This document shows, in pieces, positions 1-64,000 of a DNA stretch of 64,000 bases. A program made the translations under genes and the position numbers. Origin of the DNA: Gammaproteobacteria bacterium. GTDB taxonomy: Bacteria > Pseudomonadota > Gammaproteobacteria > Arenicellales > UBA868. The notes beneath the pieces are model-generated. The model ran no database searches. It was given only the letters and a program-made list of their open reading frames with translations, and had not been told where the DNA came from. The stretch spans positions 1 through 64,000 of the forward strand of contig JAKUQR010000016.1 of assembly GCA_022450155.1 (NCBI GenBank), written 5' to 3'. Position 1 is the stretch's first letter. Each line of letters begins with the position of its first letter.

Positions 1-121
1 GGCGAAGCGGTTCGATTTCAACTGGAAAGCGCGACCAGCTGCCGGCGCGGGCCGAGTAGCCGGATTCGATCATGGCATCGATCAGTCTTTCCGCGAAGCC
101 TCGGTAGAGAATGTTATTCAT
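1..121 (-). CDS. N-terminal piece of a possible helix-turn-helix regulator (partial)
   Basis: An open frame of 40 codons reads leftward from ATG at 121 to the window edge without a stop. It starts MNNILYRGFAERL and continues with an ESGYSARAGSWSRF stretch. A good ribosome binding site (GAGGGA, 8 nt upstream) precedes the ATG. The pattern of an amphipathic FAERLxDAM helix followed by a GYSxRxGS segment resembles the start of XRE/LexA-like phage-repressor-type regulators, but the DNA-binding helices would lie outside the window, so this is only a suggestion. It is divergent from the secretion ATPase gene and shares a control region with it that carries a 10-bp inverted repeat. Confidence 0.45.
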   Translation of the reverse strand, partial: MNNILYRGFAERLIDAMIESGYSARAGSWSRFPVEIEPLR

Positions 122-169
122 GGAATGCTTCCCTCGATGGGTCATGGAAGTAAGCACTGCTGAGTCACT

Positions 170-255
170 AGCGGATATTATCATTTTAGGAGATAAACGA
201 GGATACCGATAGTGATAAATAGGCAAGTTGCAAATTAAGACCTAGAATATCCGCT
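170..255. promoter_or_regulatory. 10-bp perfect inverted repeat in divergent control region
   Basis: AGCGGATATT at 170-179 is matched by its exact reverse complement AATATCCGCT at 246-255, with 66 bp between. The pair lies between the leftward partial gene and the rightward ATPase gene. The wide spacing suits two operator half-sites bound with looping better than a transcript hairpin. No convincing -10/-35 pair was identified, and the function is inferred only from position. Confidence 0.35.
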
Positions 256-318
256 CATGGAGTCGATCAGATAGTCAACTGAACATCTCGACAGTCAGGT
301 CCTAAATAGATAAACAAG

Positions 319-2067
319 ATGAGTCAGGTTACCCGCGGTCTAACGGAGATTCAGGATGCCCGGCAAGTACGCCGCCGCTTGCGCTTGGGCGAAGTCCTGG
401 TGAGTGAGGGCCTCACAACTGAGGCTGAGATTCATGTTGCACTGAGTCAGCAAAAACAGCAGAAAGGCAAACGCCTCGGTGAAGTGCTGGTTGAACTGGG
501 TATGGTTGACGAGAGCGCCATAGCCAGGGTTCTGGCGAACCGACTGGGGTTGCCATTTATTGATCTAGACAGCACCGACATCGAGTCCGACGCACTTACC
601 GAGATTCCGGCTAGAGTGATCCGCGAGCACCAGGTATTTCCCATCAGGGTAGACACTGAATCGCTTACAGTGGCAATGGGAGATCCACTGTCGAGTGAGG
701 CGATAGACGCCGTTCGTTTTACCTGTAAGAAACGAGTGGTCGAGGTGGTTGCAACACCCACTCAACTAAAAGTGTATATCGCAGACCGGTTATCTACCCA
801 AGAAAGCAGCGAGGATTTTGAGACCTATCTGCGGTCGCTCGGTGGCAGCGGCGTTGCCGGGGATGCCGAGGGTGAGGATGATGATGTCATCAAACTGGTC
901 AACCGGTTTATCGTCGATGCGGTCCGCGATCGCGCATCGGACATACATGTTGAACCGTATGGTGACAAGCAGGATCTCATAGTTCGGTTTCGGGTAGATG
1001 GACAGCTCCGTAATTACCGCCGCATCCCATCGGAGTATCGGGAACGTATCGTGGCCAGGATGAAGATCATGGCAAGGCTTAACATTGCAGAGCGGCGCTT
1101 GCCACAGGACGGCAAAATGCGTTTTAAACTCGGAGAGCGCGAGATTGAACTGCGTATGGTCACTGTGCCGACAGCCGGGGAAAATGAAGATGTGGTTCTG
1201 CGTATTCTGGGAGCGTTTGGCGCTTTGCCGTTGAGTGAGATGCAGCTCAGTCCAGATAACCTGCAAGCGGTTGAAGCGCTGGTGCGTCGTCCTTATGGAC
1301 TGATGCTGGCCGTAGGTCCGACGGGTTCAGGCAAAACAACCACACTTCATTCCATGCTGGCCCAAATCAACGACGTTAAGAAGAAGATATGGACCGTAGA
1401 GGACCCGGTAGAAATTACCCAGCCGGGCCTTCGGCAGCTGCAGGTGCAGCCGCAGATAGGATTGACGTTTGCGTCAGCCATGCGGTCGTTTCTGAGAGCA
1501 GATCCTGACATTATTATGGTCGGCGAAATGCGGGATGAAGAAACCGCGCATCTGGGGATTCAAGCCTCCCTGACAGGCCACATGGTGCTCTCTACACTAC
1601 ACACCAACACGGCGCCCGAAACAGTGACCCGGCTGATCGATATGGGCATGGAGCCGTTTTCTTTCTCGGACGCCCTGTTGGGCATTCTTTCACAGCGATT
1701 GGCACGGCAGTTGTGCGGGAAATGCAAAGTTGAGTATGACGCAACGCCCGATGAGACCGATGAGTTTAGTCGTTATATCGGGGCAGACTCGGTAGAACGA
1801 GCAATGTCTGGCGGTGCCTTGAAATTGTGGCGGGCAGATGGCTGCGTAGAGTGTGAGAAAACCGGCTACCGGGGCCGTCTCGCTCTGCACGAACTGCTGG
1901 TGAACAATGATGAGATCCGCACTGCGATTCAAAGAAAGGCGACCACGGGCGAGATACGGGACCTGGCTCAGCAAGCGGGTATGCAAACGCTGCTTCAAGA
2001 TGGGGTGGTTAAATGTCTGCAGGGCCACACTGATCTCAAACAAGTACTGGCAGTCTGCAGCCGCTAG
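319..2067 (+). CDS. GspE/PilB/MshE-family secretion or pilus assembly ATPase with MshEN domain
   Basis: Hexameric cytoplasmic ATPase that powers type II secretion or type IV pilus extension. The 582-residue length is normal for the family. Residues about 22-45 and 52-75 are two RLGEVL-type repeats that fit the MshEN cyclic-di-GMP-binding pattern (RLGxxLVxxG...LxxQ); the second ends in R rather than Q. The T2SS ATPase core follows, with Walker A GPTGSGKT at 333-340, an Asp-rich/Walker B stretch around 395-409 (DPDIIMVGEMRDEET) and the His box STLHTN at 425-430. The zinc-binding tetracysteine is C466, C469, C509 and C512. ATG at 319 follows an AT-rich leader with a weak ribosome site. No other secretion or pilus genes are adjacent, so which machine it drives cannot be told. 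The neighbouring diguanylate cyclase makes c-di-GMP control attractive. Confidence 0.9.
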   Translation: MSQVTRGLTEIQDARQVRRRLRLGEVLVSEGLTTEAEIHVALSQQKQQKGKRLGEVLVELGMVDESAIARVLANRLGLPFIDLDSTDIESDALTEIPARVIREHQVFPIRVDTESLTVAMGDPLSSEAIDAVRFTCKKRVVEVVATPTQLKVYIADRLSTQESSEDFETYLRSLGGSGVAGDAEGEDDDVIKLVNRFIVDAVRDRASDIHVEPYGDKQDLIVRFRVDGQLRNYRRIPSEYRERIVARMKIMARLNIAERRLPQDGKMRFKLGEREIELRMVTVPTAGENEDVVLRILGAFGALPLSEMQLSPDNLQAVEALVRRPYGLMLAVGPTGSGKTTTLHSMLAQINDVKKKIWTVEDPVEITQPGLRQLQVQPQIGLTFASAMRSFLRADPDIIMVGEMRDEETAHLGIQASLTGHMVLSTLHTNTAPETVTRLIDMGMEPFSFSDALLGILSQRLARQLCGKCKVEYDATPDETDEFSRYIGADSVERAMSGGALKLWRADGCVECEKTGYRGRLALHELLVNNDEIRTAIQRKATTGEIRDLAQQAGMQTLLQDGVVKCLQGHTDLKQVLAVCSR

Positions 2068-2183
2068 CACTTCGTTGTTTTGTCAAAAGTCAAATTTAAT
2101 GTAATTTGTTTCGGGTTCGAAGTTTATGGAAATGTTCTACAAATTCGTTAGACTAAATCGGCTGTCATAAAAGGAGAAATCCG

Positions 2184-2558
2184 ATGTCAAGAATCTTGTT
2201 AGTATTGATGTTGGCGATATTTTCGGTTGTGGCGATCGCTGATGAAATTTCAGCCGAAGACAAAGCCAAGGTCCAGTTGACGCTCGTAAAATGGATAAAG
2301 TCGCGATCTGATGATAAAGGCCGGTTTCTGTTCGTGGATCGACAGACTAACGACTTAATGGGCGGCTACAGTGCCAACGTCCACCCGATGATTTTGCCTT
2401 ACAAGGATGGCGCCGTGTTTGTGTGTTCGGAGATTGTCACGGATAATGGTGTCCGAGTTACGGCGGACTTCCTCACTGTCAAAGTCGGTGATGCCTACAA
2501 GATCGTTGAAGTCATTATGAACAATCGGGACAGTGTCGAGAAAATGCTGGGCATGTAA
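2184..2558 (+). CDS. Small exported protein of unknown function
   Basis: A 124-residue protein with an N-terminal signal peptide: a short basic start, a hydrophobic run to about residue 18, and a likely cleavage after AIA. The mature part is an acidic/basic mixed domain with no motif I recognise. Two cysteines are absent, so no disulfide or heme site is evident. A strong ribosome binding site (AAGGAG, 7 nt before ATG) supports the start. It lies between the secretion ATPase and a diguanylate cyclase with its own upstream AT-rich gap, and is followed by a stem-loop. It is probably periplasmic or secreted; nothing more can be supported. Confidence 0.7.
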   Translation: MSRILLVLMLAIFSVVAIADEISAEDKAKVQLTLVKWIKSRSDDKGRFLFVDRQTNDLMGGYSANVHPMILPYKDGAVFVCSEIVTDNGVRVTADFLTVKVGDAYKIVEVIMNNRDSVEKMLGM

Positions 2559-2574
2559 TTTGTTTTAGTGTCGC

Positions 2575-2600
2575 GGCTGGCCATTGTTTACTGGCCGGCC
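2575..2600 (+). terminator. Stem-loop, possible intrinsic terminator
   Basis: GGCTGGCCA (2575-2583) pairs with TGGCCGGCC (2592-2600) over 9 bp with one G-U pair and an 8-nt loop. It lies 17 bp after the stop of the small exported protein and before the diguanylate cyclase. The downstream tract is T-rich but not a clean T run, so termination may be partial. Confidence 0.5.
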
Positions 2601-2626
2601 TCAGTTCGTCTGCTATTGTTATTCTT

Positions 2627-3781
2627 ATGCGTCTAGGGATTTTCCTCAAGTTTGTACTGTTATTTGTCTTGCTGGCTGTTGTGCTGGGCGCCGGCGGATT
2701 GTTGGTTTACAAAAATAACCGTGCCGACCACTACGAAGGTGTCGCTTCTGCGCAGTTGGCGACCGCTGTCGTGGGCAGCGCGGCTATTTTGGATCAGGCG
2801 ATCGCCGCGGGAGAAAAGGAAGCGAGAGAAGCACTGTCGCTGTTTTCAATGTTTCCATTTGTGTTATGTGTCGAGATTGCATCGAGTGGCGAGGCCGATT
2901 TCCGCTGGCCGCCGCTGCCCTGTGAGATCATCAAAGAAGAAAAATATCCCCTTAACTATGAAAACATACTGTCTGACGGCAGTGGGCTGCTCTTCCAGGT
3001 CAGCAGCGAATGGGTACAAGAGCAGGTCAATCGCGAGCTGTATACTGGGTTTGTCGCACTGGCGATCTTTCTGTTGTTGTTCGTGATTGGGAGTGGACTT
3101 TTGTTTCATCGAATTGTTGGACATCCGGTTGGTTACCTGATTCGAAGTCTTCGAAACGTATCTCAAGACCTCACCCAGCAGGACTTGATCAAGAAGATCA
3201 CCCGGGATGAAATCGGTGAACTGACCGATGCATTGAATGGGTTGCTGCAACGTATCCGGACGTATCAAGCGGAACTGGTACGACTGGCAAACACCGATGG
3301 GTTGACGGGTATCTTCAATCGAACAACGTATTTTTCGAAGGGGCAAGAGTTACTAAAGGCTCATCCAGAAGGTATCTACTTTCTACTGATAGATCTTGAT
3401 CATTTCAAGGCCATCAACGACTCCTATGGTCATGCTGTGGGGGATACCGTGCTTGAACGGATTGGGAAGTTATTGCAAGGTTCAATGCGAACCAGTGGCA
3501 CTCGTGTATCAGATGTTGTTGGTCGACTCGGAGGAGAGGAGTTTGGCATATTGATGTTTGCGAAGACTATTGATGATGCTGTTTTAGTTGCAGAAAGATT
3601 ACGCCAGACAATAGAAAGCACATTCATCGAAGTAGGCGGTGTGCCGTTTGCGGCTACGGGTTCTATCGGCGTGGCCGAAGCGGTAGCTGGAGAAAGTCTC
3701 GATGATCTATATCAGCGAGCCGATAGAGCGTGTTACACAGCCAAAGACAATGGCCGCAACCGCGTGGAGGTGGCCGACTAA
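2627..3781 (+). CDS. Membrane-bound diguanylate cyclase (HAMP-GGDEF)
   Basis: Makes cyclic di-GMP from two GTP. The 384 residues contain a transmembrane segment at about 5-27, a periplasmic sensor region at about 28-140, a second transmembrane segment at about 141-161, a HAMP-like linker to about 215 and a GGDEF domain from about 223. The active-site motif is GGEEF at 302-306, a functional variant. An inhibitory I-site RVSD at 293-296 sits exactly five residues upstream, so product feedback is expected. The domain start signature ANTDGLTGIFNR is intact. The periplasmic domain is short, contains C81 and C99, and matches no named sensor I know. The ligand is unknown. The gene follows the small exported protein and the MshEN-type ATPase, a candidate target of its product. 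Confidence 0.92.
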   Translation: MRLGIFLKFVLLFVLLAVVLGAGGLLVYKNNRADHYEGVASAQLATAVVGSAAILDQAIAAGEKEAREALSLFSMFPFVLCVEIASSGEADFRWPPLPCEIIKEEKYPLNYENILSDGSGLLFQVSSEWVQEQVNRELYTGFVALAIFLLLFVIGSGLLFHRIVGHPVGYLIRSLRNVSQDLTQQDLIKKITRDEIGELTDALNGLLQRIRTYQAELVRLANTDGLTGIFNRTTYFSKGQELLKAHPEGIYFLLIDLDHFKAINDSYGHAVGDTVLERIGKLLQGSMRTSGTRVSDVVGRLGGEEFGILMFAKTIDDAVLVAERLRQTIESTFIEVGGVPFAATGSIGVAEAVAGESLDDLYQRADRACYTAKDNGRNRVEVAD

Positions 3782-3847
3782 ATTGCCAGAGGACGTTCAC
3801 CGATGGTTTAACGACTCAAAGTTTTCTGCACGCGCCTTAGGTGGGCG

Positions 3848-3877
3848 TTGACAACACTGTGCCGGGAAAGCTTTATA
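3848..3877 (+). promoter_or_regulatory. Candidate sigma-70 promoter
   Basis: TTGACA (3848-3853) and TTTATA (3872-3877) are separated by 18 bp, about 135 bp upstream of the HpaB-like gene. This is a good match to -35/-10 consensus in a non-coding gap. It would leave a long leader, so a closer promoter is possible. Confidence 0.4.
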
Positions 3878-4013
3878 GATGAGTGATTGGCCTGAGTCAT
3901 GTCAAAGCCGTTGGTTGCGCGGTATATTGAGGGCGAATAACATAGCGTTGTCGAGTTAGTCAGACTTAGCGATCACTGTTGCCAGCGCACGACCTACTTT
4001 CTTGAAACGAGTT

Positions 4014-5549
4014 ATGACCACTAAAAAATCATCAATCCAAGTGGCTAATGCCAAGAATGACCTCTTAACAGGACAGGCCTTCCTCGACAGCATTCGTGAC
4101 GGGCGTGAGGTCTGGTACGATGGTGAGAGAGTCAAAGATGTCACGACTCATCTCGCTTTCAGAAACAGTGCCAGAAATATCGCACGTCTTTACGATTCCC
4201 TTCACGACCCGGCACATTGTGAACAACTGACGAGAACGGACAAACACGGTATTTTGACCCACAAGTTTTTTGCGCCCAGTTACAGCGCAGAAGAACTCCT
4301 GGAAGCACGGGATGCCATTGCACTGTGGCAGCGTATGACTTATGGCTGGATGGGTCGTACACCGGACTATAAGGCTGCGTTTATGGCCCAATTGGCAGAG
4401 GGGTTCGATTTCTATGACCCCTTTGGTGAAAATGCCCTGAACTGGTATCGAAAGTATGCCGCACAGGGTCTGTTTCTGAATCATGTACTGGTTGACCCGC
4501 CGGTAGATCGAAATCGGCCTCACCATGAAGTCACCGACGTGTTCGTAAATGTCACCCGTGATGATGATCGTGGGATCTATGTCAGTGGCGCCAAGATGGT
4601 TGCGACAGGGTCGGTGTTGACCCATGCAACATTCGTGGCACCGAATAGCGGTACGGCGGCGCGCATGCAAGCTGGAAAAGATGAAGCCTTTGCGCTGGTG
4701 TTTATTGTCGACATGGACACCCCGGGTCTAAAGCTTGTCTGTAGGCCATCGTATGAACTGAAAGCGGACAGCCCCTTCGAAGCGCCTCTTGCGAGCCGTT
4801 TTGATGAAAACGACTCTGTACTGCTGTTTCATGACGCCTTTATTCCCTGGGAAAATGTGCTGGTCTACCGGGATGTTGAAAAGGCCAAGGGGTTTTACGC
4901 CTCGTCTGGATTTTTCAATCGTTTCAACCTGCAATCCGCGACCCGGCTGGCGGTCAAACTAGAATTTGCTTGTGGTTTGCTCATGAAGGGCACAGAAGCT
5001 GCTGGGACCGATACCTTCCGCGGTGTGCAGACAGAAGTCGGTGAGCTGATTTCAATGGCTAATCTCGTATGGGCATTGACCACGGCAATGGCGATGGACC
5101 CCGAGCCCGGCGTCGGTGATTCAGTGGTGCCCAAGCTGCAGACCGCAGCAGCTGCACGAATCTATATGACTTCCGCCTGGCAGCGCGTACGGGAGATTTT
5201 CGAAAAAGTGCTCGCCGGGGCTCCCATTGTGACGGTGTCTTCGGTCCGGGATCTCAGGCACCCTGAACTGGATCCGATCATCGAGCGTTACTTCCGGGGA
5301 ACCGGGCTGGCTGCAGCGGAAAGAATCAAGCTCTTCAAGCTGATCTGGGATGCGCTCTATTCGGAATTTGCGGGTCGGCATGCGCTTTATGAACGCAATT
5401 ACGCGGGTAATCACGAACAGCAAAGACTTGATGCACTGAGTTGGTCCGACGAGCGCGGTGACAGTGAACGCTACCGCCAGTTGGTGGATGCTTGCCTGAG
5501 TGATTATGATGAGGATGGCTGGCTCGTCGAGCATCTTCGGCACAGCTAG
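4014..5549 (+). CDS. HpaB-family flavin-dependent aromatic monooxygenase (oxygenase component)
   Basis: A member of the 4-hydroxyphenylacetate 3-monooxygenase/HpaB family. These enzymes use reduced FAD from a separate reductase to ortho-hydroxylate phenols or related aromatics. About 511 residues match the family length. The acyl-CoA-dehydrogenase-like fold is indicated by the central FVNVTRDDDRGIYVSGAKMVATGS block, followed by FHDAFIPWENVLVYRD and a helical C-terminal domain. I chose ATG at 4014; an in-frame TTG at 4002 would add four residues. The flavin reductase partner (HpaC) is not in the window. A class III extradiol dioxygenase of the HpaD type lies just downstream, so the expected product is an ortho-diol or ortho-aminophenol that the dioxygenase opens. 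The true substrate is not determined by sequence. Confidence 0.85.
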   Translation: MTTKKSSIQVANAKNDLLTGQAFLDSIRDGREVWYDGERVKDVTTHLAFRNSARNIARLYDSLHDPAHCEQLTRTDKHGILTHKFFAPSYSAEELLEARDAIALWQRMTYGWMGRTPDYKAAFMAQLAEGFDFYDPFGENALNWYRKYAAQGLFLNHVLVDPPVDRNRPHHEVTDVFVNVTRDDDRGIYVSGAKMVATGSVLTHATFVAPNSGTAARMQAGKDEAFALVFIVDMDTPGLKLVCRPSYELKADSPFEAPLASRFDENDSVLLFHDAFIPWENVLVYRDVEKAKGFYASSGFFNRFNLQSATRLAVKLEFACGLLMKGTEAAGTDTFRGVQTEVGELISMANLVWALTTAMAMDPEPGVGDSVVPKLQTAAAARIYMTSAWQRVREIFEKVLAGAPIVTVSSVRDLRHPELDPIIERYFRGTGLAAAERIKLFKLIWDALYSEFAGRHALYERNYAGNHEQQRLDALSWSDERGDSERYRQLVDACLSDYDEDGWLVEHLRHS

Positions 5550-5636
5550 ATTTGGCCTCCCCCGTCTAATTCGTGATCGAAAAAATTCAATAGTCAGGAT
5601 TTTGTACTAATTTACTGTAAGGTCGGGAATTCCTCT

Positions 5637-6176
5637 GTGTCACAACCTTCGCCGGAGGCTACTCATTCTCTCTGGGATTACGCAGTCGAGGTCTACAGTC
5701 GACCGGGTATGTCTGAGTTGTGTCTTTGGTTTCAGGATCACTGCCGCGTCGATGTTCCCATTATCCTCTATATTGGCTGGTGTTCGGCACGGGGAGTTCA
5801 TGTGGATCATCAACTGCTGACGCAGGTTGAGCAAACGGTCGATGTTTGGCAACGGGATGTAGTCGCTCCCTTGCGTGGCTTGCGACGAGAACTAAAAAGA
5901 GACTCAAAGGGAATCGCACAGGAAACGGTTTCGGCGTTCCGTGAGGAACTCAAGTCGCTGGAGTTGGAGGCCGAACATCTAGAGCTGAACGCCCTGGCAA
6001 CTTTGAGTTCTGATGAAACTGTTGCGGCAGTCCCAGTTTCTGATCAGAAACGGTTGATCGAGAGCGGTTTGGGTCAATATTTGGGGAGACTCAAATGTGA
6101 TATCAATGCACAGACCAAAGAAAAGATCACCGGATTCGTCGCGTGTCTATCGGCGGAAAAGACCGCCAGTGGGTAG
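5637..6176 (+). CDS. TIGR02444/DUF2390 family protein
   Basis: A 179-residue soluble protein starting at GTG. The N-terminal half (SLWDYAVEVYSRPG, then LWFQDHCRVDVPIILYIGW, then WQRDVVAPLRGLRR) matches the TIGR02444/DUF2390 pattern of small gammaproteobacterial proteins of unknown function, recognised from memory. The C-terminal half is helical and charged, with an ELKSLELEAEHLELNALA stretch that could form a short coiled coil. It sits between the monooxygenase and the extradiol dioxygenase on the same strand, but its gene family is usually not tied to aromatic catabolism, so the neighbourhood may be accidental. No catalytic motif is visible. Confidence 0.7.
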   Translation: MSQPSPEATHSLWDYAVEVYSRPGMSELCLWFQDHCRVDVPIILYIGWCSARGVHVDHQLLTQVEQTVDVWQRDVVAPLRGLRRELKRDSKGIAQETVSAFREELKSLELEAEHLELNALATLSSDETVAAVPVSDQKRLIESGLGQYLGRLKCDINAQTKEKITGFVACLSAEKTASG

Positions 6177-6267
6177 GGTTGTTCTGATCACCACCCCAGG
6201 GGCCTTTCGTAATGCGTCAACTTCCGGTTAATCTGTCTTTTTTGGCCTAATTGACAGGCAGGTGACG

Positions 6268-7095
6268 ATGACTGAAGGCCGGATCGTGGCGCATGCAGTG
6301 AGTCCTCATACTCCGCGTATGGCCAATCCTGACGCGACGCCGGATTTTCTCGCTGGCGTGATGGCGGGTGCGCGAGAGATGGGTGAGGTCATCCGTTCAT
6401 ACGAGCCCGATCTCTGGGTTGTTCATTCGACACACTGGGTCACCACCTTTGACTGGTACATCACGCATCAAGCTCAGCATGACGGTTTGTGTGTTGGCGA
6501 GGAATGTCCCGATCTGATACCGGGTATCGAATATTCCATTCAAGGTGACCCGGAGTTTGCTGCGGCGTTGTCTGCAGCAATCGAAGGGGCTGGATTTCCC
6601 GGTGGACAAAGTCGGACGCCAAATCACCGTTTTGATTATGGTTCCTACGTGCCGCTGGTCTACCTTGACCCGGAGTTCAGCCTGCCGGTTGTGCTGCTGG
6701 GATGCTGTGTCATGGCAGGTATCGGTGAATGTATGGCCGTGGGTGCTGCTGTCGCACAAGCAGCGCAGGCGAGTGGCAGGCGAATCGCATTTCTGGCGAG
6801 CACGGCGCTGTCGCACCGGCTTGTGCGTGGACCGGACCGCTGGCCATCGGACGAAGAACAAAAGCGAGACCACGAATTCATCGATCAATTATGTTCCGGG
6901 CAGATCGAACAGGCTCGGCGTCAGTTTTCGGATTATGCCCGGGTTGTAACCGCTGAGATGGGGGGACGCAATCTTGCGACCTTCCTGGGGACATTGGATA
7001 CCGGTAAGCGGTATCACGGCCAGCAGTACGGGGACTATGGCCAGTCATCAGGCAGCGGCAACGCTAGCATTCTGTTGACGGAAAAGGCTGAGTAG
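6268..7095 (+). CDS. Class III extradiol ring-cleavage dioxygenase (HpaD/LigB-like)
   Basis: Catalytic-type protein of the LigB superfamily, which opens catechols or 2-aminophenols next to the hydroxyl groups using Fe(II). Family features are visible in order: an early metal-binding His in SPHTPRM, the VVHSTHW segment with two His, the FDYGSYVPLVYL block, the LASTALSHRLV segment typical of homoprotocatechuate 2,3-dioxygenases, and a terminal GSGNASILL resembling the HpaD GTGQVN end. The nearest characterised groups are class III 3,4-dihydroxyphenylacetate 2,3-dioxygenase and the 2-aminophenol 1,6-dioxygenase subunits. I use ATG at 6268 behind AGGTG; GTG at 6262 is an alternative. It follows an HpaB-type hydroxylase and faces a semialdehyde dehydrogenase gene, which fits a meta-cleavage route. 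Confidence 0.85.
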   Translation: MTEGRIVAHAVSPHTPRMANPDATPDFLAGVMAGAREMGEVIRSYEPDLWVVHSTHWVTTFDWYITHQAQHDGLCVGEECPDLIPGIEYSIQGDPEFAAALSAAIEGAGFPGGQSRTPNHRFDYGSYVPLVYLDPEFSLPVVLLGCCVMAGIGECMAVGAAVAQAAQASGRRIAFLASTALSHRLVRGPDRWPSDEEQKRDHEFIDQLCSGQIEQARRQFSDYARVVTAEMGGRNLATFLGTLDTGKRYHGQQYGDYGQSSGSGNASILLTEKAE

Positions 7096-7197
7096 TCGGT
7101 GGCGTGTCGCCGTCTTCGATACCCATTTAATCTGTCAGGGCGAATTCAAGCTTCACACCATTTTCGGGTATTGCTCACGATCGTCGAACTCCTCGAG

Positions 7198-8673
7198 CTA
7201 AACTTTAAGGCAGATATTCTGCAGTTCAGTATAGAACTCTAGAGAGTATTCTCCACCCTCACGGCCAATGCCGGATTTTTTGGCGCCACCAAACGGGGTC
7301 CTGAGATCGCGCAAAAACCAGCAGTTCACCCAGGTAATCCCACAGTCGATCCTTGCCGCAACCTGGTTTGCTTTCTTGATGTCCTGAGTCCACAGCGTGG
7401 CAGCGAGGCCGTATTCCGTATCGTTCGCAAGGCTGACTGCTTCGTCAAGGTCGTCAAAAGGTCTTATATGACAGCACGGCCCGAAGATCTCCTCTTTGAC
7501 AATCAGGCTGGTCTCGTCCAGCCCGGTCCATAGAGTGGGTTCTATCCAGCAGCCGTGTTCCCACGGCGTCGGCATGTCGGGAGCGCCCCCACCCACGATC
7601 ACATTGGCGCCGAGTTCTGCCGCGCGGCGGTAGTAGCTAAGAACCTTGTCGCGGTGGGTGCTGCTGATCAACGGACCCATTGACGTTTCCTCAGCAAAGG
7701 GGTCACCGCGGACGAGGCTGGCTGCGCGCTGTGCCAGTGCCTCAGTGAAGCGGTCGAAAATGGGTCGCTCAACGTAGACCCGTTCAGTGCTGAGGCAAAC
7801 CTGACCACAGTTTGCGAACACAGAGCGGCTCGTCCCCTCTACAGCCTGTTCAAAATCGGCATCAGCAAATATCACACCGGGATTCTTGCCGCCCAGTTCA
7901 AAAGACACGTCCTTGATATCGTCTGCGACAGACTTCATGATCGCGGCACCGGTAACGGTTTCGCCTGTAAAAGTCACCGCATCAACATCAGGATGGCGAG
8001 CCAGGTGTTCACCGGTCGAATCGGCTCCGAAACCATGAACAACGTTGTAGACCCCGGGCGGGATGCCGGCGTCATTCATAATCTTGCCCAGCAAGGTAGC
8101 TGTAGCGGGGGTCTCTTCTGAGGGTTTCACCACCACGGTGTTGCCGCAGGCGAGTGCGGGCGCGACTTTCCAGGTCATCAACAGGAGCGGCAAGTTCCAG
8201 GGGCAGATAACCGCAATAACCCCTTTAGGCTTGCGTACGGTGAGATTGATGGCTTCACCCCCATCAGGCGTCGGCATACGGAAAGTCTCGTCAGGTATGG
8301 CTTTGATGACATCGGCAAAGGCCCGGAAATTGGCCGCCCCGCGTGGAATGTCGATATGTCCGGCCAGTTGTACCGGTTTGCCGGTGTCTGAAATTTCGGC
8401 AAGTAGAAATTCATCGCGATGTTTATCGATCAAGTCGGCGACCTTGCGGAGCAGGTGGGCGCGTGTGTCAACATCAATGTTAGCCCAAGGACCTACAAGC
8501 GCAGACCGTGCTGAATTCACCGCATAGTCAATGTCGTCAGCGTCACCTTCGAATACGTCAAAGTTCAGCGTGCCGTTTACCGGGTTGATGTTTTCAAATG
8601 TTTGGCGTCCAGTCGGCGACACGTACTGTCCATTGATAAAGAAAGGTAGCGGGTTCTGTTTCAGAATCGACAT
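7198..8673 (-). CDS. 2-aminomuconic / 2-hydroxymuconic semialdehyde dehydrogenase
   Basis: NAD-dependent aldehyde dehydrogenase of 491 residues. Catalytic residues are in place: N160 in CPWNLP, E259 in FELGGKN and C293 in CGQVCLSTER. The NCGQVCLxTERVYVERPIFDRF stretch and the ADxDFExAVEGxxRS block are characteristic of the XylG/DmpC/AmnC/NbaE branch, which oxidises ring-cleavage semialdehydes (2-hydroxymuconic or 2-aminomuconic semialdehyde) to the corresponding muconates. It lies upstream of, and on the same strand as, nothing else catabolic except the adjacent CMD-like gene (89 bp away). An adjacent 2-aminomuconate-deaminase-like gene and the 3-hydroxyanthranilate dioxygenase/ACMSD pair at 21-22.5 kb favour 2-aminomuconic semialdehyde as at least one substrate. 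Confidence 0.88.
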   Translation of the reverse strand: MSILKQNPLPFFINGQYVSPTGRQTFENINPVNGTLNFDVFEGDADDIDYAVNSARSALVGPWANIDVDTRAHLLRKVADLIDKHRDEFLLAEISDTGKPVQLAGHIDIPRGAANFRAFADVIKAIPDETFRMPTPDGGEAINLTVRKPKGVIAVICPWNLPLLLMTWKVAPALACGNTVVVKPSEETPATATLLGKIMNDAGIPPGVYNVVHGFGADSTGEHLARHPDVDAVTFTGETVTGAAIMKSVADDIKDVSFELGGKNPGVIFADADFEQAVEGTSRSVFANCGQVCLSTERVYVERPIFDRFTEALAQRAASLVRGDPFAEETSMGPLISSTHRDKVLSYYRRAAELGANVIVGGGAPDMPTPWEHGCWIEPTLWTGLDETSLIVKEEIFGPCCHIRPFDDLDEAVSLANDTEYGLAATLWTQDIKKANQVAARIDCGITWVNCWFLRDLRTPFGGAKKSGIGREGGEYSLEFYTELQNICLKV

Positions 8674-8762
8674 GTAAGTTATCCGTGAAGGACGGAGTGC
8701 GGTGCCGTGGAAAACGCGCTGGAAGGTTCTGCCAGGTACTCGATTTGCATTTTCTCAGCGTA

Positions 8763-9125
8763 TTATTCGTCGAAGATCTTGTTGATTACTTCGGCGGCCA
8801 GGTTAAACGCAGGCAGCCCCCGAAACAGGAAAGCAAGTCCTGCAACGGCATGGAGTTCTTCTTTGGTAGCGCCTGAGCGTACAGCTCCCCGGGCGTGAAA
8901 TTCCGATGCCGGTGACACATGAGAGATCAGCACCGCAAACAAAATTAGTTGAGCCGTTTTGACATCAAAACAGTTCGGATACATTGCTTTTTCGCGAACA
9001 TTTTCGATCGCTTCCAGTAGTTCGGGGTCGGTTTCAAGCCCCAAGCGGATGCGATGCTGAATCTTGGGTGGTACAAAGCCAATGAGTTCTTCATAGATCT
9101 TGGAATAAGGGTCAGAGCCGGTCAT
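8763..9125 (-). CDS. Carboxymuconolactone decarboxylase family protein
   Basis: A 120-residue protein (ATG at 9125, behind an AGAGAA site; an upstream in-frame ATG at 9173 would add 16 residues that look non-conserved). It has the all-helical CMD/AhpD fold signature: LGLETDPELLEAIENVRE, then LILFAVLISHVSPASEFHARGAVRSGATKEEL, then a conserved AGLAFLFRGLPAFNLA helix. There is no CxxC motif, so it is not a typical AhpD peroxidase partner. The family includes carboxymuconolactone decarboxylases and many unassigned members near aromatic pathways. It precedes the semialdehyde dehydrogenase in the same direction and probably shares its transcript. Its exact reaction is unknown. Confidence 0.8.
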   Translation of the reverse strand: MTGSDPYSKIYEELIGFVPPKIQHRIRLGLETDPELLEAIENVREKAMYPNCFDVKTAQLILFAVLISHVSPASEFHARGAVRSGATKEELHAVAGLAFLFRGLPAFNLAAEVINKIFDE

Positions 9126-9326
9126 GGTGTTCTCTAGTGTAGTGGGTATACGGTATTCGGGGCAGCGCGGCAATGAGTTACAGGCTGGCGTGACCCATTT
9201 ATACTTTATAGGACTCTACACTCCAACACCACGTAACCGGTTGATATCTGATGCAGCCCAGACTGTGGTTCTATCAGGTAATGCTGACCAGTAGACTATG
9301 GACCGGTTTTTTAATGAGAACCCATC

Positions 9327-9737
9327 ATGTCTTCAAAAACACTGAGTGAAAAAGCGACGCCTCGCGGCACGTATCCCCATATTCGTCGAGCCGGGGATTA
9401 TTTGTTTGTATCAGGGATCAGTGCCCGGCGAGCGGACAATTCTATCGCTGGTGCCGAGGCAGATGATCAGGGCACAGCACGGCTGGACATTCGAATACAG
9501 ACCCGAGCAGTCATCAACAATATAGAGGATATTCTCAGAAGCATGGATTGCACACTGGCCGATATCGTTGATGTGACCACCTTTCTGGTCAATATGAATG
9601 ATTTTGGTGGGTACAATGAAGTTTACGCTGAGTACTTCAGTGAGAGTCGACCTGCCCGAACCACCGTGGCAGTCCATCAGTTGCCCCATTCACATCTAGT
9701 GATCGAAATTAAGGCCACAGCCTACAAGCCTGAATAG
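9327..9737 (+). CDS. RidA/YjgF protein, 2-aminomuconate deaminase-like
   Basis: A 136-residue RidA-fold protein. Unlike housekeeping RidA, it carries features I associate with 2-aminomuconate deaminases (AmnD/NbaF type): [19 protein letters not shown] near the N-terminus, a [17 protein letters not shown] block, [20 protein letters not shown], and a [22 protein letters not shown] end. The expected reaction is hydrolytic deamination of 2-aminomuconate to 4-oxalocrotonate with release of ammonia. It is divergent from the CMD-like and dehydrogenase genes across a 200-bp control region. The dehydrogenase opposite would supply its substrate. The family assignment is from recalled family patterns, not a search. 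Confidence 0.85.
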
Positions 9738-9955
9738 GCTGCGGACGGTTTGTGGTTGTGCAACAGGGCCAGCCAGGCGCCGCAGGTGAGCAGGTCAGCG
9801 ACAGAGTTAACCACCCAATCGGGTTGAGTATTGGCGGTGCCTAGGCCATTCCGGCGCGATTCCCCCCCTCAACACCAGAATACCCTACGCACCTGCTCGC
9901 GATGCGAGGGCGATATCGGTGTAAATTCGATCACCTATCTGGCTTTTTACAGGAT
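9722..9955 (-). pseudogene. Decayed C-terminal remnant of a HAD-IIA family phosphatase
   Basis: Read on the minus strand, the gap after the RidA gene encodes QIGDRIYTDIALASRAGA, an in-frame TAG, then GILVLRG. After a shift of one frame at a run of seven G, it continues GESRRNGL, then PDWVVNSVADLL and a stop at 9722-9724. GDRxxTDI is HAD motif IV, and the ILVLxGE...PDWVVxSVADL end is the usual C-terminus of NagD/p-nitrophenylphosphatase-like HAD-IIA enzymes. The upstream two thirds of such a gene (about 200 codons) are missing, as the frame is closed by a TAA near 9970. One stop, one frameshift and the 5' deletion make it a pseudogene. Its 3' end overlaps the last 16 bp of the RidA gene. Confidence 0.7.
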
Positions 9956-10060
9956 TGGTGGCTTTAGTTTAGTATTCACCAAGTTCTCTTGCCTGTCTTG
10001 AGACAATGTTGAGTTGAGGTTAGGTAGAGCAACTTCTCGAACCACAAAAGGAGGGACGAT

Positions 10061-11269
10061 ATGAAATACAAAAAGGGATTTCTGACTATCGCTGCGGCGG
10101 CAGTGATTGGAGTGTCATCAGTTGCCGAAGCAAAGAACGTCCGCGTCGGGGTCGTATTGCCCTATACCGGCGGGGCTGCCCAATTTGGACAGCAGATCGA
10201 CCGAGGTATGAATCTTTATTTGAGTCTGCATGGTGATCAGTTGGGGGGGCACCAGATCGAACTGATCAAGCGGGACTCAAAACGACCTGGCGGTGACATC
10301 GCCAAGACCGCAGTACAGGAACTGATCACGCGCGAAAAAGTGGATCTGTTGACGGGGTTTGTATTTTCACCCAATGCCATGGCCAGTGCCCCGTTAGTGA
10401 CTCAGGGTAAAGTGCCGATGGTGATCATGAATGCAGGTACCGCATGGATTCCAAGTCTATCTCCCTACATTGTGCGGGTTTCATTCACCATGTGGCAGGC
10501 CGGTGTGCCGATGGGTGAATATGCCAAAAACTCTCTGGACTGCGCTAGCGCGGCCAGTGGTTATACCGACTACCCACCAGGCAAAGACAGCGTCGCTGCT
10601 TTTAAGTTCGGATTCGAAGGTGCGGGCGGTAAGGTCGTAGATGCCATCCCCATGGGCGGACCGCGGGAGGTTCCAGACTTCACACCGTTCTTCCAGCGTG
10701 TCAAAGATGCCAAACCTGATTGTTTTTATGTTTTTGTCCCGGCGGGTAATCACGCCAGTGCCGTGGTCAAGACGTTTTCAGATCTGGACATGGCGGGTGC
10801 GGGTATACGGCTGATTGGCCCTGGCGATATCACCCAAGATACAAAACTTCAGGGTATGGGTGACTCGGCTGTGGGTATGGTGACAGTGCATCACTATTCC
10901 GCCGATTATGAAACGCCGGAAAACCAAGTTTTTGTTGCGGCCTGGAAGGCGGCCTATGGCGCTGATACCACACCTGATTTCATGGGTGTGGCCGGTTACG
11001 ACGGTATGGCAGCAATCGTGCAGGTTATCCGTGAGCTGGACGGTAACATTACAGCCGATGCAACCATGGATATCCTCAAAGGCTGGAAGTTCGACAGCCC
11101 GCGTGGACCCATCATGATCGATCCGGAAACTCGCGATATAATTCAGGATCAACATGTCCATCTGGTGGTGAAGTCCGGTGGACGGCTGAAGATCAAAGTA
11201 CTGAGTACTATCCCTCAGGTGAAAGATCCCTGCAAGGCGAATCAGCTGGGCAAGTGCGCCAGTAACTGA
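10061..11269 (+). CDS. Branched-chain-type ABC transporter substrate-binding protein
   Basis: Periplasmic binding protein of the LivJ/Peripla_BP_6 class, 402 residues. It has a signal peptide (KYKKG start, alanine-rich core, cleavage after AEA near residue 24). The mature start VRVGVVLPYTGGAAQFGQQIDRG is the standard first strand and helix. A very strong AAGGAGG site lies 6 nt before ATG. It leads a five-gene importer (binding protein, two permeases, two ATPases). Binding proteins of this class carry amino acids but also aromatic acids and amides. Its position between two aromatic catabolic modules suggests an aromatic or aromatic-amine ligand, but this is inference. Cysteines at the C-terminus (DPCKANQLGKCAS) may form a disulfide. 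Confidence 0.9.
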   Translation: MKYKKGFLTIAAAAVIGVSSVAEAKNVRVGVVLPYTGGAAQFGQQIDRGMNLYLSLHGDQLGGHQIELIKRDSKRPGGDIAKTAVQELITREKVDLLTGFVFSPNAMASAPLVTQGKVPMVIMNAGTAWIPSLSPYIVRVSFTMWQAGVPMGEYAKNSLDCASAASGYTDYPPGKDSVAAFKFGFEGAGGKVVDAIPMGGPREVPDFTPFFQRVKDAKPDCFYVFVPAGNHASAVVKTFSDLDMAGAGIRLIGPGDITQDTKLQGMGDSAVGMVTVHHYSADYETPENQVFVAAWKAAYGADTTPDFMGVAGYDGMAAIVQVIRELDGNITADATMDILKGWKFDSPRGPIMIDPETRDIIQDQHVHLVVKSGGRLKIKVLSTIPQVKDPCKANQLGKCASN

Positions 11270-11276
11270 TTTCGAT

Positions 11277-11304
11277 TCCCGCCGGGTGCGCTCACCCGGC
11301 GGGA
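11277..11304 (+). promoter_or_regulatory. Strong intercistronic hairpin
   Basis: A perfect 12-bp stem, TCCCGCCGGGTG (11277-11288) with its reverse complement (11293-11304), closes a 4-nt CGCT loop. It starts 7 bp after the binding-protein stop. There is no T run behind it, so it is probably a 3' mRNA stabiliser or a partial terminator that keeps binding-protein expression above that of the permeases, as is common in such operons. Confidence 0.75.
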
Positions 11305-11391
11305 TTATCGGATTGTTCCAGCAAGTCTAGGCACGCTGGCAAGATCCGACCGTACTCATTCCTGACATAGTCCCGATTTGCTGGTGCCCGC

Positions 11392-12267
11392 GTGAGTCAG
11401 CTTAGCAACATCATTATCAGCATCATATTTGATGGCCTGGCCTATGCGATGATTTTGTTTATCATCTCCGTGGGTTTGTCTGTCACGATGGGACTCATGG
11501 GTTTTGTCAATCTTGCCCATGGCGTGTTTGCGATGGCTGGCGGTTATTTTGTTACCAGCCTGATGTCAGTTGTCGGGGTACCATTCATTCCTGCTCTGCT
11601 TATCGCTGCAGTGGGTGTGGCTGTCGCCAGTCTTCCTTTTGAACGCTTTCTTTACGCACCGCTGTACAAAGCCGGGGAGCTTGATCAGGTGCTGTTGAGT
11701 ATCGGTCTGGTATTTATGGCATCGGCCAGCTTTACTTACTTTTTCGGTCCCGACCCTGTCCCAATCAAAGTACCTGACGGCCTTCGTGGTCAAGTCGATC
11801 TGGGATTCCGAAGCTTTCCGGCCTACCGTCTGTTTATGATTGCTATTGGGCTGAGCATGGCTGCAGGAATCTGGTACGGATTTGAAAAGACACTGATAGG
11901 CGCAAGGATCCGTGCTGCTGTAGACAATCGTATGATGGCTCAATCGGTGGGTATCGATGTTGATAGGTTGTTTCTTTTTACCTTCGCATTGGGTAGTGGC
12001 CTGGCAGCGCTGGGCGGGGGGCTTGCAGTTGATATTCTTGGACTCAGCCCCAGCTTCGCCATCCAGTACCTGGTACTTTTCCTGATTGTGGTTGCCGTGG
12101 GCGGTCTGGGCACGATCAAAGGCACGTTCGTGGCGGCTCTGGTCCTGGGTGTGATTGACAACGGTGGAAAGTATTTGTGGCCTGAAGGTGGCGCCTTCTT
12201 TATCTATGCAGTCACTATTGTGATCCTGCTATTGAAGCCCGCGGGGTTGTATGGTCGACACGGATAA
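11392..12267 (+). CDS. ABC transporter inner-membrane permease (LivH-type)
   Basis: A 291-residue membrane permease of the branched-chain amino-acid type, with about eight hydrophobic segments. The conserved GLSVTMGLMGFVNLAHGVFAMAGGY near the N-terminus is the LivH/LivM signature, and VVAVGGLGTIKGTFVAALVLGVID is the cytoplasmic coupling region that contacts the ATPases. It starts at GTG 11392. Its 3' end overlaps the second permease gene by 17 bp. It forms a heterodimeric channel with the next gene product. Confidence 0.9.
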   Translation: MSQLSNIIISIIFDGLAYAMILFIISVGLSVTMGLMGFVNLAHGVFAMAGGYFVTSLMSVVGVPFIPALLIAAVGVAVASLPFERFLYAPLYKAGELDQVLLSIGLVFMASASFTYFFGPDPVPIKVPDGLRGQVDLGFRSFPAYRLFMIAIGLSMAAGIWYGFEKTLIGARIRAAVDNRMMAQSVGIDVDRLFLFTFALGSGLAALGGGLAVDILGLSPSFAIQYLVLFLIVVAVGGLGTIKGTFVAALVLGVIDNGGKYLWPEGGAFFIYAVTIVILLLKPAGLYGRHG

Positions 12268-13264
12268 AAAAACCATGGTGCCCTCCGAGGAGTCCAGAGT
12301 TTTCTTTTCCCGGCGCAGTCGCCTTAAGTGGTGGGAAGGTTTGCCCTGGGCACTGGCCATTGCAGCGTTTTTTGTATTGCCGGACTACATGGCCTTTGGC
12401 ACGCAAGTACTGATCACTATTATTTTCGCACTTTCACTCGATCTCGTGGTTGGTTTTGCCGGCGTAGTAACTCTGGGTCATGCCGCCTACTTCGGCGTGG
12501 GCGCTTACACGGCGGGTATGGTGTCGGCACATTTGGGCTGGACCGAGCCGATTTCGGCGCTGCTACTGGCGGGGTTTGTTGCGGCAATTGTCGGATTCAT
12601 TTCGGGCGCTGTGCTGCTGCGCTATCATGGTCTGACGTTACTGATGTTGACCCTGGCGACAGCGATCTGCCTGCAGGAATTTGCGAATGTCAACGAAGAT
12701 TTCACGGGTGGTTTTGATGGGCTGACCGGAGTGAGTTTTACGCCATTACTGGGCTTGTTCGAGTACGATCTTTGGGGGCACACCTACTATTGGTATTCGT
12801 TGGTTGTACTATTTCTGGTGTTCGTTGTGGCGAGAATTATGGTGAATTCCCCCTTTGGCATGTCGTTGATCGGAATTCGCGAAAACTCTGCACGGATGCA
12901 TGCAATCGGAACGCCAGTTTACCGACGCTTGGTTACCGTTTACGGCGTGTCTGCGGGTATCGCAGGACTCGCTGGCGGTCTTTTTGCGGAGTCCAACGCC
13001 TATGTCACACTGGATGTTTTGAGTTTTGCTCGTTCGGGCACGGTCCTAATTATTTTGATTCTAGGTGGCGTCGGTCGATTGTACGGTGCCTTCGCCGGCG
13101 CGGTGGTCTACCTGGTTCTAGAGGATGAACTGGCCAAGATGAGTCCGGAGTTCTGGGAATTCGGGGTCGGATTACTCCTTGTCCTCACAGTGATGTTTGC
13201 CAGAGGAGGTTTACTCGGAATCTTTGACCGACTGAGAAAGGTATTTAGCAGGGCAACGCCATGA
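12251..13264 (+). CDS. ABC transporter inner-membrane permease (LivM-type)
   Basis: A 337-residue permease. It has a short cytoplasmic N-terminus (basic, about 30 residues), then membrane segments including LDLVVGFAGVVTLGHAAYFGVGAYTAG, the LivM family signature, and a coupling segment ILILGGVGRLYGAFAGAVVY. It overlaps the upstream permease by 17 bp and the ATPase gene by 4 bp (ATGA), so translational coupling is likely. It partners with the LivH-type subunit in the same importer. Confidence 0.9.
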   Translation: MVDTDKKTMVPSEESRVFFSRRSRLKWWEGLPWALAIAAFFVLPDYMAFGTQVLITIIFALSLDLVVGFAGVVTLGHAAYFGVGAYTAGMVSAHLGWTEPISALLLAGFVAAIVGFISGAVLLRYHGLTLLMLTLATAICLQEFANVNEDFTGGFDGLTGVSFTPLLGLFEYDLWGHTYYWYSLVVLFLVFVVARIMVNSPFGMSLIGIRENSARMHAIGTPVYRRLVTVYGVSAGIAGLAGGLFAESNAYVTLDVLSFARSGTVLIILILGGVGRLYGAFAGAVVYLVLEDELAKMSPEFWEFGVGLLLVLTVMFARGGLLGIFDRLRKVFSRATP

Positions 13265-14016
13265 GTGATCCGGTGCTTCAGGCTGTTGGGTTGTACAAAA
13301 ATTTCGGGGCGCTGGAAGTAGCCCATAACATTAACTTCACACTGAAGCGGGGTGCGCGTCACGCGCTGATCGGACCTAACGGCGCGGGTAAGACGACTTT
13401 TATCAATCTGATTACCGGTGTTCTGACTCCGTCCAGTGGGCAGATCCTTCTAAATGGCCAGGACATCACAGGACTGGGTCAGGCAGAGAGAAGTCGTCGT
13501 GGCATAGCCAGAACCTTCCAGATCAACCAGTTGTTTCGGGGCCTAACTGTTCTTGAAAACGTGGTCTTGGCGATCGCCGAGCGTCAGGGTATCGCATCCT
13601 CGATGTTTCGGCCGTTATCTTCTTATTCTGAAGTAACAGATGAGGCAATGGAGTTGTTGGGTAATTTTGAGTTAAATGAAGATGCTCTACGGCGTATTGA
13701 TGAGCTGCCCTATGGCCGGCAACGTCTGGTTGAGATTGTCATTGCATTGGGACAGCGACCAAGCGTTCTATTGCTCGACGAACCGGCTGCCGGTATTCCA
13801 TCTTCCGAGAGCCAGCACATCCTGGATGCAGCCAGCGCCCTGTCCAGCGATATTACGGTGTTGATCATCGAACATGATATGGAAATTGTCTTCAGTGTTG
13901 CGGATTACATCACTGTTTTAGTCTCCGGTGCTGTATTGACCGAGGGAGAACCCGAGGTAATTGCAGCAGATGAGAGGGTGCGTGCGGTCTATCTCGGAGA
14001 AGTCGATCGTGGCTAG
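13261..14016 (+). CDS. ABC transporter ATP-binding protein (LivG-type)
   Basis: A 251-residue ATPase subunit. It has Walker A GPNGAGKTT, a Q-loop in ARTFQINQLFRGLTVLENV, and the Walker B region VLLLDEPAAGIPSSES. The signature motif is atypical: the usual LSGGQ position reads LPYGRQRLVEI, a variant known in LivG-type subunits of this class. The H-loop His is in VLIIEHDMEIV. It overlaps the permease gene by 4 bp and the next ATPase gene by 8 bp. It powers import together with the LivF-type subunit. Confidence 0.9.
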   Translation: MSDPVLQAVGLYKNFGALEVAHNINFTLKRGARHALIGPNGAGKTTFINLITGVLTPSSGQILLNGQDITGLGQAERSRRGIARTFQINQLFRGLTVLENVVLAIAERQGIASSMFRPLSSYSEVTDEAMELLGNFELNEDALRRIDELPYGRQRLVEIVIALGQRPSVLLLDEPAAGIPSSESQHILDAASALSSDITVLIIEHDMEIVFSVADYITVLVSGAVLTEGEPEVIAADERVRAVYLGEVDRG

Positions 14017-14725
14017 TTCTGGCCTGTCGTTGGTATCCGTGAGTGCCGGTTATGGTGAGACCGTTGTCTTAGAGAATATAGACCTGGAGATCCTGGCGGG
14101 GGAGGCTGTCAGTGTCATTGGGCGCAACGGGGTGGGGAAATCGACTCTGCTGATGACTATCATGGGTCACACTGATCTGCACAGTGGCTCAGTGCATTTG
14201 AATGGAAAGGAAATCACTGCTGCCAAACCCTGCCAACGTGTTTGGAACGGACTGGGGCTGGTGCCACAGGAGCGGCTCATATTCCCTTCCCTGACCGTTG
14301 ATGAAAATTTGGCGGTCGCGGTACGCGCCGGCTCCTGGACGAGTACGCGCGTGTATTCAATGTTTCCCCAACTCGATGCCCGCCGGCAGAACCTCGGCAA
14401 CCAGCTGTCAGGTGGCGAGCAGCAGATGTTGGCGATAGGGCGGGCACTGGTTGGGAATCCGAAAGTGTTGTTGATGGACGAACCCTCAGAAGGTCTTGCA
14501 CCGGTCATCGTTGAAGAGCTGCAGTCAGTCATAAATCGTTTGCGTGAGGAGTCGTCGATGACGATTATTTTGGTGGAACAAAATAGTCGGGTGGCACTGG
14601 AATTTTCTGAGCGTTGTATCGTTATGAATCGTGGCCGGGTTGTCCGAGATGGAAGCAGTGAGGCCCTCAGGCAGGATCAGACTCTGCTTGAACGCCTGAT
14701 TGGAGTGGATAGCAGTTTGCTGTGA
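14009..14725 (+). CDS. ABC transporter ATP-binding protein (LivF-type)
   Basis: Second ATPase of the importer, about 238 residues from GTG 14009. Longer in-frame starts upstream lie deep inside the LivG-type gene and add non-conserved sequence. Walker A is GRNGVGKST, the signature is LSGGEQQMLAIGRAL, Walker B is VLLMDEPSEGLAP and the H-loop region is ILVEQNSRVAL, all typical of LivF. It is the last gene of the importer operon and converges on the flavin hydroxylase gene 48 bp away. Confidence 0.9.
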   Translation: MASSGLSLVSVSAGYGETVVLENIDLEILAGEAVSVIGRNGVGKSTLLMTIMGHTDLHSGSVHLNGKEITAAKPCQRVWNGLGLVPQERLIFPSLTVDENLAVAVRAGSWTSTRVYSMFPQLDARRQNLGNQLSGGEQQMLAIGRALVGNPKVLLMDEPSEGLAPVIVEELQSVINRLREESSMTIILVEQNSRVALEFSERCIVMNRGRVVRDGSSEALRQDQTLLERLIGVDSSLL

Positions 14726-14773
14726 TCCATGCCGAACGGTATTCGGGTTCGAGCGTGGGCTGAATCGATTAGG

Positions 14774-16390
14774 TCAGGGCTTTAATCGGGTATAGAACTG
14801 TTTATCGAATAGTCTGTTGAAACAGTTCGAATCAGAAATATTCTCCACCAGTACGACAGCTGCGACGTAGTGGTCGGGTCGCAACAAAATGCCAGAGCCG
14901 GGCGCATCGGCAAAGGCTCGTTCTATTTCACCGTCTAGATCCCGTGCTTCGGCGATGCTGGGGTCCTTGGTTGCCATAAAACTGCCTGGCGTGATCCAGA
15001 GCCAGTTGATCGCAGCGTTCAGACCCAGATAGCATTGCGGCAGCCGATCGGGTTTGTCAGTAGGGTTTCCAAAGAAAAGGCAAGTGAAGCGATTTCCTAT
15101 CAAGTCATCGAGCAGGGTGATGGAGCGGTCGGGCAGTTCTAATCGTGGCTGTATAAACAAGCGGCCTACCCATGGCGAAGTACCTGCCACCAGACCGTCT
15201 TCCAACACTGGTTTAGGTTTGAACTTCATCTGTGTGACGTAATGCTGGACAGGTGGTATGAACTTAAGCAGGATAAGGCCCCATTGAACGAACCAGGCGC
15301 GTAGACGCCCGGGTGGTATCATGAATCGCCCCATCAGGACCGCCAGGTCAATCAGCGCCTTGGCATGTGGTTTGCGCTCAATCTCGTAAGTCTCCAGCAG
15401 GGTATCTGGGAATCCGGCTCGTAGTACCTGGGTGGCCTTCCACGCAAAATTGTGGGCGTCCCGGATACCGCTGTTCATACCCTGGCCGGCAAATGGCGGA
15501 CTCAAATGGGCAGCATCACCGAGAAGAAAAACCCGGCCGCTGCGCCAACTTTCTGCGCTGCGGGCCTGAAAGGTGTATACCTGCCGACGGATGATGTTCG
15601 GCAATCGATCCTCGCCATGGGTCAGAAGAAGTTCATTGACAAAAGATTCGCTGTCGGCCACATCGTTACTTTCGTGGTCATGAAGCATGAACTCAAAGCG
15701 ACGCGACTGATAGGGTCCGGGTAGTGAGATTGCCGGCCGGACGGTATCGCAGAAGACCTGGGTCTGTCGGAAATTGTTACTGGTATTGACGGTATCCACG
15801 ATCAACCAACGCTGTTCGTAGGTCGAACCTTCCAGCGGAATATCGAGCATACGGCGCAAGGTGCTCTGACCACCATCACAGGCAGCCAGGTAATCACAAC
15901 TGACAACAATGGTGTCCTCTCGATGGGGTCGAACGACCAGTTTGACCGAATCTACAGTCTGTTCGACTGATTCCAGTGTGTGGCTGAACCAGGTTGTCAC
16001 CTGTTCAAAACGTGTCAAGCCCGTGCGCAGCGTGGCCTCTAGACGGGGTTGCTGGAAGGCATTTCTGCGCGGGTAGCCGAATTCACGGGTCTGGGGTTCC
16101 ACTTTGGCAAAACACCGGCCAGAAGGTGTGAAATACCAGGAACCGTAGTCCTGGGCGACGTCCGCCAGTACCTCTTCTATCAGACCGACTGACTGGACTG
16201 TTCTCAGGGCCTCATCGTCAATGGATACGGCTCTTGGCTGCGAGACAGTCGATTCATGTTGCTCGACCAGCAGTGTCTTTATGCCGTCCTGCCCAAGCAG
16301 ATTTGCCGTAATCAAGCCGGTCGGACCAGCACCGACCACCACTACTTGATAATGTGTGTCTTGGGTTCCAACCACTTTCGCTTGAACCAC
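14774..16390 (-). CDS. MhpA-like FAD-dependent aromatic hydroxylase
   Basis: Class A flavoprotein monooxygenase, 538 residues. The dinucleotide-binding motif VVVGAGPTGL is near residue 20, the DG-type segment is in YLAACDGGQSTLRR, and the second FAD motif GRVFLLGDAAHLSPPFAGQGMN is near residue 290. These, with the SIDDEALRTVQSVGL block, are typical of 3-(3-hydroxyphenyl)propionate and related phenol hydroxylases, which use NAD(P)H and oxygen to make catechols. It is the last gene of a five-gene operon with a UbiD/UbiX decarboxylase pair, an extradiol dioxygenase and a FAH-family hydrolase. A logical role is to hydroxylate the phenol produced or used by the decarboxylase, giving the ring-cleavage substrate. 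The exact substrate is unknown. Confidence 0.88.
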   Translation of the reverse strand: MVQAKVVGTQDTHYQVVVVGAGPTGLITANLLGQDGIKTLLVEQHESTVSQPRAVSIDDEALRTVQSVGLIEEVLADVAQDYGSWYFTPSGRCFAKVEPQTREFGYPRRNAFQQPRLEATLRTGLTRFEQVTTWFSHTLESVEQTVDSVKLVVRPHREDTIVVSCDYLAACDGGQSTLRRMLDIPLEGSTYEQRWLIVDTVNTSNNFRQTQVFCDTVRPAISLPGPYQSRRFEFMLHDHESNDVADSESFVNELLLTHGEDRLPNIIRRQVYTFQARSAESWRSGRVFLLGDAAHLSPPFAGQGMNSGIRDAHNFAWKATQVLRAGFPDTLLETYEIERKPHAKALIDLAVLMGRFMIPPGRLRAWFVQWGLILLKFIPPVQHYVTQMKFKPKPVLEDGLVAGTSPWVGRLFIQPRLELPDRSITLLDDLIGNRFTCLFFGNPTDKPDRLPQCYLGLNAAINWLWITPGSFMATKDPSIAEARDLDGEIERAFADAPGSGILLRPDHYVAAVVLVENISDSNCFNRLFDKQFYTRLKP

Positions 16391-16431
16391 GCATTTCGAA
16401 GACTGATGGATCAGTCTTTTCCAGTGCCAGC

Positions 16432-17286
16432 CTAGTTCACCGGTTCCGCTTCAACAGGATTCCTAAGGATTCCGATTTTGCTGATTTCAACTTCTACAAC
16501 ATCACCTGGTTTCATGAAAACCTGAGGGTCGCGTTTAAAGCCGACACCGCCCGGAGTTCCACTGACAATCACATCGCCCGGCTCAAGGCGCGTAAACCGG
16601 GAGATATAGTTGATCAGGACGGGAATCGTAAATATCAAAAGATCGGTTGTCGCGTGCTGCATGACTTCGCCGTTGAGGCGTGTGGTCAGGGTCAAGGTGC
16701 TGGGGTCGGGTATCTGGTCGGTGGTGACGAGCCACGGGCCGAATGGACCGGTATGGCGAAAATTCTTGCCTGGTGTGAACTGGCTGGTATGCCGCTGCCA
16801 GTCTCGAACGGACCCATCGTTGTAGCAGGAATAGCCTGCGACGTGTTCCAGCGCTGTATCTTCAGGAATCTTCCAGCCACCAGAGCCAATGATTACGGCG
16901 AGTTCCCCTTCGTAGTCGAAACTGGTTGATTCCGCTGGTCGCCACATGGCTTCTCCATCACCAATCTGGGTATTTGCGAATCGAGTGAACAGGGTAGGGA
17001 ATGCGACTTCGGGACGTCCAGTTTCTTTTCGATGACTCTCATAATTAAGACCCACACAGATGATCTTATCGGGGTTGGTAATAGGCGGTAGAAGCTGGAC
17101 ATCGCTCAGAGCGACCCGCGGTGCGGCGTCGGCACTGCTTGCAATCAGTTTATGATAATCATCACCGATCAGGGATTTAAGGTCAGGATGGGTATTACCC
17201 AGCACTTGGCCAATGTCGGTAATAATGTCGTTATCGACAGATCCGTAACTTTGTTCCCCTGAGCGGGTGAATGTGACCAGTTTCAT
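16432..17286 (-). CDS. Fumarylacetoacetate hydrolase family protein
   Basis: A 284-residue FAH-fold enzyme. Metal ligands are expected in the FDYEGELAVIIG segment (the two Glu) and the YSCYNDGSVRDWQ segment (the Asp). GLNYESHRKETG gives the entry loop, and VIVSGTPGGVGFKRDP is the conserved oxyanion/lid region. Family members hydrolyse C-C bonds in acylpyruvates, hydrate or decarboxylate ring-cleavage products. In this operon it follows the extradiol dioxygenase by 9 bp, so acting on its ring-opened product is likely. 2-hydroxymuconate-type hydrolysis and 4-oxalocrotonate decarboxylation are both conceivable; sequence alone does not decide. Confidence 0.85.
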   Translation of the reverse strand: MKLVTFTRSGEQSYGSVDNDIITDIGQVLGNTHPDLKSLIGDDYHKLIASSADAAPRVALSDVQLLPPITNPDKIICVGLNYESHRKETGRPEVAFPTLFTRFANTQIGDGEAMWRPAESTSFDYEGELAVIIGSGGWKIPEDTALEHVAGYSCYNDGSVRDWQRHTSQFTPGKNFRHTGPFGPWLVTTDQIPDPSTLTLTTRLNGEVMQHATTDLLIFTIPVLINYISRFTRLEPGDVIVSGTPGGVGFKRDPQVFMKPGDVVEVEISKIGILRNPVEAEPVN

Positions 17287-17295
17287 ACTATTCTC

Positions 17296-18132
17296 CTAGC
17301 TGCGAAGGTATCCGGGTCCCCACAGGTTCAATGCCTTTTCACCATGCGGCCAGATGCGTACCTGGCGCTCACAGGTTAACTGTTCAAGTTCAGCCGAGAT
17401 CTCCACCCAGTTACCGTCAGGATCGTTTACCATAAAAAAAAGGTTGTTGCCGGGGCCATGTCGTCCCGGGCCCCAGACGATTTTAACATCCAGACCGGCC
17501 AGATGGTCTGCCCAGTCCCGGATGAGGCCCCATTCTCCGGCTTCATAGGCATGATGGTCCAGCCGTTTTTCGCTGGCTTTGAAAAAGGCAAAGCTGTGGT
17601 GTTCATTATCGCTGTTCAGAAAACAGGCGCGAAGATCGCCGGTTTCATCTTCAACACGGTCTGTAATGCCAAACCCCAGTTGTCCTGTATAGAAATCGAG
17701 CATCGGGGCCATTTCGTCTGTAGCCACGACGAGGTGCTGCAGCCGGGCTGGCATCGAGGGATCATTTGAAAAATGAGTAGAACGGCCGAACACCAGTCGA
17801 TTGCTATCCGGGTCCGTCAGTGAGAATGCGTGCTCAGAAAACAAAAGGCTTGGCGATGCATCCAGGCTGACGCCGGTACGTTCCAGGTTGCGACGAAGTT
17901 GCTTAAGGCCTGCATCTGAGTCGAATCCATAAGCAGCGAACCCCAGTTTTCGCGACTCACCACTTGCAATCAGCAGTTTTCTTCCCGCACCTTCAAGAAT
18001 AATCAGTGGCCCCTGTGTCGTTTGGGTCATGCGCAGAGCTTCGCAGTAAAAGTCAGCCAGATTGGTCGGATCTTCTGATTCGAGCATTATGTGGTCGAGC
18101 CGTGCAGGGTTATCTTGCCAATGAATCGTCAC
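17296..18132 (-). CDS. Type I (VOC) extradiol dioxygenase
   Basis: A 278-residue two-module vicinal-oxygen-chelate protein like catechol 2,3-dioxygenase and BphC. The Fe(II) ligands expected in the C-terminal module are present: H133 in LQHLVVAT, H193 in LDHHAYE and E244 in NWVEISAE. The N-terminal module is shorter and degenerate, as usual. It should open a catechol-type ring beside the hydroxyls. It is 17 bp downstream of the UbiX-like gene and 9 bp upstream of the FAH-family gene, so it is co-transcribed. The substrate would be the catechol made by the MhpA-like hydroxylase or released by the UbiD-like enzyme. Confidence 0.87.
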   Translation of the reverse strand: MTIHWQDNPARLDHIMLESEDPTNLADFYCEALRMTQTTQGPLIILEGAGRKLLIASGESRKLGFAAYGFDSDAGLKQLRRNLERTGVSLDASPSLLFSEHAFSLTDPDSNRLVFGRSTHFSNDPSMPARLQHLVVATDEMAPMLDFYTGQLGFGITDRVEDETGDLRACFLNSDNEHHSFAFFKASEKRLDHHAYEAGEWGLIRDWADHLAGLDVKIVWGPGRHGPGNNLFFMVNDPDGNWVEISAELEQLTCERQVRIWPHGEKALNLWGPGYLRS

Positions 18133-18149
18133 GGGTTGCAGCCTGATGA

Positions 18150-18731
18150 TTATTTCCCGAGGGGTCCCTGCCAGCGTTCGAACAGATCTTCGGGCAGTTC
18201 AATGTCGAACTGATCAAGTACCCGGTTCACAGTCTGATTTACCAGATCGTCAATAGTTGCAGGTCGATGATAGAAAGCGGGCATTGCCGGTAGAAGCGTC
18301 GCACCGATTTCTATCGAACGTGTCATCAGTCTTGTGTGTCCGAGGTGTAGTGGTGTTTCCCGTAGGACCAGCACCAGTTTTCGTTGCTCCTTGAGTACCA
18401 CATCAGCTGCACGTACCAGCAGATTGTCTGCATAGCTATTGGCGATTCCGGAAAGCGTCTTTATCGAGCAAGGAATGACCGCCATACCGGTTGTTTGGTA
18501 AGAACCCGACGAGACACAGGCGGCGATGTCATGATCTTGAAACACCTGGTCCGCCAGTTTTTCCACCTGGTCCACTTTATAGTTTGTCTCCAGCAGTATC
18601 GTGCGCTTGGCAGCCTTGCTGATGACGAGGTGGGTGTCGATCTCCGTCAGCGTCTGAAGAACCTCAAGCAGGCGGATGCCATAGATCGCGCCACTGGCGC
18701 CGGAAATTCCGACGATAAGGGGTTGTTTCAT
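18150..18731 (-). CDS. UbiX-like flavin prenyltransferase
   Basis: A 193-residue flavoprotein that prenylates FMN to make prenyl-FMN for UbiD-type decarboxylases. It has the GISGASGAIYGIRLLEVL start, the HLVISKAAKRTI helix, the VIPCSIKTLSGIANSYADNLLVRAADV block and the LVLVLRETPLHLGHTRLM segment of the UbiX/Pad1 family. Its ATG overlaps the stop of the UbiD-like gene (ATGA). This tight coupling with a non-ubiquinone operon indicates a dedicated cofactor supply for the adjacent decarboxylase. A housekeeping ubiX may exist elsewhere. Confidence 0.9.
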   Translation of the reverse strand: MKQPLIVGISGASGAIYGIRLLEVLQTLTEIDTHLVISKAAKRTILLETNYKVDQVEKLADQVFQDHDIAACVSSGSYQTTGMAVIPCSIKTLSGIANSYADNLLVRAADVVLKEQRKLVLVLRETPLHLGHTRLMTRSIEIGATLLPAMPAFYHRPATIDDLVNQTVNRVLDQFDIELPEDLFERWQGPLGK

Positions 18732-20386
18732 CCCCTGACCAGCTCGATTCTGGCCTTTAGTGTGGCCTGGTCGTTGGCTGCTTTGGCCAGGCGCGACCGT
18801 TCCTTTGCGCCCCAGGTTCCAGCATGGTATTGGGTATAGCGTACATCAAGGCGGATGCGGTCCTTGAGCGACGGTCTACCGCTGTGCCGACGGCTGGTAC
18901 CAACATCATTTCGGATTCTATCTTTGAGCGAGGGGCGGGTCGCGTGCGCTACGGTTACCCTGATATCGGCTGCGATTCGTTCTTTCAGCGGCAGGCTTTC
19001 TGCTTGAGGTCGCTCGATTTCCGGTACCTGGATCACATAGGCGTCGATATCAACTGATTTATAGTTGGCTCTATCGTATTCAACGGTATGTGGATAAGGC
19101 CGACAACAGTCAAATCCCACCTTCGTACCGAGGTAGTCCGGAAATGTGGGATTCAGCCCATGACCGAAGCTGTTCTCTATGGTCACGATACCGGTGCTCG
19201 CGTTAAGACGCGTGGCCATCGCCCATTCGACGTCGGTTGAACTGCGAATATCGACGTCTTCATCGACGACGGTGACCATCTTCAGTGGTGGAAAGGCGCT
19301 GAAGGTGGCCATGATCGCCTGTTTAGACCAGCCTGCGCGTTTCTGTTCAAGTTGAACGACAGCATGGTAGAACCCACAGCCGCCATGGCTGAAATAGACA
19401 TCTCGGGTCCCTGGAACCTGACGTTGCAGGGTCGCCAATACATTAGCTTCTCCCAGCAGCCCAACTGAATTCCATACTTCACTGCCGGATAAGATGGTCT
19501 GGAAAATTGGATCAGGCCGTGCGTGAATTGCACGGACATGCACCACTGGGCGAGGCTCACGATTTGCGTAGTAGCCAGTGACTTCTGCAAAAGGGCCTTC
19601 ATCACCGAGTTCGCCTGGAATCATTTCGCATTCCAGCGCGTACATTGCGTTGGCCACAATGTGCACCGGTAGGGTACGTCCCTGAACCAGCTCGAGTGGT
19701 GCACCGTGAAACTCGCTTGCAATTCCGAGTTCGTCGGTATCCGGTGGCGCAGCTTCAGCCGGTGTAGCAGCCGCGAAATGCACACCCGGGCCAACACCAC
19801 AATTCAGGGAGAAAGTTAAGGATTCATTCCGCTCCTTTGCTTTTTCAAGGTACAGCCCCAGATGCCGGCCTGCGTCGATATTGATGTGAAGGGTGTCTTT
19901 GTTGACGACCATGAACCTTTGAATGGAAGCGTTGCGCACTCCGGTTTCTGGATCTCGTGCGATGACAACCGCGGCGTCGAAATAAGGTCCTCCATCTTTC
20001 ATGGCGTGAATCGGAATAGGCAGGGCTGAAAGATCCAGCGGGTGTGCACCCCCATCGAAAATCGGTCCGTGTTCAACCATGACTGGCGCTACAGGATTTT
20101 TCTGCCAGTTCTGGATACAGCCACTGACAAAGCCGGGCAGAGCGGCCTCTTCTTGTGCCATGAGTTGCGCCAGCAGTTCTCTTGACCAGTACAGGCCAGT
20201 GAACACGGGCACGTCGTAACCTTTTACCTTTTCGAACAGTACCGCCCGCGGTTTCGATTCGAAGTGGGCAGCGATGCCGGCAAGGTCATGTTTTAGGTCA
20301 ACCTCCGAGGTCACGCGGGTCAGTCGGCCACACGAGTCTAGGTGGTCGATGATGGTTTTCAGATCGGCTAGATGATTGGTAGTCAT
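18728..20386 (-). CDS. UbiD-family prenyl-FMN decarboxylase with C-terminal repeat tail
   Basis: Non-oxidative (de)carboxylase of the UbiD family. The 552 residues exceed the usual length of about 480-500. The core includes the IQRFMVVNKDTLHINIDAGRH block, the metal/prenyl-FMN region around EMIPGELGDEGPFAEVTGYY (the conserved E-x-x-P-G-E-x-x-D-E-G-P-F motif), and the FSHGGCGFYHAVVQL and VVDEDVDIRSSTDVEWAMATR segments. After about residue 463 the protein continues with three imperfect repeats built on PSLKDRIRxDV and a partial fourth near the end. I know of no UbiD with such a tail. It leads a five-gene operon with its UbiX partner. The likely reaction is decarboxylation of a hydroxyaromatic acid feeding the extradiol dioxygenase; the ring type is unknown. 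Confidence 0.9.
   Translation of the reverse strand: MTTNHLADLKTIIDHLDSCGRLTRVTSEVDLKHDLAGIAAHFESKPRAVLFEKVKGYDVPVFTGLYWSRELLAQLMAQEEAALPGFVSGCIQNWQKNPVAPVMVEHGPIFDGGAHPLDLSALPIPIHAMKDGGPYFDAAVVIARDPETGVRNASIQRFMVVNKDTLHINIDAGRHLGLYLEKAKERNESLTFSLNCGVGPGVHFAAATPAEAAPPDTDELGIASEFHGAPLELVQGRTLPVHIVANAMYALECEMIPGELGDEGPFAEVTGYYANREPRPVVHVRAIHARPDPIFQTILSGSEVWNSVGLLGEANVLATLQRQVPGTRDVYFSHGGCGFYHAVVQLEQKRAGWSKQAIMATFSAFPPLKMVTVVDEDVDIRSSTDVEWAMATRLNASTGIVTIENSFGHGLNPTFPDYLGTKVGFDCCRPYPHTVEYDRANYKSVDIDAYVIQVPEIERPQAESLPLKERIAADIRVTVAHATRPSLKDRIRNDVGTSRRHSGRPSLKDRIRLDVRYTQYHAGTWGAKERSRLAKAANDQATLKARIELVRG
18815..18994 (-). repeat. Three tandem 20-residue repeats in the tail of the UbiD-like protein
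   Basis: Residues about 465-484, 485-504 and 505-524 align as LPLKERIAADIRVTVAHATR, PSLKDRIRNDVGTSRRHSGR and PSLKDRIRLDVRYTQYHAGT. Each unit is exactly 60 bp, with no gap. A further ATLKARIELV near the C-terminus looks like a partial fourth copy. The units are amphipathic and basic, consistent with short helices. Confidence 0.85.
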
Positions 20387-20440
20387 ATCCGTATCCCGGC
20401 GATGTCCTGTTGATTTGCGAAAAAATCGACGATCACCGCC

Positions 20441-20569
20441 TCAAGATAGCCCAAAGATGTCATAATTTTTTGAGTGGCAGTATCAGCATAAGTATAAAGC
20501 CCCAGCAAATCAAGATAGTTACAATGCAGACCGAAACTAAATTCTGGCCTGCTGACCACTATCTTGATT
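20441..20569. promoter_or_regulatory. Three copies of TCAAGATAG upstream of the UbiD-like operon
   Basis: TCAAGATAG occurs at 20441-20449 and 20510-20518 in direct orientation, and inverted (CTATCTTGA) at 20559-20567. The latter two are the cores of a perfect 12-bp inverted repeat, 20508-20519 with 20558-20569, separated by 38 bp. They lie in the 529-bp non-coding gap 20387-20915 that precedes the UbiD-like gene on the minus strand. The spacing suggests several half-sites for one regulator. No regulator gene is adjacent. Apart from this and the promoter beside it, I see no gene or element in the gap. Confidence 0.6.
20485..20513 (-). promoter_or_regulatory. Candidate sigma-70 promoter of the UbiD-like operon
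   Basis: Read on the minus strand, TTGATT (20508-20513) and TATGCT (20485-20490) are spaced 17 bp apart. The -35 box overlaps one TCAAGATAG copy, and a second copy lies downstream near the start of transcription, an arrangement typical of repression. It is about 100 bp upstream of the decarboxylase ATG. Confidence 0.45.
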
Positions 20570-20915
20570 CTGATGACAGGAGGCCCAGGCATAACTGGTC
20601 TTCAGCCAATTCGAAAGATGTCAAAATCGACCAGGTTAGACCACCTTGTTGCCCATTTCTCAAATAACTTTTCTTCTTCTGTCCCCATCAACTGAAAACA
20701 TGTGTTCCGACTTTTATCCACCCACGAGTTCAGATAATTAAGACCATTTGGAAGCATCCGACCCTATGAGTTTAGTCGTGAATACACCTCGTCATAATGA
20801 CCTGGTTTAAAGGTCTCAACTACCCTATATTGTTTCAATGGCATAGCCTTTGGTGGGAAGTTAGAAAGTCGTTTCCAGGCAAGAATAGACGCTGCCCATG
20901 TAGTGGTTTGTTTGA

Positions 20916-21950
20916 TCATTGCGTTGGCCCGACGCAAGTAACCACGGACTCGTTCTGTTGGCCAAAAAAGAACGACTTTGCGTTAAGACCGAGAATCTTT
21001 GATTTCTCTTCTGGGGAAATACGGGTGGCTGAACGTATCAGTGCGCCCATGTCCTGTTCGCCCAGTGGGAAAGGGTAATCCGTACCGAACATCACCCGAT
21101 CTACACCCATCACATCAACCAGCAGACGCAGGGCCGCTTCGTCGAAAACCGCAGAATCGACACTGAACCGAGATGTATAACTCGATGGGAGACTGGGACA
21201 TTGTTCGCGAACAATGTCGCGCTGACGCCAGGCATTGTCCACCCGGCCGAGCAAAAACGCGAAGCTGCCGCCGCCGTGGGCGAAGCACAACTTGAGAGAT
21301 TCTGGAAGTCGTTCAAAAGCGCCGGAAAGAATCAGATACAGTATAGAAAGTTGGGTCTCCGCCGGCATTGCGACCAGCCACTGCATCATGTAGCGGTCCA
21401 TTCTTTCCCGACCCAGCATGTCCCAGGGATGGACCAGTACAGGAACGTCTATGCTGGCACAATGCTGAAGAAAAGCAATAAGTCCTTCGTCATCAAGATC
21501 CCGGTCGGCAACATGATTGCCAATCTGTACCCCGAGATGGCCTTGATCTACCGCCCGCTCGAGTTCACGGCACGCAGCATCTGTATCCTGCAGGGGCACT
21601 TGAGCGAGTGCTGTGATGCGCCCGTTTGATTGGGCGCACATCTCCAGTGCCAGGTCGTTGAACAAACGGGCGCAATTCTCAGCTTCACTGGGCTTGCGCT
21701 GATAGGCAAAGAGCAATGGGGTTACACACATGATCTGATGGTGAACACCATCACGGTCCATCTCTTCGAGTCGTTTACTGATATCCCAGCAGGCAGAGTA
21801 CACGGGTCTGTACTCGCGCTCACCCAGCATCAGCATACCGCGATTGTGATCGAGGTGTTTCAGCCAGGGCCAGTCCGGAGTTCCGAACCGGGTTTCCAGA
21901 TCCGGCCAAGTCTCTGGCAGAAAGTGGCTGTGGATGTCAATTGTCTCCAT
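20916..21950 (-). CDS. nbaD: 2-amino-3-carboxymuconate-6-semialdehyde decarboxylase (ACMSD)
   Basis: Amidohydrolase-fold, zinc-dependent decarboxylase of 344 residues that converts aminocarboxymuconate semialdehyde to 2-aminomuconate semialdehyde. The metal and catalytic residues are present: H7 and H9 in DIHSHF, H174 in LVHPWDM, H225 in FAHGGG and D291 in GTDYPF. The HLDHNRGMLMLGEREYRPV start and the W-D-I-S-K-R-L-E-E-M-D segment are characteristic of the ACMSD subgroup. It starts 9 bp after the 3-hydroxyanthranilate dioxygenase stop, so the two form one transcript. The downstream semialdehyde dehydrogenase would be the gene at 7.2-8.7 kb. Together they belong to kynurenine/3-hydroxyanthranilate catabolism. 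Confidence 0.93.
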   Translation of the reverse strand: METIDIHSHFLPETWPDLETRFGTPDWPWLKHLDHNRGMLMLGEREYRPVYSACWDISKRLEEMDRDGVHHQIMCVTPLLFAYQRKPSEAENCARLFNDLALEMCAQSNGRITALAQVPLQDTDAACRELERAVDQGHLGVQIGNHVADRDLDDEGLIAFLQHCASIDVPVLVHPWDMLGRERMDRYMMQWLVAMPAETQLSILYLILSGAFERLPESLKLCFAHGGGSFAFLLGRVDNAWRQRDIVREQCPSLPSSYTSRFSVDSAVFDEAALRLLVDVMGVDRVMFGTDYPFPLGEQDMGALIRSATRISPEEKSKILGLNAKSFFFGQQNESVVTCVGPTQ

Positions 21951-21959
21951 GGTTAAATC

Positions 21960-22505
21960 TCAGACAACGGCCCATCCGGCGGGTGGTTCTTTACCCGGAT
22001 GAATTGTCCCACAGTACGGACAGCGTTTGTGTGTTTCGTCTTCATAGAAAGCGTCAAACAATGGCGGGAGGTCTTCGACGATGTCCTTGAGCTCTATTTC
22101 CACTCGATGTACCAGCTGACCGCAGTCGAAGCAGAACCACTCGAAGCCGTCTTTCATTCCGGAATGCCGGGCGCCTTCCACTACCAAACCGATCGAATCG
22201 ACGACCGGCCGCTGAGGAGAATGGCGGACGTGTGCTGGTAGAAAAAAGACTTCGCCTTCACGTATGGGAATATCGTAAATCTGGCCGTTTTCAGAGACCT
22301 TTAATAGCATGTCTCCCGCAAATTGGTAGAAGAATTCTTCAGCCGGGTCATCGTGGAAATCAACTCGCTGATTGGGGCCACCGACCACCATCACCACCAT
22401 GTCAGAATGCTCGTCGAAGAGATGTCTGTTTGCGACTGGGGGCTTGAGCAGATGCTGGTGCCGTTGTATCCAGTCCTTAAAATTAAATGCTGCGCGCTGT
22501 GTCAT
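21960..22505 (-). CDS. nbaC: 3-hydroxyanthranilate 3,4-dioxygenase
   Basis: Cupin-fold Fe(II) dioxygenase that opens 3-hydroxyanthranilate to aminocarboxymuconate semialdehyde, 181 residues. The catalytic iron ligands H51, E57 and H95 are present (HDDPAEEFF and AHVRH segments), with substrate-binding R99 and E110. The bacterial-type rubredoxin-like second metal site is complete: C125 and C128 in CFDC, C162 and C165 in CPYC. These positions coincide with those known for the Cupriavidus enzyme. It leads a two-gene transcript with ACMSD. A GAGGTG ribosome site lies 5 nt before ATG and can be drawn into a hairpin. Kynureninase and kynurenine monooxygenase are not in the window, so the source of 3-hydroxyanthranilate is elsewhere. 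Confidence 0.95.
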   Translation of the reverse strand: MTQRAAFNFKDWIQRHQHLLKPPVANRHLFDEHSDMVVMVVGGPNQRVDFHDDPAEEFFYQFAGDMLLKVSENGQIYDIPIREGEVFFLPAHVRHSPQRPVVDSIGLVVEGARHSGMKDGFEWFCFDCGQLVHRVEIELKDIVEDLPPLFDAFYEDETHKRCPYCGTIHPGKEPPAGWAVV

Positions 22506-22510
22506 AAAAG

Positions 22511-22552
22511 CACCTCGGCGATCTGGCGGATTAAAAAATCGATTGCGCCGAG
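22511..22552 (-). promoter_or_regulatory. Leader hairpin overlapping the ribosome site of 3-hydroxyanthranilate dioxygenase
   Basis: On the minus-strand transcript, CTCGGCG (genomic 22546-22552) can pair perfectly with CGCCGAG (genomic 22514-22520). The second arm ends in the GAG of the GAGGTG ribosome site (22511-22516), so the paired form would hide part of it. The 25-nt loop is AT-rich. A role in translational control is inferred; the same dyad could instead be a protein operator. Confidence 0.4.
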
Positions 22553-22686
22553 TCGATTGTAATCAACAATTGATGTCGGTTCACAATTCCGGTCAAGGGA
22601 TCGACAGTTCTAGTGCTTTCCCAAGCTGCAGCATCATCCTGTCAGGGTAAGAAGCGACGGGCAGTGGTAAATTTGGTGAAGGAGAA

Positions 22687-23925
22687 TCAGCCGAGGTCGC
22701 CCGCTGCAATCTGTCCAGACTTGACCACACAAACGGGTTGTGGTGCGCCGATGGGGTAACACAGTTCGGCGGGTTCTGTGGCATTCCATAGCGCAAAATC
22801 GGCCCGTTTTGTCGGTTCCAGTGTGCCTCTGTCGTGAAGCACCCCAAGGGCCAGTGCGGCTGCTGCGGTGACGCCTCGCAAAGCTTCCTCGGGTGTCAGC
22901 GCGAAAAGTATGCACGCCATGTTCAGCGCCAGAAGAATAGACTCCATTGGCGAGCTTCCCGGGTTCATATCGGTCGCAACGGCAATATCCACGCCGCACT
23001 TACGGAACGCCTTGACCGGTGGCCGTGTGGTCTCGCCAAGATAGTAAAAAGCACCGGGTAGCAGCACTGCTACGGTGCCGCCGGTGGCAAGTGCTTCTGC
23101 ACCAGCTGCGCTGGTGTATTCAAGATGGTCAGCCGATAACGCAGAAAATTCCGCAGCCAGGCTGGCACCGCCGGAATCCGACAACTGATCGGCGTGGAGC
23201 CTGACGGGCAGACCTAAGTCAGAAGCGGCTGCGAATACCTGTCGGGTTTGATCGGGGCTGAATGCAATCGTTTCACAGAACGCATCGACGCTGTCGATCA
23301 GGGATTCAGAGGCAATCTCCGGCAGCATATGCTGACAAACGTGGTCAATATAGTTGTCAGGCTGGCCAGAATACTCTGGCGGTAATGCGTGAGCACCCAG
23401 AAACGTTTTGTGAACAGACACTGGCAGCTCGCGTTCGAGTCGCTGAGCGACTCTTAATATCTTCAATTCAGTACTGGTATTGAGTCCATAACCACTTTTG
23501 ATCTCTATGGTGGTGATGCCTTGATTGATCATCCGCTGAAGACGTTGCCGAGCGGCGTCAAACAAAACATTTTCGGATTCATTTCGAGTTGCTTGAACGG
23601 TCGACTGGATACCACCTCCCGCTGCAGCAATGTCGGCATATGACGTACCGGTCAGTCGCAGTTCGAATTCGTTTGCTCGATTGCCGGCATAGATCAGGTG
23701 GGTATGGCAGTCGATAAGACCTGGTGTGATTAGGCGGCCGCCACAATCAATTCTTTTGCAATCAAGGTCTCCAGCAGTCAGACCGATGGAGTCAGCCGCC
23801 CCAATATTCTGGATATGTTCGCCGGCAACGATAATAGACCCGCGCTCGATCAGACCGTAAGGCCCGGATCCGGCCTGCATGGTGGCAATCCGGGCGTTTT
23901 CCCAGATGGTCATGTTATCTGACAT
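22687..23925 (-). CDS. hutI: Imidazolonepropionase
   Basis: Hydrolyses 4-imidazolone-5-propionate to N-formimidoyl-L-glutamate, the third step of histidine degradation. Length 412 is normal. The amidohydrolase metal motif is GLIDCHTHLIYAGNR. The RLTGTSYADIAAAGGGIQSTV block, typical of HutI, and VHKTFLGAHALPPEY follow, with the later metal ligands in VRLHADQLSDSGG and SADHLEYTS, and a VATDMNPGSSP active-site loop. It follows a RidA-family gene by 27 bp on the same strand. hutF and hutH are divergent. The 181-bp gap after it, before the dioxygenase gene, contains no intact gene. Confidence 0.95.
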   Translation of the reverse strand: MSDNMTIWENARIATMQAGSGPYGLIERGSIIVAGEHIQNIGAADSIGLTAGDLDCKRIDCGGRLITPGLIDCHTHLIYAGNRANEFELRLTGTSYADIAAAGGGIQSTVQATRNESENVLFDAARQRLQRMINQGITTIEIKSGYGLNTSTELKILRVAQRLERELPVSVHKTFLGAHALPPEYSGQPDNYIDHVCQHMLPEIASESLIDSVDAFCETIAFSPDQTRQVFAAASDLGLPVRLHADQLSDSGGASLAAEFSALSADHLEYTSAAGAEALATGGTVAVLLPGAFYYLGETTRPPVKAFRKCGVDIAVATDMNPGSSPMESILLALNMACILFALTPEEALRGVTAAAALALGVLHDRGTLEPTKRADFALWNATEPAELCYPIGAPQPVCVVKSGQIAAGDLG

Positions 23926-23952
23926 GTTAGAACGCCTGTGGTCTGAGGTCTT

Positions 23953-24423
23953 TCAGTTGCTAATCTTGGCAACCAGCTCGATTTCAACGGGTGCCCCACG
24001 GGGCAACTGAGCAACGCCGACGGCCGAACGAGCATGGATTCCAGCGTCTCCAAAAATCTCGACCAGCAGATTCGAGGCGGCATCGACTACGGCAGGTTGT
24101 TCATGAAAATCCATTCCCGATGCCACATAACCCACCAGTTTCACCACGCGCTCAATGCGGTCGAGACTGCCACTGGCCTGTTCGAGAACGGCCAGGCCAT
24201 TGAGGATGCAGGCTCGAGCACAGGATTTCCCCTCTGTCACGCTCACGTTTTCACCAAGCCGGCCGCTGTAGAGAAGGTTGGTTGAATCACCGAGCCAGGG
24301 CAGTTGTCCGGAGACCCAAGCCAGGTCATCATTGATCACGACCGCGCTGTAGTTGAAAGCGGGTTTACGCGGAGCCGGCAATTCGATACCAAGCATTTGC
24401 AGACGTGTCGATATAAGGTCCAT
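23953..24423 (-). CDS. RidA/YjgF family protein linked to histidine catabolism
   Basis: A 156-residue RidA-fold protein of the longer subgroup (LGIELPAPRKPAFNYSAVV start; VSGQLPW; RIERVVKLVGYVASGMDFHEQPAVVDAASNLLVEIFGD; ARSAVGVAQLPRGAPVEIELVAKI). The conserved Arg in HARSAVGVAQLP corresponds to the imine-hydrolysing Arg of RidA. It is the first gene of the leftward hut transcript, followed by hutI. A plausible role is to hydrolyse reactive enamine/imine intermediates, but substrate assignment is inference. It differs clearly from the 2-aminomuconate-deaminase-like RidA at 9.3 kb. Confidence 0.88.
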   Translation of the reverse strand: MDLISTRLQMLGIELPAPRKPAFNYSAVVINDDLAWVSGQLPWLGDSTNLLYSGRLGENVSVTEGKSCARACILNGLAVLEQASGSLDRIERVVKLVGYVASGMDFHEQPAVVDAASNLLVEIFGDAGIHARSAVGVAQLPRGAPVEIELVAKISN

Positions 24424-24438
24424 TACGGTATTTTAGCG

Positions 24439-24478
24439 TTGGCGATGCGCGTCGCCAAAGGTCGTCGTTGTCTATACT
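24439..24478. promoter_or_regulatory. Dyad and -10 element in the divergent hut control region
   Basis: TTGGCGA (24439-24445) is the exact reverse complement of TCGCCAA (24452-24458), with 6 bp between, giving a 20-bp operator-like dyad. A good -10 hexamer TATACT follows at 24473-24478 in the hutF direction, so the dyad covers the -35 position. The gap is only 104 bp between the divergent RidA and hutF genes. A repressor such as a GntR-type HutC could bind here, but the sequence is not the known Pseudomonas HutC motif. Confidence 0.5.
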
Positions 24479-24527
24479 TCCTAGATAGGGGATAGATGAT
24501 CGCTTTGATCAAGGAGTTCGTACACAG

Positions 24528-25931
24528 GTGGCTGCGTTTAGGACCATTCGTCGCGTGCGCTGCGAGCAGATTCAGCTGGCTGATGGCTGGGCTCGAGACC
24601 AGCTGCTAGAGATTACGGCAGAAGGATTGATAGCTGATGTCGGGCCTGTCGGTGAAGAGACGGTAGATTTAGTACTCACTGGACCGGTGATTCCAGGCAT
24701 ACCAAATCTCCACTCCCATGCACACCAGAGAGCGTTGGCGGGGTTGACCGAAACACGCACGCCGGGGAAAGACGATTTCTGGGGCTGGCGAGACCTAATG
24801 TATCGGGTAAACAACGCCATAACACCAGATGATCTTGAGTCGATTGCCAGATGTGTATTTGTGGAGATGGTCAAGCAGGGCTACACCGTGGTCGCAGAAT
24901 TTCACTACCTGCACCATGCGCCAGGCGGTGATCAATACGTACAAATGGATGAAATGAGCCAACGATTATGGATCGCCGCAGAAGATGCAGGTATTTCACT
25001 GGTACTGTTGCCGGTGCTTTATACCTATGGGGGATTTGATCAACGGCCGCTGGGTGGTGCGCAGGTGCGGTTCTACAACAATCTGGAAAACTACCTGATA
25101 CTGTTGGACAAAGTCCGAAAGGCCGCGGATAGTATGGCAAACCGAGGCTACGGTTTGGCAGTGCACTCGCTTAGAGCCGTGGCGCCGGAGCAACTGACGG
25201 CGCTCGACAGGATATCGCGCGTAGACTATCCTGATATTCCCTTTCATATCCACGTCGCCGAGCAACTTAATGAGGTGGAGGAATGCATTGCGTTGCTAGG
25301 TGTTCGGCCAGTTCAGTGGTTGTGTCATGAGATTGATGTCGATCACCGTTGGTGTTTTGTCCACGCAACCCACGTGAATAGTCGGGAACTTGAGTCGATG
25401 GCAGAACGCGGTGTTGTTGTTGGCCTGTGTCCGACAACAGAAGCGAATCTGGGCGATGGCCTGTTTCCGGCAACCGAGTTTGTAGCGTTGGGCGGCAAGT
25501 TTGGAATTGGCTCAGATTCGCAGATTTGCAGCAACCCGGCAAGGGAACTTCAGCTTCTGGAATATGGACAACGTCTGAAGCACCATCGACGTGCACTGAT
25601 GATGGGGGTTGGCGAACGGCACAACGGTACCGGGCTTGTACAGTGGGCAGTCGCGGGCGGTGGTAGGGCCTGCGGGCGATTACTGACGGGAATTACCGCA
25701 GGTGCGCCGGCTGACCTGATCGAGCTTGATCCGGATTCCCCGAGACTGGCCGTACGAACTACGGATGAAGCGTTGGACAGTTGGATATTTTCAGCCGCTG
25801 ACAACAGTGTTCGGACAGTCATTGCGATGGGCAGGGAAGTCGTGACTGAAGGCCGACACGCCGGTGAGGCTGCTGCAACGGAAAAATTCCTGAATACGCT
25901 AAGGCGGTTAGCTGCGAGATCACCTAAGTGA
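24528..25931 (+). CDS. hutF: Formimidoylglutamate deiminase
   Basis: Amidohydrolase of 467 residues converting N-formimidoyl-L-glutamate to N-formyl-L-glutamate and ammonia, the five-step hut branch used by Pseudomonas. The first metal motif is NLHSHAHQRALAGL (H62, H64). Further expected ligands lie in FHIHVAEQLNEVEEC, CFVHATHVN and GIGSDSQI, the last including the catalytic Asp. The HAPGGDQYVQMDEMSQRL segment is a HutF feature. It starts at GTG 24528, 11 nt after AAGGAG. It overlaps hutH by 4 bp (GTGA). The N-formylglutamate deformylase expected next is not in the window. Confidence 0.93.
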   Translation: MAAFRTIRRVRCEQIQLADGWARDQLLEITAEGLIADVGPVGEETVDLVLTGPVIPGIPNLHSHAHQRALAGLTETRTPGKDDFWGWRDLMYRVNNAITPDDLESIARCVFVEMVKQGYTVVAEFHYLHHAPGGDQYVQMDEMSQRLWIAAEDAGISLVLLPVLYTYGGFDQRPLGGAQVRFYNNLENYLILLDKVRKAADSMANRGYGLAVHSLRAVAPEQLTALDRISRVDYPDIPFHIHVAEQLNEVEECIALLGVRPVQWLCHEIDVDHRWCFVHATHVNSRELESMAERGVVVGLCPTTEANLGDGLFPATEFVALGGKFGIGSDSQICSNPARELQLLEYGQRLKHHRRALMMGVGERHNGTGLVQWAVAGGGRACGRLLTGITAGAPADLIELDPDSPRLAVRTTDEALDSWIFSAADNSVRTVIAMGREVVTEGRHAGEAAATEKFLNTLRRLAARSPK

Positions 25932-27469
25932 TAACACTAAAACTTGAACCGACCCACATCAGGCTGGCTGATATTCAGCAGATCATCGCTGGGCCGATAA
26001 AAATTGAACTGCCAGATGAAGCCTGGCGGGCTTCAGAACGCAGTCGGGCCCATGTTCAGGATGCTTTATCGTCTGATGTTGTCGCTTACGGTGTTAACAC
26101 CGGGTTTGGCAAGCTTGCTCAGAACCGTATCGATTCCGGTCAATTGTCTACGCTACAACAGAACTTGGTGCGCTCGCATGCGGCCGGCGTTGGACAACCT
26201 TTGAGGCCGGGGGTCGTTCGGTTGGCGCTTTGTCTCAAAGTCATCAGCCTGGCACAAGGGTACTCCGGGGTCACACCGGAACTGATCGATAGACTGATCG
26301 TTATGCTGGCGAACGACATGGTACCGGTCATACCCGAAAAAGGTTCAGTCGGTGCGTCGGGTGATCTCGCACCACTGGCTCACTTGGCGTTGACATTAAT
26401 CGGCGAGGGGCAGGTGCACTTCAGAGGAGCAATTCTACCGACTGGCCAGGCGCTTGACGCTATGCAACTCGAGCCTCTGAAACTCGAAGCCAAGGAAGGG
26501 TTGGCACTGCTGAACGGTACCCAGATCTCAACCGCACTCGCATTGGATGCAGTGCTAGAGGCGGAGCGCAATCTGGCCAATGCGATCTTGATCGGTGCGA
26601 TCTCGGTTGATGCTGCCTTGGGCAGTTATGTTCCGTTCGATGAGCGAATTCATCGGGTTCGGCCCCATCCCGGGCAGCAAAAAGTAGCGGCTATTTTCAG
26701 AGGCCTGCTGGATGACAGTGAAATCAACCGATCCCATGCACTGTGTGACAGGGTGCAAGACCCTTACAGCCTGCGCTGCCAACCACAGGTACTCGGTGCG
26801 TGTTTGGATCAGTTACAGCACGCGTCTGAGGTGTTCCTACGGGAGGCTGTTTCTGTTTCTGACAATCCTCTGATCATGCCGGAAACAGGCGAAATTCTGT
26901 CTGGTGGTAACTTTCATGGAGAGCCCATAGCACTCGCTGCCGATGCTGTCGCGCTGGCCATCGCTGAGGTCGGAGCATTGTCCGAACGACGGATTGCGAT
27001 GCTGATTGATTCGAGCATCAGTGAGCTGCCCCCATTTCTGGTAGAAGATGCCGGGCTCAACTCGGGGTTTATGGTTGCCCACGTGACTGCAGCATCACTT
27101 GCGTCGGAAAATAAAAGCTTGGCTCATCCGGCATCGATCGACAGTCTGCCAACCTCCGCAAACCAGGAAGACCATGTCAGTATGGCGACATTTGCGGCAC
27201 GGCGACTGGCGGGCATAAACGACAATACACAGTTAATTCTAGCTATAGAATACCTCGCCGCGGTCCAGGGTCTCGAATTTCGTAGACCGCTTAGATCAAC
27301 TCGTTCGATTGAAGGTGCTGTCGAGATTCTGCGCCAAGAGGTGCCGTTTTGGTCGACAGACCGTGAATTCGCGCCAGATATCCAGATCGCCGCTCGTCTG
27401 CTGGCAGAAGGTAAACCGGCCAAACCGGTACCGCCATTACTTGTCGATTGTAGTACCCGAGGTGGTTGA
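25928..27469 (+). CDS. hutH: Histidine ammonia-lyase
   Basis: Deaminates L-histidine to urocanate. Length 513 is typical. The MIO prosthetic group triad is A143-S144-G145 in GSVGASGDLAPLAHLAL, with active-site Y54 in VAYGVNTGFG. The QDPYSLRCQPQVLGA and SGGNFHGEPIALAAD segments (substrate-binding residues) and SLPTSANQEDHVSM near the C-terminus are intact. The start is GTG, overlapping the hutF stop, so the genes are translationally coupled. Urocanase (hutU), which would act between this enzyme and HutI, is not in the window. Confidence 0.96.
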   Translation: MITLKLEPTHIRLADIQQIIAGPIKIELPDEAWRASERSRAHVQDALSSDVVAYGVNTGFGKLAQNRIDSGQLSTLQQNLVRSHAAGVGQPLRPGVVRLALCLKVISLAQGYSGVTPELIDRLIVMLANDMVPVIPEKGSVGASGDLAPLAHLALTLIGEGQVHFRGAILPTGQALDAMQLEPLKLEAKEGLALLNGTQISTALALDAVLEAERNLANAILIGAISVDAALGSYVPFDERIHRVRPHPGQQKVAAIFRGLLDDSEINRSHALCDRVQDPYSLRCQPQVLGACLDQLQHASEVFLREAVSVSDNPLIMPETGEILSGGNFHGEPIALAADAVALAIAEVGALSERRIAMLIDSSISELPPFLVEDAGLNSGFMVAHVTAASLASENKSLAHPASIDSLPTSANQEDHVSMATFAARRLAGINDNTQLILAIEYLAAVQGLEFRRPLRSTRSIEGAVEILRQEVPFWSTDREFAPDIQIAARLLAEGKPAKPVPPLLVDCSTRGG

Positions 27470-27546
27470 TTCGAGTGGATGCCGACAGTTGACTTACGTG
27501 GCCACTCAAGTACATTGACCGGCCGCTTCACTTTCTTAATAGAGTA

Positions 27547-28359
27547 ATGTCACTCATCGACAGCGAGGTGATCCGGCAGTACAACGACGATGGTGCGGCC
27601 GTCGTCCGCGGCTGTATCAGCGATCACTGGTTAGAAATACTGAACGATGCGATCGAACACGATATTCGTGATCCGGGCCCGTTTGTTCATGCCTATCAGG
27701 CGGGATCTGGTGGAGGACGGTTCCACGGCAACCTACGGACTTGGGAAACCGAGGCGCGGTTTCAGGATTTCTGTTTCAACTCACCTCTGCCTGAGATGGC
27801 AGCGGAAATTCTTGCATCAGCGAAGATAAATCTTCTCTACGACCAACTGTTTGTAAAGGAACCTGGCACGCCGAACCGAACACGTTGGCACAACGATCAG
27901 CCTTATTGGGCCATGCGTGGCTGGCAGGTGTTGAGCTTTTGGGTTGCGCTGGATCCGGTCAACAAACGGAGCGGCGCACTCGAATTCATACCAGGTTCGC
28001 ACCGCTGGGGGCGCTGGTTTCAACCCGAGACTTTTGGCAAAGGTCCGGGGATAGAAGAGTATGAACGTAATCCGGATTATGAACCGATACCCGATATTGA
28101 ATCAGCCCGCGAACGTTATGGGGTTATCAGCTGGGATCTTTCCCCTGGCGACGTTTATGTTTTTCATGCGTTAACCGTTCACGGTGCCGGCGGCAATTGC
28201 AGTGGTGATGTACGGCGCCGCGGATATGCAGTGCGCTATACCGGTGACGATGTGGTTTACGATGCCCGCCCGGGGACCAATAAAGGTCTTCGATCCGGAA
28301 GCCATGCAGACGGTGATCCGCTGGATAGCCCCCGCTACCCAGTCGTGTGGACGAGGTAG
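27547..28359 (+). CDS. Phytanoyl-CoA dioxygenase (PhyH) family protein
   Basis: A 270-residue Fe(II)/2-oxoglutarate-dependent oxygenase. The metal triad can be placed as His and Asp in RWHNDQPYW and the distal His in ALTVHGAGGN. The SFWVALDPVNKRSGALEFIPGSH segment is the PhyH signature, and the R in RRRGYAVRY would bind 2-oxoglutarate. It begins 77 bp after hutH on the same strand and may share its transcript. PhyH members hydroxylate diverse small molecules, so the substrate cannot be named; a histidine-related one is only a guess from position. Confidence 0.87.
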   Translation: MSLIDSEVIRQYNDDGAAVVRGCISDHWLEILNDAIEHDIRDPGPFVHAYQAGSGGGRFHGNLRTWETEARFQDFCFNSPLPEMAAEILASAKINLLYDQLFVKEPGTPNRTRWHNDQPYWAMRGWQVLSFWVALDPVNKRSGALEFIPGSHRWGRWFQPETFGKGPGIEEYERNPDYEPIPDIESARERYGVISWDLSPGDVYVFHALTVHGAGGNCSGDVRRRGYAVRYTGDDVVYDARPGTNKGLRSGSHADGDPLDSPRYPVVWTR

Positions 28360-28409
28360 CCCCAAACAAGATAGCTTTTGTTGACCCGTCAGTCCGTTAT
28401 TTGCCTTAG

Positions 28410-30035
28410 TCAGCTCCCCAGATTTTCGGCTTGATCACGAAGCAAAAATTTCTGGATCTTGCCGGTCGAAGTCTTTGGTAGGGGGCCAAAGATGACGATT
28501 CTGGGAGATTTATAGTGCGCCAGTTGCTCGCGACAGAAGGTAATAATGTCGTCAGCGGTCGCGCTTGAACCGTCGTGCAACGTCACAAATGCACAGGGTG
28601 TCTCCCCCCATTTTTCATCGGATTTGGCGACTACAGCCGCCTCCAATACAGCGGGGTGACGATAGAGTGCTTCCTCAACCTCCAGGCTGGAAATATTCTC
28701 TCCACCTGAAATGATGATGTCTTTTGAACGGTCCTTGACTTCAATGTAGCTGTCAGGATGGCGCACTGCCAGGTCGCCGCTATGGAACCAGCCTCCCGAG
28801 AACGCCAAACCCGTGGCTCGTGTGTTTTTGAGGTAACCCTTCATCACTGTATTACCCCGGATCATGACCTCGCCCATGGTTTTACTATCCCATGGCACGT
28901 CCTCCATTGTCTCGGGGTTTTTGACCGTTGCACCTTCCAGCGTCGTATAGTGCACACCCTGGCGGGCAATTCGAGCCGAGCGTTCGCTTACGGCAAGATC
29001 CGGCCAGTCGTCCTGCGGTACGCACACGGTCGCGGGACCATAGGTTTCGGTCAATCCGTAGAGGTGGGTCACATTGAATCCATTCTCTTCCATGGCCTCG
29101 ATAACAGCCGAGGGTGGGGCAGCCCCGCCGGTCGCGATTTCCACCTGCTGAGGGAAGGTCGCCTTCGATTCTTCCGGCGCATGCGCGAGCATATTCAGGA
29201 CTATAGGTGCGCCACACATATGCGTCACGTTTTGTTCACAGATCAATCTATAGACGGCAGCAGGGTCAACGTCTCTAAGACAGACATGGGTTGCCATTGC
29301 CGCTGTCACACCCCAGGTAAAGGTCCAGCCATCACAGTGAAACATCGGCAGGGTCCATAGATAGACCGAATTACGTCCCAGGCCCATGGTGAACATGTTG
29401 CCCAACGCATTCAGGTAGGCCCCTCGATGGTGGTATACACAACCCTTGGGATCGCCGGTAGTCCCCGATGTATACAACAAGGATAATGCCTGCCACTCAT
29501 CTGCCAGCGGTTCAGGCGCAAAGTTCGGGTCGCCTTCTGCCAGAAGGTCCTCATAATCCAGTGCTCCCAGGCATTCACCCCCGGTTGCCATTGGGTCGTC
29601 GATATCCACGACCAGCAATTCCCGGTCGATAAGCTCCAGGGCTTCACGGACTGAGTCGGAGAATTCACGATCCGTCAATAGCACCCGAGCTTCCCCGTGT
29701 TCCAGGATGAACGCGATAGTGCGTGCATCCAGACGGATATTCAGTGAGTTGAGCACAGCGCCGAGCATCGGTACGCCGTTGTGGGCCTCGAGCATTTCCG
29801 GAGTATTGGCACCCATGATCGCTACACAATCTCCTTGCCTCACGCCCCGTTGTGAAAGGGCGCTGGCAAGGCGGCACGACCGTTCATAGAACTGTGCGTA
29901 GGTGTAGCGGCGGTCGCCGTGAATGACAGCGGTGTGTTCTGCTGCGACCTGTGCGGCCCGACGCAGGAAACTCACCGGTGATAATGGTTCAAAGTTTGCT
30001 TCCTGCCGTTGTAGGTTTGCGTCGAAAATCGACAT
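28410..30035 (-). CDS. AMP-dependent acyl-CoA synthetase
   Basis: ATP-dependent acid-CoA ligase of 541 residues in the adenylate-forming (ANL) superfamily. The P-loop-like motif is LLYTSGTTGDPKGCVYHHRG, the adenine-binding segment is HLYGLTETYGPA, the ATP/hinge region is FHSGDLAVRHPDSYIEVKDRSKDIIISGGENISS, and the catalytic Lys is in LPKTSTGKIQKF. The N-terminal NFEPLSPVSFLRRAA pattern places it in a medium-chain or aryl acid subgroup. It is a close paralogue of the ligase at 42.0-43.7 kb. It is convergent with the PhyH gene and divergent from the LD-carboxypeptidase. The substrate acid is unknown. Confidence 0.92.
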   Translation of the reverse strand: MSIFDANLQRQEANFEPLSPVSFLRRAAQVAAEHTAVIHGDRRYTYAQFYERSCRLASALSQRGVRQGDCVAIMGANTPEMLEAHNGVPMLGAVLNSLNIRLDARTIAFILEHGEARVLLTDREFSDSVREALELIDRELLVVDIDDPMATGGECLGALDYEDLLAEGDPNFAPEPLADEWQALSLLYTSGTTGDPKGCVYHHRGAYLNALGNMFTMGLGRNSVYLWTLPMFHCDGWTFTWGVTAAMATHVCLRDVDPAAVYRLICEQNVTHMCGAPIVLNMLAHAPEESKATFPQQVEIATGGAAPPSAVIEAMEENGFNVTHLYGLTETYGPATVCVPQDDWPDLAVSERSARIARQGVHYTTLEGATVKNPETMEDVPWDSKTMGEVMIRGNTVMKGYLKNTRATGLAFSGGWFHSGDLAVRHPDSYIEVKDRSKDIIISGGENISSLEVEEALYRHPAVLEAAVVAKSDEKWGETPCAFVTLHDGSSATADDIITFCREQLAHYKSPRIVIFGPLPKTSTGKIQKFLLRDQAENLGS

Positions 30036-30251
30036 GGCTTGCTCCGCGTCTGGCCCGAGTAGAGATTGGTCGCCATGATCGTACGTCAGTCGAGCGGATT
30101 CAACAATACGGATGTCCGGTCATTCATCGCATTCGGATGTACAAGATCAGTTGCGTGCTTGAAATCTGTTCCGTCCCACGATGTAATAGGCCGATAGTCA
30201 TCCCACTCGTCGGGTCTATTGTGACCGCTATACTTTACGAACGAAGGTGCA

Positions 30252-31184
30252 TTGCTGGGTGGTTTTGTGGCCACTGACTCATATGGTTCGGCTCAGGCAT
30301 CGGATGGTCGTTCGACCACACTGACGGTGCTGGAGCCCAGTTCGGTGCCGGAATCTGCGGTACTAGAGAGTAATCTGGCCTTACTTCGTCAAGCAGGTTT
30401 TCAGGTGAGCTACCAGCGCTACCCGCCGGATGCGGGTGACAGGCGGGCCCGAGCTGGAGTCAGTGCGCGCGGTCAGACATTGTTGAGCGCGCTTTCTGAT
30501 CCTGAGTGTGCCTATGTGCTGGCAGCACGCGGTGGTTATGGTGCCAGTGATCTGTTGCGATACCTGGACTGGTCCGCATTATCGTTGCTGCCCGAAACAA
30601 TACTGGTCGGGTTTTCTGACATCAGTGCCCTGCAGATCGCGCTGTATTCCCGATTAGGGTGGCCCTCGATTCACGGCCCCATGCCGGGGTCCGCCTTGTG
30701 GACAAATGGGGCAGATATAGACTGTCTTTTAAGGTTGTTATCATCATCTCGACCCTGGAGCAGCACTATCAGCGTTTCGCTGTTAGGCGGTGACTCAACA
30801 AACACCACGGTACAAGGCACCCTGATCGGAGGCTGTCTCAGTGTGCTATCCGCTTTGATCGGAACCTCCTACTTCCCCCCAACCCTTCAGGGACACATTC
30901 TGTTTCTTGAAGACACCAATGAAACGGCAGAGCGGGTCCTTCGATTCTGGAACCAATGGTTAGACGCTGATTTGGTGGCGGGTCTGTCCGCGGTTGTGGT
31001 GGGTCGTTTCACAGAGCTTTCGGGCGGTCACGATGAGGAATGGCTTGTGGCCCGGTTCGCCGAACGATGTACGGTACCGCTTTTCCGATCACCCGACTTC
31101 GGCCATGTCTCACCTAATCAGCCACTGATGATCGGGGCCGATGCCCGAATTAAAGACGGTATCCTGGAATGGTGGCTGGACTAA
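30252..31184 (+). CDS. LD-carboxypeptidase (peptidase family S66)
   Basis: Serine peptidase of the LdcA/MccF family, about 310 residues, that trims the terminal D-Ala from cytoplasmic tetrapeptides during murein recycling. The N-terminal TVLEPSSVPES strand, the AARGGYGASDLLRYLDW block and the nucleophile Ser in VGFSDISAL are in place. The catalytic Glu is expected in LFLEDTNETAERVLRFW and the His in PDFGHVSPNQP. Starts available are TTG 30252 or GTG 30267, both weak, so the exact N-terminus is uncertain. It precedes dapA, which also serves cell-wall precursor supply. Confidence 0.85.
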   Translation: MLGGFVATDSYGSAQASDGRSTTLTVLEPSSVPESAVLESNLALLRQAGFQVSYQRYPPDAGDRRARAGVSARGQTLLSALSDPECAYVLAARGGYGASDLLRYLDWSALSLLPETILVGFSDISALQIALYSRLGWPSIHGPMPGSALWTNGADIDCLLRLLSSSRPWSSTISVSLLGGDSTNTTVQGTLIGGCLSVLSALIGTSYFPPTLQGHILFLEDTNETAERVLRFWNQWLDADLVAGLSAVVVGRFTELSGGHDEEWLVARFAERCTVPLFRSPDFGHVSPNQPLMIGADARIKDGILEWWLD

Positions 31185-31203
31185 CTTTGGCAATTCTTGT
31201 AAA

Positions 31204-31239
31204 CGATGGTCTTGACAAGTACCATCGACCGCTCATATC
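31204..31239 (+). promoter_or_regulatory. Palindrome over a -35 box upstream of dapA
   Basis: CGATGGT (31204-31210) and ACCATCG (31221-31227) are perfect inverted repeats with 10 bp between. The centre contains TTGACA (31212-31217), a consensus -35 hexamer. The -10 is weak (CATATC, 31234-31239, 16 bp spacing). A second short dyad, GCTCA and TGAGC, follows at 31231-31246. Either an operator for dapA-purC-purL or a hairpin ending the upstream transcript is possible. Confidence 0.4.
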
Positions 31240-31272
31240 CGTGAGCATTGCTGTGCTCAAAAGAGGTGAAAT

Positions 31273-32148
31273 ATGTTGACTGGAAGTATGGTTGCGATGG
31301 TCACCCCCATGGGGGATGATGGTTCGGTGGACTGGACGGCCCTCGAACGGCTGGTGGATCACCATGTGGAACAGGGTACGGATGCGATCGTTTCAGTCGG
31401 AACGACCGGGGAATCGGCAACGCTTGATCATAACGAACACATCGAAGTAATCGGTCGTACAGTGGACGCTGCAGCAGGGCGGATACCGGTTATCGGGGGC
31501 ACTGGGGCAAATTCAACTGCTGAAGCTATCGTGCTCACCCGGGATGCGGCAGCTGCCGGCGTTACAGCCTGCCTGCTGGTTGTTCCGTATTACAACAAGC
31601 CACCGCAAGAAGGTCTTTTCCAGCACTTCAGTTCAGTTGCAGCTGCCGTCTCGATTCCGCAAATTCTGTACAACGTTCCCGGGCGCACCGCGGTCGATAT
31701 GAGTAACGAGACCACCCTACGACTGGCTGTAATCGACAATATTGTGGGGATAAAAGATGCCACTAACGATATCGATCGAGGTTGTGATCTTATCGATCGA
31801 GCCCCAGATGGATTTTCAATCTATTCGGGGGAGGATGGCACTGCCTGCCAACTGATGCTGGCAGGAGGAAAGGGAACCATCTCGGTTACCGCCAACGCGG
31901 CGCCTAAACTGATGCACGAGATGTGTGTCGCGGCGGTGGCTGGCGACACTGATACGGCCACGGTGGTGAATAACCAATTGGCAGATCTTCATGCGGCTAT
32001 GTTTTTCCAGTCGAATCCCATACCTGCGAAATGGGCTGTTTGCCAGCAGGGTCTGATCGGTTCAGGAATTCGCCTCCCTTTAGTACCGCTGGCCGAGCAA
32101 TACTATGATGATGTCCGTGCCGCGTTGCAGAAGGCGGATGTTCTTTGA
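31273..32148 (+). CDS. dapA: 4-hydroxy-tetrahydrodipicolinate synthase
   Basis: Condenses pyruvate with aspartate semialdehyde, the first committed step of lysine and diaminopimelate synthesis. The 291-residue length is standard. The active site is complete: the GTTGES motif (Thr pair), the Tyr in ILYNVPGRTAVD and the Schiff-base Lys in GIKDATND. The GMVAMVTPM start is typical. ATG 31273 follows AAAGAGGTG. purC begins 33 bp downstream on the same strand, the gammaproteobacterial dapA-purC neighbourhood but without the usual bamC lipoprotein gene in between. Confidence 0.97.
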   Translation: MLTGSMVAMVTPMGDDGSVDWTALERLVDHHVEQGTDAIVSVGTTGESATLDHNEHIEVIGRTVDAAAGRIPVIGGTGANSTAEAIVLTRDAAAAGVTACLLVVPYYNKPPQEGLFQHFSSVAAAVSIPQILYNVPGRTAVDMSNETTLRLAVIDNIVGIKDATNDIDRGCDLIDRAPDGFSIYSGEDGTACQLMLAGGKGTISVTANAAPKLMHEMCVAAVAGDTDTATVVNNQLADLHAAMFFQSNPIPAKWAVCQQGLIGSGIRLPLVPLAEQYYDDVRAALQKADVL

Positions 32149-32181
32149 ATTTGAACTAAAGGTTTACTGGGAAAGCAGACT

Positions 32182-32910
32182 ATGGAACGTGGTCTAGAAC
32201 TTTATTCAGGTAAAGCGAAGTCGATGCATCTTACCGACGACCCCGGACGTCTGATTATGGAATTCCGAGACGACACCTCCGCATTCGACGGAGAGAAGAT
32301 CGAACAGCTCGATCGCAAAGGTATGGTCAACAATCTTTTTAACGCGTTTATTATGACGTGCCTTCAGAATACGGGCGTTGAGACCCACTTTGAAAAGCTT
32401 CTGAGCAAGACCGAATCTATTGTGAAAAACATGGATATGATTCCAGTCGAATGTGTCGTGCGTAATATTGCAACGGGTTCACTGTGTAAGCGCCTAGGCA
32501 TCGAAGATGGGTTGAATCTTGAACCACCAACGTTTGAGTTCTTTCTGAAGGATGATGCTCGCCACGACCCAATGATCAATGACTATCATATCGATTCTTT
32601 CGGCTGGGCGACCCGCGAAGAAGTCGTACTAATGAAGCGGAATACGTTTCAGGTTAACGACATTCTGGGAGCGATGTTTGCTGATGCAGGCATGATTCTG
32701 GTTGATTTCAAACTTGAATTCGGACGTTACGACGGTAACCTTGTACTCGGGGATGAATTCACACCAGACGGATGTCGTGTCTGGGACGCCGAGACTCGTA
32801 AAAAATTAGATAAGGATCGTTTCAGACATGGTCTTGGCGATGTGATTGAGGCCTACGAGGAAGTTGCGCTCCGGCTGGGTGTTGACCTCGACGCGACGGT
32901 TATACAGTAG
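32182..32910 (+). CDS. purC: Phosphoribosylaminoimidazole-succinocarboxamide synthase
   Basis: SAICAR synthetase of purine synthesis, joining CAIR and aspartate with ATP. The 242-residue length matches the short bacterial form. Recognisable parts: [10 protein letters not shown] (nucleotide-binding start), [31 protein letters not shown], a FFLKDD segment, and [12 protein letters not shown] followed by [14 protein letters not shown]. It is 24 bp upstream of purL, so both purine enzymes are likely to be co-transcribed with dapA. Confidence 0.97.
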
Positions 32911-32934
32911 GTTGGTTACGGTGTTGCCAACGTC

Positions 32935-35900
32935 GTGCTGATCCTCGAGGGCGGGTCGGCGGTTTCCCGGTTTCGTGTCAACAAACTGTGCGCTCAGGTT
33001 CGCGAGGATCTGCCCGGTCTAGAGGTGCTTTCGGCACGCTATCTGCACGTAGCATCAACTGAAAAATCTCTCTCAGCCAAGAAACGGAAAACATTAGACC
33101 GTTTACTTGACTACGGCACCCCAGCCAGCACCGTAACCGCTAACCTCGAGATAGTAGTGTTCCCCCGGGTGGGCACGATTTCACCGTGGTCGACAAAAGC
33201 CACCGATATCGCTCACCACTGTGGCCTGAGTGAGATTATTCGTCTCGAACGGGGAATATCGTGGACCATTCAAGGTGATCTCGAGCCTTCTGATGTCCAA
33301 CATCATCTCATCCCTCTGTTATACGACAGAATGACCGAGTCGATAATTTCTGGACGGGAAAATCTTCAGGTGTTGTTTTCTGCTTCGAAGCCCGGAAAGA
33401 TCGCGAAGATCAGTGTACTGCACGGTGGCCGTGATGCTTTGATGGAGGCCAATGAGCAAATGGGGTTTGCTCTGTCAGACGATGAGATCGATTATCTGGT
33501 GGAGCAGTATCAATCTCTGGGAAGAGATCCAACAGATGCAGAACTGATGATGTTCGCGCAGGTCAATTCAGAACACTGTCGACATAAGATTTTCAATGCG
33601 GACTGGGTTATAGAGGGTGAACGTATGCCTGATTCGTTATTTGGCATGATCAGGACGACCCATGAGCGACATAAGCAAGGCACGCTTGTGGCCTACATAG
33701 ACAATGCAGCAGTAATTGAGGGACAGGTAGGGTGCTGGTTTCTGCCGGACCCGACGTCAAGCGAATTCAAGCGCACGGCCGAGCCTTTGCACATACTTTG
33801 CAAAGTCGAAACGCATAACCATCCGACGGGAATTTCCCCCTACCCGGGCGCAGCAACTGGCTCGGGCGGGGAAATCCGGGATGAAGGTGCGACCGGGCGA
33901 GGGGGTAAGCCCAAGGCAGGGATCACTGGTTTTTCTGTTTCCAACCTGCGATTGCCGGGGGCTTCTATGCCGTGGGAATTGGCGGCAATGCCGAATCCAC
34001 GACAGGCCAGTGCGCTTCAAATCATGTTGGAAGCCCCTATTGGCGGTGCTTCGTTTAACAACGAATTTGGTCGTCCCAATATTGGGGGTTACTTCCGGAC
34101 TCTGGAAGTCGCTTGTGCAAGCGGTGCCAGCGGGGTCCGGCGCGGTTACCACAAGCCGATCATGCTGGCCGGAGGGCTGGGCAACGTGCGTCGTGACCAT
34201 GTCTACAAGAACACCATGCCTGCCGGGGCTAAACTGATAGTGCTGGGCGGGCCAGCAATGCTGATCGGGTTGGGTGGAGGTGCGGCTTCGAGTGTTGGCG
34301 CTGGCCAGAGTACAGAGTCCTTGGATTTTGCTTCAGTTCAGCGCGGAAATGCTGAAATGCAGCGACGCTGTCAGGAAGTGATTGATGCTTGCATAGCGCA
34401 AGGCGAAAACAACCCAATCATAACAATACATGATGTCGGCGCGGGCGGGCTATCGAACGCCTTGCCGGAACTGATCCACGATTCAAATCTAGGCGGCGAG
34501 GTTACCCTCGCGAAAATACCGAACGATGAACCTGGCATGTCACCGATGCAGGTATGGTGCAACGAAGCCCAGGAGCGTTACGTGCTGGCGGTTTCGCCCG
34601 ATCAGTTAGATCAATTTGAAGCCATTTGTAAACGGGAAAGGTGTTTGTACAGTGTCGTGGGAGAAGCAACTGGAACGCCTGTGCTCAGGGTGAAAGCGGA
34701 AACTGAGTCTGGGGAAAGCCATGAATCAATCGCAGCCGATGATGTGGGTGAGCCGGTTAATCTGGAACTGGCTGTGCTGTTTGGCAATACGCCACGAATG
34801 TCCCGGGTCGTGGATCGCGGGCGCGACAGCTATCCGGAATTGCAGTTAAATCATGTCAGCGTTACCGATGCCGCTGAACGTGTACTTCGACTGCCCGGTG
34901 TCTCTGATAAGTCGTTTTTGGTCACCATTGGCGATCGCAGTGTGACCGGTCAAATTGTGCGTGACCAAATGGTCGGACCGTGGCAGGTACCCATCTCAGA
35001 TGTCGCGGTCACTGCAGGCGGGTTTGAAGGCTATGCGGGTGAGGCAATGGCGCTGGGTGAACGAGCGCCCTTGGCACTGATCGATCCGGCCAGTAGTGGC
35101 CGTATGGCGGTGGCTGAAGCAATCACAAATATTGCCGCTGCAGCGATCGAGCGACTGAGTGATATCAAAATGTCGGCCAACTGGATGGCTGCAGCCGGGC
35201 ACCCGGGCGAAGATGCTGCGCTTTATGACACAGTAAGAGCGGTTGCAATGGAACTGTGTCCAGAACTCGGGATTTCAATCCCCGTCGGGAAAGACTCAAT
35301 GTCGATGAAGACGACTTGGGCGCTGGACGAAACGTCACACACGGTCGTTGCACCATTGTCACTGGTTGTATCTGCTTTTGCGCCAGTTGTTGATATACGG
35401 CTAACCCTGACCCCGGTTTTGCAGACCGATCTGGAATCTGTGCTCGTCTTGGTTGATCTGGGTGCGGGGCGCAATCGGCTAGGGGGTTCTGCACTGGCAC
35501 AGGTATTTAATCAGGTTGGATGTGAAGGGCCTGATCTTGATATTCCAGGACAGCTTGTAGGACTGTTTTCTGCAACTCGGCAGTTGATAGCTGAACGTAA
35601 ACTGATTGCCTATCACGACCGCTCCGATGGCGGACTTTTTGTAACGTTGTGTGAGATGACTTTCGCCAGTCGTTGTGGGCTTGAAATCGATCTCGGCAGC
35701 GTCAGTGACATTGTACGGGCACTTTTTAATGAGGAATTGGGTGTGGTATTACAAGTCCGGGCCGATGACCAGGCGGGGGTGCTCACCTGTCTGGACAGCT
35801 ATGGACTGGGCGAGTGCTCCAGAGTGATTGGTCGAGTCGGGCAGGATCACGACGACATACAGATCATTGCCGATGGTCGGGAGCAGTTCCGCGCTGCACG

Positions 35901-36858
35901 GGTCGATTTACACCGTGCATGGTCGGAAGTGTCGTGGAAAATGCAGCGTCTGAGGGACAATCCTGACTGTGCTGACCAGGAATATGAACGTATTCTGGAC
36001 ACCACAGACCCCGGACTGCACGCCAAGATCACCTTTGACGCCGGTGAGAATCCTGCCATTGAGGCGATATTGTCGGGAAGGAGTCGGCCGCGGATTGCGA
36101 TTCTCCGGGAGCAGGGAGTCAACGGACAGCTTGAAATGGCAGCAGCCTTCGACCACGCCGGTTTCAGTGCGGTAGACGTCACAATGAGTGATCTGACCAC
36201 AGGTCGTCGAGACCTTATGGAGTTTTCCGGATTTGCCGCGTGTGGTGGTTTTTCATTTGGAGATGTGCTTGGGGCGGGTCAAGGCTGGGCGAAGTCGATT
36301 CTTTATCAGTCTAGACTGCGGGATATGTTTGAACTTTTCTTCCAGCATCCGGAACGATTCGCGCTGGGCGTGTGTAATGGTTGCCAGATGCTTGCGGCGC
36401 TTAAGCAACTCATACCAGGAACAGAGCATTGGCCGTCATTCGAAAAGAACGAATCGGATCAGTTCGAAGCCCGGCAAGTCATGGTGGAAGTGGTGCCATC
36501 CGATTCGGTTTTACTGGCCGGTATGGAAGGCAGTTATCTGCCGATTGCAGTGTCACATGGAGAAGGCAGGACCATATTCGACTCGGATGTAAAGCTTAAG
36601 CAGCTTTCGGAGAACAACCAGACCGGGTTACGCTATGTAGACAACCGGGATCAGTCCACACAGGCTTATCCCTATAACCCAAACGGATCTGCAGGTGGCA
36701 TTGCCGGTTTAACAGCTGCGAACGGCAGAGTAACAATTATGATGCCGCATCCGGAACGGGTTTTTAGGACATTATGCAATTCATGGCACCCAGTTCACTG
36801 GGGAGAACACAGCCCGTGGCTTCGTTTATTCCAGAATGCCCGCGCCTTCGCGGCTTAA
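32935..36858 (+). CDS. purL: Phosphoribosylformylglycinamidine synthase (single-chain)
   Basis: FGAM synthase of purine synthesis, 1307 residues, the fused large form of gamma- and betaproteobacteria. It combines an N-terminal PurS-like domain, a linker (AQVNSEHCRHKIFNADW), two AIR-synthase-like ATPase halves (VETHNHPTGISPYPGAATGSG; HDVGAGGLSNALPELIHD) and a C-terminal class I glutamine amidotransferase with nucleophile Cys in LGVCNGCQML and the His/Glu pair in MMPHPERVFR. The start is GTG 32935. It follows purC closely and converges on the ETF-QO gene only 7 bp away. Confidence 0.97.
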   Translation: MLILEGGSAVSRFRVNKLCAQVREDLPGLEVLSARYLHVASTEKSLSAKKRKTLDRLLDYGTPASTVTANLEIVVFPRVGTISPWSTKATDIAHHCGLSEIIRLERGISWTIQGDLEPSDVQHHLIPLLYDRMTESIISGRENLQVLFSASKPGKIAKISVLHGGRDALMEANEQMGFALSDDEIDYLVEQYQSLGRDPTDAELMMFAQVNSEHCRHKIFNADWVIEGERMPDSLFGMIRTTHERHKQGTLVAYIDNAAVIEGQVGCWFLPDPTSSEFKRTAEPLHILCKVETHNHPTGISPYPGAATGSGGEIRDEGATGRGGKPKAGITGFSVSNLRLPGASMPWELAAMPNPRQASALQIMLEAPIGGASFNNEFGRPNIGGYFRTLEVACASGASGVRRGYHKPIMLAGGLGNVRRDHVYKNTMPAGAKLIVLGGPAMLIGLGGGAASSVGAGQSTESLDFASVQRGNAEMQRRCQEVIDACIAQGENNPIITIHDVGAGGLSNALPELIHDSNLGGEVTLAKIPNDEPGMSPMQVWCNEAQERYVLAVSPDQLDQFEAICKRERCLYSVVGEATGTPVLRVKAETESGESHESIAADDVGEPVNLELAVLFGNTPRMSRVVDRGRDSYPELQLNHVSVTDAAERVLRLPGVSDKSFLVTIGDRSVTGQIVRDQMVGPWQVPISDVAVTAGGFEGYAGEAMALGERAPLALIDPASSGRMAVAEAITNIAAAAIERLSDIKMSANWMAAAGHPGEDAALYDTVRAVAMELCPELGISIPVGKDSMSMKTTWALDETSHTVVAPLSLVVSAFAPVVDIRLTLTPVLQTDLESVLVLVDLGAGRNRLGGSALAQVFNQVGCEGPDLDIPGQLVGLFSATRQLIAERKLIAYHDRSDGGLFVTLCEMTFASRCGLEIDLGSVSDIVRALFNEELGVVLQVRADDQAGVLTCLDSYGLGECSRVIGRVGQDHDDIQIIADGREQFRAARVDLHRAWSEVSWKMQRLRDNPDCADQEYERILDTTDPGLHAKITFDAGENPAIEAILSGRSRPRIAILREQGVNGQLEMAAAFDHAGFSAVDVTMSDLTTGRRDLMEFSGFAACGGFSFGDVLGAGQGWAKSILYQSRLRDMFELFFQHPERFALGVCNGCQMLAALKQLIPGTEHWPSFEKNESDQFEARQVMVEVVPSDSVLLAGMEGSYLPIAVSHGEGRTIFDSDVKLKQLSENNQTGLRYVDNRDQSTQAYPYNPNGSAGGIAGLTAANGRVTIMMPHPERVFRTLCNSWHPVHWGEHSPWLRLFQNARAFAA

Positions 36859-36865
36859 GTCCACG

Positions 36866-38539
36866 TTACATTTCCGCATATGAGGGGCCGCCACCGCCTT
36901 CAGGAGTAACCCAAGTGATGTTCTGGCTTGGATCCTTTATGTCGCACGTTTTGCAGTGAATACAGTTCTGCGCGTTGATTTGAAAGCGCTGACCACTGTT
37001 GTCCTGTAGCACCTCATAAACGCCTGCCGGGCAGTAACGTTGTGCCGGTTCCTGCCAATTTGGAAGATTGACAATAATGGGGATTTTTTCGTCGCCAAGT
37101 TTCAGGTGAGCGGGTTGGTCTTCTTCATGATAGGTGTTGGTTAAAAAAACTGATGAGTTGCGGTCAAAGGTCAGTTCACCATCGGGCTTGGGGTATTCCA
37201 GGACTGGAACGCGGGCAGCATCGGCGAGACTGTCGTGATCGTTGTGCTCGTCGCGCAACGTCAAAGGCAGCTTTCCCCTGAACCAGTTTTGGTCAATGTA
37301 GTTGAATGCACCGCCCAGGTAGGTTCCGAATCGGTGTAGCGCAGGGCCGAAATTCCTTGAGCGTTTCAGTTCATCGATCAACCATGAACGTTCCAGGTTG
37401 GTTTGGTAGTGGGTGTGATCTTTACCGCCGGGATCGTTATCCATCAGTACCTGGAATATTGTCTCAGCCGCCACCATTCCAGATTTCATTGCAGTATGTG
37501 TTCCTTTAATCTTGGCAAAATTCAATGTACCGGCGTCACAGCCAATCAGGAAGCCGCCGGGGAATGACATTTTTGGCAGGGAATTAAATCCCCCTTTGGT
37601 GATGGCCCGGGCGCCGTAACTGATTCGTTTACCGCCATTGAGGTATTTCCTGATTTGCGAATGTGTTTTATATCTTTGTAGTTCTTCAAAGGGATCTAAA
37701 TACGGGTTGCTGTAGTTCAGGTCAACAATGAGCCCCAGGGAGATCCTGTTATCTTCAAGATGGTAAAGGAAAGAGCCGCCGGTTGCGCCGTGTTCCGACA
37801 AAGGCCAACCTGCTCCATGAATAACGAGGCCAGGCTGGTGATTAACGGGGTCAACCTCCCACAGTTCTTTTAAGCCTATGCCGTAGTGCTGTGTAGAACG
37901 TTCATGATCTAGGGCATACTGACAAGTGAGTTGTTTTCCGAGATGTCCGCGACAGCCTTCCGCAAATACAGTGTATTTAGCATGCAGTTCCATGCCAGGT
38001 TCGTAGGCGGGTTTGCGGTTGCCTGTAGATGACACGCCCATTTCCCCTGTCGCGACGCCTTTGACTGCACCGAGTTCGCTGAATAGAACCTCACTGGCGG
38101 GAAAGCCCGGAAAAATCTCTACACCCATCGCCTCAGCCTGCTCTCCCAGCCATCGCACGACTTTACCCAGGCTGACGATGTAGTTGCCATGGTTGTGCAT
38201 GGTTCGAGGGATAATCAGGTTAGGCACCTTTATAGTCTTCGTTTCATTGAGGTAGAAGAAGACCTCGTCTCGCACAACCGGGGTCTTCAACGGGGCATCG
38301 CGTTCCTGCCAGTCGGGAAAGAGTTCTGACAGGGCTCTGGGTTCTATTACGGCGCCCGAGAGAATATGAGCACCCACTTCGGAACCCTTCTCAAGCACAA
38401 CAACACTGATTTCTTTATCGTGCTCCTGAGCCAGTTGCATCAGGCGGCAGGCCGTTGAAAGTCCCGCCGGCCCAGCACCGACAATTACGACATCGACTTC
38501 CATAGACTCGCGTTCCACGGGGATCGTATCTTCACTCAT
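36866..38539 (-). CDS. Electron transfer flavoprotein-ubiquinone oxidoreductase
   Basis: Inner-membrane FAD and 4Fe-4S protein, 557 residues, that passes electrons from electron transfer flavoprotein to ubiquinone. The FAD-binding VVIVGAGPAGLSTACRLMQLA start, the HILSGAVIEPRAL and FAEGCRGHLGKQL segments and the C-terminal cluster ligands in NCIHCKTCDIKDPSQNITWVTPEGGGGPSY are all present. It serves acyl-CoA dehydrogenases and dimethylglycine/sarcosine-type dehydrogenases, and so suits the acyl-CoA synthetases and amine genes here. ETF subunits are not in the window. It is divergent from an SDR gene. Confidence 0.96.
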   Translation of the reverse strand: MSEDTIPVERESMEVDVVIVGAGPAGLSTACRLMQLAQEHDKEISVVVLEKGSEVGAHILSGAVIEPRALSELFPDWQERDAPLKTPVVRDEVFFYLNETKTIKVPNLIIPRTMHNHGNYIVSLGKVVRWLGEQAEAMGVEIFPGFPASEVLFSELGAVKGVATGEMGVSSTGNRKPAYEPGMELHAKYTVFAEGCRGHLGKQLTCQYALDHERSTQHYGIGLKELWEVDPVNHQPGLVIHGAGWPLSEHGATGGSFLYHLEDNRISLGLIVDLNYSNPYLDPFEELQRYKTHSQIRKYLNGGKRISYGARAITKGGFNSLPKMSFPGGFLIGCDAGTLNFAKIKGTHTAMKSGMVAAETIFQVLMDNDPGGKDHTHYQTNLERSWLIDELKRSRNFGPALHRFGTYLGGAFNYIDQNWFRGKLPLTLRDEHNDHDSLADAARVPVLEYPKPDGELTFDRNSSVFLTNTYHEEDQPAHLKLGDEKIPIIVNLPNWQEPAQRYCPAGVYEVLQDNSGQRFQINAQNCIHCKTCDIKDPSQNITWVTPEGGGGPSYAEM

Positions 38540-38682
38540 TAGATGCCGCCTTCTGTGAATGCCAATCGGCGTAGATTAACGGTGCGCAGCCACACATGGA
38601 AGCCTCTAATGCGACAAATTCTGCTATAAAGCAGGCAATGTTGAATCGGTCAAGAAACGGCACGACCCGGAGGACGCAATTT

Positions 38683-39447
38683 ATGGACCTGAGTAATCAA
38701 TCAGCTGTGGTGACGGGGGGCGCGTCCGGTATGGGCGCCGTCACAGCGAGCGCATTGGCCGCAAGAGGGGCTCGGGTTGCGGTTCTCGATCTTAACGAAA
38801 CTGCGGCCCAGGACAAGGCAGATGAATTCGATGGTGTTGGTATCGCTTGTGATGTTGCCGATGCGCAGTCTGCCGGATCTGCAGTGAAGCGAGTTGTGGC
38901 TGAGATAGGGCCGCCGCGGGTGGTCGTCAACTGTGCGGGCATCGCTTTAGCCAGCCGTATTGTTGGTCGCGATGGTCCCCATGATCTGGACGACTATCAA
39001 AAAGTCATTAATGTGAACCTGATTGGAACATTCAACATGCTACGCCTGACTGCTGCAGCGATGTCAGAACTGGAGCTGATCGGAGACAGTGGTAGCCGCG
39101 GTGTCATTATCAACACCGCATCGGTAGCGGCCTACGACGGACAAATCGGGCAGGCTGCATACAGTTCGTCCAAGGGCGGTGTGGTCGCACTGACGCTGCC
39201 AGCCGCGCGCGAGCTTGCTCGATTTGGAATACGGGTAATGACCATCGCACCGGGATTGATTAAAACACCGATGCTCTCCGGTCTGCCGAAGGAGGCACAG
39301 GACAGTCTCGCCGACCAGGTTCCATTTCCACAGAGATTTGGTGAGCCAGAGGAATACGCATCGCTGGTCGAGCATATTGTCGACAATGAAATGCTCAACG
39401 GCGAGGTGATCCGTCTTGATGGCGCTATCCGGATGCAGCCCAAGTAG
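38683..39447 (+). CDS. SDR family dehydrogenase (3-hydroxyacyl-CoA dehydrogenase type-2-like)
   Basis: Short-chain dehydrogenase of about 254 residues from ATG 38683, preceded by GGAGG at a good distance; an upstream in-frame ATG at 38596 would add 29 non-conserved residues. The NAD-binding TGGASGMG is near residue 13, NCAGIAL follows, and the catalytic Ser and Tyr-x-x-x-Lys are in NTASVAAYDGQIGQAAYSSSKGG. The FPQRFGEPEEYASLVEHIVDNEMLNGEVIRLDGAIRM end closely resembles the HSD17B10/type-2 3-hydroxyacyl-CoA dehydrogenase group. Fatty or branched acyl-CoA oxidation is plausible with the nearby ligases and ETF-QO. Confidence 0.88.
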   Translation: MDLSNQSAVVTGGASGMGAVTASALAARGARVAVLDLNETAAQDKADEFDGVGIACDVADAQSAGSAVKRVVAEIGPPRVVVNCAGIALASRIVGRDGPHDLDDYQKVINVNLIGTFNMLRLTAAAMSELELIGDSGSRGVIINTASVAAYDGQIGQAAYSSSKGGVVALTLPAARELARFGIRVMTIAPGLIKTPMLSGLPKEAQDSLADQVPFPQRFGEPEEYASLVEHIVDNEMLNGEVIRLDGAIRMQPK

Positions 39448-39482
39448 ACCCCCACTGTTCACCATTGTACTGATTCATCACT

Positions 39483-41258
39483 ATGACCTACCAACAATCG
39501 GGCCTGTTTATCCTGTTAGGACTGCTGTTTGTGATGCTGGTCTGGGGCCGTATTCGATACGATCTCGCGGCGTTTGCTGCCCTGACCCTTGCGGTTCTAA
39601 GTGGTCTGGTCGACGAAGAAGCGGCTTTTGCCGGCTTTGGCCATCCGGCCACAGTCATTGTGGCCATGGTTCTTATAGTCAGTCGCGGTTTGGCAAATTC
39701 TGGAGCAGTGGATCTGATAGCCCGTTCTGTAATTCGTGGTAGCGCGTCTCTGTCTGCCCATATCAGTCTAATTTCGGTAATTGGAGCAGCACTGTCGGCG
39801 CTGATGAATAACGTTGCCGCGCTTGCATTGCTGATGCCTGTAGATATGGAAGCTGCTGTTCGCGCCAAACGCAGTCCTTCGCTGACGCTGATGCCGCTAT
39901 CGTTTGCAACCATCCTCGGCGGCATGGTGACGCTGATTGGTACACCGCCAAATATCGTTGTTGCAACTTTTCGGGGGGAAGCGCTCGGGGACCCGTTTAC
40001 CATGTTCGATTTTGCAGCTGTGGGTATCGTCGTGGCTGTGGTTGGTGTTGTTTTTGTCTCTCTTGTAGGTTGGCGGCTGTTACCTGTTGAGCGTAGCCGC
40101 CACAATACCCGGCAGGAATTGCAGGACCTTACCGGTTATGTTGCAGAAGCCCAGGTCACAGAAGACGCCACAGTTGTAGGCAATACCCTTGATCAACTGT
40201 ACCCGCTGGCTGAGGAGTATGACGTTGCTGTGCTCGGTCTGATTCGTGCGGGTCGGCGTATGTCCGGATTTGCCCGGGGACGGATTGTCAGAACCGGTGA
40301 TTTTGTCGTTATTCAAGGGGGTGTGGAGTTTATGGATAAGTTCATCGGTGCCGCCGGCCTTGAATATGCATCAGCGCAGAAAAACGCAGGCGTTTTGGCA
40401 GACAACCAAGTTTTATTAGAGGTAGTGGTTCCAGAAGGTGCCCGAATTCAGGGCCGTTCTGCAATGAGTTTCCGACTCGCCGCCAGGCACAATAGCATGC
40501 TTCTTGGCGTGTCAAGACAAGGCCGTCAATTCAGAGAAAGAATTAGAAAGTTAAAGATCAGAGCTGGCGATATTCTGTTGCTGTCCGGGTCGGAGGACGA
40601 ACTGCCGGATGTGGCTGGATGGTTGGGTTGCCTGCCATTGGCCGAGCGGGGGCTTGTGGTGATTCAACGGAAAAAGGCCTGGTTGGCAATCGGTCTTTTT
40701 GCAGCTGCTATCGCCGCTGCGACGACCGGTGTGGTCTATCTGCCAGTCGCCCTGGCAGCTGCCGCTCTGGTTTATGTGATCGCTGGACTGGTGCCTTTAT
40801 CGCAGTTGTACGAGTCGATCGAGTGGCCTGTCATTGTATTGCTGGGTTCATTGATTCCGATAGGCATCGCACTTGAAAGCAGCGGCGCTGCTGAGTTGAT
40901 TGCAAAGACCATTATCGAGTGGACTGACGGACTGCCTGTTGTATTTATTCTGATCATAATCATGGTTGTAACGATGACGCTGTCGGACATGCTCAACAAC
41001 GTGGCCACTGCTCTGATTGCAGCACCCATTGCTGTCGAACTGGCCGTGCGGCTTGAGGTCAGTCCAGATCCGTTTCTGATGGCGGTTGCCGTCGCTGCAT
41101 CCTGTGCATTTCTGACCCCCATCGGACACAAGAACAATACTATTATCCTGGGGCCGGGTGGATACCGTTTCGGTGACTACTGGAGGATGGGGTTGCCGCT
41201 GGAAGTGCTGGTGGTCGCAGTGGGTGTACCCATGATCCTCTGGGTATGGCCGCTTTGA
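39483..41258 (+). CDS. SLC13/DASS-type transporter with TrkA-C domains
   Basis: A 591-residue membrane transporter of the CitT/sulfate-permease group. An N-terminal membrane half (about six segments, including ISVIGAALSALMNNVAALALLMP and TLIGTPPNIVVATFRG) is followed by two soluble TrkA-C/RCK-C-like domains (about residues 205-375, containing VLGLIRAGRRM and RAGDILLLSG). A second membrane half follows, with MLNNVATALIAAPIAVELA and FLTPIGHKNNTIILGPGGY. The two MNN/LNNVA motifs are the re-entrant hairpin tips of the family. It is 35 bp downstream of the SDR gene. Likely substrates are dicarboxylates, sulfate or related anions; the sequence does not settle this. Confidence 0.87.
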   Translation: MTYQQSGLFILLGLLFVMLVWGRIRYDLAAFAALTLAVLSGLVDEEAAFAGFGHPATVIVAMVLIVSRGLANSGAVDLIARSVIRGSASLSAHISLISVIGAALSALMNNVAALALLMPVDMEAAVRAKRSPSLTLMPLSFATILGGMVTLIGTPPNIVVATFRGEALGDPFTMFDFAAVGIVVAVVGVVFVSLVGWRLLPVERSRHNTRQELQDLTGYVAEAQVTEDATVVGNTLDQLYPLAEEYDVAVLGLIRAGRRMSGFARGRIVRTGDFVVIQGGVEFMDKFIGAAGLEYASAQKNAGVLADNQVLLEVVVPEGARIQGRSAMSFRLAARHNSMLLGVSRQGRQFRERIRKLKIRAGDILLLSGSEDELPDVAGWLGCLPLAERGLVVIQRKKAWLAIGLFAAAIAAATTGVVYLPVALAAAALVYVIAGLVPLSQLYESIEWPVIVLLGSLIPIGIALESSGAAELIAKTIIEWTDGLPVVFILIIIMVVTMTLSDMLNNVATALIAAPIAVELAVRLEVSPDPFLMAVAVAASCAFLTPIGHKNNTIILGPGGYRFGDYWRMGLPLEVLVVAVGVPMILWVWPL

Positions 41259-41547
41259 CGCGTCGTGGGCCGATCCAGCCGTGTGTGCGTAACCTCAAGG
41301 TGGAATACCAGTACATCGATGGAGTTGGAACATGACGCTCGGAATAGGGGGTCTACAGTTGCGCAAGAGTTAAGTAAGCCCGTTTGGTTACCGATGTTGT
41401 TGGGTCACACGACGGGTCGCATGCAGTAGTAGCGATTGACCAGGTTACCCCTTTTTCCAAGCCGGTCCATCGACGATCCGTTCAACCTGGACGGGTAACA
41501 TTCGCCCTAAGACAGTGGATCATGGGGGCAGTTGTGTTGCTACAGAT

Positions 41548-42012
41548 TCAGCGCTTTGATGTAACAGGTTTTTGTATCAATTCGACTGTGATGCCGTCAG
41601 GATCACGCAGATAAACGGCCTTGCCGCCCTGGTTCGGCCCCTGATCGACTGTAGTTACTTGACCGATCGGGAACACATTGTGTTCCAAGGACAGAGTCAG
41701 GATCGCATCGATGTCTTCAACATCAAAGGCGATATGGGCAAATCCTACATCGCAGGGGCGGGGTCGGACTTCGCTGCGATTTGGTGGACCAAGATATTCG
41801 ATCAGTTCCAAGGTGTGGCCCGGTCCGCGTAAATAGGCAATCATGACGTCCGCTTCGTCGACACCGGTTATGCTCTGAATGACTGATTTAGACCGCGGCA
41901 GTTTGGGTGTGGCAGTGAATCCGAGAACATCTCGGAAAAAGGCAATGCTCCGATTCAGGTCGGATACCGTAAAGCTGGTGTGATTTGTCGATAAAACTCC
42001 GGAATAGGTCAT
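41548..42012 (-). CDS. VOC family protein (glyoxalase-like)
   Basis: A single-subunit vicinal-oxygen-chelate protein of 154 residues with two beta-alpha-beta modules: NHTSFTVSDLNRSIAFFRDVLGF and FAHIAFDVEDIDAILTL. Expected metal ligands are His in NHTSF, Glu in HTLELIEYL, His in AHIAF and Glu in ITVELIQ. It is closest to the methylmalonyl-CoA epimerase/lactoylglutathione lyase-like group. It follows the acyl-CoA synthetase at 42.0-43.7 kb by 35 bp on the same strand and probably shares its transcript. The 289-bp gap downstream holds no gene, only nested inverted repeats. Confidence 0.85.
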   Translation of the reverse strand: MTYSGVLSTNHTSFTVSDLNRSIAFFRDVLGFTATPKLPRSKSVIQSITGVDEADVMIAYLRGPGHTLELIEYLGPPNRSEVRPRPCDVGFAHIAFDVEDIDAILTLSLEHNVFPIGQVTTVDQGPNQGGKAVYLRDPDGITVELIQKPVTSKR

Positions 42013-42047
42013 GGTAAGTCACTCAGGACAAAGGCTGATTGTTGTGC

Positions 42048-43682
42048 TTACAGGCTGTCCAGTGCTTCGGCTCTTTTACGTAACTTGAATTTTTGTACTT
42101 TACCTGTAGATGTTTTAGGTAGATCTAGGAACATAACTGTTTTGGGTGTTTTGAAGTGTGCCATCTGCTCACGACAGAAAACGATAATTTCTTCTTCGGT
42201 GACCCCGGAGGCCGTATCCTTAAGGGTAATAAAAGCACAGGGCGTTTCACCCCATTTGTCGTCTGGACGGGCGACCACCGCCGCTTCGAGCACATCGGGG
42301 TGCCGATAAAGCACATCCTCAATTTCAATTGAAGATATATTTTCACCACCTGAAATGATGATGTCCTTTGAACGGTCTTTGAGTTGGGTATACCCGTCGG
42401 GATACAGGACGCCAAGATCACCAGAATGGAACCACCCGCCGGCAAAGGCTTCTGTAGTCGCCTTAGGGTTCTTGAGGTAGCCCTTCATTACTATATTGCC
42501 TCGAAACATGACCTCGCCCAGTTGTGAGGCATCTGGGTTGACCGAATTCATGGTTTGGGGATCAAGAACCTTAAGGTCCTCAAGCATGTGGTATGGCACG
42601 CCTTGCCGGGATTTGATTTCGGCCCGTTCTGCAGGTTTGAGGGCGTTCCATTCCGGATGCCACGCACAGATGACAGCAGGGCCATAAGTCTCTGTTAACC
42701 CATACACATGGGTCATGGCGAATCCTGCACTTTCCATTGCGGCCAGAACCGCAGCAGGCGGCGGTGCAGCCGCTGTCATCACCTCGACAGTGTGATCAAA
42801 ATCCCTGGTTTCGGATTCAGTTGCATTGATGATCAGATTGAGAACCACCGGAGCGCCGCAGAAATGAGTTACACCATAATCAGCGATCGCGTCGAAGATG
42901 GCAGATGCGCTAACGTTGCGTAAACAAACACTGGTCCCCCCGACAGCGGCGAGAGACCAGGGAAAACACCAGCCGTTGCAGTGGAACATCGGCAAGGTCC
43001 AGAGATACGTGGGGTGATGACCCAGGTTCCAGCCGATAATATTACTGCTTGCATTGAGATAGGCGCCACGATGATGGTAGACGACCCCTTTCGGATTGCC
43101 CGTGGTGCCAGAGGTATAGTTCAGCGCAATTGCATCCCATTCACTTTCCGGTGGTGACCAGGTGTAGTCCGATTCACCTTCAGTCAGAAGTTCCTCGTAA
43201 GTCAGTTCACCCAGTCGTTCGCCGCCGGGTCCCTCAGGATCATCGATATCAATTACCAGCAGCTCCTGCTTACAGGTGTGCAGGACATCCTTGATGACAG
43301 GTGCAAATTCGGTGTCGGTGATGAGGACTTTTGCCTCCCCATGTTCTAGGATAAAAGCAAGTGTATTGGCGTCCAGGCGTATGTTCAGGGCATTGAGCAC
43401 AGCACCTGTCATCGGTACGCCGAAGTGAGCTTCGTACAGAGCGGGAATATTTGGTGCCATCACAGATACTGTGTCCCCAGGTCCGATGTTCCGCTTTGCC
43501 AGCGCTGCAGCCAGTTGATAGCATCGGTCTGAGGTTTCCTTCCAGTTTCTTCGGGTGCTGCCATGGATAATTGCCGGGTGGTCTGGATAAACTCGAGCCA
43601 CGCGACCTAAAAAACTCAACGGACTCAGCGGCACATAGTTGGCATCACAGCGATCAAGGTCGACGTCATAGATACTGGGCAT
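42048..43682 (-). CDS. AMP-dependent acyl-CoA synthetase (paralogue of the ligase at 28.4 kb)
   Basis: ANL-superfamily acid-CoA ligase of 544 residues. It shares the subgroup pattern NYVPLSPLSFLGRVARVYP at the N-terminus with the ligase at 28.4-30.0 kb and has the same layout throughout: LNYTSGTTGNPKGVVYHHRG, THVYGLTETYGPA, FHSGDLGVLYPDGYTQLKDRSKDIIISGGENISS, and LPKTSTGKVQKFKLR with the catalytic Lys. It lies upstream of a VOC protein and downstream, in the same direction, of a quinone oxidoreductase gene 113 bp away. The substrate is unknown; medium-chain or aryl acids fit the subgroup. Confidence 0.92.
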   Translation of the reverse strand: MPSIYDVDLDRCDANYVPLSPLSFLGRVARVYPDHPAIIHGSTRRNWKETSDRCYQLAAALAKRNIGPGDTVSVMAPNIPALYEAHFGVPMTGAVLNALNIRLDANTLAFILEHGEAKVLITDTEFAPVIKDVLHTCKQELLVIDIDDPEGPGGERLGELTYEELLTEGESDYTWSPPESEWDAIALNYTSGTTGNPKGVVYHHRGAYLNASSNIIGWNLGHHPTYLWTLPMFHCNGWCFPWSLAAVGGTSVCLRNVSASAIFDAIADYGVTHFCGAPVVLNLIINATESETRDFDHTVEVMTAAAPPPAAVLAAMESAGFAMTHVYGLTETYGPAVICAWHPEWNALKPAERAEIKSRQGVPYHMLEDLKVLDPQTMNSVNPDASQLGEVMFRGNIVMKGYLKNPKATTEAFAGGWFHSGDLGVLYPDGYTQLKDRSKDIIISGGENISSIEIEDVLYRHPDVLEAAVVARPDDKWGETPCAFITLKDTASGVTEEEIIVFCREQMAHFKTPKTVMFLDLPKTSTGKVQKFKLRKRAEALDSL

Positions 43683-43795
43683 TATTCGAGTTCACTATTT
43701 ATCAGGTGCAAGCACGTACAACAGCATACCGTAGAATCAGGACATTAGAACAGTGTCGTCGCCGTGTTTACAGAATCGTAGGCGCGGGCAGCCGT

Positions 43796-44788
43796 TCACT
43801 CAATGGTCAGAAGAATTTTCCCTATGTGGCTGCTGCTTTCCATGAGGCGATGGGCTTGGGCTGCCTGGTGGAGTGGAAAAGTGCAGTGAATGTGAGGTCT
43901 GGCCTTGTTTTTTTCGAACATTGGCCAGACGATGCGTTCAACGTCACCAGCAATCTGGGCCTTTTCATCCAGGCTTTGCGGCCGCAGAGTTGAGCCAGAA
44001 ATACTGAGCCGGTTCATCATGACTCTCCCGAAATTGACTTCAGCTGTGCTTCCACCAAGAAATGCAATTAATGCATACCGACCATCCCGTCCGAGCAAAT
44101 CGATGTTTTTCTGGACATAGTCCCCGGCGACCATATCTAGAACTACATCAATCTTTTTTCTGCCAGCAAACTCTCGCACGATCCCTGGCCAGTCCTCGGT
44201 CCGGTAATTGACAGCCTTGTCAGCGCCTATGGACTCACAAAAGGAACATTTTTCGTCTGTGCCGGCAGTGGTGATAACGGTGGCGCCAGACGCCTTGGCC
44301 AGCTGGATGGCCGCAAGACCAATGCCGCTGCTGCCACCGTGTACAAGAAAGGTCTCGCCGGATGTAAGTCGAGAGCGAGTGAAAACGTTGTAGTAAACCG
44401 TGAAATAATTTTCCGGTATAGCGCCGGCCAGTTGGGCGTCGTAGTCTTCGGGCCATGGCAGACAGTGCCGTTCATGTACAGCGGTATATTCTGCATAACC
44501 TCCGCCGTGGGTGAGCGCCGTAACATGATCGCCGGGTTTATAACGGCGGGTTTCTCCACCGACCGCTACAACCTCACCTGCCACTTCGAGGCCGGGCAGC
44601 GGGTTTGCATCAGCCGGCGGGTGGTAGTTGCCTTGTCGCTGAGCGCAGTCGGGCCGGTTAACGCCAGCGACCATATTGCGGATCAGAATTTGATCTGGTG
44701 CCGGCTGTGGAATGGGTACTGAACTGGGCTTGAGCGCATCGGGCCCGCCTGGCTCAGGAATTGCGATTGCCAGCATTGTGTCAGTCAT
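43796..44788 (-). CDS. NAD(P)H quinone oxidoreductase (PIG3-like, MDR family)
   Basis: Zinc-less medium-chain dehydrogenase/reductase of 330 residues, similar to PIG3/QOR. The start MLAIAIPEPGGPDALK, VNRPDCAQRQGNYHPP, PLPGLEVAGEVVAVG and the cofactor-binding segment FLVHGGSSGIGLAAIQLAKASGA are typical. The absence of the catalytic and structural zinc Cys clusters supports the QOR branch. The C-terminal IVWPMFEKNKARPHIHCTFPLHQAAQAHRLMESSSHIGKILL is conserved in PIG3-like proteins. It probably reduces quinones or enones with NADPH. Confidence 0.9.
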   Translation of the reverse strand: MTDTMLAIAIPEPGGPDALKPSSVPIPQPAPDQILIRNMVAGVNRPDCAQRQGNYHPPADANPLPGLEVAGEVVAVGGETRRYKPGDHVTALTHGGGYAEYTAVHERHCLPWPEDYDAQLAGAIPENYFTVYYNVFTRSRLTSGETFLVHGGSSGIGLAAIQLAKASGATVITTAGTDEKCSFCESIGADKAVNYRTEDWPGIVREFAGRKKIDVVLDMVAGDYVQKNIDLLGRDGRYALIAFLGGSTAEVNFGRVMMNRLSISGSTLRPQSLDEKAQIAGDVERIVWPMFEKNKARPHIHCTFPLHQAAQAHRLMESSSHIGKILLTIE

Positions 44789-44964
44789 GTCGGTATTTCC
44801 GGGAAATAGTCCGTCGCGAAAAGATCAGGCCTAAGGTTTCGAGCGAGATTGTCAGTAGCATCGGGGTCATAGTAGCGTTTCGGTGTGTGTTCTGCTGAAG
44901 CTTGACATCATTTTGACCATGGCTAATGCCACTGGGTGCCCGGGAATCAAGGTCTCAGCCAGGT

Positions 44965-46491
44965 TCAGCGGCGAGGTGTGTGCTGTACATTGTCCAGTTC
45001 AATGTTTGTTGTCCCTGGTGGTACTAGAAAGTATCGGAACTGCTGCGTTCTGGAGTGCGACAGAGCGTAATCGTTTCCCTTGATGGTAAGAGTCCGAAAC
45101 TCGGAAGCCGGGAACATTTTGCTCCCATTTTTTAGGCATAGGTCGTCATCAGACAGGCAGATGATCGCAATCCCATGATTTTCAATATCTTTTTTACCGA
45201 TCCAGGGGCTCCACTGGTAACTTAGGTGTTGAAGTACTGACGGATGGTCGATCGAATGAAAGGCGATACTGTCAGGTGCCATCCAGCCGCCACCGACCAA
45301 TTTGAGTTTAGACTCGAACGAGTCATGCCACAGGCGTGTCACGGTGGCTGCCAGTTCCTTTCCTGGAAAGCTGTGGCGTGACTCGATACCCCCCTGACTG
45401 ATGACAGCCAGCATGACCAGCGGAAGCAGTATGGCGTAAACAATGGAGCCAATCACAATCCGCCGACACTGGATACCGGTCAAGTTGATGGGAAACTGCA
45501 AAATGAGCATGATCCCTGCTGTAATGAGTATCGGGCCGCCCCAGCGACTTGACATGTCCACTCCAAGTATCAAACCAGGGATCACAGTGACCAGTAGCGG
45601 AAAAATCATTACGACATATATAAGTCCAGCATGCTCCGGCAGGTTCGGGAATCTGAGGAGAGCCAGCAACCGCTGGGACAGCGAGGAACTGTAGGTCGCC
45701 AGCATGAACGCGACCACCGCCGGTGTCAGGTAAATAAGCTGTGCCAGGAAAAAACTGATCGATTTCCATCGGATCTGTAACGAATCGAGAAAGAAATAGT
45801 CGCCGATATGCTGAACTGTACCGATTCTATGCTCATACACGTAATCCACATGGAAATAGAGCAGCAGAGCGAGCACCAGCGCGCTCGCATAAGGGCCAAG
45901 GGTGCCCATCTGTGCGCGACCCGATCGGGTAGAAACAGTGTAGAGGCCAATAGCACCGACTAAGGTTACGGCGTAGTACTTGGTAAGCATGCCGATTGCA
46001 AGACAAATCCCTAGAGCGATCCAATACACCATTTTTCTTCGGCTTATAGCATAGTAGGCGAATAGAACCGTTAATGCCCAGATGGATATCAACAGGGAGC
46101 TATGGTTCAGTCGAATGCTAAAAAAACTGTAGTAAGGGATGAATTCCAGAAGGCAGACGGCGGCTAATGCCTGTGCAGGTCTGAGGAATTGCCGCGCGAG
46201 CAGATAGATTGCTATAAAGGCGATAGCGATATTGATCTGGGACAGCAACAGGTAGTTCCAGTTAGAAATGCCGGTGAGCTTAAGGAATCCGGCAACGACC
46301 CATGGCAGAAAAGGGGGGTGCAGGTAGTAGGACAGCATCCATTCTTGCCCCCAGACAAAGTGCATCATGCTGTCACTATCGAGCTCGTGCCTGGTCAGTC
46401 CAGGCAGAAGGGTCCACATCGCCATATGGACGACCAGGAAAAGCGCGAACAGCTTATTCGCCTGCTGATCTTTGATACCGTGGTTCAACAT
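44965..46491 (-). CDS. Membrane glycosyltransferase (PMT/ArnT-like, GT39/83 fold)
   Basis: A 508-residue integral membrane protein with about ten hydrophobic segments. The first periplasmic loop contains HELDSDSMMHFVWGQEWMLSYYLHPPFLPWV, the acidic loop used by lipid-linked sugar transferases of the PMT_2 group. The C-terminal part, after about residue 390, is soluble and probably periplasmic. It would move a sugar from a polyprenyl donor to lipid A, protein or another envelope acceptor. It begins 10 bp after the glycerophosphodiesterase stop on the same strand, so the two may be co-expressed. Confidence 0.8.
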   Translation of the reverse strand: MLNHGIKDQQANKLFALFLVVHMAMWTLLPGLTRHELDSDSMMHFVWGQEWMLSYYLHPPFLPWVVAGFLKLTGISNWNYLLLSQINIAIAFIAIYLLARQFLRPAQALAAVCLLEFIPYYSFFSIRLNHSSLLISIWALTVLFAYYAISRRKMVYWIALGICLAIGMLTKYYAVTLVGAIGLYTVSTRSGRAQMGTLGPYASALVLALLLYFHVDYVYEHRIGTVQHIGDYFFLDSLQIRWKSISFFLAQLIYLTPAVVAFMLATYSSSLSQRLLALLRFPNLPEHAGLIYVVMIFPLLVTVIPGLILGVDMSSRWGGPILITAGIMLILQFPINLTGIQCRRIVIGSIVYAILLPLVMLAVISQGGIESRHSFPGKELAATVTRLWHDSFESKLKLVGGGWMAPDSIAFHSIDHPSVLQHLSYQWSPWIGKKDIENHGIAIICLSDDDLCLKNGSKMFPASEFRTLTIKGNDYALSHSRTQQFRYFLVPPGTTNIELDNVQHTPRR

Positions 46492-46501
46492 GGCCTGGAG
46501 A

Positions 46502-47392
46502 TTATCTTCTGTGCGTTAGTCGGACAGCGAGTTCCGGGTAGTCTGTAGTCAGCCCGGCGAGCTGCCACTTCATGAGTTGTTTTATCTCGTCATTGCGATT
46601 CACAGTCCAGCAGTGAATCGGCATGCCCACAGCGCGCGCCTCATCGACTCGTCGGTTAGACAGGTCGTCGATAGACGGTCCCCAGATCCGACCGCCAGCT
46701 GCGCGGACTGCAGCCGCGATATTGCCGTCGAAATGCACGAGGTCGAAACCGGCTAACCACGGTGAACCTCTCTGGCCGCCGACCGTATCGTAACCAGGAT
46801 CCTGGCAGGTCAGATAGCAGGTGGTGATCTCAGGACAAAGCTGTTGCACTTGGCGCAGGAGGCTCCAATCGAAGGATTGAACCCAACTGATATCCAACAG
46901 CGCGAGCTTTTCGATTTCTCGTACTACGAGTAGGGCATATTCATGCGGGGGTCGTATGGCGTGAGATTGAAGTGGATCCGACTTGAGCTCAATATTCAGC
47001 GTTGGCGCACCAGTCTGGAGATTCTTGCAAAATTGCGCGACTTCAGACAGGGTGCAAATCCTCTCGCCGTCTACTGGAACCTGGATCGGGAACAGCTTGG
47101 ATAGCTCCGAAACCGGATTTATTCGACCGATATCAAATTGTTTTAGCTCTGCCAGGGTGAGGTCGCCGATGGCGGGCCCGTTGTGTTCCAGCCACTGCCC
47201 GGTGTGATTACGGGTGAGGTCGCAATTGAGCTGCTCATCGTGGTGTACGATAATTTGGGAATCAGTACTGATTCTGATATCGAGTTCGAGGCCATCGACG
47301 CCCGCCTCAGCGGCAAACGTAAACCCCGCTAGGGTGTTTTCGGGGCGATTCCCTCTGGCACCACGGTGACCATGAACCAAAAGTGTTTTCAA
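46502..47392 (-). CDS. Glycerophosphodiester phosphodiesterase
   Basis: A 296-residue GDPD-family TIM-barrel enzyme that splits glycerophosphodiesters to glycerol-3-phosphate and an alcohol. The catalytic HGHRGARGNRPENTLAGF start contains both active-site His and the Glu (motif H-R-G...P-E-N-T), and the GVDGLELDIRISTDSQIIVHHDEQLN block gives the metal ligands. There is no signal peptide, so it resembles the cytoplasmic UgpQ type. The only good start is TTG at 47392. It lies upstream of the membrane glycosyltransferase. Confidence 0.9.
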   Translation of the reverse strand: MKTLLVHGHRGARGNRPENTLAGFTFAAEAGVDGLELDIRISTDSQIIVHHDEQLNCDLTRNHTGQWLEHNGPAIGDLTLAELKQFDIGRINPVSELSKLFPIQVPVDGERICTLSEVAQFCKNLQTGAPTLNIELKSDPLQSHAIRPPHEYALLVVREIEKLALLDISWVQSFDWSLLRQVQQLCPEITTCYLTCQDPGYDTVGGQRGSPWLAGFDLVHFDGNIAAAVRAAGGRIWGPSIDDLSNRRVDEARAVGMPIHCWTVNRNDEIKQLMKWQLAGLTTDYPELAVRLTHRR

Positions 47393-47453
47393 GACAATGT
47401 TTTCTAGGTAGTCTTAGCAGCAGATCTTTTAATGGTCAGCACTATACCCAAGC

Positions 47454-48251
47454 TTGCCGAGCGGTTGTCGAAATATGTTTATCGGACAGACCGCGCATTT
47501 TCAGACCGCGATGCCAATGAAATCAATGAACAACAACGCCGGGAGTGAATGGCTCAACGATCGGGGATTCAATCTGTTGCAGGTTGTCGATACGGCCCGA
47601 TTGCCGGAAGAATTGATCCAATCACTGATCGCATTGGGGGTCGAGGTCAGAAAAAGCCCCAGGCTGGTGCTGTTGGGGATGGGAGGGCCGGGCTTATGGA
47701 ATCGTGTCAAGAACAAACTCGAAAGCAGTCCTGATCCTTTCGATGACGACGCAGTGTCGAGCGTTCACACGGTGGCTTTAGAGTTCTGGAGGTGCACGGA
47801 GGTGGATCTGCTGTATCCGGGACCACTGCCGTTGCCGCTGCAGAAACTTGGACAGTTCGCTGGCTGGAGTTATCCATCGCCGATCGGCATCGATCTGCAT
47901 CCACGCTATGGCCCCTGGTTTGCATTTAGGGCAGTGTTTCTGATCGATGTTCCACTGCCACCAAGTGCATATGAACCGGGTGAGGCGCCGTGCCAGAGCT
48001 GTCAGGCTAAACCCTGTGAATCCGCATGTCCCGCAGGAGCTGTCCAGTATGGATCCATACTCGATATACAGGCCTGTATGGAACAGCGTCTATTGCCTCG
48101 TTCGGGCTGTGGCGATCGTTGTTTCTCGCGGCTGGCGTGCCCAGTCGGTAAGCACTGGCGTTACCCGGATGAGCAGATCACCTATCATGGAAGACGGTCG
48201 CTGCAGAGCCTGAAACGCTGGCGCCAGAAAACCCAGGGTACGGCCCAGTAG
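47454..48251 (+). CDS. 4Fe-4S cluster protein of unknown function
   Basis: A protein of up to 265 residues with a C-terminal iron-sulfur region: CQSCQAKPCESACPAGAV (residues about 182-200) and a second Cys group, CMEQ...SGCGDRCFSRLACPVG. The pattern CxxC...CxxxCP followed by a spaced Cys cluster is like small ferredoxins and the epoxyqueuosine-reductase-type cluster region, but the QueG catalytic domain is not present. The N-terminal part (LVLLGMGGPGLWNRVKNKLESSPDPFDDDAVSSVHTVALEFW) is a small conserved domain I cannot name. The first frame start is TTG 47454; ATG 47475, 47511 and 47526 are possible, so the N-terminus is uncertain. It is divergent from the phosphodiesterase. Confidence 0.72.
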   Translation: MPSGCRNMFIGQTAHFQTAMPMKSMNNNAGSEWLNDRGFNLLQVVDTARLPEELIQSLIALGVEVRKSPRLVLLGMGGPGLWNRVKNKLESSPDPFDDDAVSSVHTVALEFWRCTEVDLLYPGPLPLPLQKLGQFAGWSYPSPIGIDLHPRYGPWFAFRAVFLIDVPLPPSAYEPGEAPCQSCQAKPCESACPAGAVQYGSILDIQACMEQRLLPRSGCGDRCFSRLACPVGKHWRYPDEQITYHGRRSLQSLKRWRQKTQGTAQ

Positions 48252-48344
48252 TCGTCCCTCATGGTCCGAGCTGATTTGCTTTTCCCGGGTATGAGAACAA
48301 TGTGTCAACGCCGGTCGTCACTGTTGCTCAACTGGTGTGATCGT

Positions 48345-49886
48345 ATGGCTGGTTTGTTGATACGTGTGGCCCTTACCTTGGGTGTTCTAGTATTACTTTC
48401 AGCGCCAGTGGTTTCTTTTGCCGGTTCAGGTGAAGCACTTAAAGCCTATAAGTCGGGCGAGTATCAGAAGGCGCTCGAGATGTGGATGCTGCTGGCTTAC
48501 GAAGGCGATGTCGACGCGCAGTATAGGCTGGGACTGATGTTCCTGCACGGGACCGGTATTGTTGTCAGTACTGAAGAGGCGGTCTATTGGCTCAGCCGTG
48601 CAGCCGAACAGGGTGAGCCGCGGGCGCAATACCTACTCGGCGCTGTATACCTCAGTGGCAAAGGGCTGACTTCGGATCGTGAGCATGGCTTGGAGTGGTG
48701 GCGGGCAGCGGCGGGCAATGGAAACGCAGCAGCGCAGTACGGTATCGGCACCGCCTACTTGTACGGCGCAGGCGTATCCGAAAATCTTGAAGATGCGGAA
48801 AAATGGCTGACGGCGGCACTGAAAAGCGGTAGTCCGGCAGCCGGTCTGCTGCTTGAGAACCTCACTGAACTGAGCAAGTCGAAAGCGCGCAGCGGCTCGG
48901 CCAGTCAGTACGCTCGGGTCGGACCGGTAGCAGTCTGGATCTATAGCGCATTCAACCGACTCTCGGTCATTCTGGCTGAAGCCGGGACGGGAGAGCTCGT
49001 CAGGATTATTGAACGGCAAAACGACTGGTATCTGGTGGAACTCAGTCAGTCGTTGACCGGATGGGTTGACGTTAATGACATCGAACAGGTTTCCGGATCG
49101 AACGTGAAGGTAGCAGAAGGAGCAGTACTGCGTTCAGGCATAGCATCTGTTCAAGAATCAGCCCCGATCGTAATGGATCTGGGTAAGAATCGGTGGCTGA
49201 AATTTGTCGATCTGGCTGAGCCCTGGGCAGAGTTGGCAGTGCCGGGTCCGTTTACCGGCTGGACGCCAGTACTGGGCCTGGTTGAGCAGGCCGATGACCC
49301 CGCGTCCCTACAACGGATTTGGCAGAATGAGTACCGACTACGGTCAGAGGACAGCTACAAGGATACCGGCATTGCAGCACTTGCTGATTTTCTTCGTGCT
49401 CAAGACAACGCCGACGCGGTGTCGACGAAGGAGAATGCCGCAAAGCTGAGCGAGGTACCGTTGGAAGTGCAGAGCACTGGACAGACGAAGGGGGAGCCAG
49501 CGCCGTCTGAATCAGTAATGACAGTACCGCTCAATCGCAATGACTATCAGTGGTTGCTTGCTCAGGCACCCGAACGATACACACTGGAGCTCTTAAGTTC
49601 GACCAGTGAGATGCTGATACGGCAATTTTATCGTGCTGGATCATTTGATGATCGCGTCAGCTATTTCAGTAGCAGCGTTTCGGGCAAACGTTGGTTCACT
49701 CTGTTTCTTGGAAGTTACAGTGATCTGGAGAGTGTGCAAAAAGCGCTGAGCGTACTACCGGTGCGGCTGGACGCCATGCGGGTTCGGCGAATCTCGTCAG
49801 TTGTGCAGGATCTCTGCAACGGTCTGGATGATGTACCAGTATCTGTGCTTGAAAAACTCAGGTCGCGTTGTTCAGAACAGATGTGA
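48345..49886 (+). CDS. Exported Sel1-repeat protein with SH3-like and SPOR domains
   Basis: About 513 residues from ATG 48345, which gives a clean signal peptide (MAGLLIRVALTLGVLVLLSAP, cleaved after SFA); an upstream ATG at 48261 would bury it. At least three Sel1-like repeats follow (VDAQYRLGLMFLHGTGI; PRAQYLLGAVYLSGKGL; AAAQYGIGTAYLYGAGV). A region with SH3-like traits (VRIIERQNDWYLVELSQSLTGWVDVNDI) comes next, and the C-terminus carries an SPOR-like domain (YTLELLSSTSEMLIRQFYRAG ... WFTLFLGSYSDLESVQKALSVLP), which binds glycan-denuded murein at division sites. It is likely a periplasmic cell-envelope protein. The exact partners are unknown. Confidence 0.8.
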   Translation: MAGLLIRVALTLGVLVLLSAPVVSFAGSGEALKAYKSGEYQKALEMWMLLAYEGDVDAQYRLGLMFLHGTGIVVSTEEAVYWLSRAAEQGEPRAQYLLGAVYLSGKGLTSDREHGLEWWRAAAGNGNAAAQYGIGTAYLYGAGVSENLEDAEKWLTAALKSGSPAAGLLLENLTELSKSKARSGSASQYARVGPVAVWIYSAFNRLSVILAEAGTGELVRIIERQNDWYLVELSQSLTGWVDVNDIEQVSGSNVKVAEGAVLRSGIASVQESAPIVMDLGKNRWLKFVDLAEPWAELAVPGPFTGWTPVLGLVEQADDPASLQRIWQNEYRLRSEDSYKDTGIAALADFLRAQDNADAVSTKENAAKLSEVPLEVQSTGQTKGEPAPSESVMTVPLNRNDYQWLLAQAPERYTLELLSSTSEMLIRQFYRAGSFDDRVSYFSSSVSGKRWFTLFLGSYSDLESVQKALSVLPVRLDAMRVRRISSVVQDLCNGLDDVPVSVLEKLRSRCSEQM

Positions 49887-49967
49887 ATCTGCAGTTAAAT
49901 AACTGCTATTGATACGCTCGATTAAATGTCTTTGTTGGGGTTATTCGTTAGCTCCACTAGAATTCGA

Positions 49968-49996
49968 GGTCACAGGCCTGTCGGCAGGCTATGACC
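49968..49996 (+). promoter_or_regulatory. Stem-loop in the leader of glyA
   Basis: GCCTG (49976-49980), loop TCGG, CAGGC (49985-49989) form an inner stem. GGTCA (49968-49972) and TGACC (49992-49996) form an outer stem around it, with a few unpaired bases between. It lies about 107 bp upstream of the chosen glyA start. It may be a terminator of the previous gene, a leader element, or an operator. Confidence 0.4.
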
Positions 49997-50102
49997 GAAT
50001 GCCCAAGGGGTTGTGTCAACTGCGCAGCGAACAAAAGTTGATATGCCGGTCCATATCAGATGAAGCTGCATCAGCCAGTGTACTTTTCACGAGGTGATAA
50101 CG

Positions 50103-51362
50103 ATGTTTAGGATGACAGAACGTATAGAAGGTTATGATGAGAAATTGTGGGCTGCGATGCTGAATGAGAGACAGCGTCAGGAAGATCACATAGAACTGAT
50201 CGCCTCTGAGAACTACACCAGCCCCCGAGTACTTGAAGCCCAGGGATCGGTGCTTACCAATAAGTATGCAGAAGGATATCCAGGCAAACGGTACTATGGC
50301 GGGTGCGAATATGTGGATGTGGCTGAGCAGTTGGCCATAGATCGCGCGAAAGAACTTTTTGGTGCGGCCTACGTAAATGTCCAGCCACACTCAGGGTCCA
50401 GCGCTAATGCAGCAGTCTATATGGCACTTGCGGAGCCCGGTGACACCATTCTTGGTATGAGTCTCGCACACGGTGGCCATTTAACCCATGGTGCTGCGGT
50501 GAATTTTTCCGGAAAGCTGTACAACGCCGTGCAATATGGGTTGAATGACGAAAACGGAGAAATCGATTATGATCAGGTAGAAAGCCTGGCGAAGAAAAAC
50601 GAACCTCGGTTAATTATGGCGGGGTTTTCAGCCTATAGCCGCATTGTTGACTGGGCAAGATTCCGGGAGATAGCAGATTCCGTCGGTGCATACCTTGTCG
50701 TCGATATGGCGCATGTCGCCGGCCTCGTAGCAGTAGGACTCTACCCCAGTCCAGTTTCAATTGCTGATGTCACCACCACCACAACGCACAAGACGCTGCG
50801 TGGCGCCCGTGGCGGCATGATTCTGGCCCGCGCAAATGAAGCCGTCGAAAAGAAGCTGAGCTCGTTGGTGTTCCCGGGTACTCAGGGCGGTCCGCTAATG
50901 CACGCGATTGCAGGAAAGGCGGTTGCATTGAAAGAGGCGCTTGAACCAGGGTTCAAGCTCTACCAACAGCAGGTGATCAGTAATGCGCAGGCGATGGCAG
51001 ATTCGTTTATTGAAAGAGGGTACAAGATTGTGTCGGGTGGTACCGATAACCACCTGTTTTTGGTTGATCTGATCGGTAAGGATATCACCGGCAAGGATGC
51101 AGATGCGGCGCTCGGCAGGGCTTATATCACGGTCAACAAAAATTCCGTACCCAATGATCCTCGCTCACCATTCGTCACGAGCGGGATTCGTATCGGCACG
51201 CCAGCCAGTACCACACGAGGATTTGGTGAGATTGAGATGCGACAGGTTGCGGACTGGATCAGCGATATCCTTGATCACATGGGTGATGAGAGTGTGGTGG
51301 ACAATGTGCGAACACAGGTATTGGATTTGTGTTCACGTTTTCCGGTGTACGCAGACAAATAG
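50103..51362 (+). CDS. glyA: Serine hydroxymethyltransferase
   Basis: PLP enzyme interconverting serine and glycine with tetrahydrofolate. About 419 residues from ATG 50103, 8 nt after GAGG; GTG at 50094 would add three residues. The PLP Lys is in [19 protein letters not shown]. The [40 protein letters not shown] start and [19 protein letters not shown] block are standard. It is 26 bp upstream of soxB, so glycine made by sarcosine oxidase and the methylene group passed to folate can be joined to serine here. A glyA-soxBDAG operon is known in sarcosine-using bacteria. Confidence 0.97.
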
Positions 51363-51388
51363 TCAGACCACTCTTTTCTTTAGCGTAG

Positions 51389-52642
51389 ATGAAAAATAAG
51401 TACTCGATTTTCAGCCTGGTACGAAACGCATTCAGTTATCATCAGAACTGGCCCGAGGCTTGGCGGAGTCCGGATCCTAGACCTGCTTACGATGTGATCA
51501 TAGTGGGTGGAGGTGGGCACGGCCTTGCGACTGCTTACTACCTGGCAAAAGAACATTCGATTGCCAGAATCGCGGTACTCGAAAAGGGCTGGATCGGTGG
51601 TGGAAATACCGGTCGCAACACCACAATAGTTCGTTCCAATTATTTGTGGGACGAGGCTGCCTGTCTTTATGAAAAATCACTGAAGCTGTGGGAGGGACTC
51701 AGTCAGGAACTGAACTACAACGTCATGTTCAGTCAGCGCGGAGTGATGAACCTCGGTCATTCGCTTCAGGATTTGCGGGACATTGTTCGACGTTCCAGCG
51801 CCAATCTGCTAAACGGAATCGACAGCGAAGTGCTGACCCCCGCCCAGATCAAGCAGATCGAACCGACTATTAATATTTCGCAACAGACACGTTACCCAAT
51901 TCTTGGCGCGTCGTTCCAGCCCCGCGGAGGTGTTGCCCGTCATGACGCGGTCGCCTGGGGCTTTGCGCGGGGTGCGGACCGATATGGGGTCGATATCATT
52001 CAGAACTGCGAGGTGACTGGTATCCGTCAGAAAAATGGATCGGTGACAGGCGTTGAAACAACTCGCGGTTTCATTGCAGGATCCAAGGTCGGTATTGTTG
52101 CAGCCGGTCATTCGAGTGTGCTGGCAGACTATGCTGGTCTGCGGATGCCTATCGAGAGTCACCCTCTACAGGCACTGGTTTCGGAGCCTTTAAAGCCTGT
52201 GCTCAATACGGTGATTATGTCGAATGCTGTCCACGGCTACATCAGCCAGTCCGATAAAGGCGAACTCGTGGTTGGTGCCGGCATAGATCCTTATATCGGG
52301 TATGGCCAAAGGGGCAGCTATTCGGTTATCGAAGGAAATATCGCTGCAATTGTCGAGCTCTTTCCGAATTTCAGCAGAGTCAAAATGCTTCGGCAGTGGG
52401 GTGGAATTGTTGATGTCTGCCCAGATGCCTGCCCCATTATTTCACTGACACCCGTAAAAGGTTTGTATTTTAACTGTGGCTGGGGTACGGGAGGATTCAA
52501 GGCAACACCGGGTTCGGGCTGGGTGTTTGCTTACACAATCGCACGCAACACGCCGCATGAATTGAATGCAGCATTCGATCTCAACCGATTTTACACGGGC
52601 GCTTTGATCGATGAACACGGGGCTGCCGGTGTTGCGCACTGA
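51389..52642 (+). CDS. soxB: Heterotetrameric sarcosine oxidase, beta subunit
   Basis: FAD-containing oxidative subunit, 417 residues. The start [20 protein letters not shown] is a family hallmark, followed by the FAD motif [22 protein letters not shown], the covalent-FMN/FAD region [18 protein letters not shown] with a His expected nearby in the family, and a [19 protein letters not shown]-terminus. It demethylates sarcosine to glycine, passing the methyl carbon to folate with the alpha subunit. It is followed by soxD (23 bp), soxA (4-bp overlap) and soxG. Confidence 0.96.
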
Positions 52643-52665
52643 TCTTGGTTTACAGGAGGGGCTGA

Positions 52666-52950
52666 ATGCTGAGGATTGACTGTCCCTGGTGTGGGCCACG
52701 TGACCAGACGGAGTTCAGTTACGGGGGTGAAGCCCACATTGTAAGACCGGCGCAGCCTGAAACGCTTTCCGATGAAGCCTGGGGCGACTATCTGTTCAAT
52801 CGCAAAAACACAAAGGGCAGATTTCTCGAACAGTGGTGCCACACAGCGGGTTGCCGCCGCTGGTTCAATGCCGTCAGAGACAGCCAGTCCTATCAAATCG
52901 AGGCGGTATACAGGATCGGTGAGCAGCCGCCAGAGGGTATAGTCAAGTGA
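52666..52950 (+). CDS. soxD: Sarcosine oxidase, delta subunit
   Basis: A 94-residue zinc-binding small subunit. The four zinc ligands are C6 and C9 (CPWC) and H59 and C63 (CHTAGC), matching the positions in the characterised enzyme. FLEQWCHTAGCRRWFNAVRDS is conserved. A strong AGGAGG site precedes ATG. The stop overlaps the soxA GTG start by 4 bp (GTGA). Confidence 0.96.
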   Translation: MLRIDCPWCGPRDQTEFSYGGEAHIVRPAQPETLSDEAWGDYLFNRKNTKGRFLEQWCHTAGCRRWFNAVRDSQSYQIEAVYRIGEQPPEGIVK

Positions 52951-55900
52951 AGGCCCAGCGTCTTCCATCTGGTGGCCGAATCAACCGCGGCCGACCCATA
53001 GAGTTTTCATTTAATGACCGTAATTACCAGGGCTTTGAAGGCGATACCCTGGCATCGGGATTATTGGCCAACGGGTTGCGGCTCTTTGGCCGCAGTTTCA
53101 AGTACCATCGTCCGCGAGGTGTATTCGGAAGTGGATCCGAAGAGCCGAATGCGATTGTCCAGCTGGGGGAGGGCGCGTCGACAGTACCAAATCTAAAGGC
53201 GACACAGGTTGAATTGTTTGATGGGTTATCAGCATCGACTGTTGTCGGCTGGCCGAGTCTTCAATTTGACCTGTACGCGATCAACAATCGAATTGGCCGC
53301 TTATTGCCAGCGGGGTTTTACTACAAAACGTTTATGCGCCCTCGTTTCCTGTGGGGCTGGTATGAGGGTCACATACGGCGCGCAGCTGGACTGGGCCATG
53401 CACCCACTGGGCCTGACAACGACCGATATGACAAGCGAAACGCACATTGCGATGTATTGGTTGTCGGTGCCGGACCCGCCGGGCTGATGGCTGCGCTGGT
53501 TGCGGGTCGCTCAGGTGCCCGAGTCATTGTTGCAGATGAACAAGCTGAAATGGGTGGTGACCTGCTCTCTAGTACACAGTATGTGTCGGGCATCGCCGCA
53601 TGGGCGTTTCTGGAAGGTTTACTGAAGGAATTGTCTTCGATGGACAACGTGTTACTGCTGCCCCGAAGCACCGTCTCAGGTTATTACGACCATAATTTTC
53701 TGGTGATTAACCAACGGCGTACCGACCACCGGGGTAGCATGGGCAACACTGTTGCCAGAGAACGCAACTGGCGGGTTCGAGCTCGCCAGGTCGTACTGGC
53801 CACCGGGGCCATAGAACGGGGCCTGGTGTTCGCTGACAATGACCGCCCGGGTGTCATGCTGTCTTCAGCGGTTCGAACGTACATCAATCGTTACGCTGTT
53901 CGACTTGCCAGTACTGGGGCTGTTTTTACGAACAACGACTCAGCCTATCAAACCGCTGTCGACATGCACGATGCTGGTATGGAGGTAAAAGGCCTCATAG
54001 ACATTCGGCACAAACCACCCGAGGAGCGGCTTTCGCAAATGGACGCGCTGGGTATTCCGGTCTACGCGGGGCATGGTGTCGGCGGCACGAAAAGCAGTCG
54101 ACGGGGTTTGAGGGCTGTGGAATTATGCCGGCTATCGCCCGACGGTCGGGACGTACTGGCCCAAAAGGGTTTGCTGGACTGCCAACTGCTCGCGATTTCC
54201 GGGGGTTGGAATCCGGCGATTCACCTTCACTGTCAGTCTGGTGGTCAGCCCAGATACGATGACAGTCGAGCCTGCTTCCTACCTGGTGATTCTGTGCAGT
54301 CCGAACGGTCTGCTGGGTCAGCCCGAGGCAGTTTTCAACTGGATAACTGCCTGAGAGACGGAATTGATGCCGCGAAAAATGCACTGCGAGAGACGGGTCA
54401 AGTGCCCGTGAACATAGATTATCCTTTTGTCTCAGGGGGAGTTGGTTCAGGTATAGAACCGATGTGGAACGTCCCTGATGGTGTTTTGCCGGGCCGTGGC
54501 GGCAGGAAATTTGTGGATTACCAGAATGACACAACAGTTGCGGACATCGTACTCGCAGCACGAGAGGGGTACCGCTCTATAGAGCATGTTAAGCGATATA
54601 CCGCTCTGGGCTTTGGTACTGATCAGGGTAAGACCGGAAATATAAATGGCTTGGCAATACTTGCCGAACACTTGGGGCAGTCTATCCCGGCCACCGGTAC
54701 CACTACGTTCAGACCCAACTACACTCCGGTGACCTTCGGTGCTATCGCAGGTCGAGAATTGGGGGCTGTACATTTCGATCCTGTCAGAAAAACCCCTATG
54801 CATCATTGGCATGTGGCTCGCGGTGCAGTTTTTGAGAACGTTGGGCAGTGGAAGCGGCCGTGGTATTACCCTGAACCCGGCGAAACTATAGAGAGTGCCG
54901 TAAGCCGGGAGTGCCTGGCTACACGAAAAGGTGTCGGTCTGTTGGATGCCTCTACACTTGGAAAGATAGAAATTCGCGGCAGCGATGCAGCTGAATTTCT
55001 TAATCGAATCTATACCAACGCCTGGTCGAAGCTCGAGATTAACCGATGTCGCTATGGGTTAATGCTCGGAGACGATGGCATGGTCATGGATGATGGCGTC
55101 AGTTCCAGGTTGAGTGAAAACCATTACTACATGACCACTACGACCGGCGGTGCGGCACATGTCCTGGCGTGGATGGAAAGATGGCACCAGACCGAATGGC
55201 CAGAGTTAAAGGTGTATTTCACCTCGGTCACTGACCGCTGGGCTGTCGCCAGTATAGCCGGACCCAATAGCCGGTTACTGTTGGGGCAGCTTTGTTCTGA
55301 TATTGATTTATCTGTGGACGCTTTCCCCTTTATGAGTCTGCGGGAAGGTACAGTGGCCGGTATCACTGCACGGGTATTCAGGATCAGTTTCAGCGGGGAA
55401 CTGGCTTATGAAATTAACGTGCCTGCGGACGACGGTGTTGCTCTGTGGGAATCATTGATGGAGGCTGGCGGCGAGTTTGATATTACACCCTATGGCACGG
55501 AAACCATGCATGTCCTGCGGGCTGAGAAGGGATATGTCATCGTTGGGCAGGATACTGACGGCTCTGTGACACCGGCTGACCTTGGTATGGATTGGATAGT
55601 TTCAAAAACCAAAGACTTCATCGGTAAGCGGTCACTTGTTCGTTCAGACATGTTGCGCGAGAACCGAAAACAATTCGTGGGACTCGTTACCGATCAGCCG
55701 GCGACGGTACTACCTGAAGGCACGCAGCTGGTTAACGAACCATCAACGGAATATCCGGTGCCAATGACGGGTCATGTAACGTCGAGTTACTACAGTCCTG
55801 TCTTAGGTCATTCGATTGCCTTGGCACTGGTTAAAGGTGGGCGCAGTCGGCTGGGCGGCTCCGTTTATGCCCCGACACTGGACGGTCAGCTCATCAAGGC

Positions 55901-55955
55901 GACTATTACAAACTCGGTGTTTTATGACCCGGAAAACAAGCTGCATAAAACCTAA
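52947..55955 (+). CDS. soxA: Sarcosine oxidase, alpha subunit
   Basis: The largest subunit, 1002 residues from GTG 52947. It contains an N-terminal ferredoxin-like domain (about residues 15-100, GDTLASGLLANGLRLFGRSFKYHRPRGVFG), a dinucleotide-binding domain (VLVVGAGPAGLMAALVAGRSGARV near 170), and a C-terminal aminomethyltransferase (GcvT-like) domain that binds tetrahydrofolate (about residues 620-1000, with LRAEKGYVIVGQDTDGSVTPADLGMDWIVSK). It binds NAD and folate and cooperates with the beta subunit. The domain layout is complete, with no truncation. Confidence 0.96.
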   Translation: MKAQRLPSGGRINRGRPIEFSFNDRNYQGFEGDTLASGLLANGLRLFGRSFKYHRPRGVFGSGSEEPNAIVQLGEGASTVPNLKATQVELFDGLSASTVVGWPSLQFDLYAINNRIGRLLPAGFYYKTFMRPRFLWGWYEGHIRRAAGLGHAPTGPDNDRYDKRNAHCDVLVVGAGPAGLMAALVAGRSGARVIVADEQAEMGGDLLSSTQYVSGIAAWAFLEGLLKELSSMDNVLLLPRSTVSGYYDHNFLVINQRRTDHRGSMGNTVARERNWRVRARQVVLATGAIERGLVFADNDRPGVMLSSAVRTYINRYAVRLASTGAVFTNNDSAYQTAVDMHDAGMEVKGLIDIRHKPPEERLSQMDALGIPVYAGHGVGGTKSSRRGLRAVELCRLSPDGRDVLAQKGLLDCQLLAISGGWNPAIHLHCQSGGQPRYDDSRACFLPGDSVQSERSAGSARGSFQLDNCLRDGIDAAKNALRETGQVPVNIDYPFVSGGVGSGIEPMWNVPDGVLPGRGGRKFVDYQNDTTVADIVLAAREGYRSIEHVKRYTALGFGTDQGKTGNINGLAILAEHLGQSIPATGTTTFRPNYTPVTFGAIAGRELGAVHFDPVRKTPMHHWHVARGAVFENVGQWKRPWYYPEPGETIESAVSRECLATRKGVGLLDASTLGKIEIRGSDAAEFLNRIYTNAWSKLEINRCRYGLMLGDDGMVMDDGVSSRLSENHYYMTTTTGGAAHVLAWMERWHQTEWPELKVYFTSVTDRWAVASIAGPNSRLLLGQLCSDIDLSVDAFPFMSLREGTVAGITARVFRISFSGELAYEINVPADDGVALWESLMEAGGEFDITPYGTETMHVLRAEKGYVIVGQDTDGSVTPADLGMDWIVSKTKDFIGKRSLVRSDMLRENRKQFVGLVTDQPATVLPEGTQLVNEPSTEYPVPMTGHVTSSYYSPVLGHSIALALVKGGRSRLGGSVYAPTLDGQLIKATITNSVFYDPENKLHKT

Positions 55956-56072
55956 GCCGGCCGGAACAGGCTATCCGTGGCGCGGATCATTTCTGCGACT
56001 GCTATGAAACTACTTAATTGAAGACGCCCGGAGACTGGCTGAATGAACAGAGAACCAGATAAATGAGTTTTA

Positions 56073-56735
56073 ATGGCCGAGTGTTGGCAGACCATGACTA
56101 TACCCGGTAGTAAGTATTCCCCTTTTGAGGAGATCGATTGGAAGACATCTTTTCAGGGTGTTACCGGCGACTATGGTGTCTGGTTCAGCGAAATCAACGT
56201 GACTCAATTTGTCAATCTGCGTGGTGACAGCACTCATCCTCGGTTTTTCGACGGAGTCCAGCGAGTGACCGGAATTGAGCCGCCGGTTAGCCCAAACACT
56301 GTTGTCAGATCAGGAGGCCTGTGTTGTCACTGGCTGAGTCCAGATGAGTGGCTGATGACAGTTGAGAACCCCCAAGTCTCAATAACACAAGATCTTGAGG
56401 ACACCCTGTCCGGGTTGCACGTGGCGGTAACCGATCTGACCGGTGGCCAGTCGCTGCTGCGTATAGGTGGCGTTCAGTCCCGGGATGTACTGTCGGCTGC
56501 GTGTACGCTGAACCTGCATCCCGACGTGTTTGCGCAGGGGAGTTGTGCTCAGACCATTTTGGCGCATGCGAATGTTCTGATTACGCCCGTCTCGCAGTGT
56601 TCAGGCGACTTTGTTTTCGATGTGGTGGTCCGGCGCAGCTACGCCGATCACCTGATTCGCTGGCTGATGGACGCGGCATATGAGAGTGGTTTTGAGTTCA
56701 GGTCGGATGATGACTCAGGGCCGGGACGTTCATGA
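56073..56735 (+). CDS. soxG: Sarcosine oxidase, gamma subunit
   Basis: A 220-residue GcvT-fold-related subunit. SPFEEIDWKTSFQGVTGDYGV, the ARFFDGVQRVTG-like segment, PNTVVRSGGLCCHWLSPDEWLMT and VTDLTGGQSLLRIGG...RDVLSAACTLNLHPDVF are conserved in SoxG. Start is ATG 56073; ATG 56094 is an alternative. There is a 117-bp gap after soxA, unusual in this operon. The stop overlaps the next SDR gene by 4 bp (ATGA). Confidence 0.93.
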   Translation: MAECWQTMTIPGSKYSPFEEIDWKTSFQGVTGDYGVWFSEINVTQFVNLRGDSTHPRFFDGVQRVTGIEPPVSPNTVVRSGGLCCHWLSPDEWLMTVENPQVSITQDLEDTLSGLHVAVTDLTGGQSLLRIGGVQSRDVLSAACTLNLHPDVFAQGSCAQTILAHANVLITPVSQCSGDFVFDVVVRRSYADHLIRWLMDAAYESGFEFRSDDDSGPGRS

Positions 56736-57514
56736 CTCAGCTGACCGGGTTGAATAACAAGCGTGTGCTCGTAACTGCCGCCGCGAGTGGCATAGGCTTG
56801 TCTATTGCTGAGTCATTTCTCGGGGCGGGCGCGAAGGTATTCGTATGTGACAACGACGCCGATGCGGTCGCCGGATTGGAACATCAGAAGACCGGTCTAT
56901 ATGCCCGTGTCACCGACGTGTCGCGGCCACGTGAGGTGGAAGATCTTTTCAGTGAGATCGAATCCAAACTCAGCGGCTTAGATATACTCGTGAATAATGC
57001 GGGTATCGGTGGGCCTGTAGGTTCGTTAGAGACAGCGCCGGAATCGGAATGGGTCAAAACCATCGAGGTCAATCTTCTGGGGGCTTACTATTGTTGCCGG
57101 CATGCAATACCGCTGCTCGAAGGGTCCAAAGGCGGTTCTATCGTTAATCTTTCGTCAAGTGCCGGTCTTTATGGGGTCCCGAATCGGACGCCCTATGTGT
57201 CTTCCAAGTGGGGATTGATCGGCCTGACAAAATCATTGGCTGCCGAACTCGGGCAGAGAAGCATCCGGGTTAATGCGATCTGTCCAGGTTCAGTCGAAGG
57301 TAAAAGAATTGACCGTATTATTGCGGCTGAAGCGAGTTTACGAGGTGTCGATCAAAACACCGTAAAAGGAGAGTTTGTCGATACCAATTCGATGAAGGTA
57401 TTTATTGATAAAGAAGACGTAGCAGCGTTGGTCTTGTTTTTGTGTTCTAAACAGGGACGCTATATCTCGGGACAGGCAATAGGCGTTGACGGCAATACGG
57501 AAGTGAAGTGGTAG
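56732..57514 (+). CDS. SDR family oxidoreductase co-transcribed with sarcosine oxidase
   Basis: A 260-residue short-chain dehydrogenase. The NAD-binding TAAASGIG is near residue 16, NNAGIGGPVG near 90, and the catalytic Ser and Tyr-x-x-x-Lys are in NLSSSAGLYGVPNRTPYVSSKWG. The C-terminal GRYISGQAIGVDGNTEVKW is typical of sugar or hydroxyacid SDRs. Its start overlaps the soxG stop (ATGA), so it is part of the sox operon, which is not the usual arrangement. Substrate is unknown; a role in supplying or removing an aldehyde or hydroxyacid from N-methyl compounds is conceivable. The GTAAGCCG-loop hairpin 57523-57540 ends its transcript region. Confidence 0.85.
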   Translation: MTQLTGLNNKRVLVTAAASGIGLSIAESFLGAGAKVFVCDNDADAVAGLEHQKTGLYARVTDVSRPREVEDLFSEIESKLSGLDILVNNAGIGGPVGSLETAPESEWVKTIEVNLLGAYYCCRHAIPLLEGSKGGSIVNLSSSAGLYGVPNRTPYVSSKWGLIGLTKSLAAELGQRSIRVNAICPGSVEGKRIDRIIAAEASLRGVDQNTVKGEFVDTNSMKVFIDKEDVAALVLFLCSKQGRYISGQAIGVDGNTEVKW

Positions 57515-57592
57515 ATAGACTTCCCCAGTAAGCCGTGGGGCAGTGCTAAAATGTTGGTGTTAAAACACTAAATCTGTCAGGGGAATCGAAAC

Positions 57593-59293
57593 ATGCGTGA
57601 GTATCTTCACATTGACCTGAATAGTCGGACAGTAGATCGGAATGAGCTACACGGTGAAGCCATTGCCCGGAGTGGCCGCTATTTGATAGCAAAGACATTG
57701 GTCGAATGTGGGGCTGCTGGGGTGGATCCGTTGTCGCCTGAAAATCCTCTGATTTTCTCTGCTGGGCCCTTCGCTGGCACCAACTTCTCCAACGCGAACC
57801 GTCTGAGTATAGGCTGCAAGAGTCCTTTGACCGGGGGTATCAAGGAAGCGAATGCCGGCGGTACCTTTGGATTCGCGTTAGGCCAGCTCGGTATGGCCGG
57901 TTTTACCCTGCACGGTGTGTCGGATGATTGGATAGTGATCCATATTTCGAAAGAGGGTGAAATAACGTATGACCCGGCCGAACCTTATATGGGTCTGGGC
58001 AACTTTGAAGCCGCTGCTCGACTGCACGAGCGGTACGGCAAGAAGGTCAGTATAGGCTTGTGTGGTCCAGTCGGTGAGTACGGTGGACTACTGGCAGGAA
58101 TCTCCTTCAGTGATACTGACCTGCGTCCTTCTCGACTCGCAGCTAGAGGCGGGGTCGGCGCTGTCATGGCGAGTAAGCGCGTTAAAGCGGTGGTCGCGGA
58201 TCTAAATCGTATGCCCAAACTGCATGACCGAAAGAAAGTGATGGGGGCTGTGAAGGCCTATAACGCCAAGCTTGACAAGGATGAAATCGCTCAAAACATG
58301 GCGACTTATGGAACCGCATTGATGGCCGACGTCCAGAATTATCTAGGCGGTCTGCCTGTGCGTAACTTTAGTGAGGGCCGAATTGTTGAAGATGATGAGA
58401 CCATGGCCATGGGCGGACAGCATATCCGGGAGCTGCAACTGGAACGAGGCGGTCAGACCGCCCATGCCTGTATGCCCGGCTGCACCATCGAGTGCAGCAA
58501 TGTTTATGTCGATAAAGACGGTAACGAACTGACGTCTCCTGTGGAATATGAAACACTGGGTTTGTTGGGCACCAACTGCGGCTTGAAAGACCCGGATGAC
58601 CTGGCCCGTCTCAATTTCATCGCGAATGATCTTGGGATAGACACGATAGAAACCGGTGCAATGATCGCGGTACTGATGGACGCTGGCCTGGGTAAATTTG
58701 GCGACGTTGGGTTTATGGAAGAAGTACTCGAAGAGATCAGGATAGGTTCTGAGAACGGACGACTGTGGGCGCAAGGAACAGGACGTGTTGGGGCGCACTA
58801 CAAGGTCGAGAGAGTTCCCGTGATCAAGCAACAGGCGATCAGTGCCTATGACCCAAGGGTTGTCGAGGCGACTGGTATAACCATGATGGTAACTGCGCAG
58901 GGTGCCGACCATACAGCAGGCAATGTACCGAAGTTGGACTGCACCGATATGACCGTCGACGAAGTCGTCGCCGCCAGTTTGGAGTCTCAGTTGGTAATGG
59001 CCAGTTCCGATTCTTTGGGGTTATGTATTTTTGGACGCGGGGTAACGGATACCAACGTCGCATTCGTAATCAACGCCATTAACGACGCGCATGGTACGGA
59101 ATTGACAGAAGAGTTTTACACTGAATTGGGCAGAGAAACTCTCGCTCTTGAGCATCAGTTTAATCGTGATGCCGGATTTACCGACGCCGATGACGAATTA
59201 CCGTCGTTTTTCTACACCGAACCTCTGTCTCCGACCGGAAAGGTGGCCCGTTTCCATGCGCCTGAGGTCAATCAGTCACTGGGCCACTCGTAA
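57593..59293 (+). CDS. Aldehyde ferredoxin oxidoreductase family (tungsten/molybdopterin) protein
   Basis: A 566-residue AOR-family enzyme. The start MREYLHIDLNSRTVDRNEL, the LIFSAGPFAGTNFSNANRLSIGCKSPLTGG block, the SIGLCGPVGEYGGLLAGISFSDTDL and GRGGVGAVMASKRVKAV-like segment, and the YETLGLLGTNCGLKDPDDLARLNF block are characteristic. The 4Fe-4S cysteines are C-x3-C-x3-C in HACMPGCTIECSN, rather than the classical C-x2-C-x3-C, plus the later Cys in DSLGLCIFGRG. The MPGC variant is, from memory, shared by a distinct AOR subgroup. A good AGGGGA site precedes ATG. Partner ferredoxin and tungstate genes are not in the window. Being in an otherwise aerobic gene set is notable. Confidence 0.88.
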   Translation: MREYLHIDLNSRTVDRNELHGEAIARSGRYLIAKTLVECGAAGVDPLSPENPLIFSAGPFAGTNFSNANRLSIGCKSPLTGGIKEANAGGTFGFALGQLGMAGFTLHGVSDDWIVIHISKEGEITYDPAEPYMGLGNFEAAARLHERYGKKVSIGLCGPVGEYGGLLAGISFSDTDLRPSRLAARGGVGAVMASKRVKAVVADLNRMPKLHDRKKVMGAVKAYNAKLDKDEIAQNMATYGTALMADVQNYLGGLPVRNFSEGRIVEDDETMAMGGQHIRELQLERGGQTAHACMPGCTIECSNVYVDKDGNELTSPVEYETLGLLGTNCGLKDPDDLARLNFIANDLGIDTIETGAMIAVLMDAGLGKFGDVGFMEEVLEEIRIGSENGRLWAQGTGRVGAHYKVERVPVIKQQAISAYDPRVVEATGITMMVTAQGADHTAGNVPKLDCTDMTVDEVVAASLESQLVMASSDSLGLCIFGRGVTDTNVAFVINAINDAHGTELTEEFYTELGRETLALEHQFNRDAGFTDADDELPSFFYTEPLSPTGKVARFHAPEVNQSLGHS

Positions 59294-59328
59294 AGAACGT
59301 AACGGGAAAAAACTTTTAGAATTCGTTT

Positions 59329-60687
59329 TCAGATACCTACGATGGGATGAATGCGGGAGCCATCGCTGAATCTTGAAAACTGAAACGGTGTCGGATCAAC
59401 GAGCGGCTCAGAGGCGGTGGCAACATCTGCAGCCAGTTGACCTGCGGCGGGACCAATGCCAAATCCATGTCCCGACAGCCCAGTCGCCAGAAAGAAACCC
59501 GGCAGGCTGTCGACAGGAGAAATGACAGGTACGGCGTCGGGTGTCGCATCAATCAGCCCCGCCCAACTCTCGACGACCTCAATATCTTGAAACGCTGGAA
59601 AAGCATGAGCGAGGTTTCGCTTGCTTTTGTCCAGTGTGCTTTGAATGGGTATCGGATCCAGGGTTCGGATCTGTTCGAAAGGGGACTGTTCATCGAGCGA
59701 CCACCTTTTTTTCTGCTGCCACTCGGTCTTAAAGCGGCTCGTCCAGGTGGGGCGTAGAATATTTCGGGCCATCCAGGCCAACGGCAGAAAGTCTTTCAGG
59801 AAACGAAAAGAATCTGGGACGATGTCAAAATTAGAAATGCTCCCATGGGAGACGGTATAACCTCCATCCAACCGTTTTCGAATTGCAAATCCCGCGCCGG
59901 TGACAGATCTTTCGGGCGCATTATTCAGCGGTGCAGTGCGAAACACAGACCCAATTGTCATCAGCAAAGGCAGACTTAGCCCAAGGTTCCGGCAAAACGT
60001 GCTGGACCAGGCACCGCCGGCCAGAATTACAGTACTGCATCGCAATGAGTCGTTTTCAGTGACGATTGCCGATATTCGCCCGCCGCTCGTTTCTATACCG
60101 CGCACAGCAGTTTGCGTGAAAAGTTTTGCCCCCAGTTGGCGCGCTGCCCGAGCCATAGCGGGTGCTGCAATGGTGGGTTCGGCTCGGCCGTCGGTCGGTG
60201 TATAAAGTCCACCAACCCACTGTTTGTTTGATCCCGGCAGCAGTTCATTGATTTCTTTGCTGGACACCATCCGGGATTCGACACCATGTGCGAGTCCGTG
60301 CTGTAGCCATGCTTCACGGTTTGCAACGTCTTTGGGCGTATTGGCCAGGTAAAGAATGCCGCATTGCCTGAATCCAACGTCACAACCGGTGCGTTGGTGC
60401 ATCTTGCGCCAGAGTGCAAGCGACTCAATGATCAGGGGCAGTTCGCGCGGGTCCCGGCCCTGTTGACGGCACCAACCCCAGTTTCGTGACGACTGTTCAC
60501 CTGCGATGTACCCTTTCTCGAACAAAACAACCGGTATTCCACGCTCCGCCAGTGTCAGGGCGGTTGATACGCCGATAATACCGCCGCCAATAATAGCCAC
60601 TTCGGTTGAATCCGGCAGTTGCTGGTCGGACGGTACTGGGTCCACATGAGGGGGCATGAGTGCTGTTAGATCGAATATGGCCGGCAC
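59329..60687 (-). CDS. FAD-dependent oxidoreductase (DAO family, DadA/opine-type)
   Basis: A flavoenzyme of about 442-452 residues. The FAD motif VAIIGGGIIGVSTALTLAERGIPVVLFEKG is near residue 30, followed by EQSSRNWGWCRQQGRDPRE, typical of a DAO subgroup found near opine and amino-acid genes. The ILAGGAWSS segment and the C-terminal FFLATGLSGHGFGIGPAAGQLAADV are also typical. It oxidises an amine or D-amino acid to an imino acid. GTG 60687 is the first start, but a 9-bp dyad overlaps this point, so ATG 60657 may be used. It is convergent with the AOR gene and upstream of an MFS carrier gene on the same strand. Confidence 0.88.
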   Translation of the reverse strand: MPAIFDLTALMPPHVDPVPSDQQLPDSTEVAIIGGGIIGVSTALTLAERGIPVVLFEKGYIAGEQSSRNWGWCRQQGRDPRELPLIIESLALWRKMHQRTGCDVGFRQCGILYLANTPKDVANREAWLQHGLAHGVESRMVSSKEINELLPGSNKQWVGGLYTPTDGRAEPTIAAPAMARAARQLGAKLFTQTAVRGIETSGGRISAIVTENDSLRCSTVILAGGAWSSTFCRNLGLSLPLLMTIGSVFRTAPLNNAPERSVTGAGFAIRKRLDGGYTVSHGSISNFDIVPDSFRFLKDFLPLAWMARNILRPTWTSRFKTEWQQKKRWSLDEQSPFEQIRTLDPIPIQSTLDKSKRNLAHAFPAFQDIEVVESWAGLIDATPDAVPVISPVDSLPGFFLATGLSGHGFGIGPAAGQLAADVATASEPLVDPTPFQFSRFSDGSRIHPIVGI

Positions 60688-60714
60688 AAATATTATGTCA
60701 CCATCTGCCGGCCA
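60678..60714. promoter_or_regulatory. 9-bp perfect inverted repeat at the start of the DAO-family gene
   Basis: TGGCCGGCA (60678-60686) and TGCCGGCCA (60706-60714) are exact inverted repeats separated by 19 bp. The first arm covers the GTG 60687 start of the flavoenzyme. This may be a regulator operator, or a transcript hairpin near the ribosome site. No -10/-35 pair was identified with confidence. Confidence 0.4.
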
Positions 60715-60792
60715 AAACGACGGCAGTCGTCAGAAAAGAAATCACTCTGCGGCTGTCTTTGACAGCAGACAAGAATCTTTCGTTCCCTGGGT

Positions 60793-61971
60793 TTAAGTTC
60801 TCGACAGTTTCTGTGCAAAAAACAGACCAAACATTCCGACTAGGGCGAGCAGACCCGTGGCTTTAATGACGGTGGTGTAGCCCGCAAAGCTCCAGATAAG
60901 ACTCGATAAGCCTGGTCCGAATGCAAAACCGAGCATGTGCGCAATGGATACCATGGCTGAGATCGTGCCAAAGTTTGCGCTACCCAGTAGGTCGGCTGTT
61001 ACCGTCGGTTTGGCAATGCTGCCGGTCCCCGCAGATCCACCCTGGAGACACACGAATAGAAAAAGAATAAGGGTTGCGGTACCGGCGAAGGCCAGATGAA
61101 TACTGGCAAGTGATAAGCCGATAAAGGAACCGATACAAATAAGCAGCATGGATATGTGACGCTCGACTGCAACTAGAACAAGACGGCCGAGCACCTGGGC
61201 TGCGCCGATCGACGATGCCGCAACAATGGCATGGCCGGGAGATACACCTCGGCTGTCCAGTAGCGGCAGTATGTGACTGATAATCATGCTGTGATTCAAC
61301 GAAAAGCATGCAAATGCGACAACCAGGCACCAGAACGTGCGTGACTTCAATAATGGGATAGCGACAGCCCTGAGTGGTGTCTGACGGATAGCTGGCCGGG
61401 CGTCTTTCTGGGCAGGTTTGCTGGATGCCCCATACCAGAACAATGGAACTGCGAGCCCGCAGATCAGAAGCGAGAATAGCCAGACACTTGCCTGCCAATT
61501 AATGTTTTCAGCGATGACACTGGACAGTGGAAAGCATAAGGTGCCGGCAAATCCAGCGACCAGGGTGACCATGATGATGGGTCGTTTCGCCTCGGGGTAA
61601 TAGACACGTGTCAGGAAGGCAAAGCAGGGTTCATACAGGCAACCGGCCATCGTGAATCCGATGAGTAGCCAGATGAGATAGAACTGCCAGAGATGTTGGA
61701 CCAGGGGCAGCATCGAAATCAGCAAACCACCCATGAAAGCGCTCAGAGTTAATACGGTCCGACCATGTCCCCGGTCGATCAAGCGACCCACAAAAATGCT
61801 GGTCCCCGCGGAGATGATCAGTCCACCAGTGAATCCAAAGGTGAGTTCGACCCGAGACCAGCCAAAGTGCGCTTCCCATCTCATCAGCATTGCCGGAAAC
61901 AGGTAAAAGATGCCGGCCCAGGAAATGGTTTCAGCTATGGCGAGGCTCCAGACCTTTGGATTTTTCCACAT
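60793..61971 (-). CDS. MFS transporter
   Basis: A 392-residue major facilitator carrier with about twelve hydrophobic segments. The MFS loop 2-3 motif is present in a form like GRLIDRGHGRTVL (residues about 62-74). It resembles the monocarboxylate/oxalate-formate antiporter group: YEPCFAFLTRVYYPEAKRPIIM in the first half, and LLDSRGVSPGHAIVAASSIGAAQVLGRL in the second. It is 105 bp after the DAO-family gene on the same strand and divergent from the Rieske oxygenase. It may import the substrate of either neighbour; the ligand is unknown. Confidence 0.88.
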   Translation of the reverse strand: MWKNPKVWSLAIAETISWAGIFYLFPAMLMRWEAHFGWSRVELTFGFTGGLIISAGTSIFVGRLIDRGHGRTVLTLSAFMGGLLISMLPLVQHLWQFYLIWLLIGFTMAGCLYEPCFAFLTRVYYPEAKRPIIMVTLVAGFAGTLCFPLSSVIAENINWQASVWLFSLLICGLAVPLFWYGASSKPAQKDARPAIRQTPLRAVAIPLLKSRTFWCLVVAFACFSLNHSMIISHILPLLDSRGVSPGHAIVAASSIGAAQVLGRLVLVAVERHISMLLICIGSFIGLSLASIHLAFAGTATLILFLFVCLQGGSAGTGSIAKPTVTADLLGSANFGTISAMVSIAHMLGFAFGPGLSSLIWSFAGYTTVIKATGLLALVGMFGLFFAQKLSRT

Positions 61972-62151
61972 ATCGGTTTGTCTGGTTGTGTGAAGGTAGG
62001 TGATTGTAGTCCTGAGTAAGCGGCTGATGTACAGTCAGCACCCCAGTCGGTATGCTGGTTACCGGCACTCATGACAGCTCTTTATGAAATACTGCGTGAG
62101 AAACGGAAAGGCGGTTCGATCCATGTTCAATGATGATACGGATTATTGTTT

Positions 62152-63525
62152 ATGTTAGGAGATGGTCATCATCGAAAGTCCGGGGATTACCGGGGTTATG
62201 ATCTTCGGCTGTCGACTGAAATTGACGACGAGCTGGTCCGTGTAGGGCGCGGTACACCCTGCGGCGAATACCTGCGTCGGTTCTGGCATCCGTTTTTTCT
62301 ATCTTCCGAACTCGAAGATCGACCTGTGGTCGTCAGGATACTGGGCGAAGAGCTGGTGCTGTTCAGAGACCGATCAGGTCGTCTAGGGCTGGTCCACAAG
62401 CGCTGCCCACACCGCCAAGCATCCCTTGAGTTTGGGCGCTGTGAGGACAAAGGCATACGATGCTGTTATCACGGCTGGCAATTCGATGTGGATGGCAGTC
62501 TTCTGGATGCCCCCGGGCAGTCGCCAGCGCTTAACCGCCGTCTGCAGGACCGGATACGACTGGGCGCCTATCCGACGGTCGAACATCAAGGCCTGATTTT
62601 TACTTATCTCGGACCTCCGGCTCAGCAGCCAGAATTCCCTATCTTTGACGCCATGACATTCGGAGAGATGGAGCGTGTACCCTATGCAGCGCCCTTTCGT
62701 TGCAACTGGCTTCAAGTCCTCGATGCAATCCTAGATCCTCTGCACACGAGTTTTTTGCATTCCTCTATTGGCCGTGTCCAGTTCTCAGAGGGTTTCGGCG
62801 AAGTGGGTCAAACGGACTTCTTTGATCACGGTGCATGGCTGTTGGGTGTAAATACCCGGCGAGTGTGCGACAACGTTTGGCTGCGGGTCAATGAACTGGT
62901 ATTGCCCAACTTCACACAGGCTGGCAGTGCGTTTGCGGCAGACGGTACACAAGTCCGTTACTATGGCCGCAGTTCGTTTACACGCTGGGTTGTCCCTCTG
63001 GATGACCAAAATACCACCTGTTTCGCTTGGGCAAATTTCGGCAGTCGCGGCGATCCGGCAGAGTGGAACACGCCGGAAGGGCCGGAGCTTATCGAGCAGG
63101 GGGAGGTGTTTGAGCGTTCTTATGAAGACAAACAGAGATCTCCGGCCGATGTTGAGGCAGTGGAAGGGATGGGTCCGATCACAATCCATGCCAATGAAAA
63201 TCTCGTAGTCAGTGACAAGGGTATCGCTCTAATGCGCAAGCGACTTCGGGATGAAATTAAAAAGATCAGTGAAGGAGGGCGGCTGCTAAGAGCACAAAAA
63301 AACTCGGACGGTGTCGTGCCCACTTATGGCGGTGATACGGTGTTGAGGATGCCTGGCCAGAATTCTGGCGATGAGGATATACTTTTCAGTCGCCTGGCAC
63401 ACGCATTTATGGCAATTCAGTTCGATACTTCCGATAAATCTGATCTCGATCGACAGGCTGAGGTTATCGAGAAATTCCAGAGGCTGGAACAGACAGGGCT
63501 TGGCGGGTTTGTCGCTGAGCAGTGA
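62152..63525 (+). CDS. Rieske 2Fe-2S aromatic ring-hydroxylating oxygenase, alpha subunit
   Basis: A 457-residue oxygenase from ATG 62152 (TTG 62146 is an alternative). Counting from that TTG, the N-terminal Rieske ligands are C87 and H89 (CPHRQASLEFG) and C106 and H109 (CCYHGW). The mononuclear Fe site is in LDAILDPLHTSFLH, with the D-x2-H-x4-H motif. Layout matches the phthalate 4,5-dioxygenase/PobA-type single-component group. The typical partner reductase is not in the window. Followed 33 bp later by a 2-hydroxyacid dehydrogenase gene on the same strand, so a shared function is possible. Its aromatic substrate is unknown. Confidence 0.88.
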   Translation: MLGDGHHRKSGDYRGYDLRLSTEIDDELVRVGRGTPCGEYLRRFWHPFFLSSELEDRPVVVRILGEELVLFRDRSGRLGLVHKRCPHRQASLEFGRCEDKGIRCCYHGWQFDVDGSLLDAPGQSPALNRRLQDRIRLGAYPTVEHQGLIFTYLGPPAQQPEFPIFDAMTFGEMERVPYAAPFRCNWLQVLDAILDPLHTSFLHSSIGRVQFSEGFGEVGQTDFFDHGAWLLGVNTRRVCDNVWLRVNELVLPNFTQAGSAFAADGTQVRYYGRSSFTRWVVPLDDQNTTCFAWANFGSRGDPAEWNTPEGPELIEQGEVFERSYEDKQRSPADVEAVEGMGPITIHANENLVVSDKGIALMRKRLRDEIKKISEGGRLLRAQKNSDGVVPTYGGDTVLRMPGQNSGDEDILFSRLAHAFMAIQFDTSDKSDLDRQAEVIEKFQRLEQTGLGGFVAEQ

Positions 63526-63558
63526 CAAATCGTAATTCCAGAGCAACAAGAGTGCATT

Positions 63559-64000
63559 ATGGGTACCGACAAACTGCGTGTGCATGTTAAGAATAATCAC
63601 GCATCACCGAAAACCTTCCCACCTACGAAAGAGGGTGAGGTGGTTTTCACAATCACCGAGGAACGGTTTCAGGCAGCCTGCGATAAGTACCCTGATATAG
63701 CCAGACAGATTGAGGTGTTTATCGACTGGGACCTGGATCGGTTTTCGGAGTCAATGCAGACGGCCGGTGTTCTCGTGGCCTGGGATCTGCCGACCGAGGA
63801 CCTGGCCAGGGTTGCGCCCAATCTCCAGTGGATTCATATCATTGGTGCCGGTGTTGAACATCTTTGGCCGATGGACTGGCTTCCCGATGACGTTACGATG
63901 GTCAATAACCGAGGTACTCATGCAGCAAAAGGGGGTGAATTCGGCCTGATGTCGATACTGATGCTGCACAGTCGGTTGCCTGCAATCATCGGCAATCAGA
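63559..64000 (+). CDS. D-isomer 2-hydroxyacid dehydrogenase family protein (partial, runs off the right edge)
   Basis: An open frame of 147 codons starts at ATG 63559 and has no stop before the window end. Residues include GVLVAWDLPTEDLARVAPNLQWIHIIGAGVEHLW, then VNNRGTHAAKGGEFGLMSILMLHSR, which is the catalytic-domain pattern of D-2-hydroxyacid dehydrogenases (N-G-x-x-x-x-x-x-x-E-x-x-L, here NRG...GEFGL). The NAD-binding domain lies beyond the window. It follows the Rieske oxygenase closely. It probably reduces or oxidises a 2-oxo/2-hydroxy acid. Confidence 0.82.
   Translation, partial: MGTDKLRVHVKNNHASPKTFPPTKEGEVVFTITEERFQAACDKYPDIARQIEVFIDWDLDRFSESMQTAGVLVAWDLPTEDLARVAPNLQWIHIIGAGVEHLWPMDWLPDDVTMVNNRGTHAAKGGEFGLMSILMLHSRLPAIIGNQ

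Follow-up and report, generated by a model that had tools for sequence, protein, structure and literature searches.

We identified, in a 64,000-nucleotide stretch of a Gammaproteobacteria contig (the window), a gene for a UbiD-family decarboxylase whose ordinary enzyme core is followed by a tail built on three in-register copies of a 20-residue unit. This repeat tail is a variant confined to one lineage and is new within the reach of our literature searches: the searchable portions of the open-licence PMC literature yielded no repeat tail or C-terminal extension on a UbiD decarboxylase. The helices of the tail may serve in docking or assembly, with a neighbouring subunit or a partner protein as their target, a reading to which we give an even chance of being correct. 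The features of the locus are listed in Table 1.

Table 1. Features of the ubiD-ubiX locus, in window coordinates; residues are those of the UbiD protein.
Feature	Coordinates	Strand	Remarks
ubiD-family decarboxylase gene	18728..20386	-	552 aa; Pfam and TIGR00148 matches over cut-offs
UbiD core, residues 1-454	19025..20386	-	AnInD 7P9Q match; end of tail-less orthologues
C-terminal tail, residues 457-552	18731..19018	-	Not in AnInD, L043, L055; present in L002, L003, L007
Repeat unit 1, residues 465-484	18935..18994	-	In-register 20-residue unit
Repeat unit 2, residues 485-504	18875..18934	-	In-register 20-residue unit
Repeat unit 3, residues 505-524	18815..18874	-	In-register 20-residue unit
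Post-repeat C-terminal segment, residues 525-552	18731..18814	-	3-4/20 identities to units
ubiX-family flavin prenyltransferase gene	18150..18731	-	Start overlaps ubiD stop by 4 bases (ATGA)

The ubiD frame is a single intact ORF, and its assignment to the UbiD family in the initial annotation was confirmed by Pfam, by TIGR00148 and by the match to AnInD, the indole-3-carboxylate decarboxylase of Arthrobacter nicotianae. The Pfam domains UbiD_N, UbiD and UbiD_C all lie inside residues 13-427, with scores above their cut-offs (PF01977, 162.1 against 23.3; PF20696, 97.7 against 24.2; PF20695, 48.1 against 24.3), and TIGR00148 scored 266.7 bits against a cut-off of 244.85; by these profiles the protein is a member of the UbiD family. 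Across 23 aligned sequences, R157 and E263 are invariant and E268 is at least 90% conserved, and we take these residues to be the catalytic Glu-Arg-Glu, equivalent to those of Fdc1. The enzyme core is ordinary and IndD-like. It ends near residue 454, a few residues from where the tail-less orthologues L043 and L055 terminate, and the last 96 residues are absent from AnInD, in agreement with the earlier view that the tail lies beyond a normal UbiD core. At E<=0.001 the window genome (G000, 95.5% complete) has one place that matches the UbiD family, and the search turned up no second UbiD that would serve quinone synthesis.

Three repeats of 20 residues and 60 bp had been proposed in the tail, and all three were recovered. 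Matched against itself, the tail peaks at a period of 20 with a score of 104 (1000 shuffles reached at most 45), and the tails of the orthologues L002 and L007 scored 91 and 87 at this period. The L003 tail matches itself best at an offset of 40, that is two units (score 51; shuffles at most 41), which indicates that its units have diverged further. Pairwise identity among the window units is 7, 9 and 12 of 20 residues, or 28, 29 and 33 of 60 bases, and Tandem Repeats Finder listed no array at the tail repeats; the low identity and the missing array mark the duplication as old. When 11 units from four genomes were aligned (a twelfth, identical to another, was omitted), positions 3, 6, 7 and 10 were L, R, I and D in all 11, within a wider pattern L-K-[DE]-R-I-x-x-D-[VIM]-R that has exceptions at K, at [DE] and at the last R. 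The partial fourth repeat of the initial annotation did not hold up, since the residues after unit 3 are out of register and share few identities with the units (Table 1). An LKxRI-like stretch near the C-terminus was considered as a fourth unit and rejected: it is out of phase, and its L is P in the tails of L002, L003 and L007. The final codons of the tail overlap the start of ubiX.

To learn about the distribution of the tail among relatives, genome contigs were scanned, which yielded 37 loci encoding UbiD relatives; three of them (L002, L003 and L007) share the window tail. A match at E<=1e-100 was present in 6 of the 109 genomes of the order, and four of these six carry the tail; the four fall into two genera of the window's family, of which 33 genomes were searched. 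The tail-less orthologues in G052 and G057, from another family of the same order, end no more than a few residues away from the core end. Among 398 genomes of the phylum, no further match at E<=1e-120 was obtained except in the window's own genome, and plasmids held no whole-protein relative at E<=1e-60. A homology search with the tail alone, as had been proposed, found it in four genomes of one family, and the concern that it might be a common feature of UbiD relatives was not borne out. Two further observations concern the matching genomes: G002 has an additional copy, which is partial and sits at the end of a contig, and at L007:4001-5514 (G003:C26) the frame of the ubiD core is broken around residues 359-395, through an assembly error or recent decay, with the tail open and constrained.

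Searches for the tail in other settings gave little. No copy was found on other proteins of the same genome (E<=10), the four tails gave no Pfam match except one of 12.4 bits at chance level, no PDB sequence matched the tail at E<=10, and PADLOC matched no family. A tail profile reached a best non-self E of 0.0211 in the 109 genomes of the order, which is not convincing, and in 369 genomes of the class it gave weak matches only, in 25 non-self genomes at E 0.00255-0.0991 per genome. Seven of these weak loci were opened: the third-best non-self match of the class-wide search (L064) is YqeY, and the others, including the best (G307/L062), yielded no identification.

The C-termini of the other relatives consist of unrelated tails of many lengths. 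The C-termini of this UbiD subfamily are labile, with the window tail as one version among them. The UbiD relative at L013:4001-5914 has a C-terminal repeat of its own, with a DDDPDAWIARPQPA-type unit, a period of 30 and a score of 124 (shuffles at most 68), that is unrelated in sequence to the window tail; contig ends truncate the L013 and L016 loci. The subfamily may thus have gained repeat tails on more than one occasion. At seven of the 37 loci (L004, L005, L006, L010, L015, L020 and L037), UbiD ends in GG[ASQ]AM after a linker that varies in length and sequence. This ending could be a short C-terminal recognition peptide; a ribosome-binding site for ubiX was rejected as its origin, because no ubiX follows and the stop codons and downstream sequences differ.

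Selection on the tail was estimated from pairs of orthologues. Between the window and the 90%-identical orthologue L002, omega was 0.065 for the core (bootstrap 0.04-0.09), 0.30 for the tail (residues 457-546; bootstrap 0.16-0.55) and 0.23 for the repeat units alone (0.10-0.49); in this pair the constraint on the tail is 2-5 times weaker than that on the core. Tail omega was 0.14 (0.06-0.27) between the window and L007 and 0.08 (0.02-0.20) between L002 and L007, the latter against 0.22 (0.06-0.56) for 57 neighbouring core codons. Against L003, where synonymous sites are saturated or nearly so, the tail is 43% identical and the core 83%, and unit positions 3-12 agree at 18 of 29 sites and the other unit positions at 10 of 30. 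These comparisons indicate that the tail is under purifying selection, but loosely, and mostly at one pattern per unit. The earlier suggestion of an old duplication under selection thus receives support from the tail omega below 1 and from the retention of the units, with their L, R, I and D, in a 73%-identical orthologue.

An AlphaFold model of the full-length protein (23-sequence alignment) had a mean pLDDT of 76.8, with tail blocks at about 46-67, and placed tail helices at residues 467-482, 487-499 and 507-551. Folded alone from a four-row alignment, the tail formed helices at tail positions 11-27, 31-46 and 51-95 (mean pLDDT 78.5, pTM 0.33). In both models a helix starts at the L of each unit (residues 467, 487 and 507; tail positions 11, 31 and 51). 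Each unit is therefore predicted, with modest confidence, to form one short helix, and the models leave the packing of the helices unfixed. A Foldseek search with the tail model returned no fold match better than E 9.6, and the helical hydrophobic moments of the tail were not above those of shuffled sequences.

The docking or assembly reading draws on the in-register units beyond shuffles, their presence in four genomes, the purifying selection, the helices that start at the unit L, and the contact between UbiD arm and monomer described in the available part of PMC8988006. According to that part, AnInD is a hexamer whose C-terminal loop contacts the adjacent monomer, a helix or loop at the C-terminus of UbiD enzymes touches the prFMN domain of the monomer next to it, and movement of the domains is suggested to form part of catalysis. 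The tail would then amount to three short helices grafted onto the C-terminal arm that contacts the adjacent monomer in solved relatives, and these helices would dock on a neighbouring subunit or a partner protein; the enzyme is probably a hexamer, and the tail was probably gained once. Against docking stand the low tail pLDDT, the pTM, hydrophobic moments within those of shuffles, a constraint weaker than that of the core, the close orthologues L043 and L055 without a tail, and the lability of the relatives' C-termini. Domain motion, subunit contacts and cofactor maturation all matter in UbiD enzymes, as far as the available parts of PMC8988006 and PMC10865409 go, and the tail would offer a natural, selected and removable helical element, in which full-length, truncated and naturally tail-less forms can be compared.

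The main rival is tolerated accretion, in which C-termini vary freely and an extension was added, duplicated and, having no dedicated partner, kept under mild constraint only, for example for solubility or for the coupling of its translation to that of ubiX. It is rather unlikely on our estimate, and it accords with the unrelated tails of many lengths on relatives (the 30-residue repeat of L013 among them), with a tail omega above that of the core and with same-order orthologues that lack the tail. An omega well below 1 in three comparisons argues against it, as do the L, R, I and D that stay invariant in every aligned unit across two genera.

The tail could also capture UbiX or prFMNH2 and ease cofactor hand-off, in place of a chaperone such as LpdD. 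Certain UbiD enzymes require maturation help, according to the available text of PMC10865409, and the 4-base overlap between ubiX and the ubiD stop is shared by the window, L002 and L003. The adjacency of UbiX was rejected as a trait specific to the tail, since ubiD genes whose tails are different (L010, L011, L013 and L015) likewise have UbiX-like motifs immediately upstream, and the Pfam and PDB searches of the tails showed no likeness to a known maturation factor. We therefore regard hand-off as improbable; for the binding of UbiX suggested in the initial annotation, nothing specific was found.

YqeY begins with a helix similar to the tail unit. When a profile of the unit was searched in six frames of 109 genomes, 15 self matches (four genomes) and 93 others were obtained at E<=1. 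The best 11 of these 93 are N-termini of YqeY genes (E 6.7e-4 to 0.0063 per genome), which belong to one family and hence are not independent; ten further YqeYs among the weaker matches bring the total to 21 of 93, and the first match that is not YqeY has an E of 0.0157. One reversed-profile control on the same 109 genomes gave a best E of 0.0079, with none at or below 0.0063 and no identification for its hits. Alignment of the tail with 31 YqeYs by hhalign scored 27.7, against at most 25.4 in 200 column shuffles, with a probability of 28.6% over 16 columns. The conserved positions of these YqeYs (PF09424), L K. R I.. D M K, match the unit pattern L K. R I.. D V/I/M R, so that L3, K4, R6, I7, D10, M11 and K12 of the unit correspond to conserved positions of YqeY helix 1. 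The likeness is limited to about 15 residues, and the remainder of YqeY is missing from the window tail. None of the four tails matched the YqeY domain (PF09424) at E<=10, and the unit profile matched no PDB chain, although YqeY structures exist. YqeY was located in 83 of the 109 genomes, with 62 YqeYs outside the unit-profile matches, including those of G000 and G007, which both carry the tail; the YqeY of the host itself reached only 4.0 bits. As far as sequence comparison goes, the resemblance appears real, and over some 15 residues ancestry and convergence are inseparable.

YqeY is a conserved protein of obscure function. A three-copy recognition motif resembling YqeY helix 1, through which the decarboxylase would join a partner complex or compete for YqeY's partner, has a slim chance of being the role of the tail. 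In the accessible text of PMC4027206, removal of the YqeY domain of yeast GatB abolishes activity and the domain is modelled in contact with tRNA, and in that of PMC12487887 a member of the GatB/YqeY superfamily acts as a bridge in a complex I from yeast. If functional, the resemblance would give a handle on the binding target of the first helix of YqeY. It is equally hard to credit that a basic tail (22 K/R vs 11 D/E in 96 residues) binds nucleic acid or a membrane surface and so localises the enzyme. The likeness of the unit to YqeY helix 1, together with the tRNA model of the GatB domain (PMC4027206, accessible text), would fit such binding, but that likeness is short, the helical moments are within those of shuffles and no known binding motif was found; the targeting role raised earlier likewise gained no support. 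Finally, an assembly or frameshift artefact, a concern of the initial annotation, is next to impossible: among the four genes with the tail, that of L007/G003 does have a broken core frame, a sign that these drafts contain errors or decay, but the same tail with the same ending recurs in four genomes and shows an excess of synonymous changes, and the three independent genomes besides the window's own rule out a frameshift.

Around ubiDX (window 7198-22505) lie genes like those of the 3-hydroxyanthranilate / 2-aminomuconate route. The 3-HAO gene scores over its NCBIfam cut-off, and the neighbours also include an ACMSD-like amidohydrolase, an aldehyde dehydrogenase, a RidA-type protein, an FAD hydroxylase and extradiol-dioxygenase-like and FAA-hydrolase-like genes. 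The UbiD enzyme may feed an aromatic acid into this route, and its gene neighbours point to the ring cleavage of a compound of the aminophenol type instead of the substrate of AnInD. Inside an amidohydrolase gene that is HutI-like by its position next to an aromatic amino acid lyase gene, a 27-base unit is repeated at window 22896-22947 (1.9 copies with 76% matches).

Known partner systems of UbiD differ from the tail. VdcD and LpdD are small partner proteins that bind to a UbiD enzyme or help it; as described in the available text of PMC8379154 and PMC10865409, on which this comparison is based, they are separate proteins of other folds and not repeats at a C-terminus. The nearest solved structure to the window UbiD is that of AnInD (PDB 7P9Q), which shares the UbiD core (phmmer E 1.5e-176, residues 7-452 of the window UbiD) and is the top Foldseek match of the window protein, with 59% identity over 443 columns. 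AnInD lacks the repeat tail: its PDB chain has 461 residues, and the alignment stops at residue 452 of the window UbiD.
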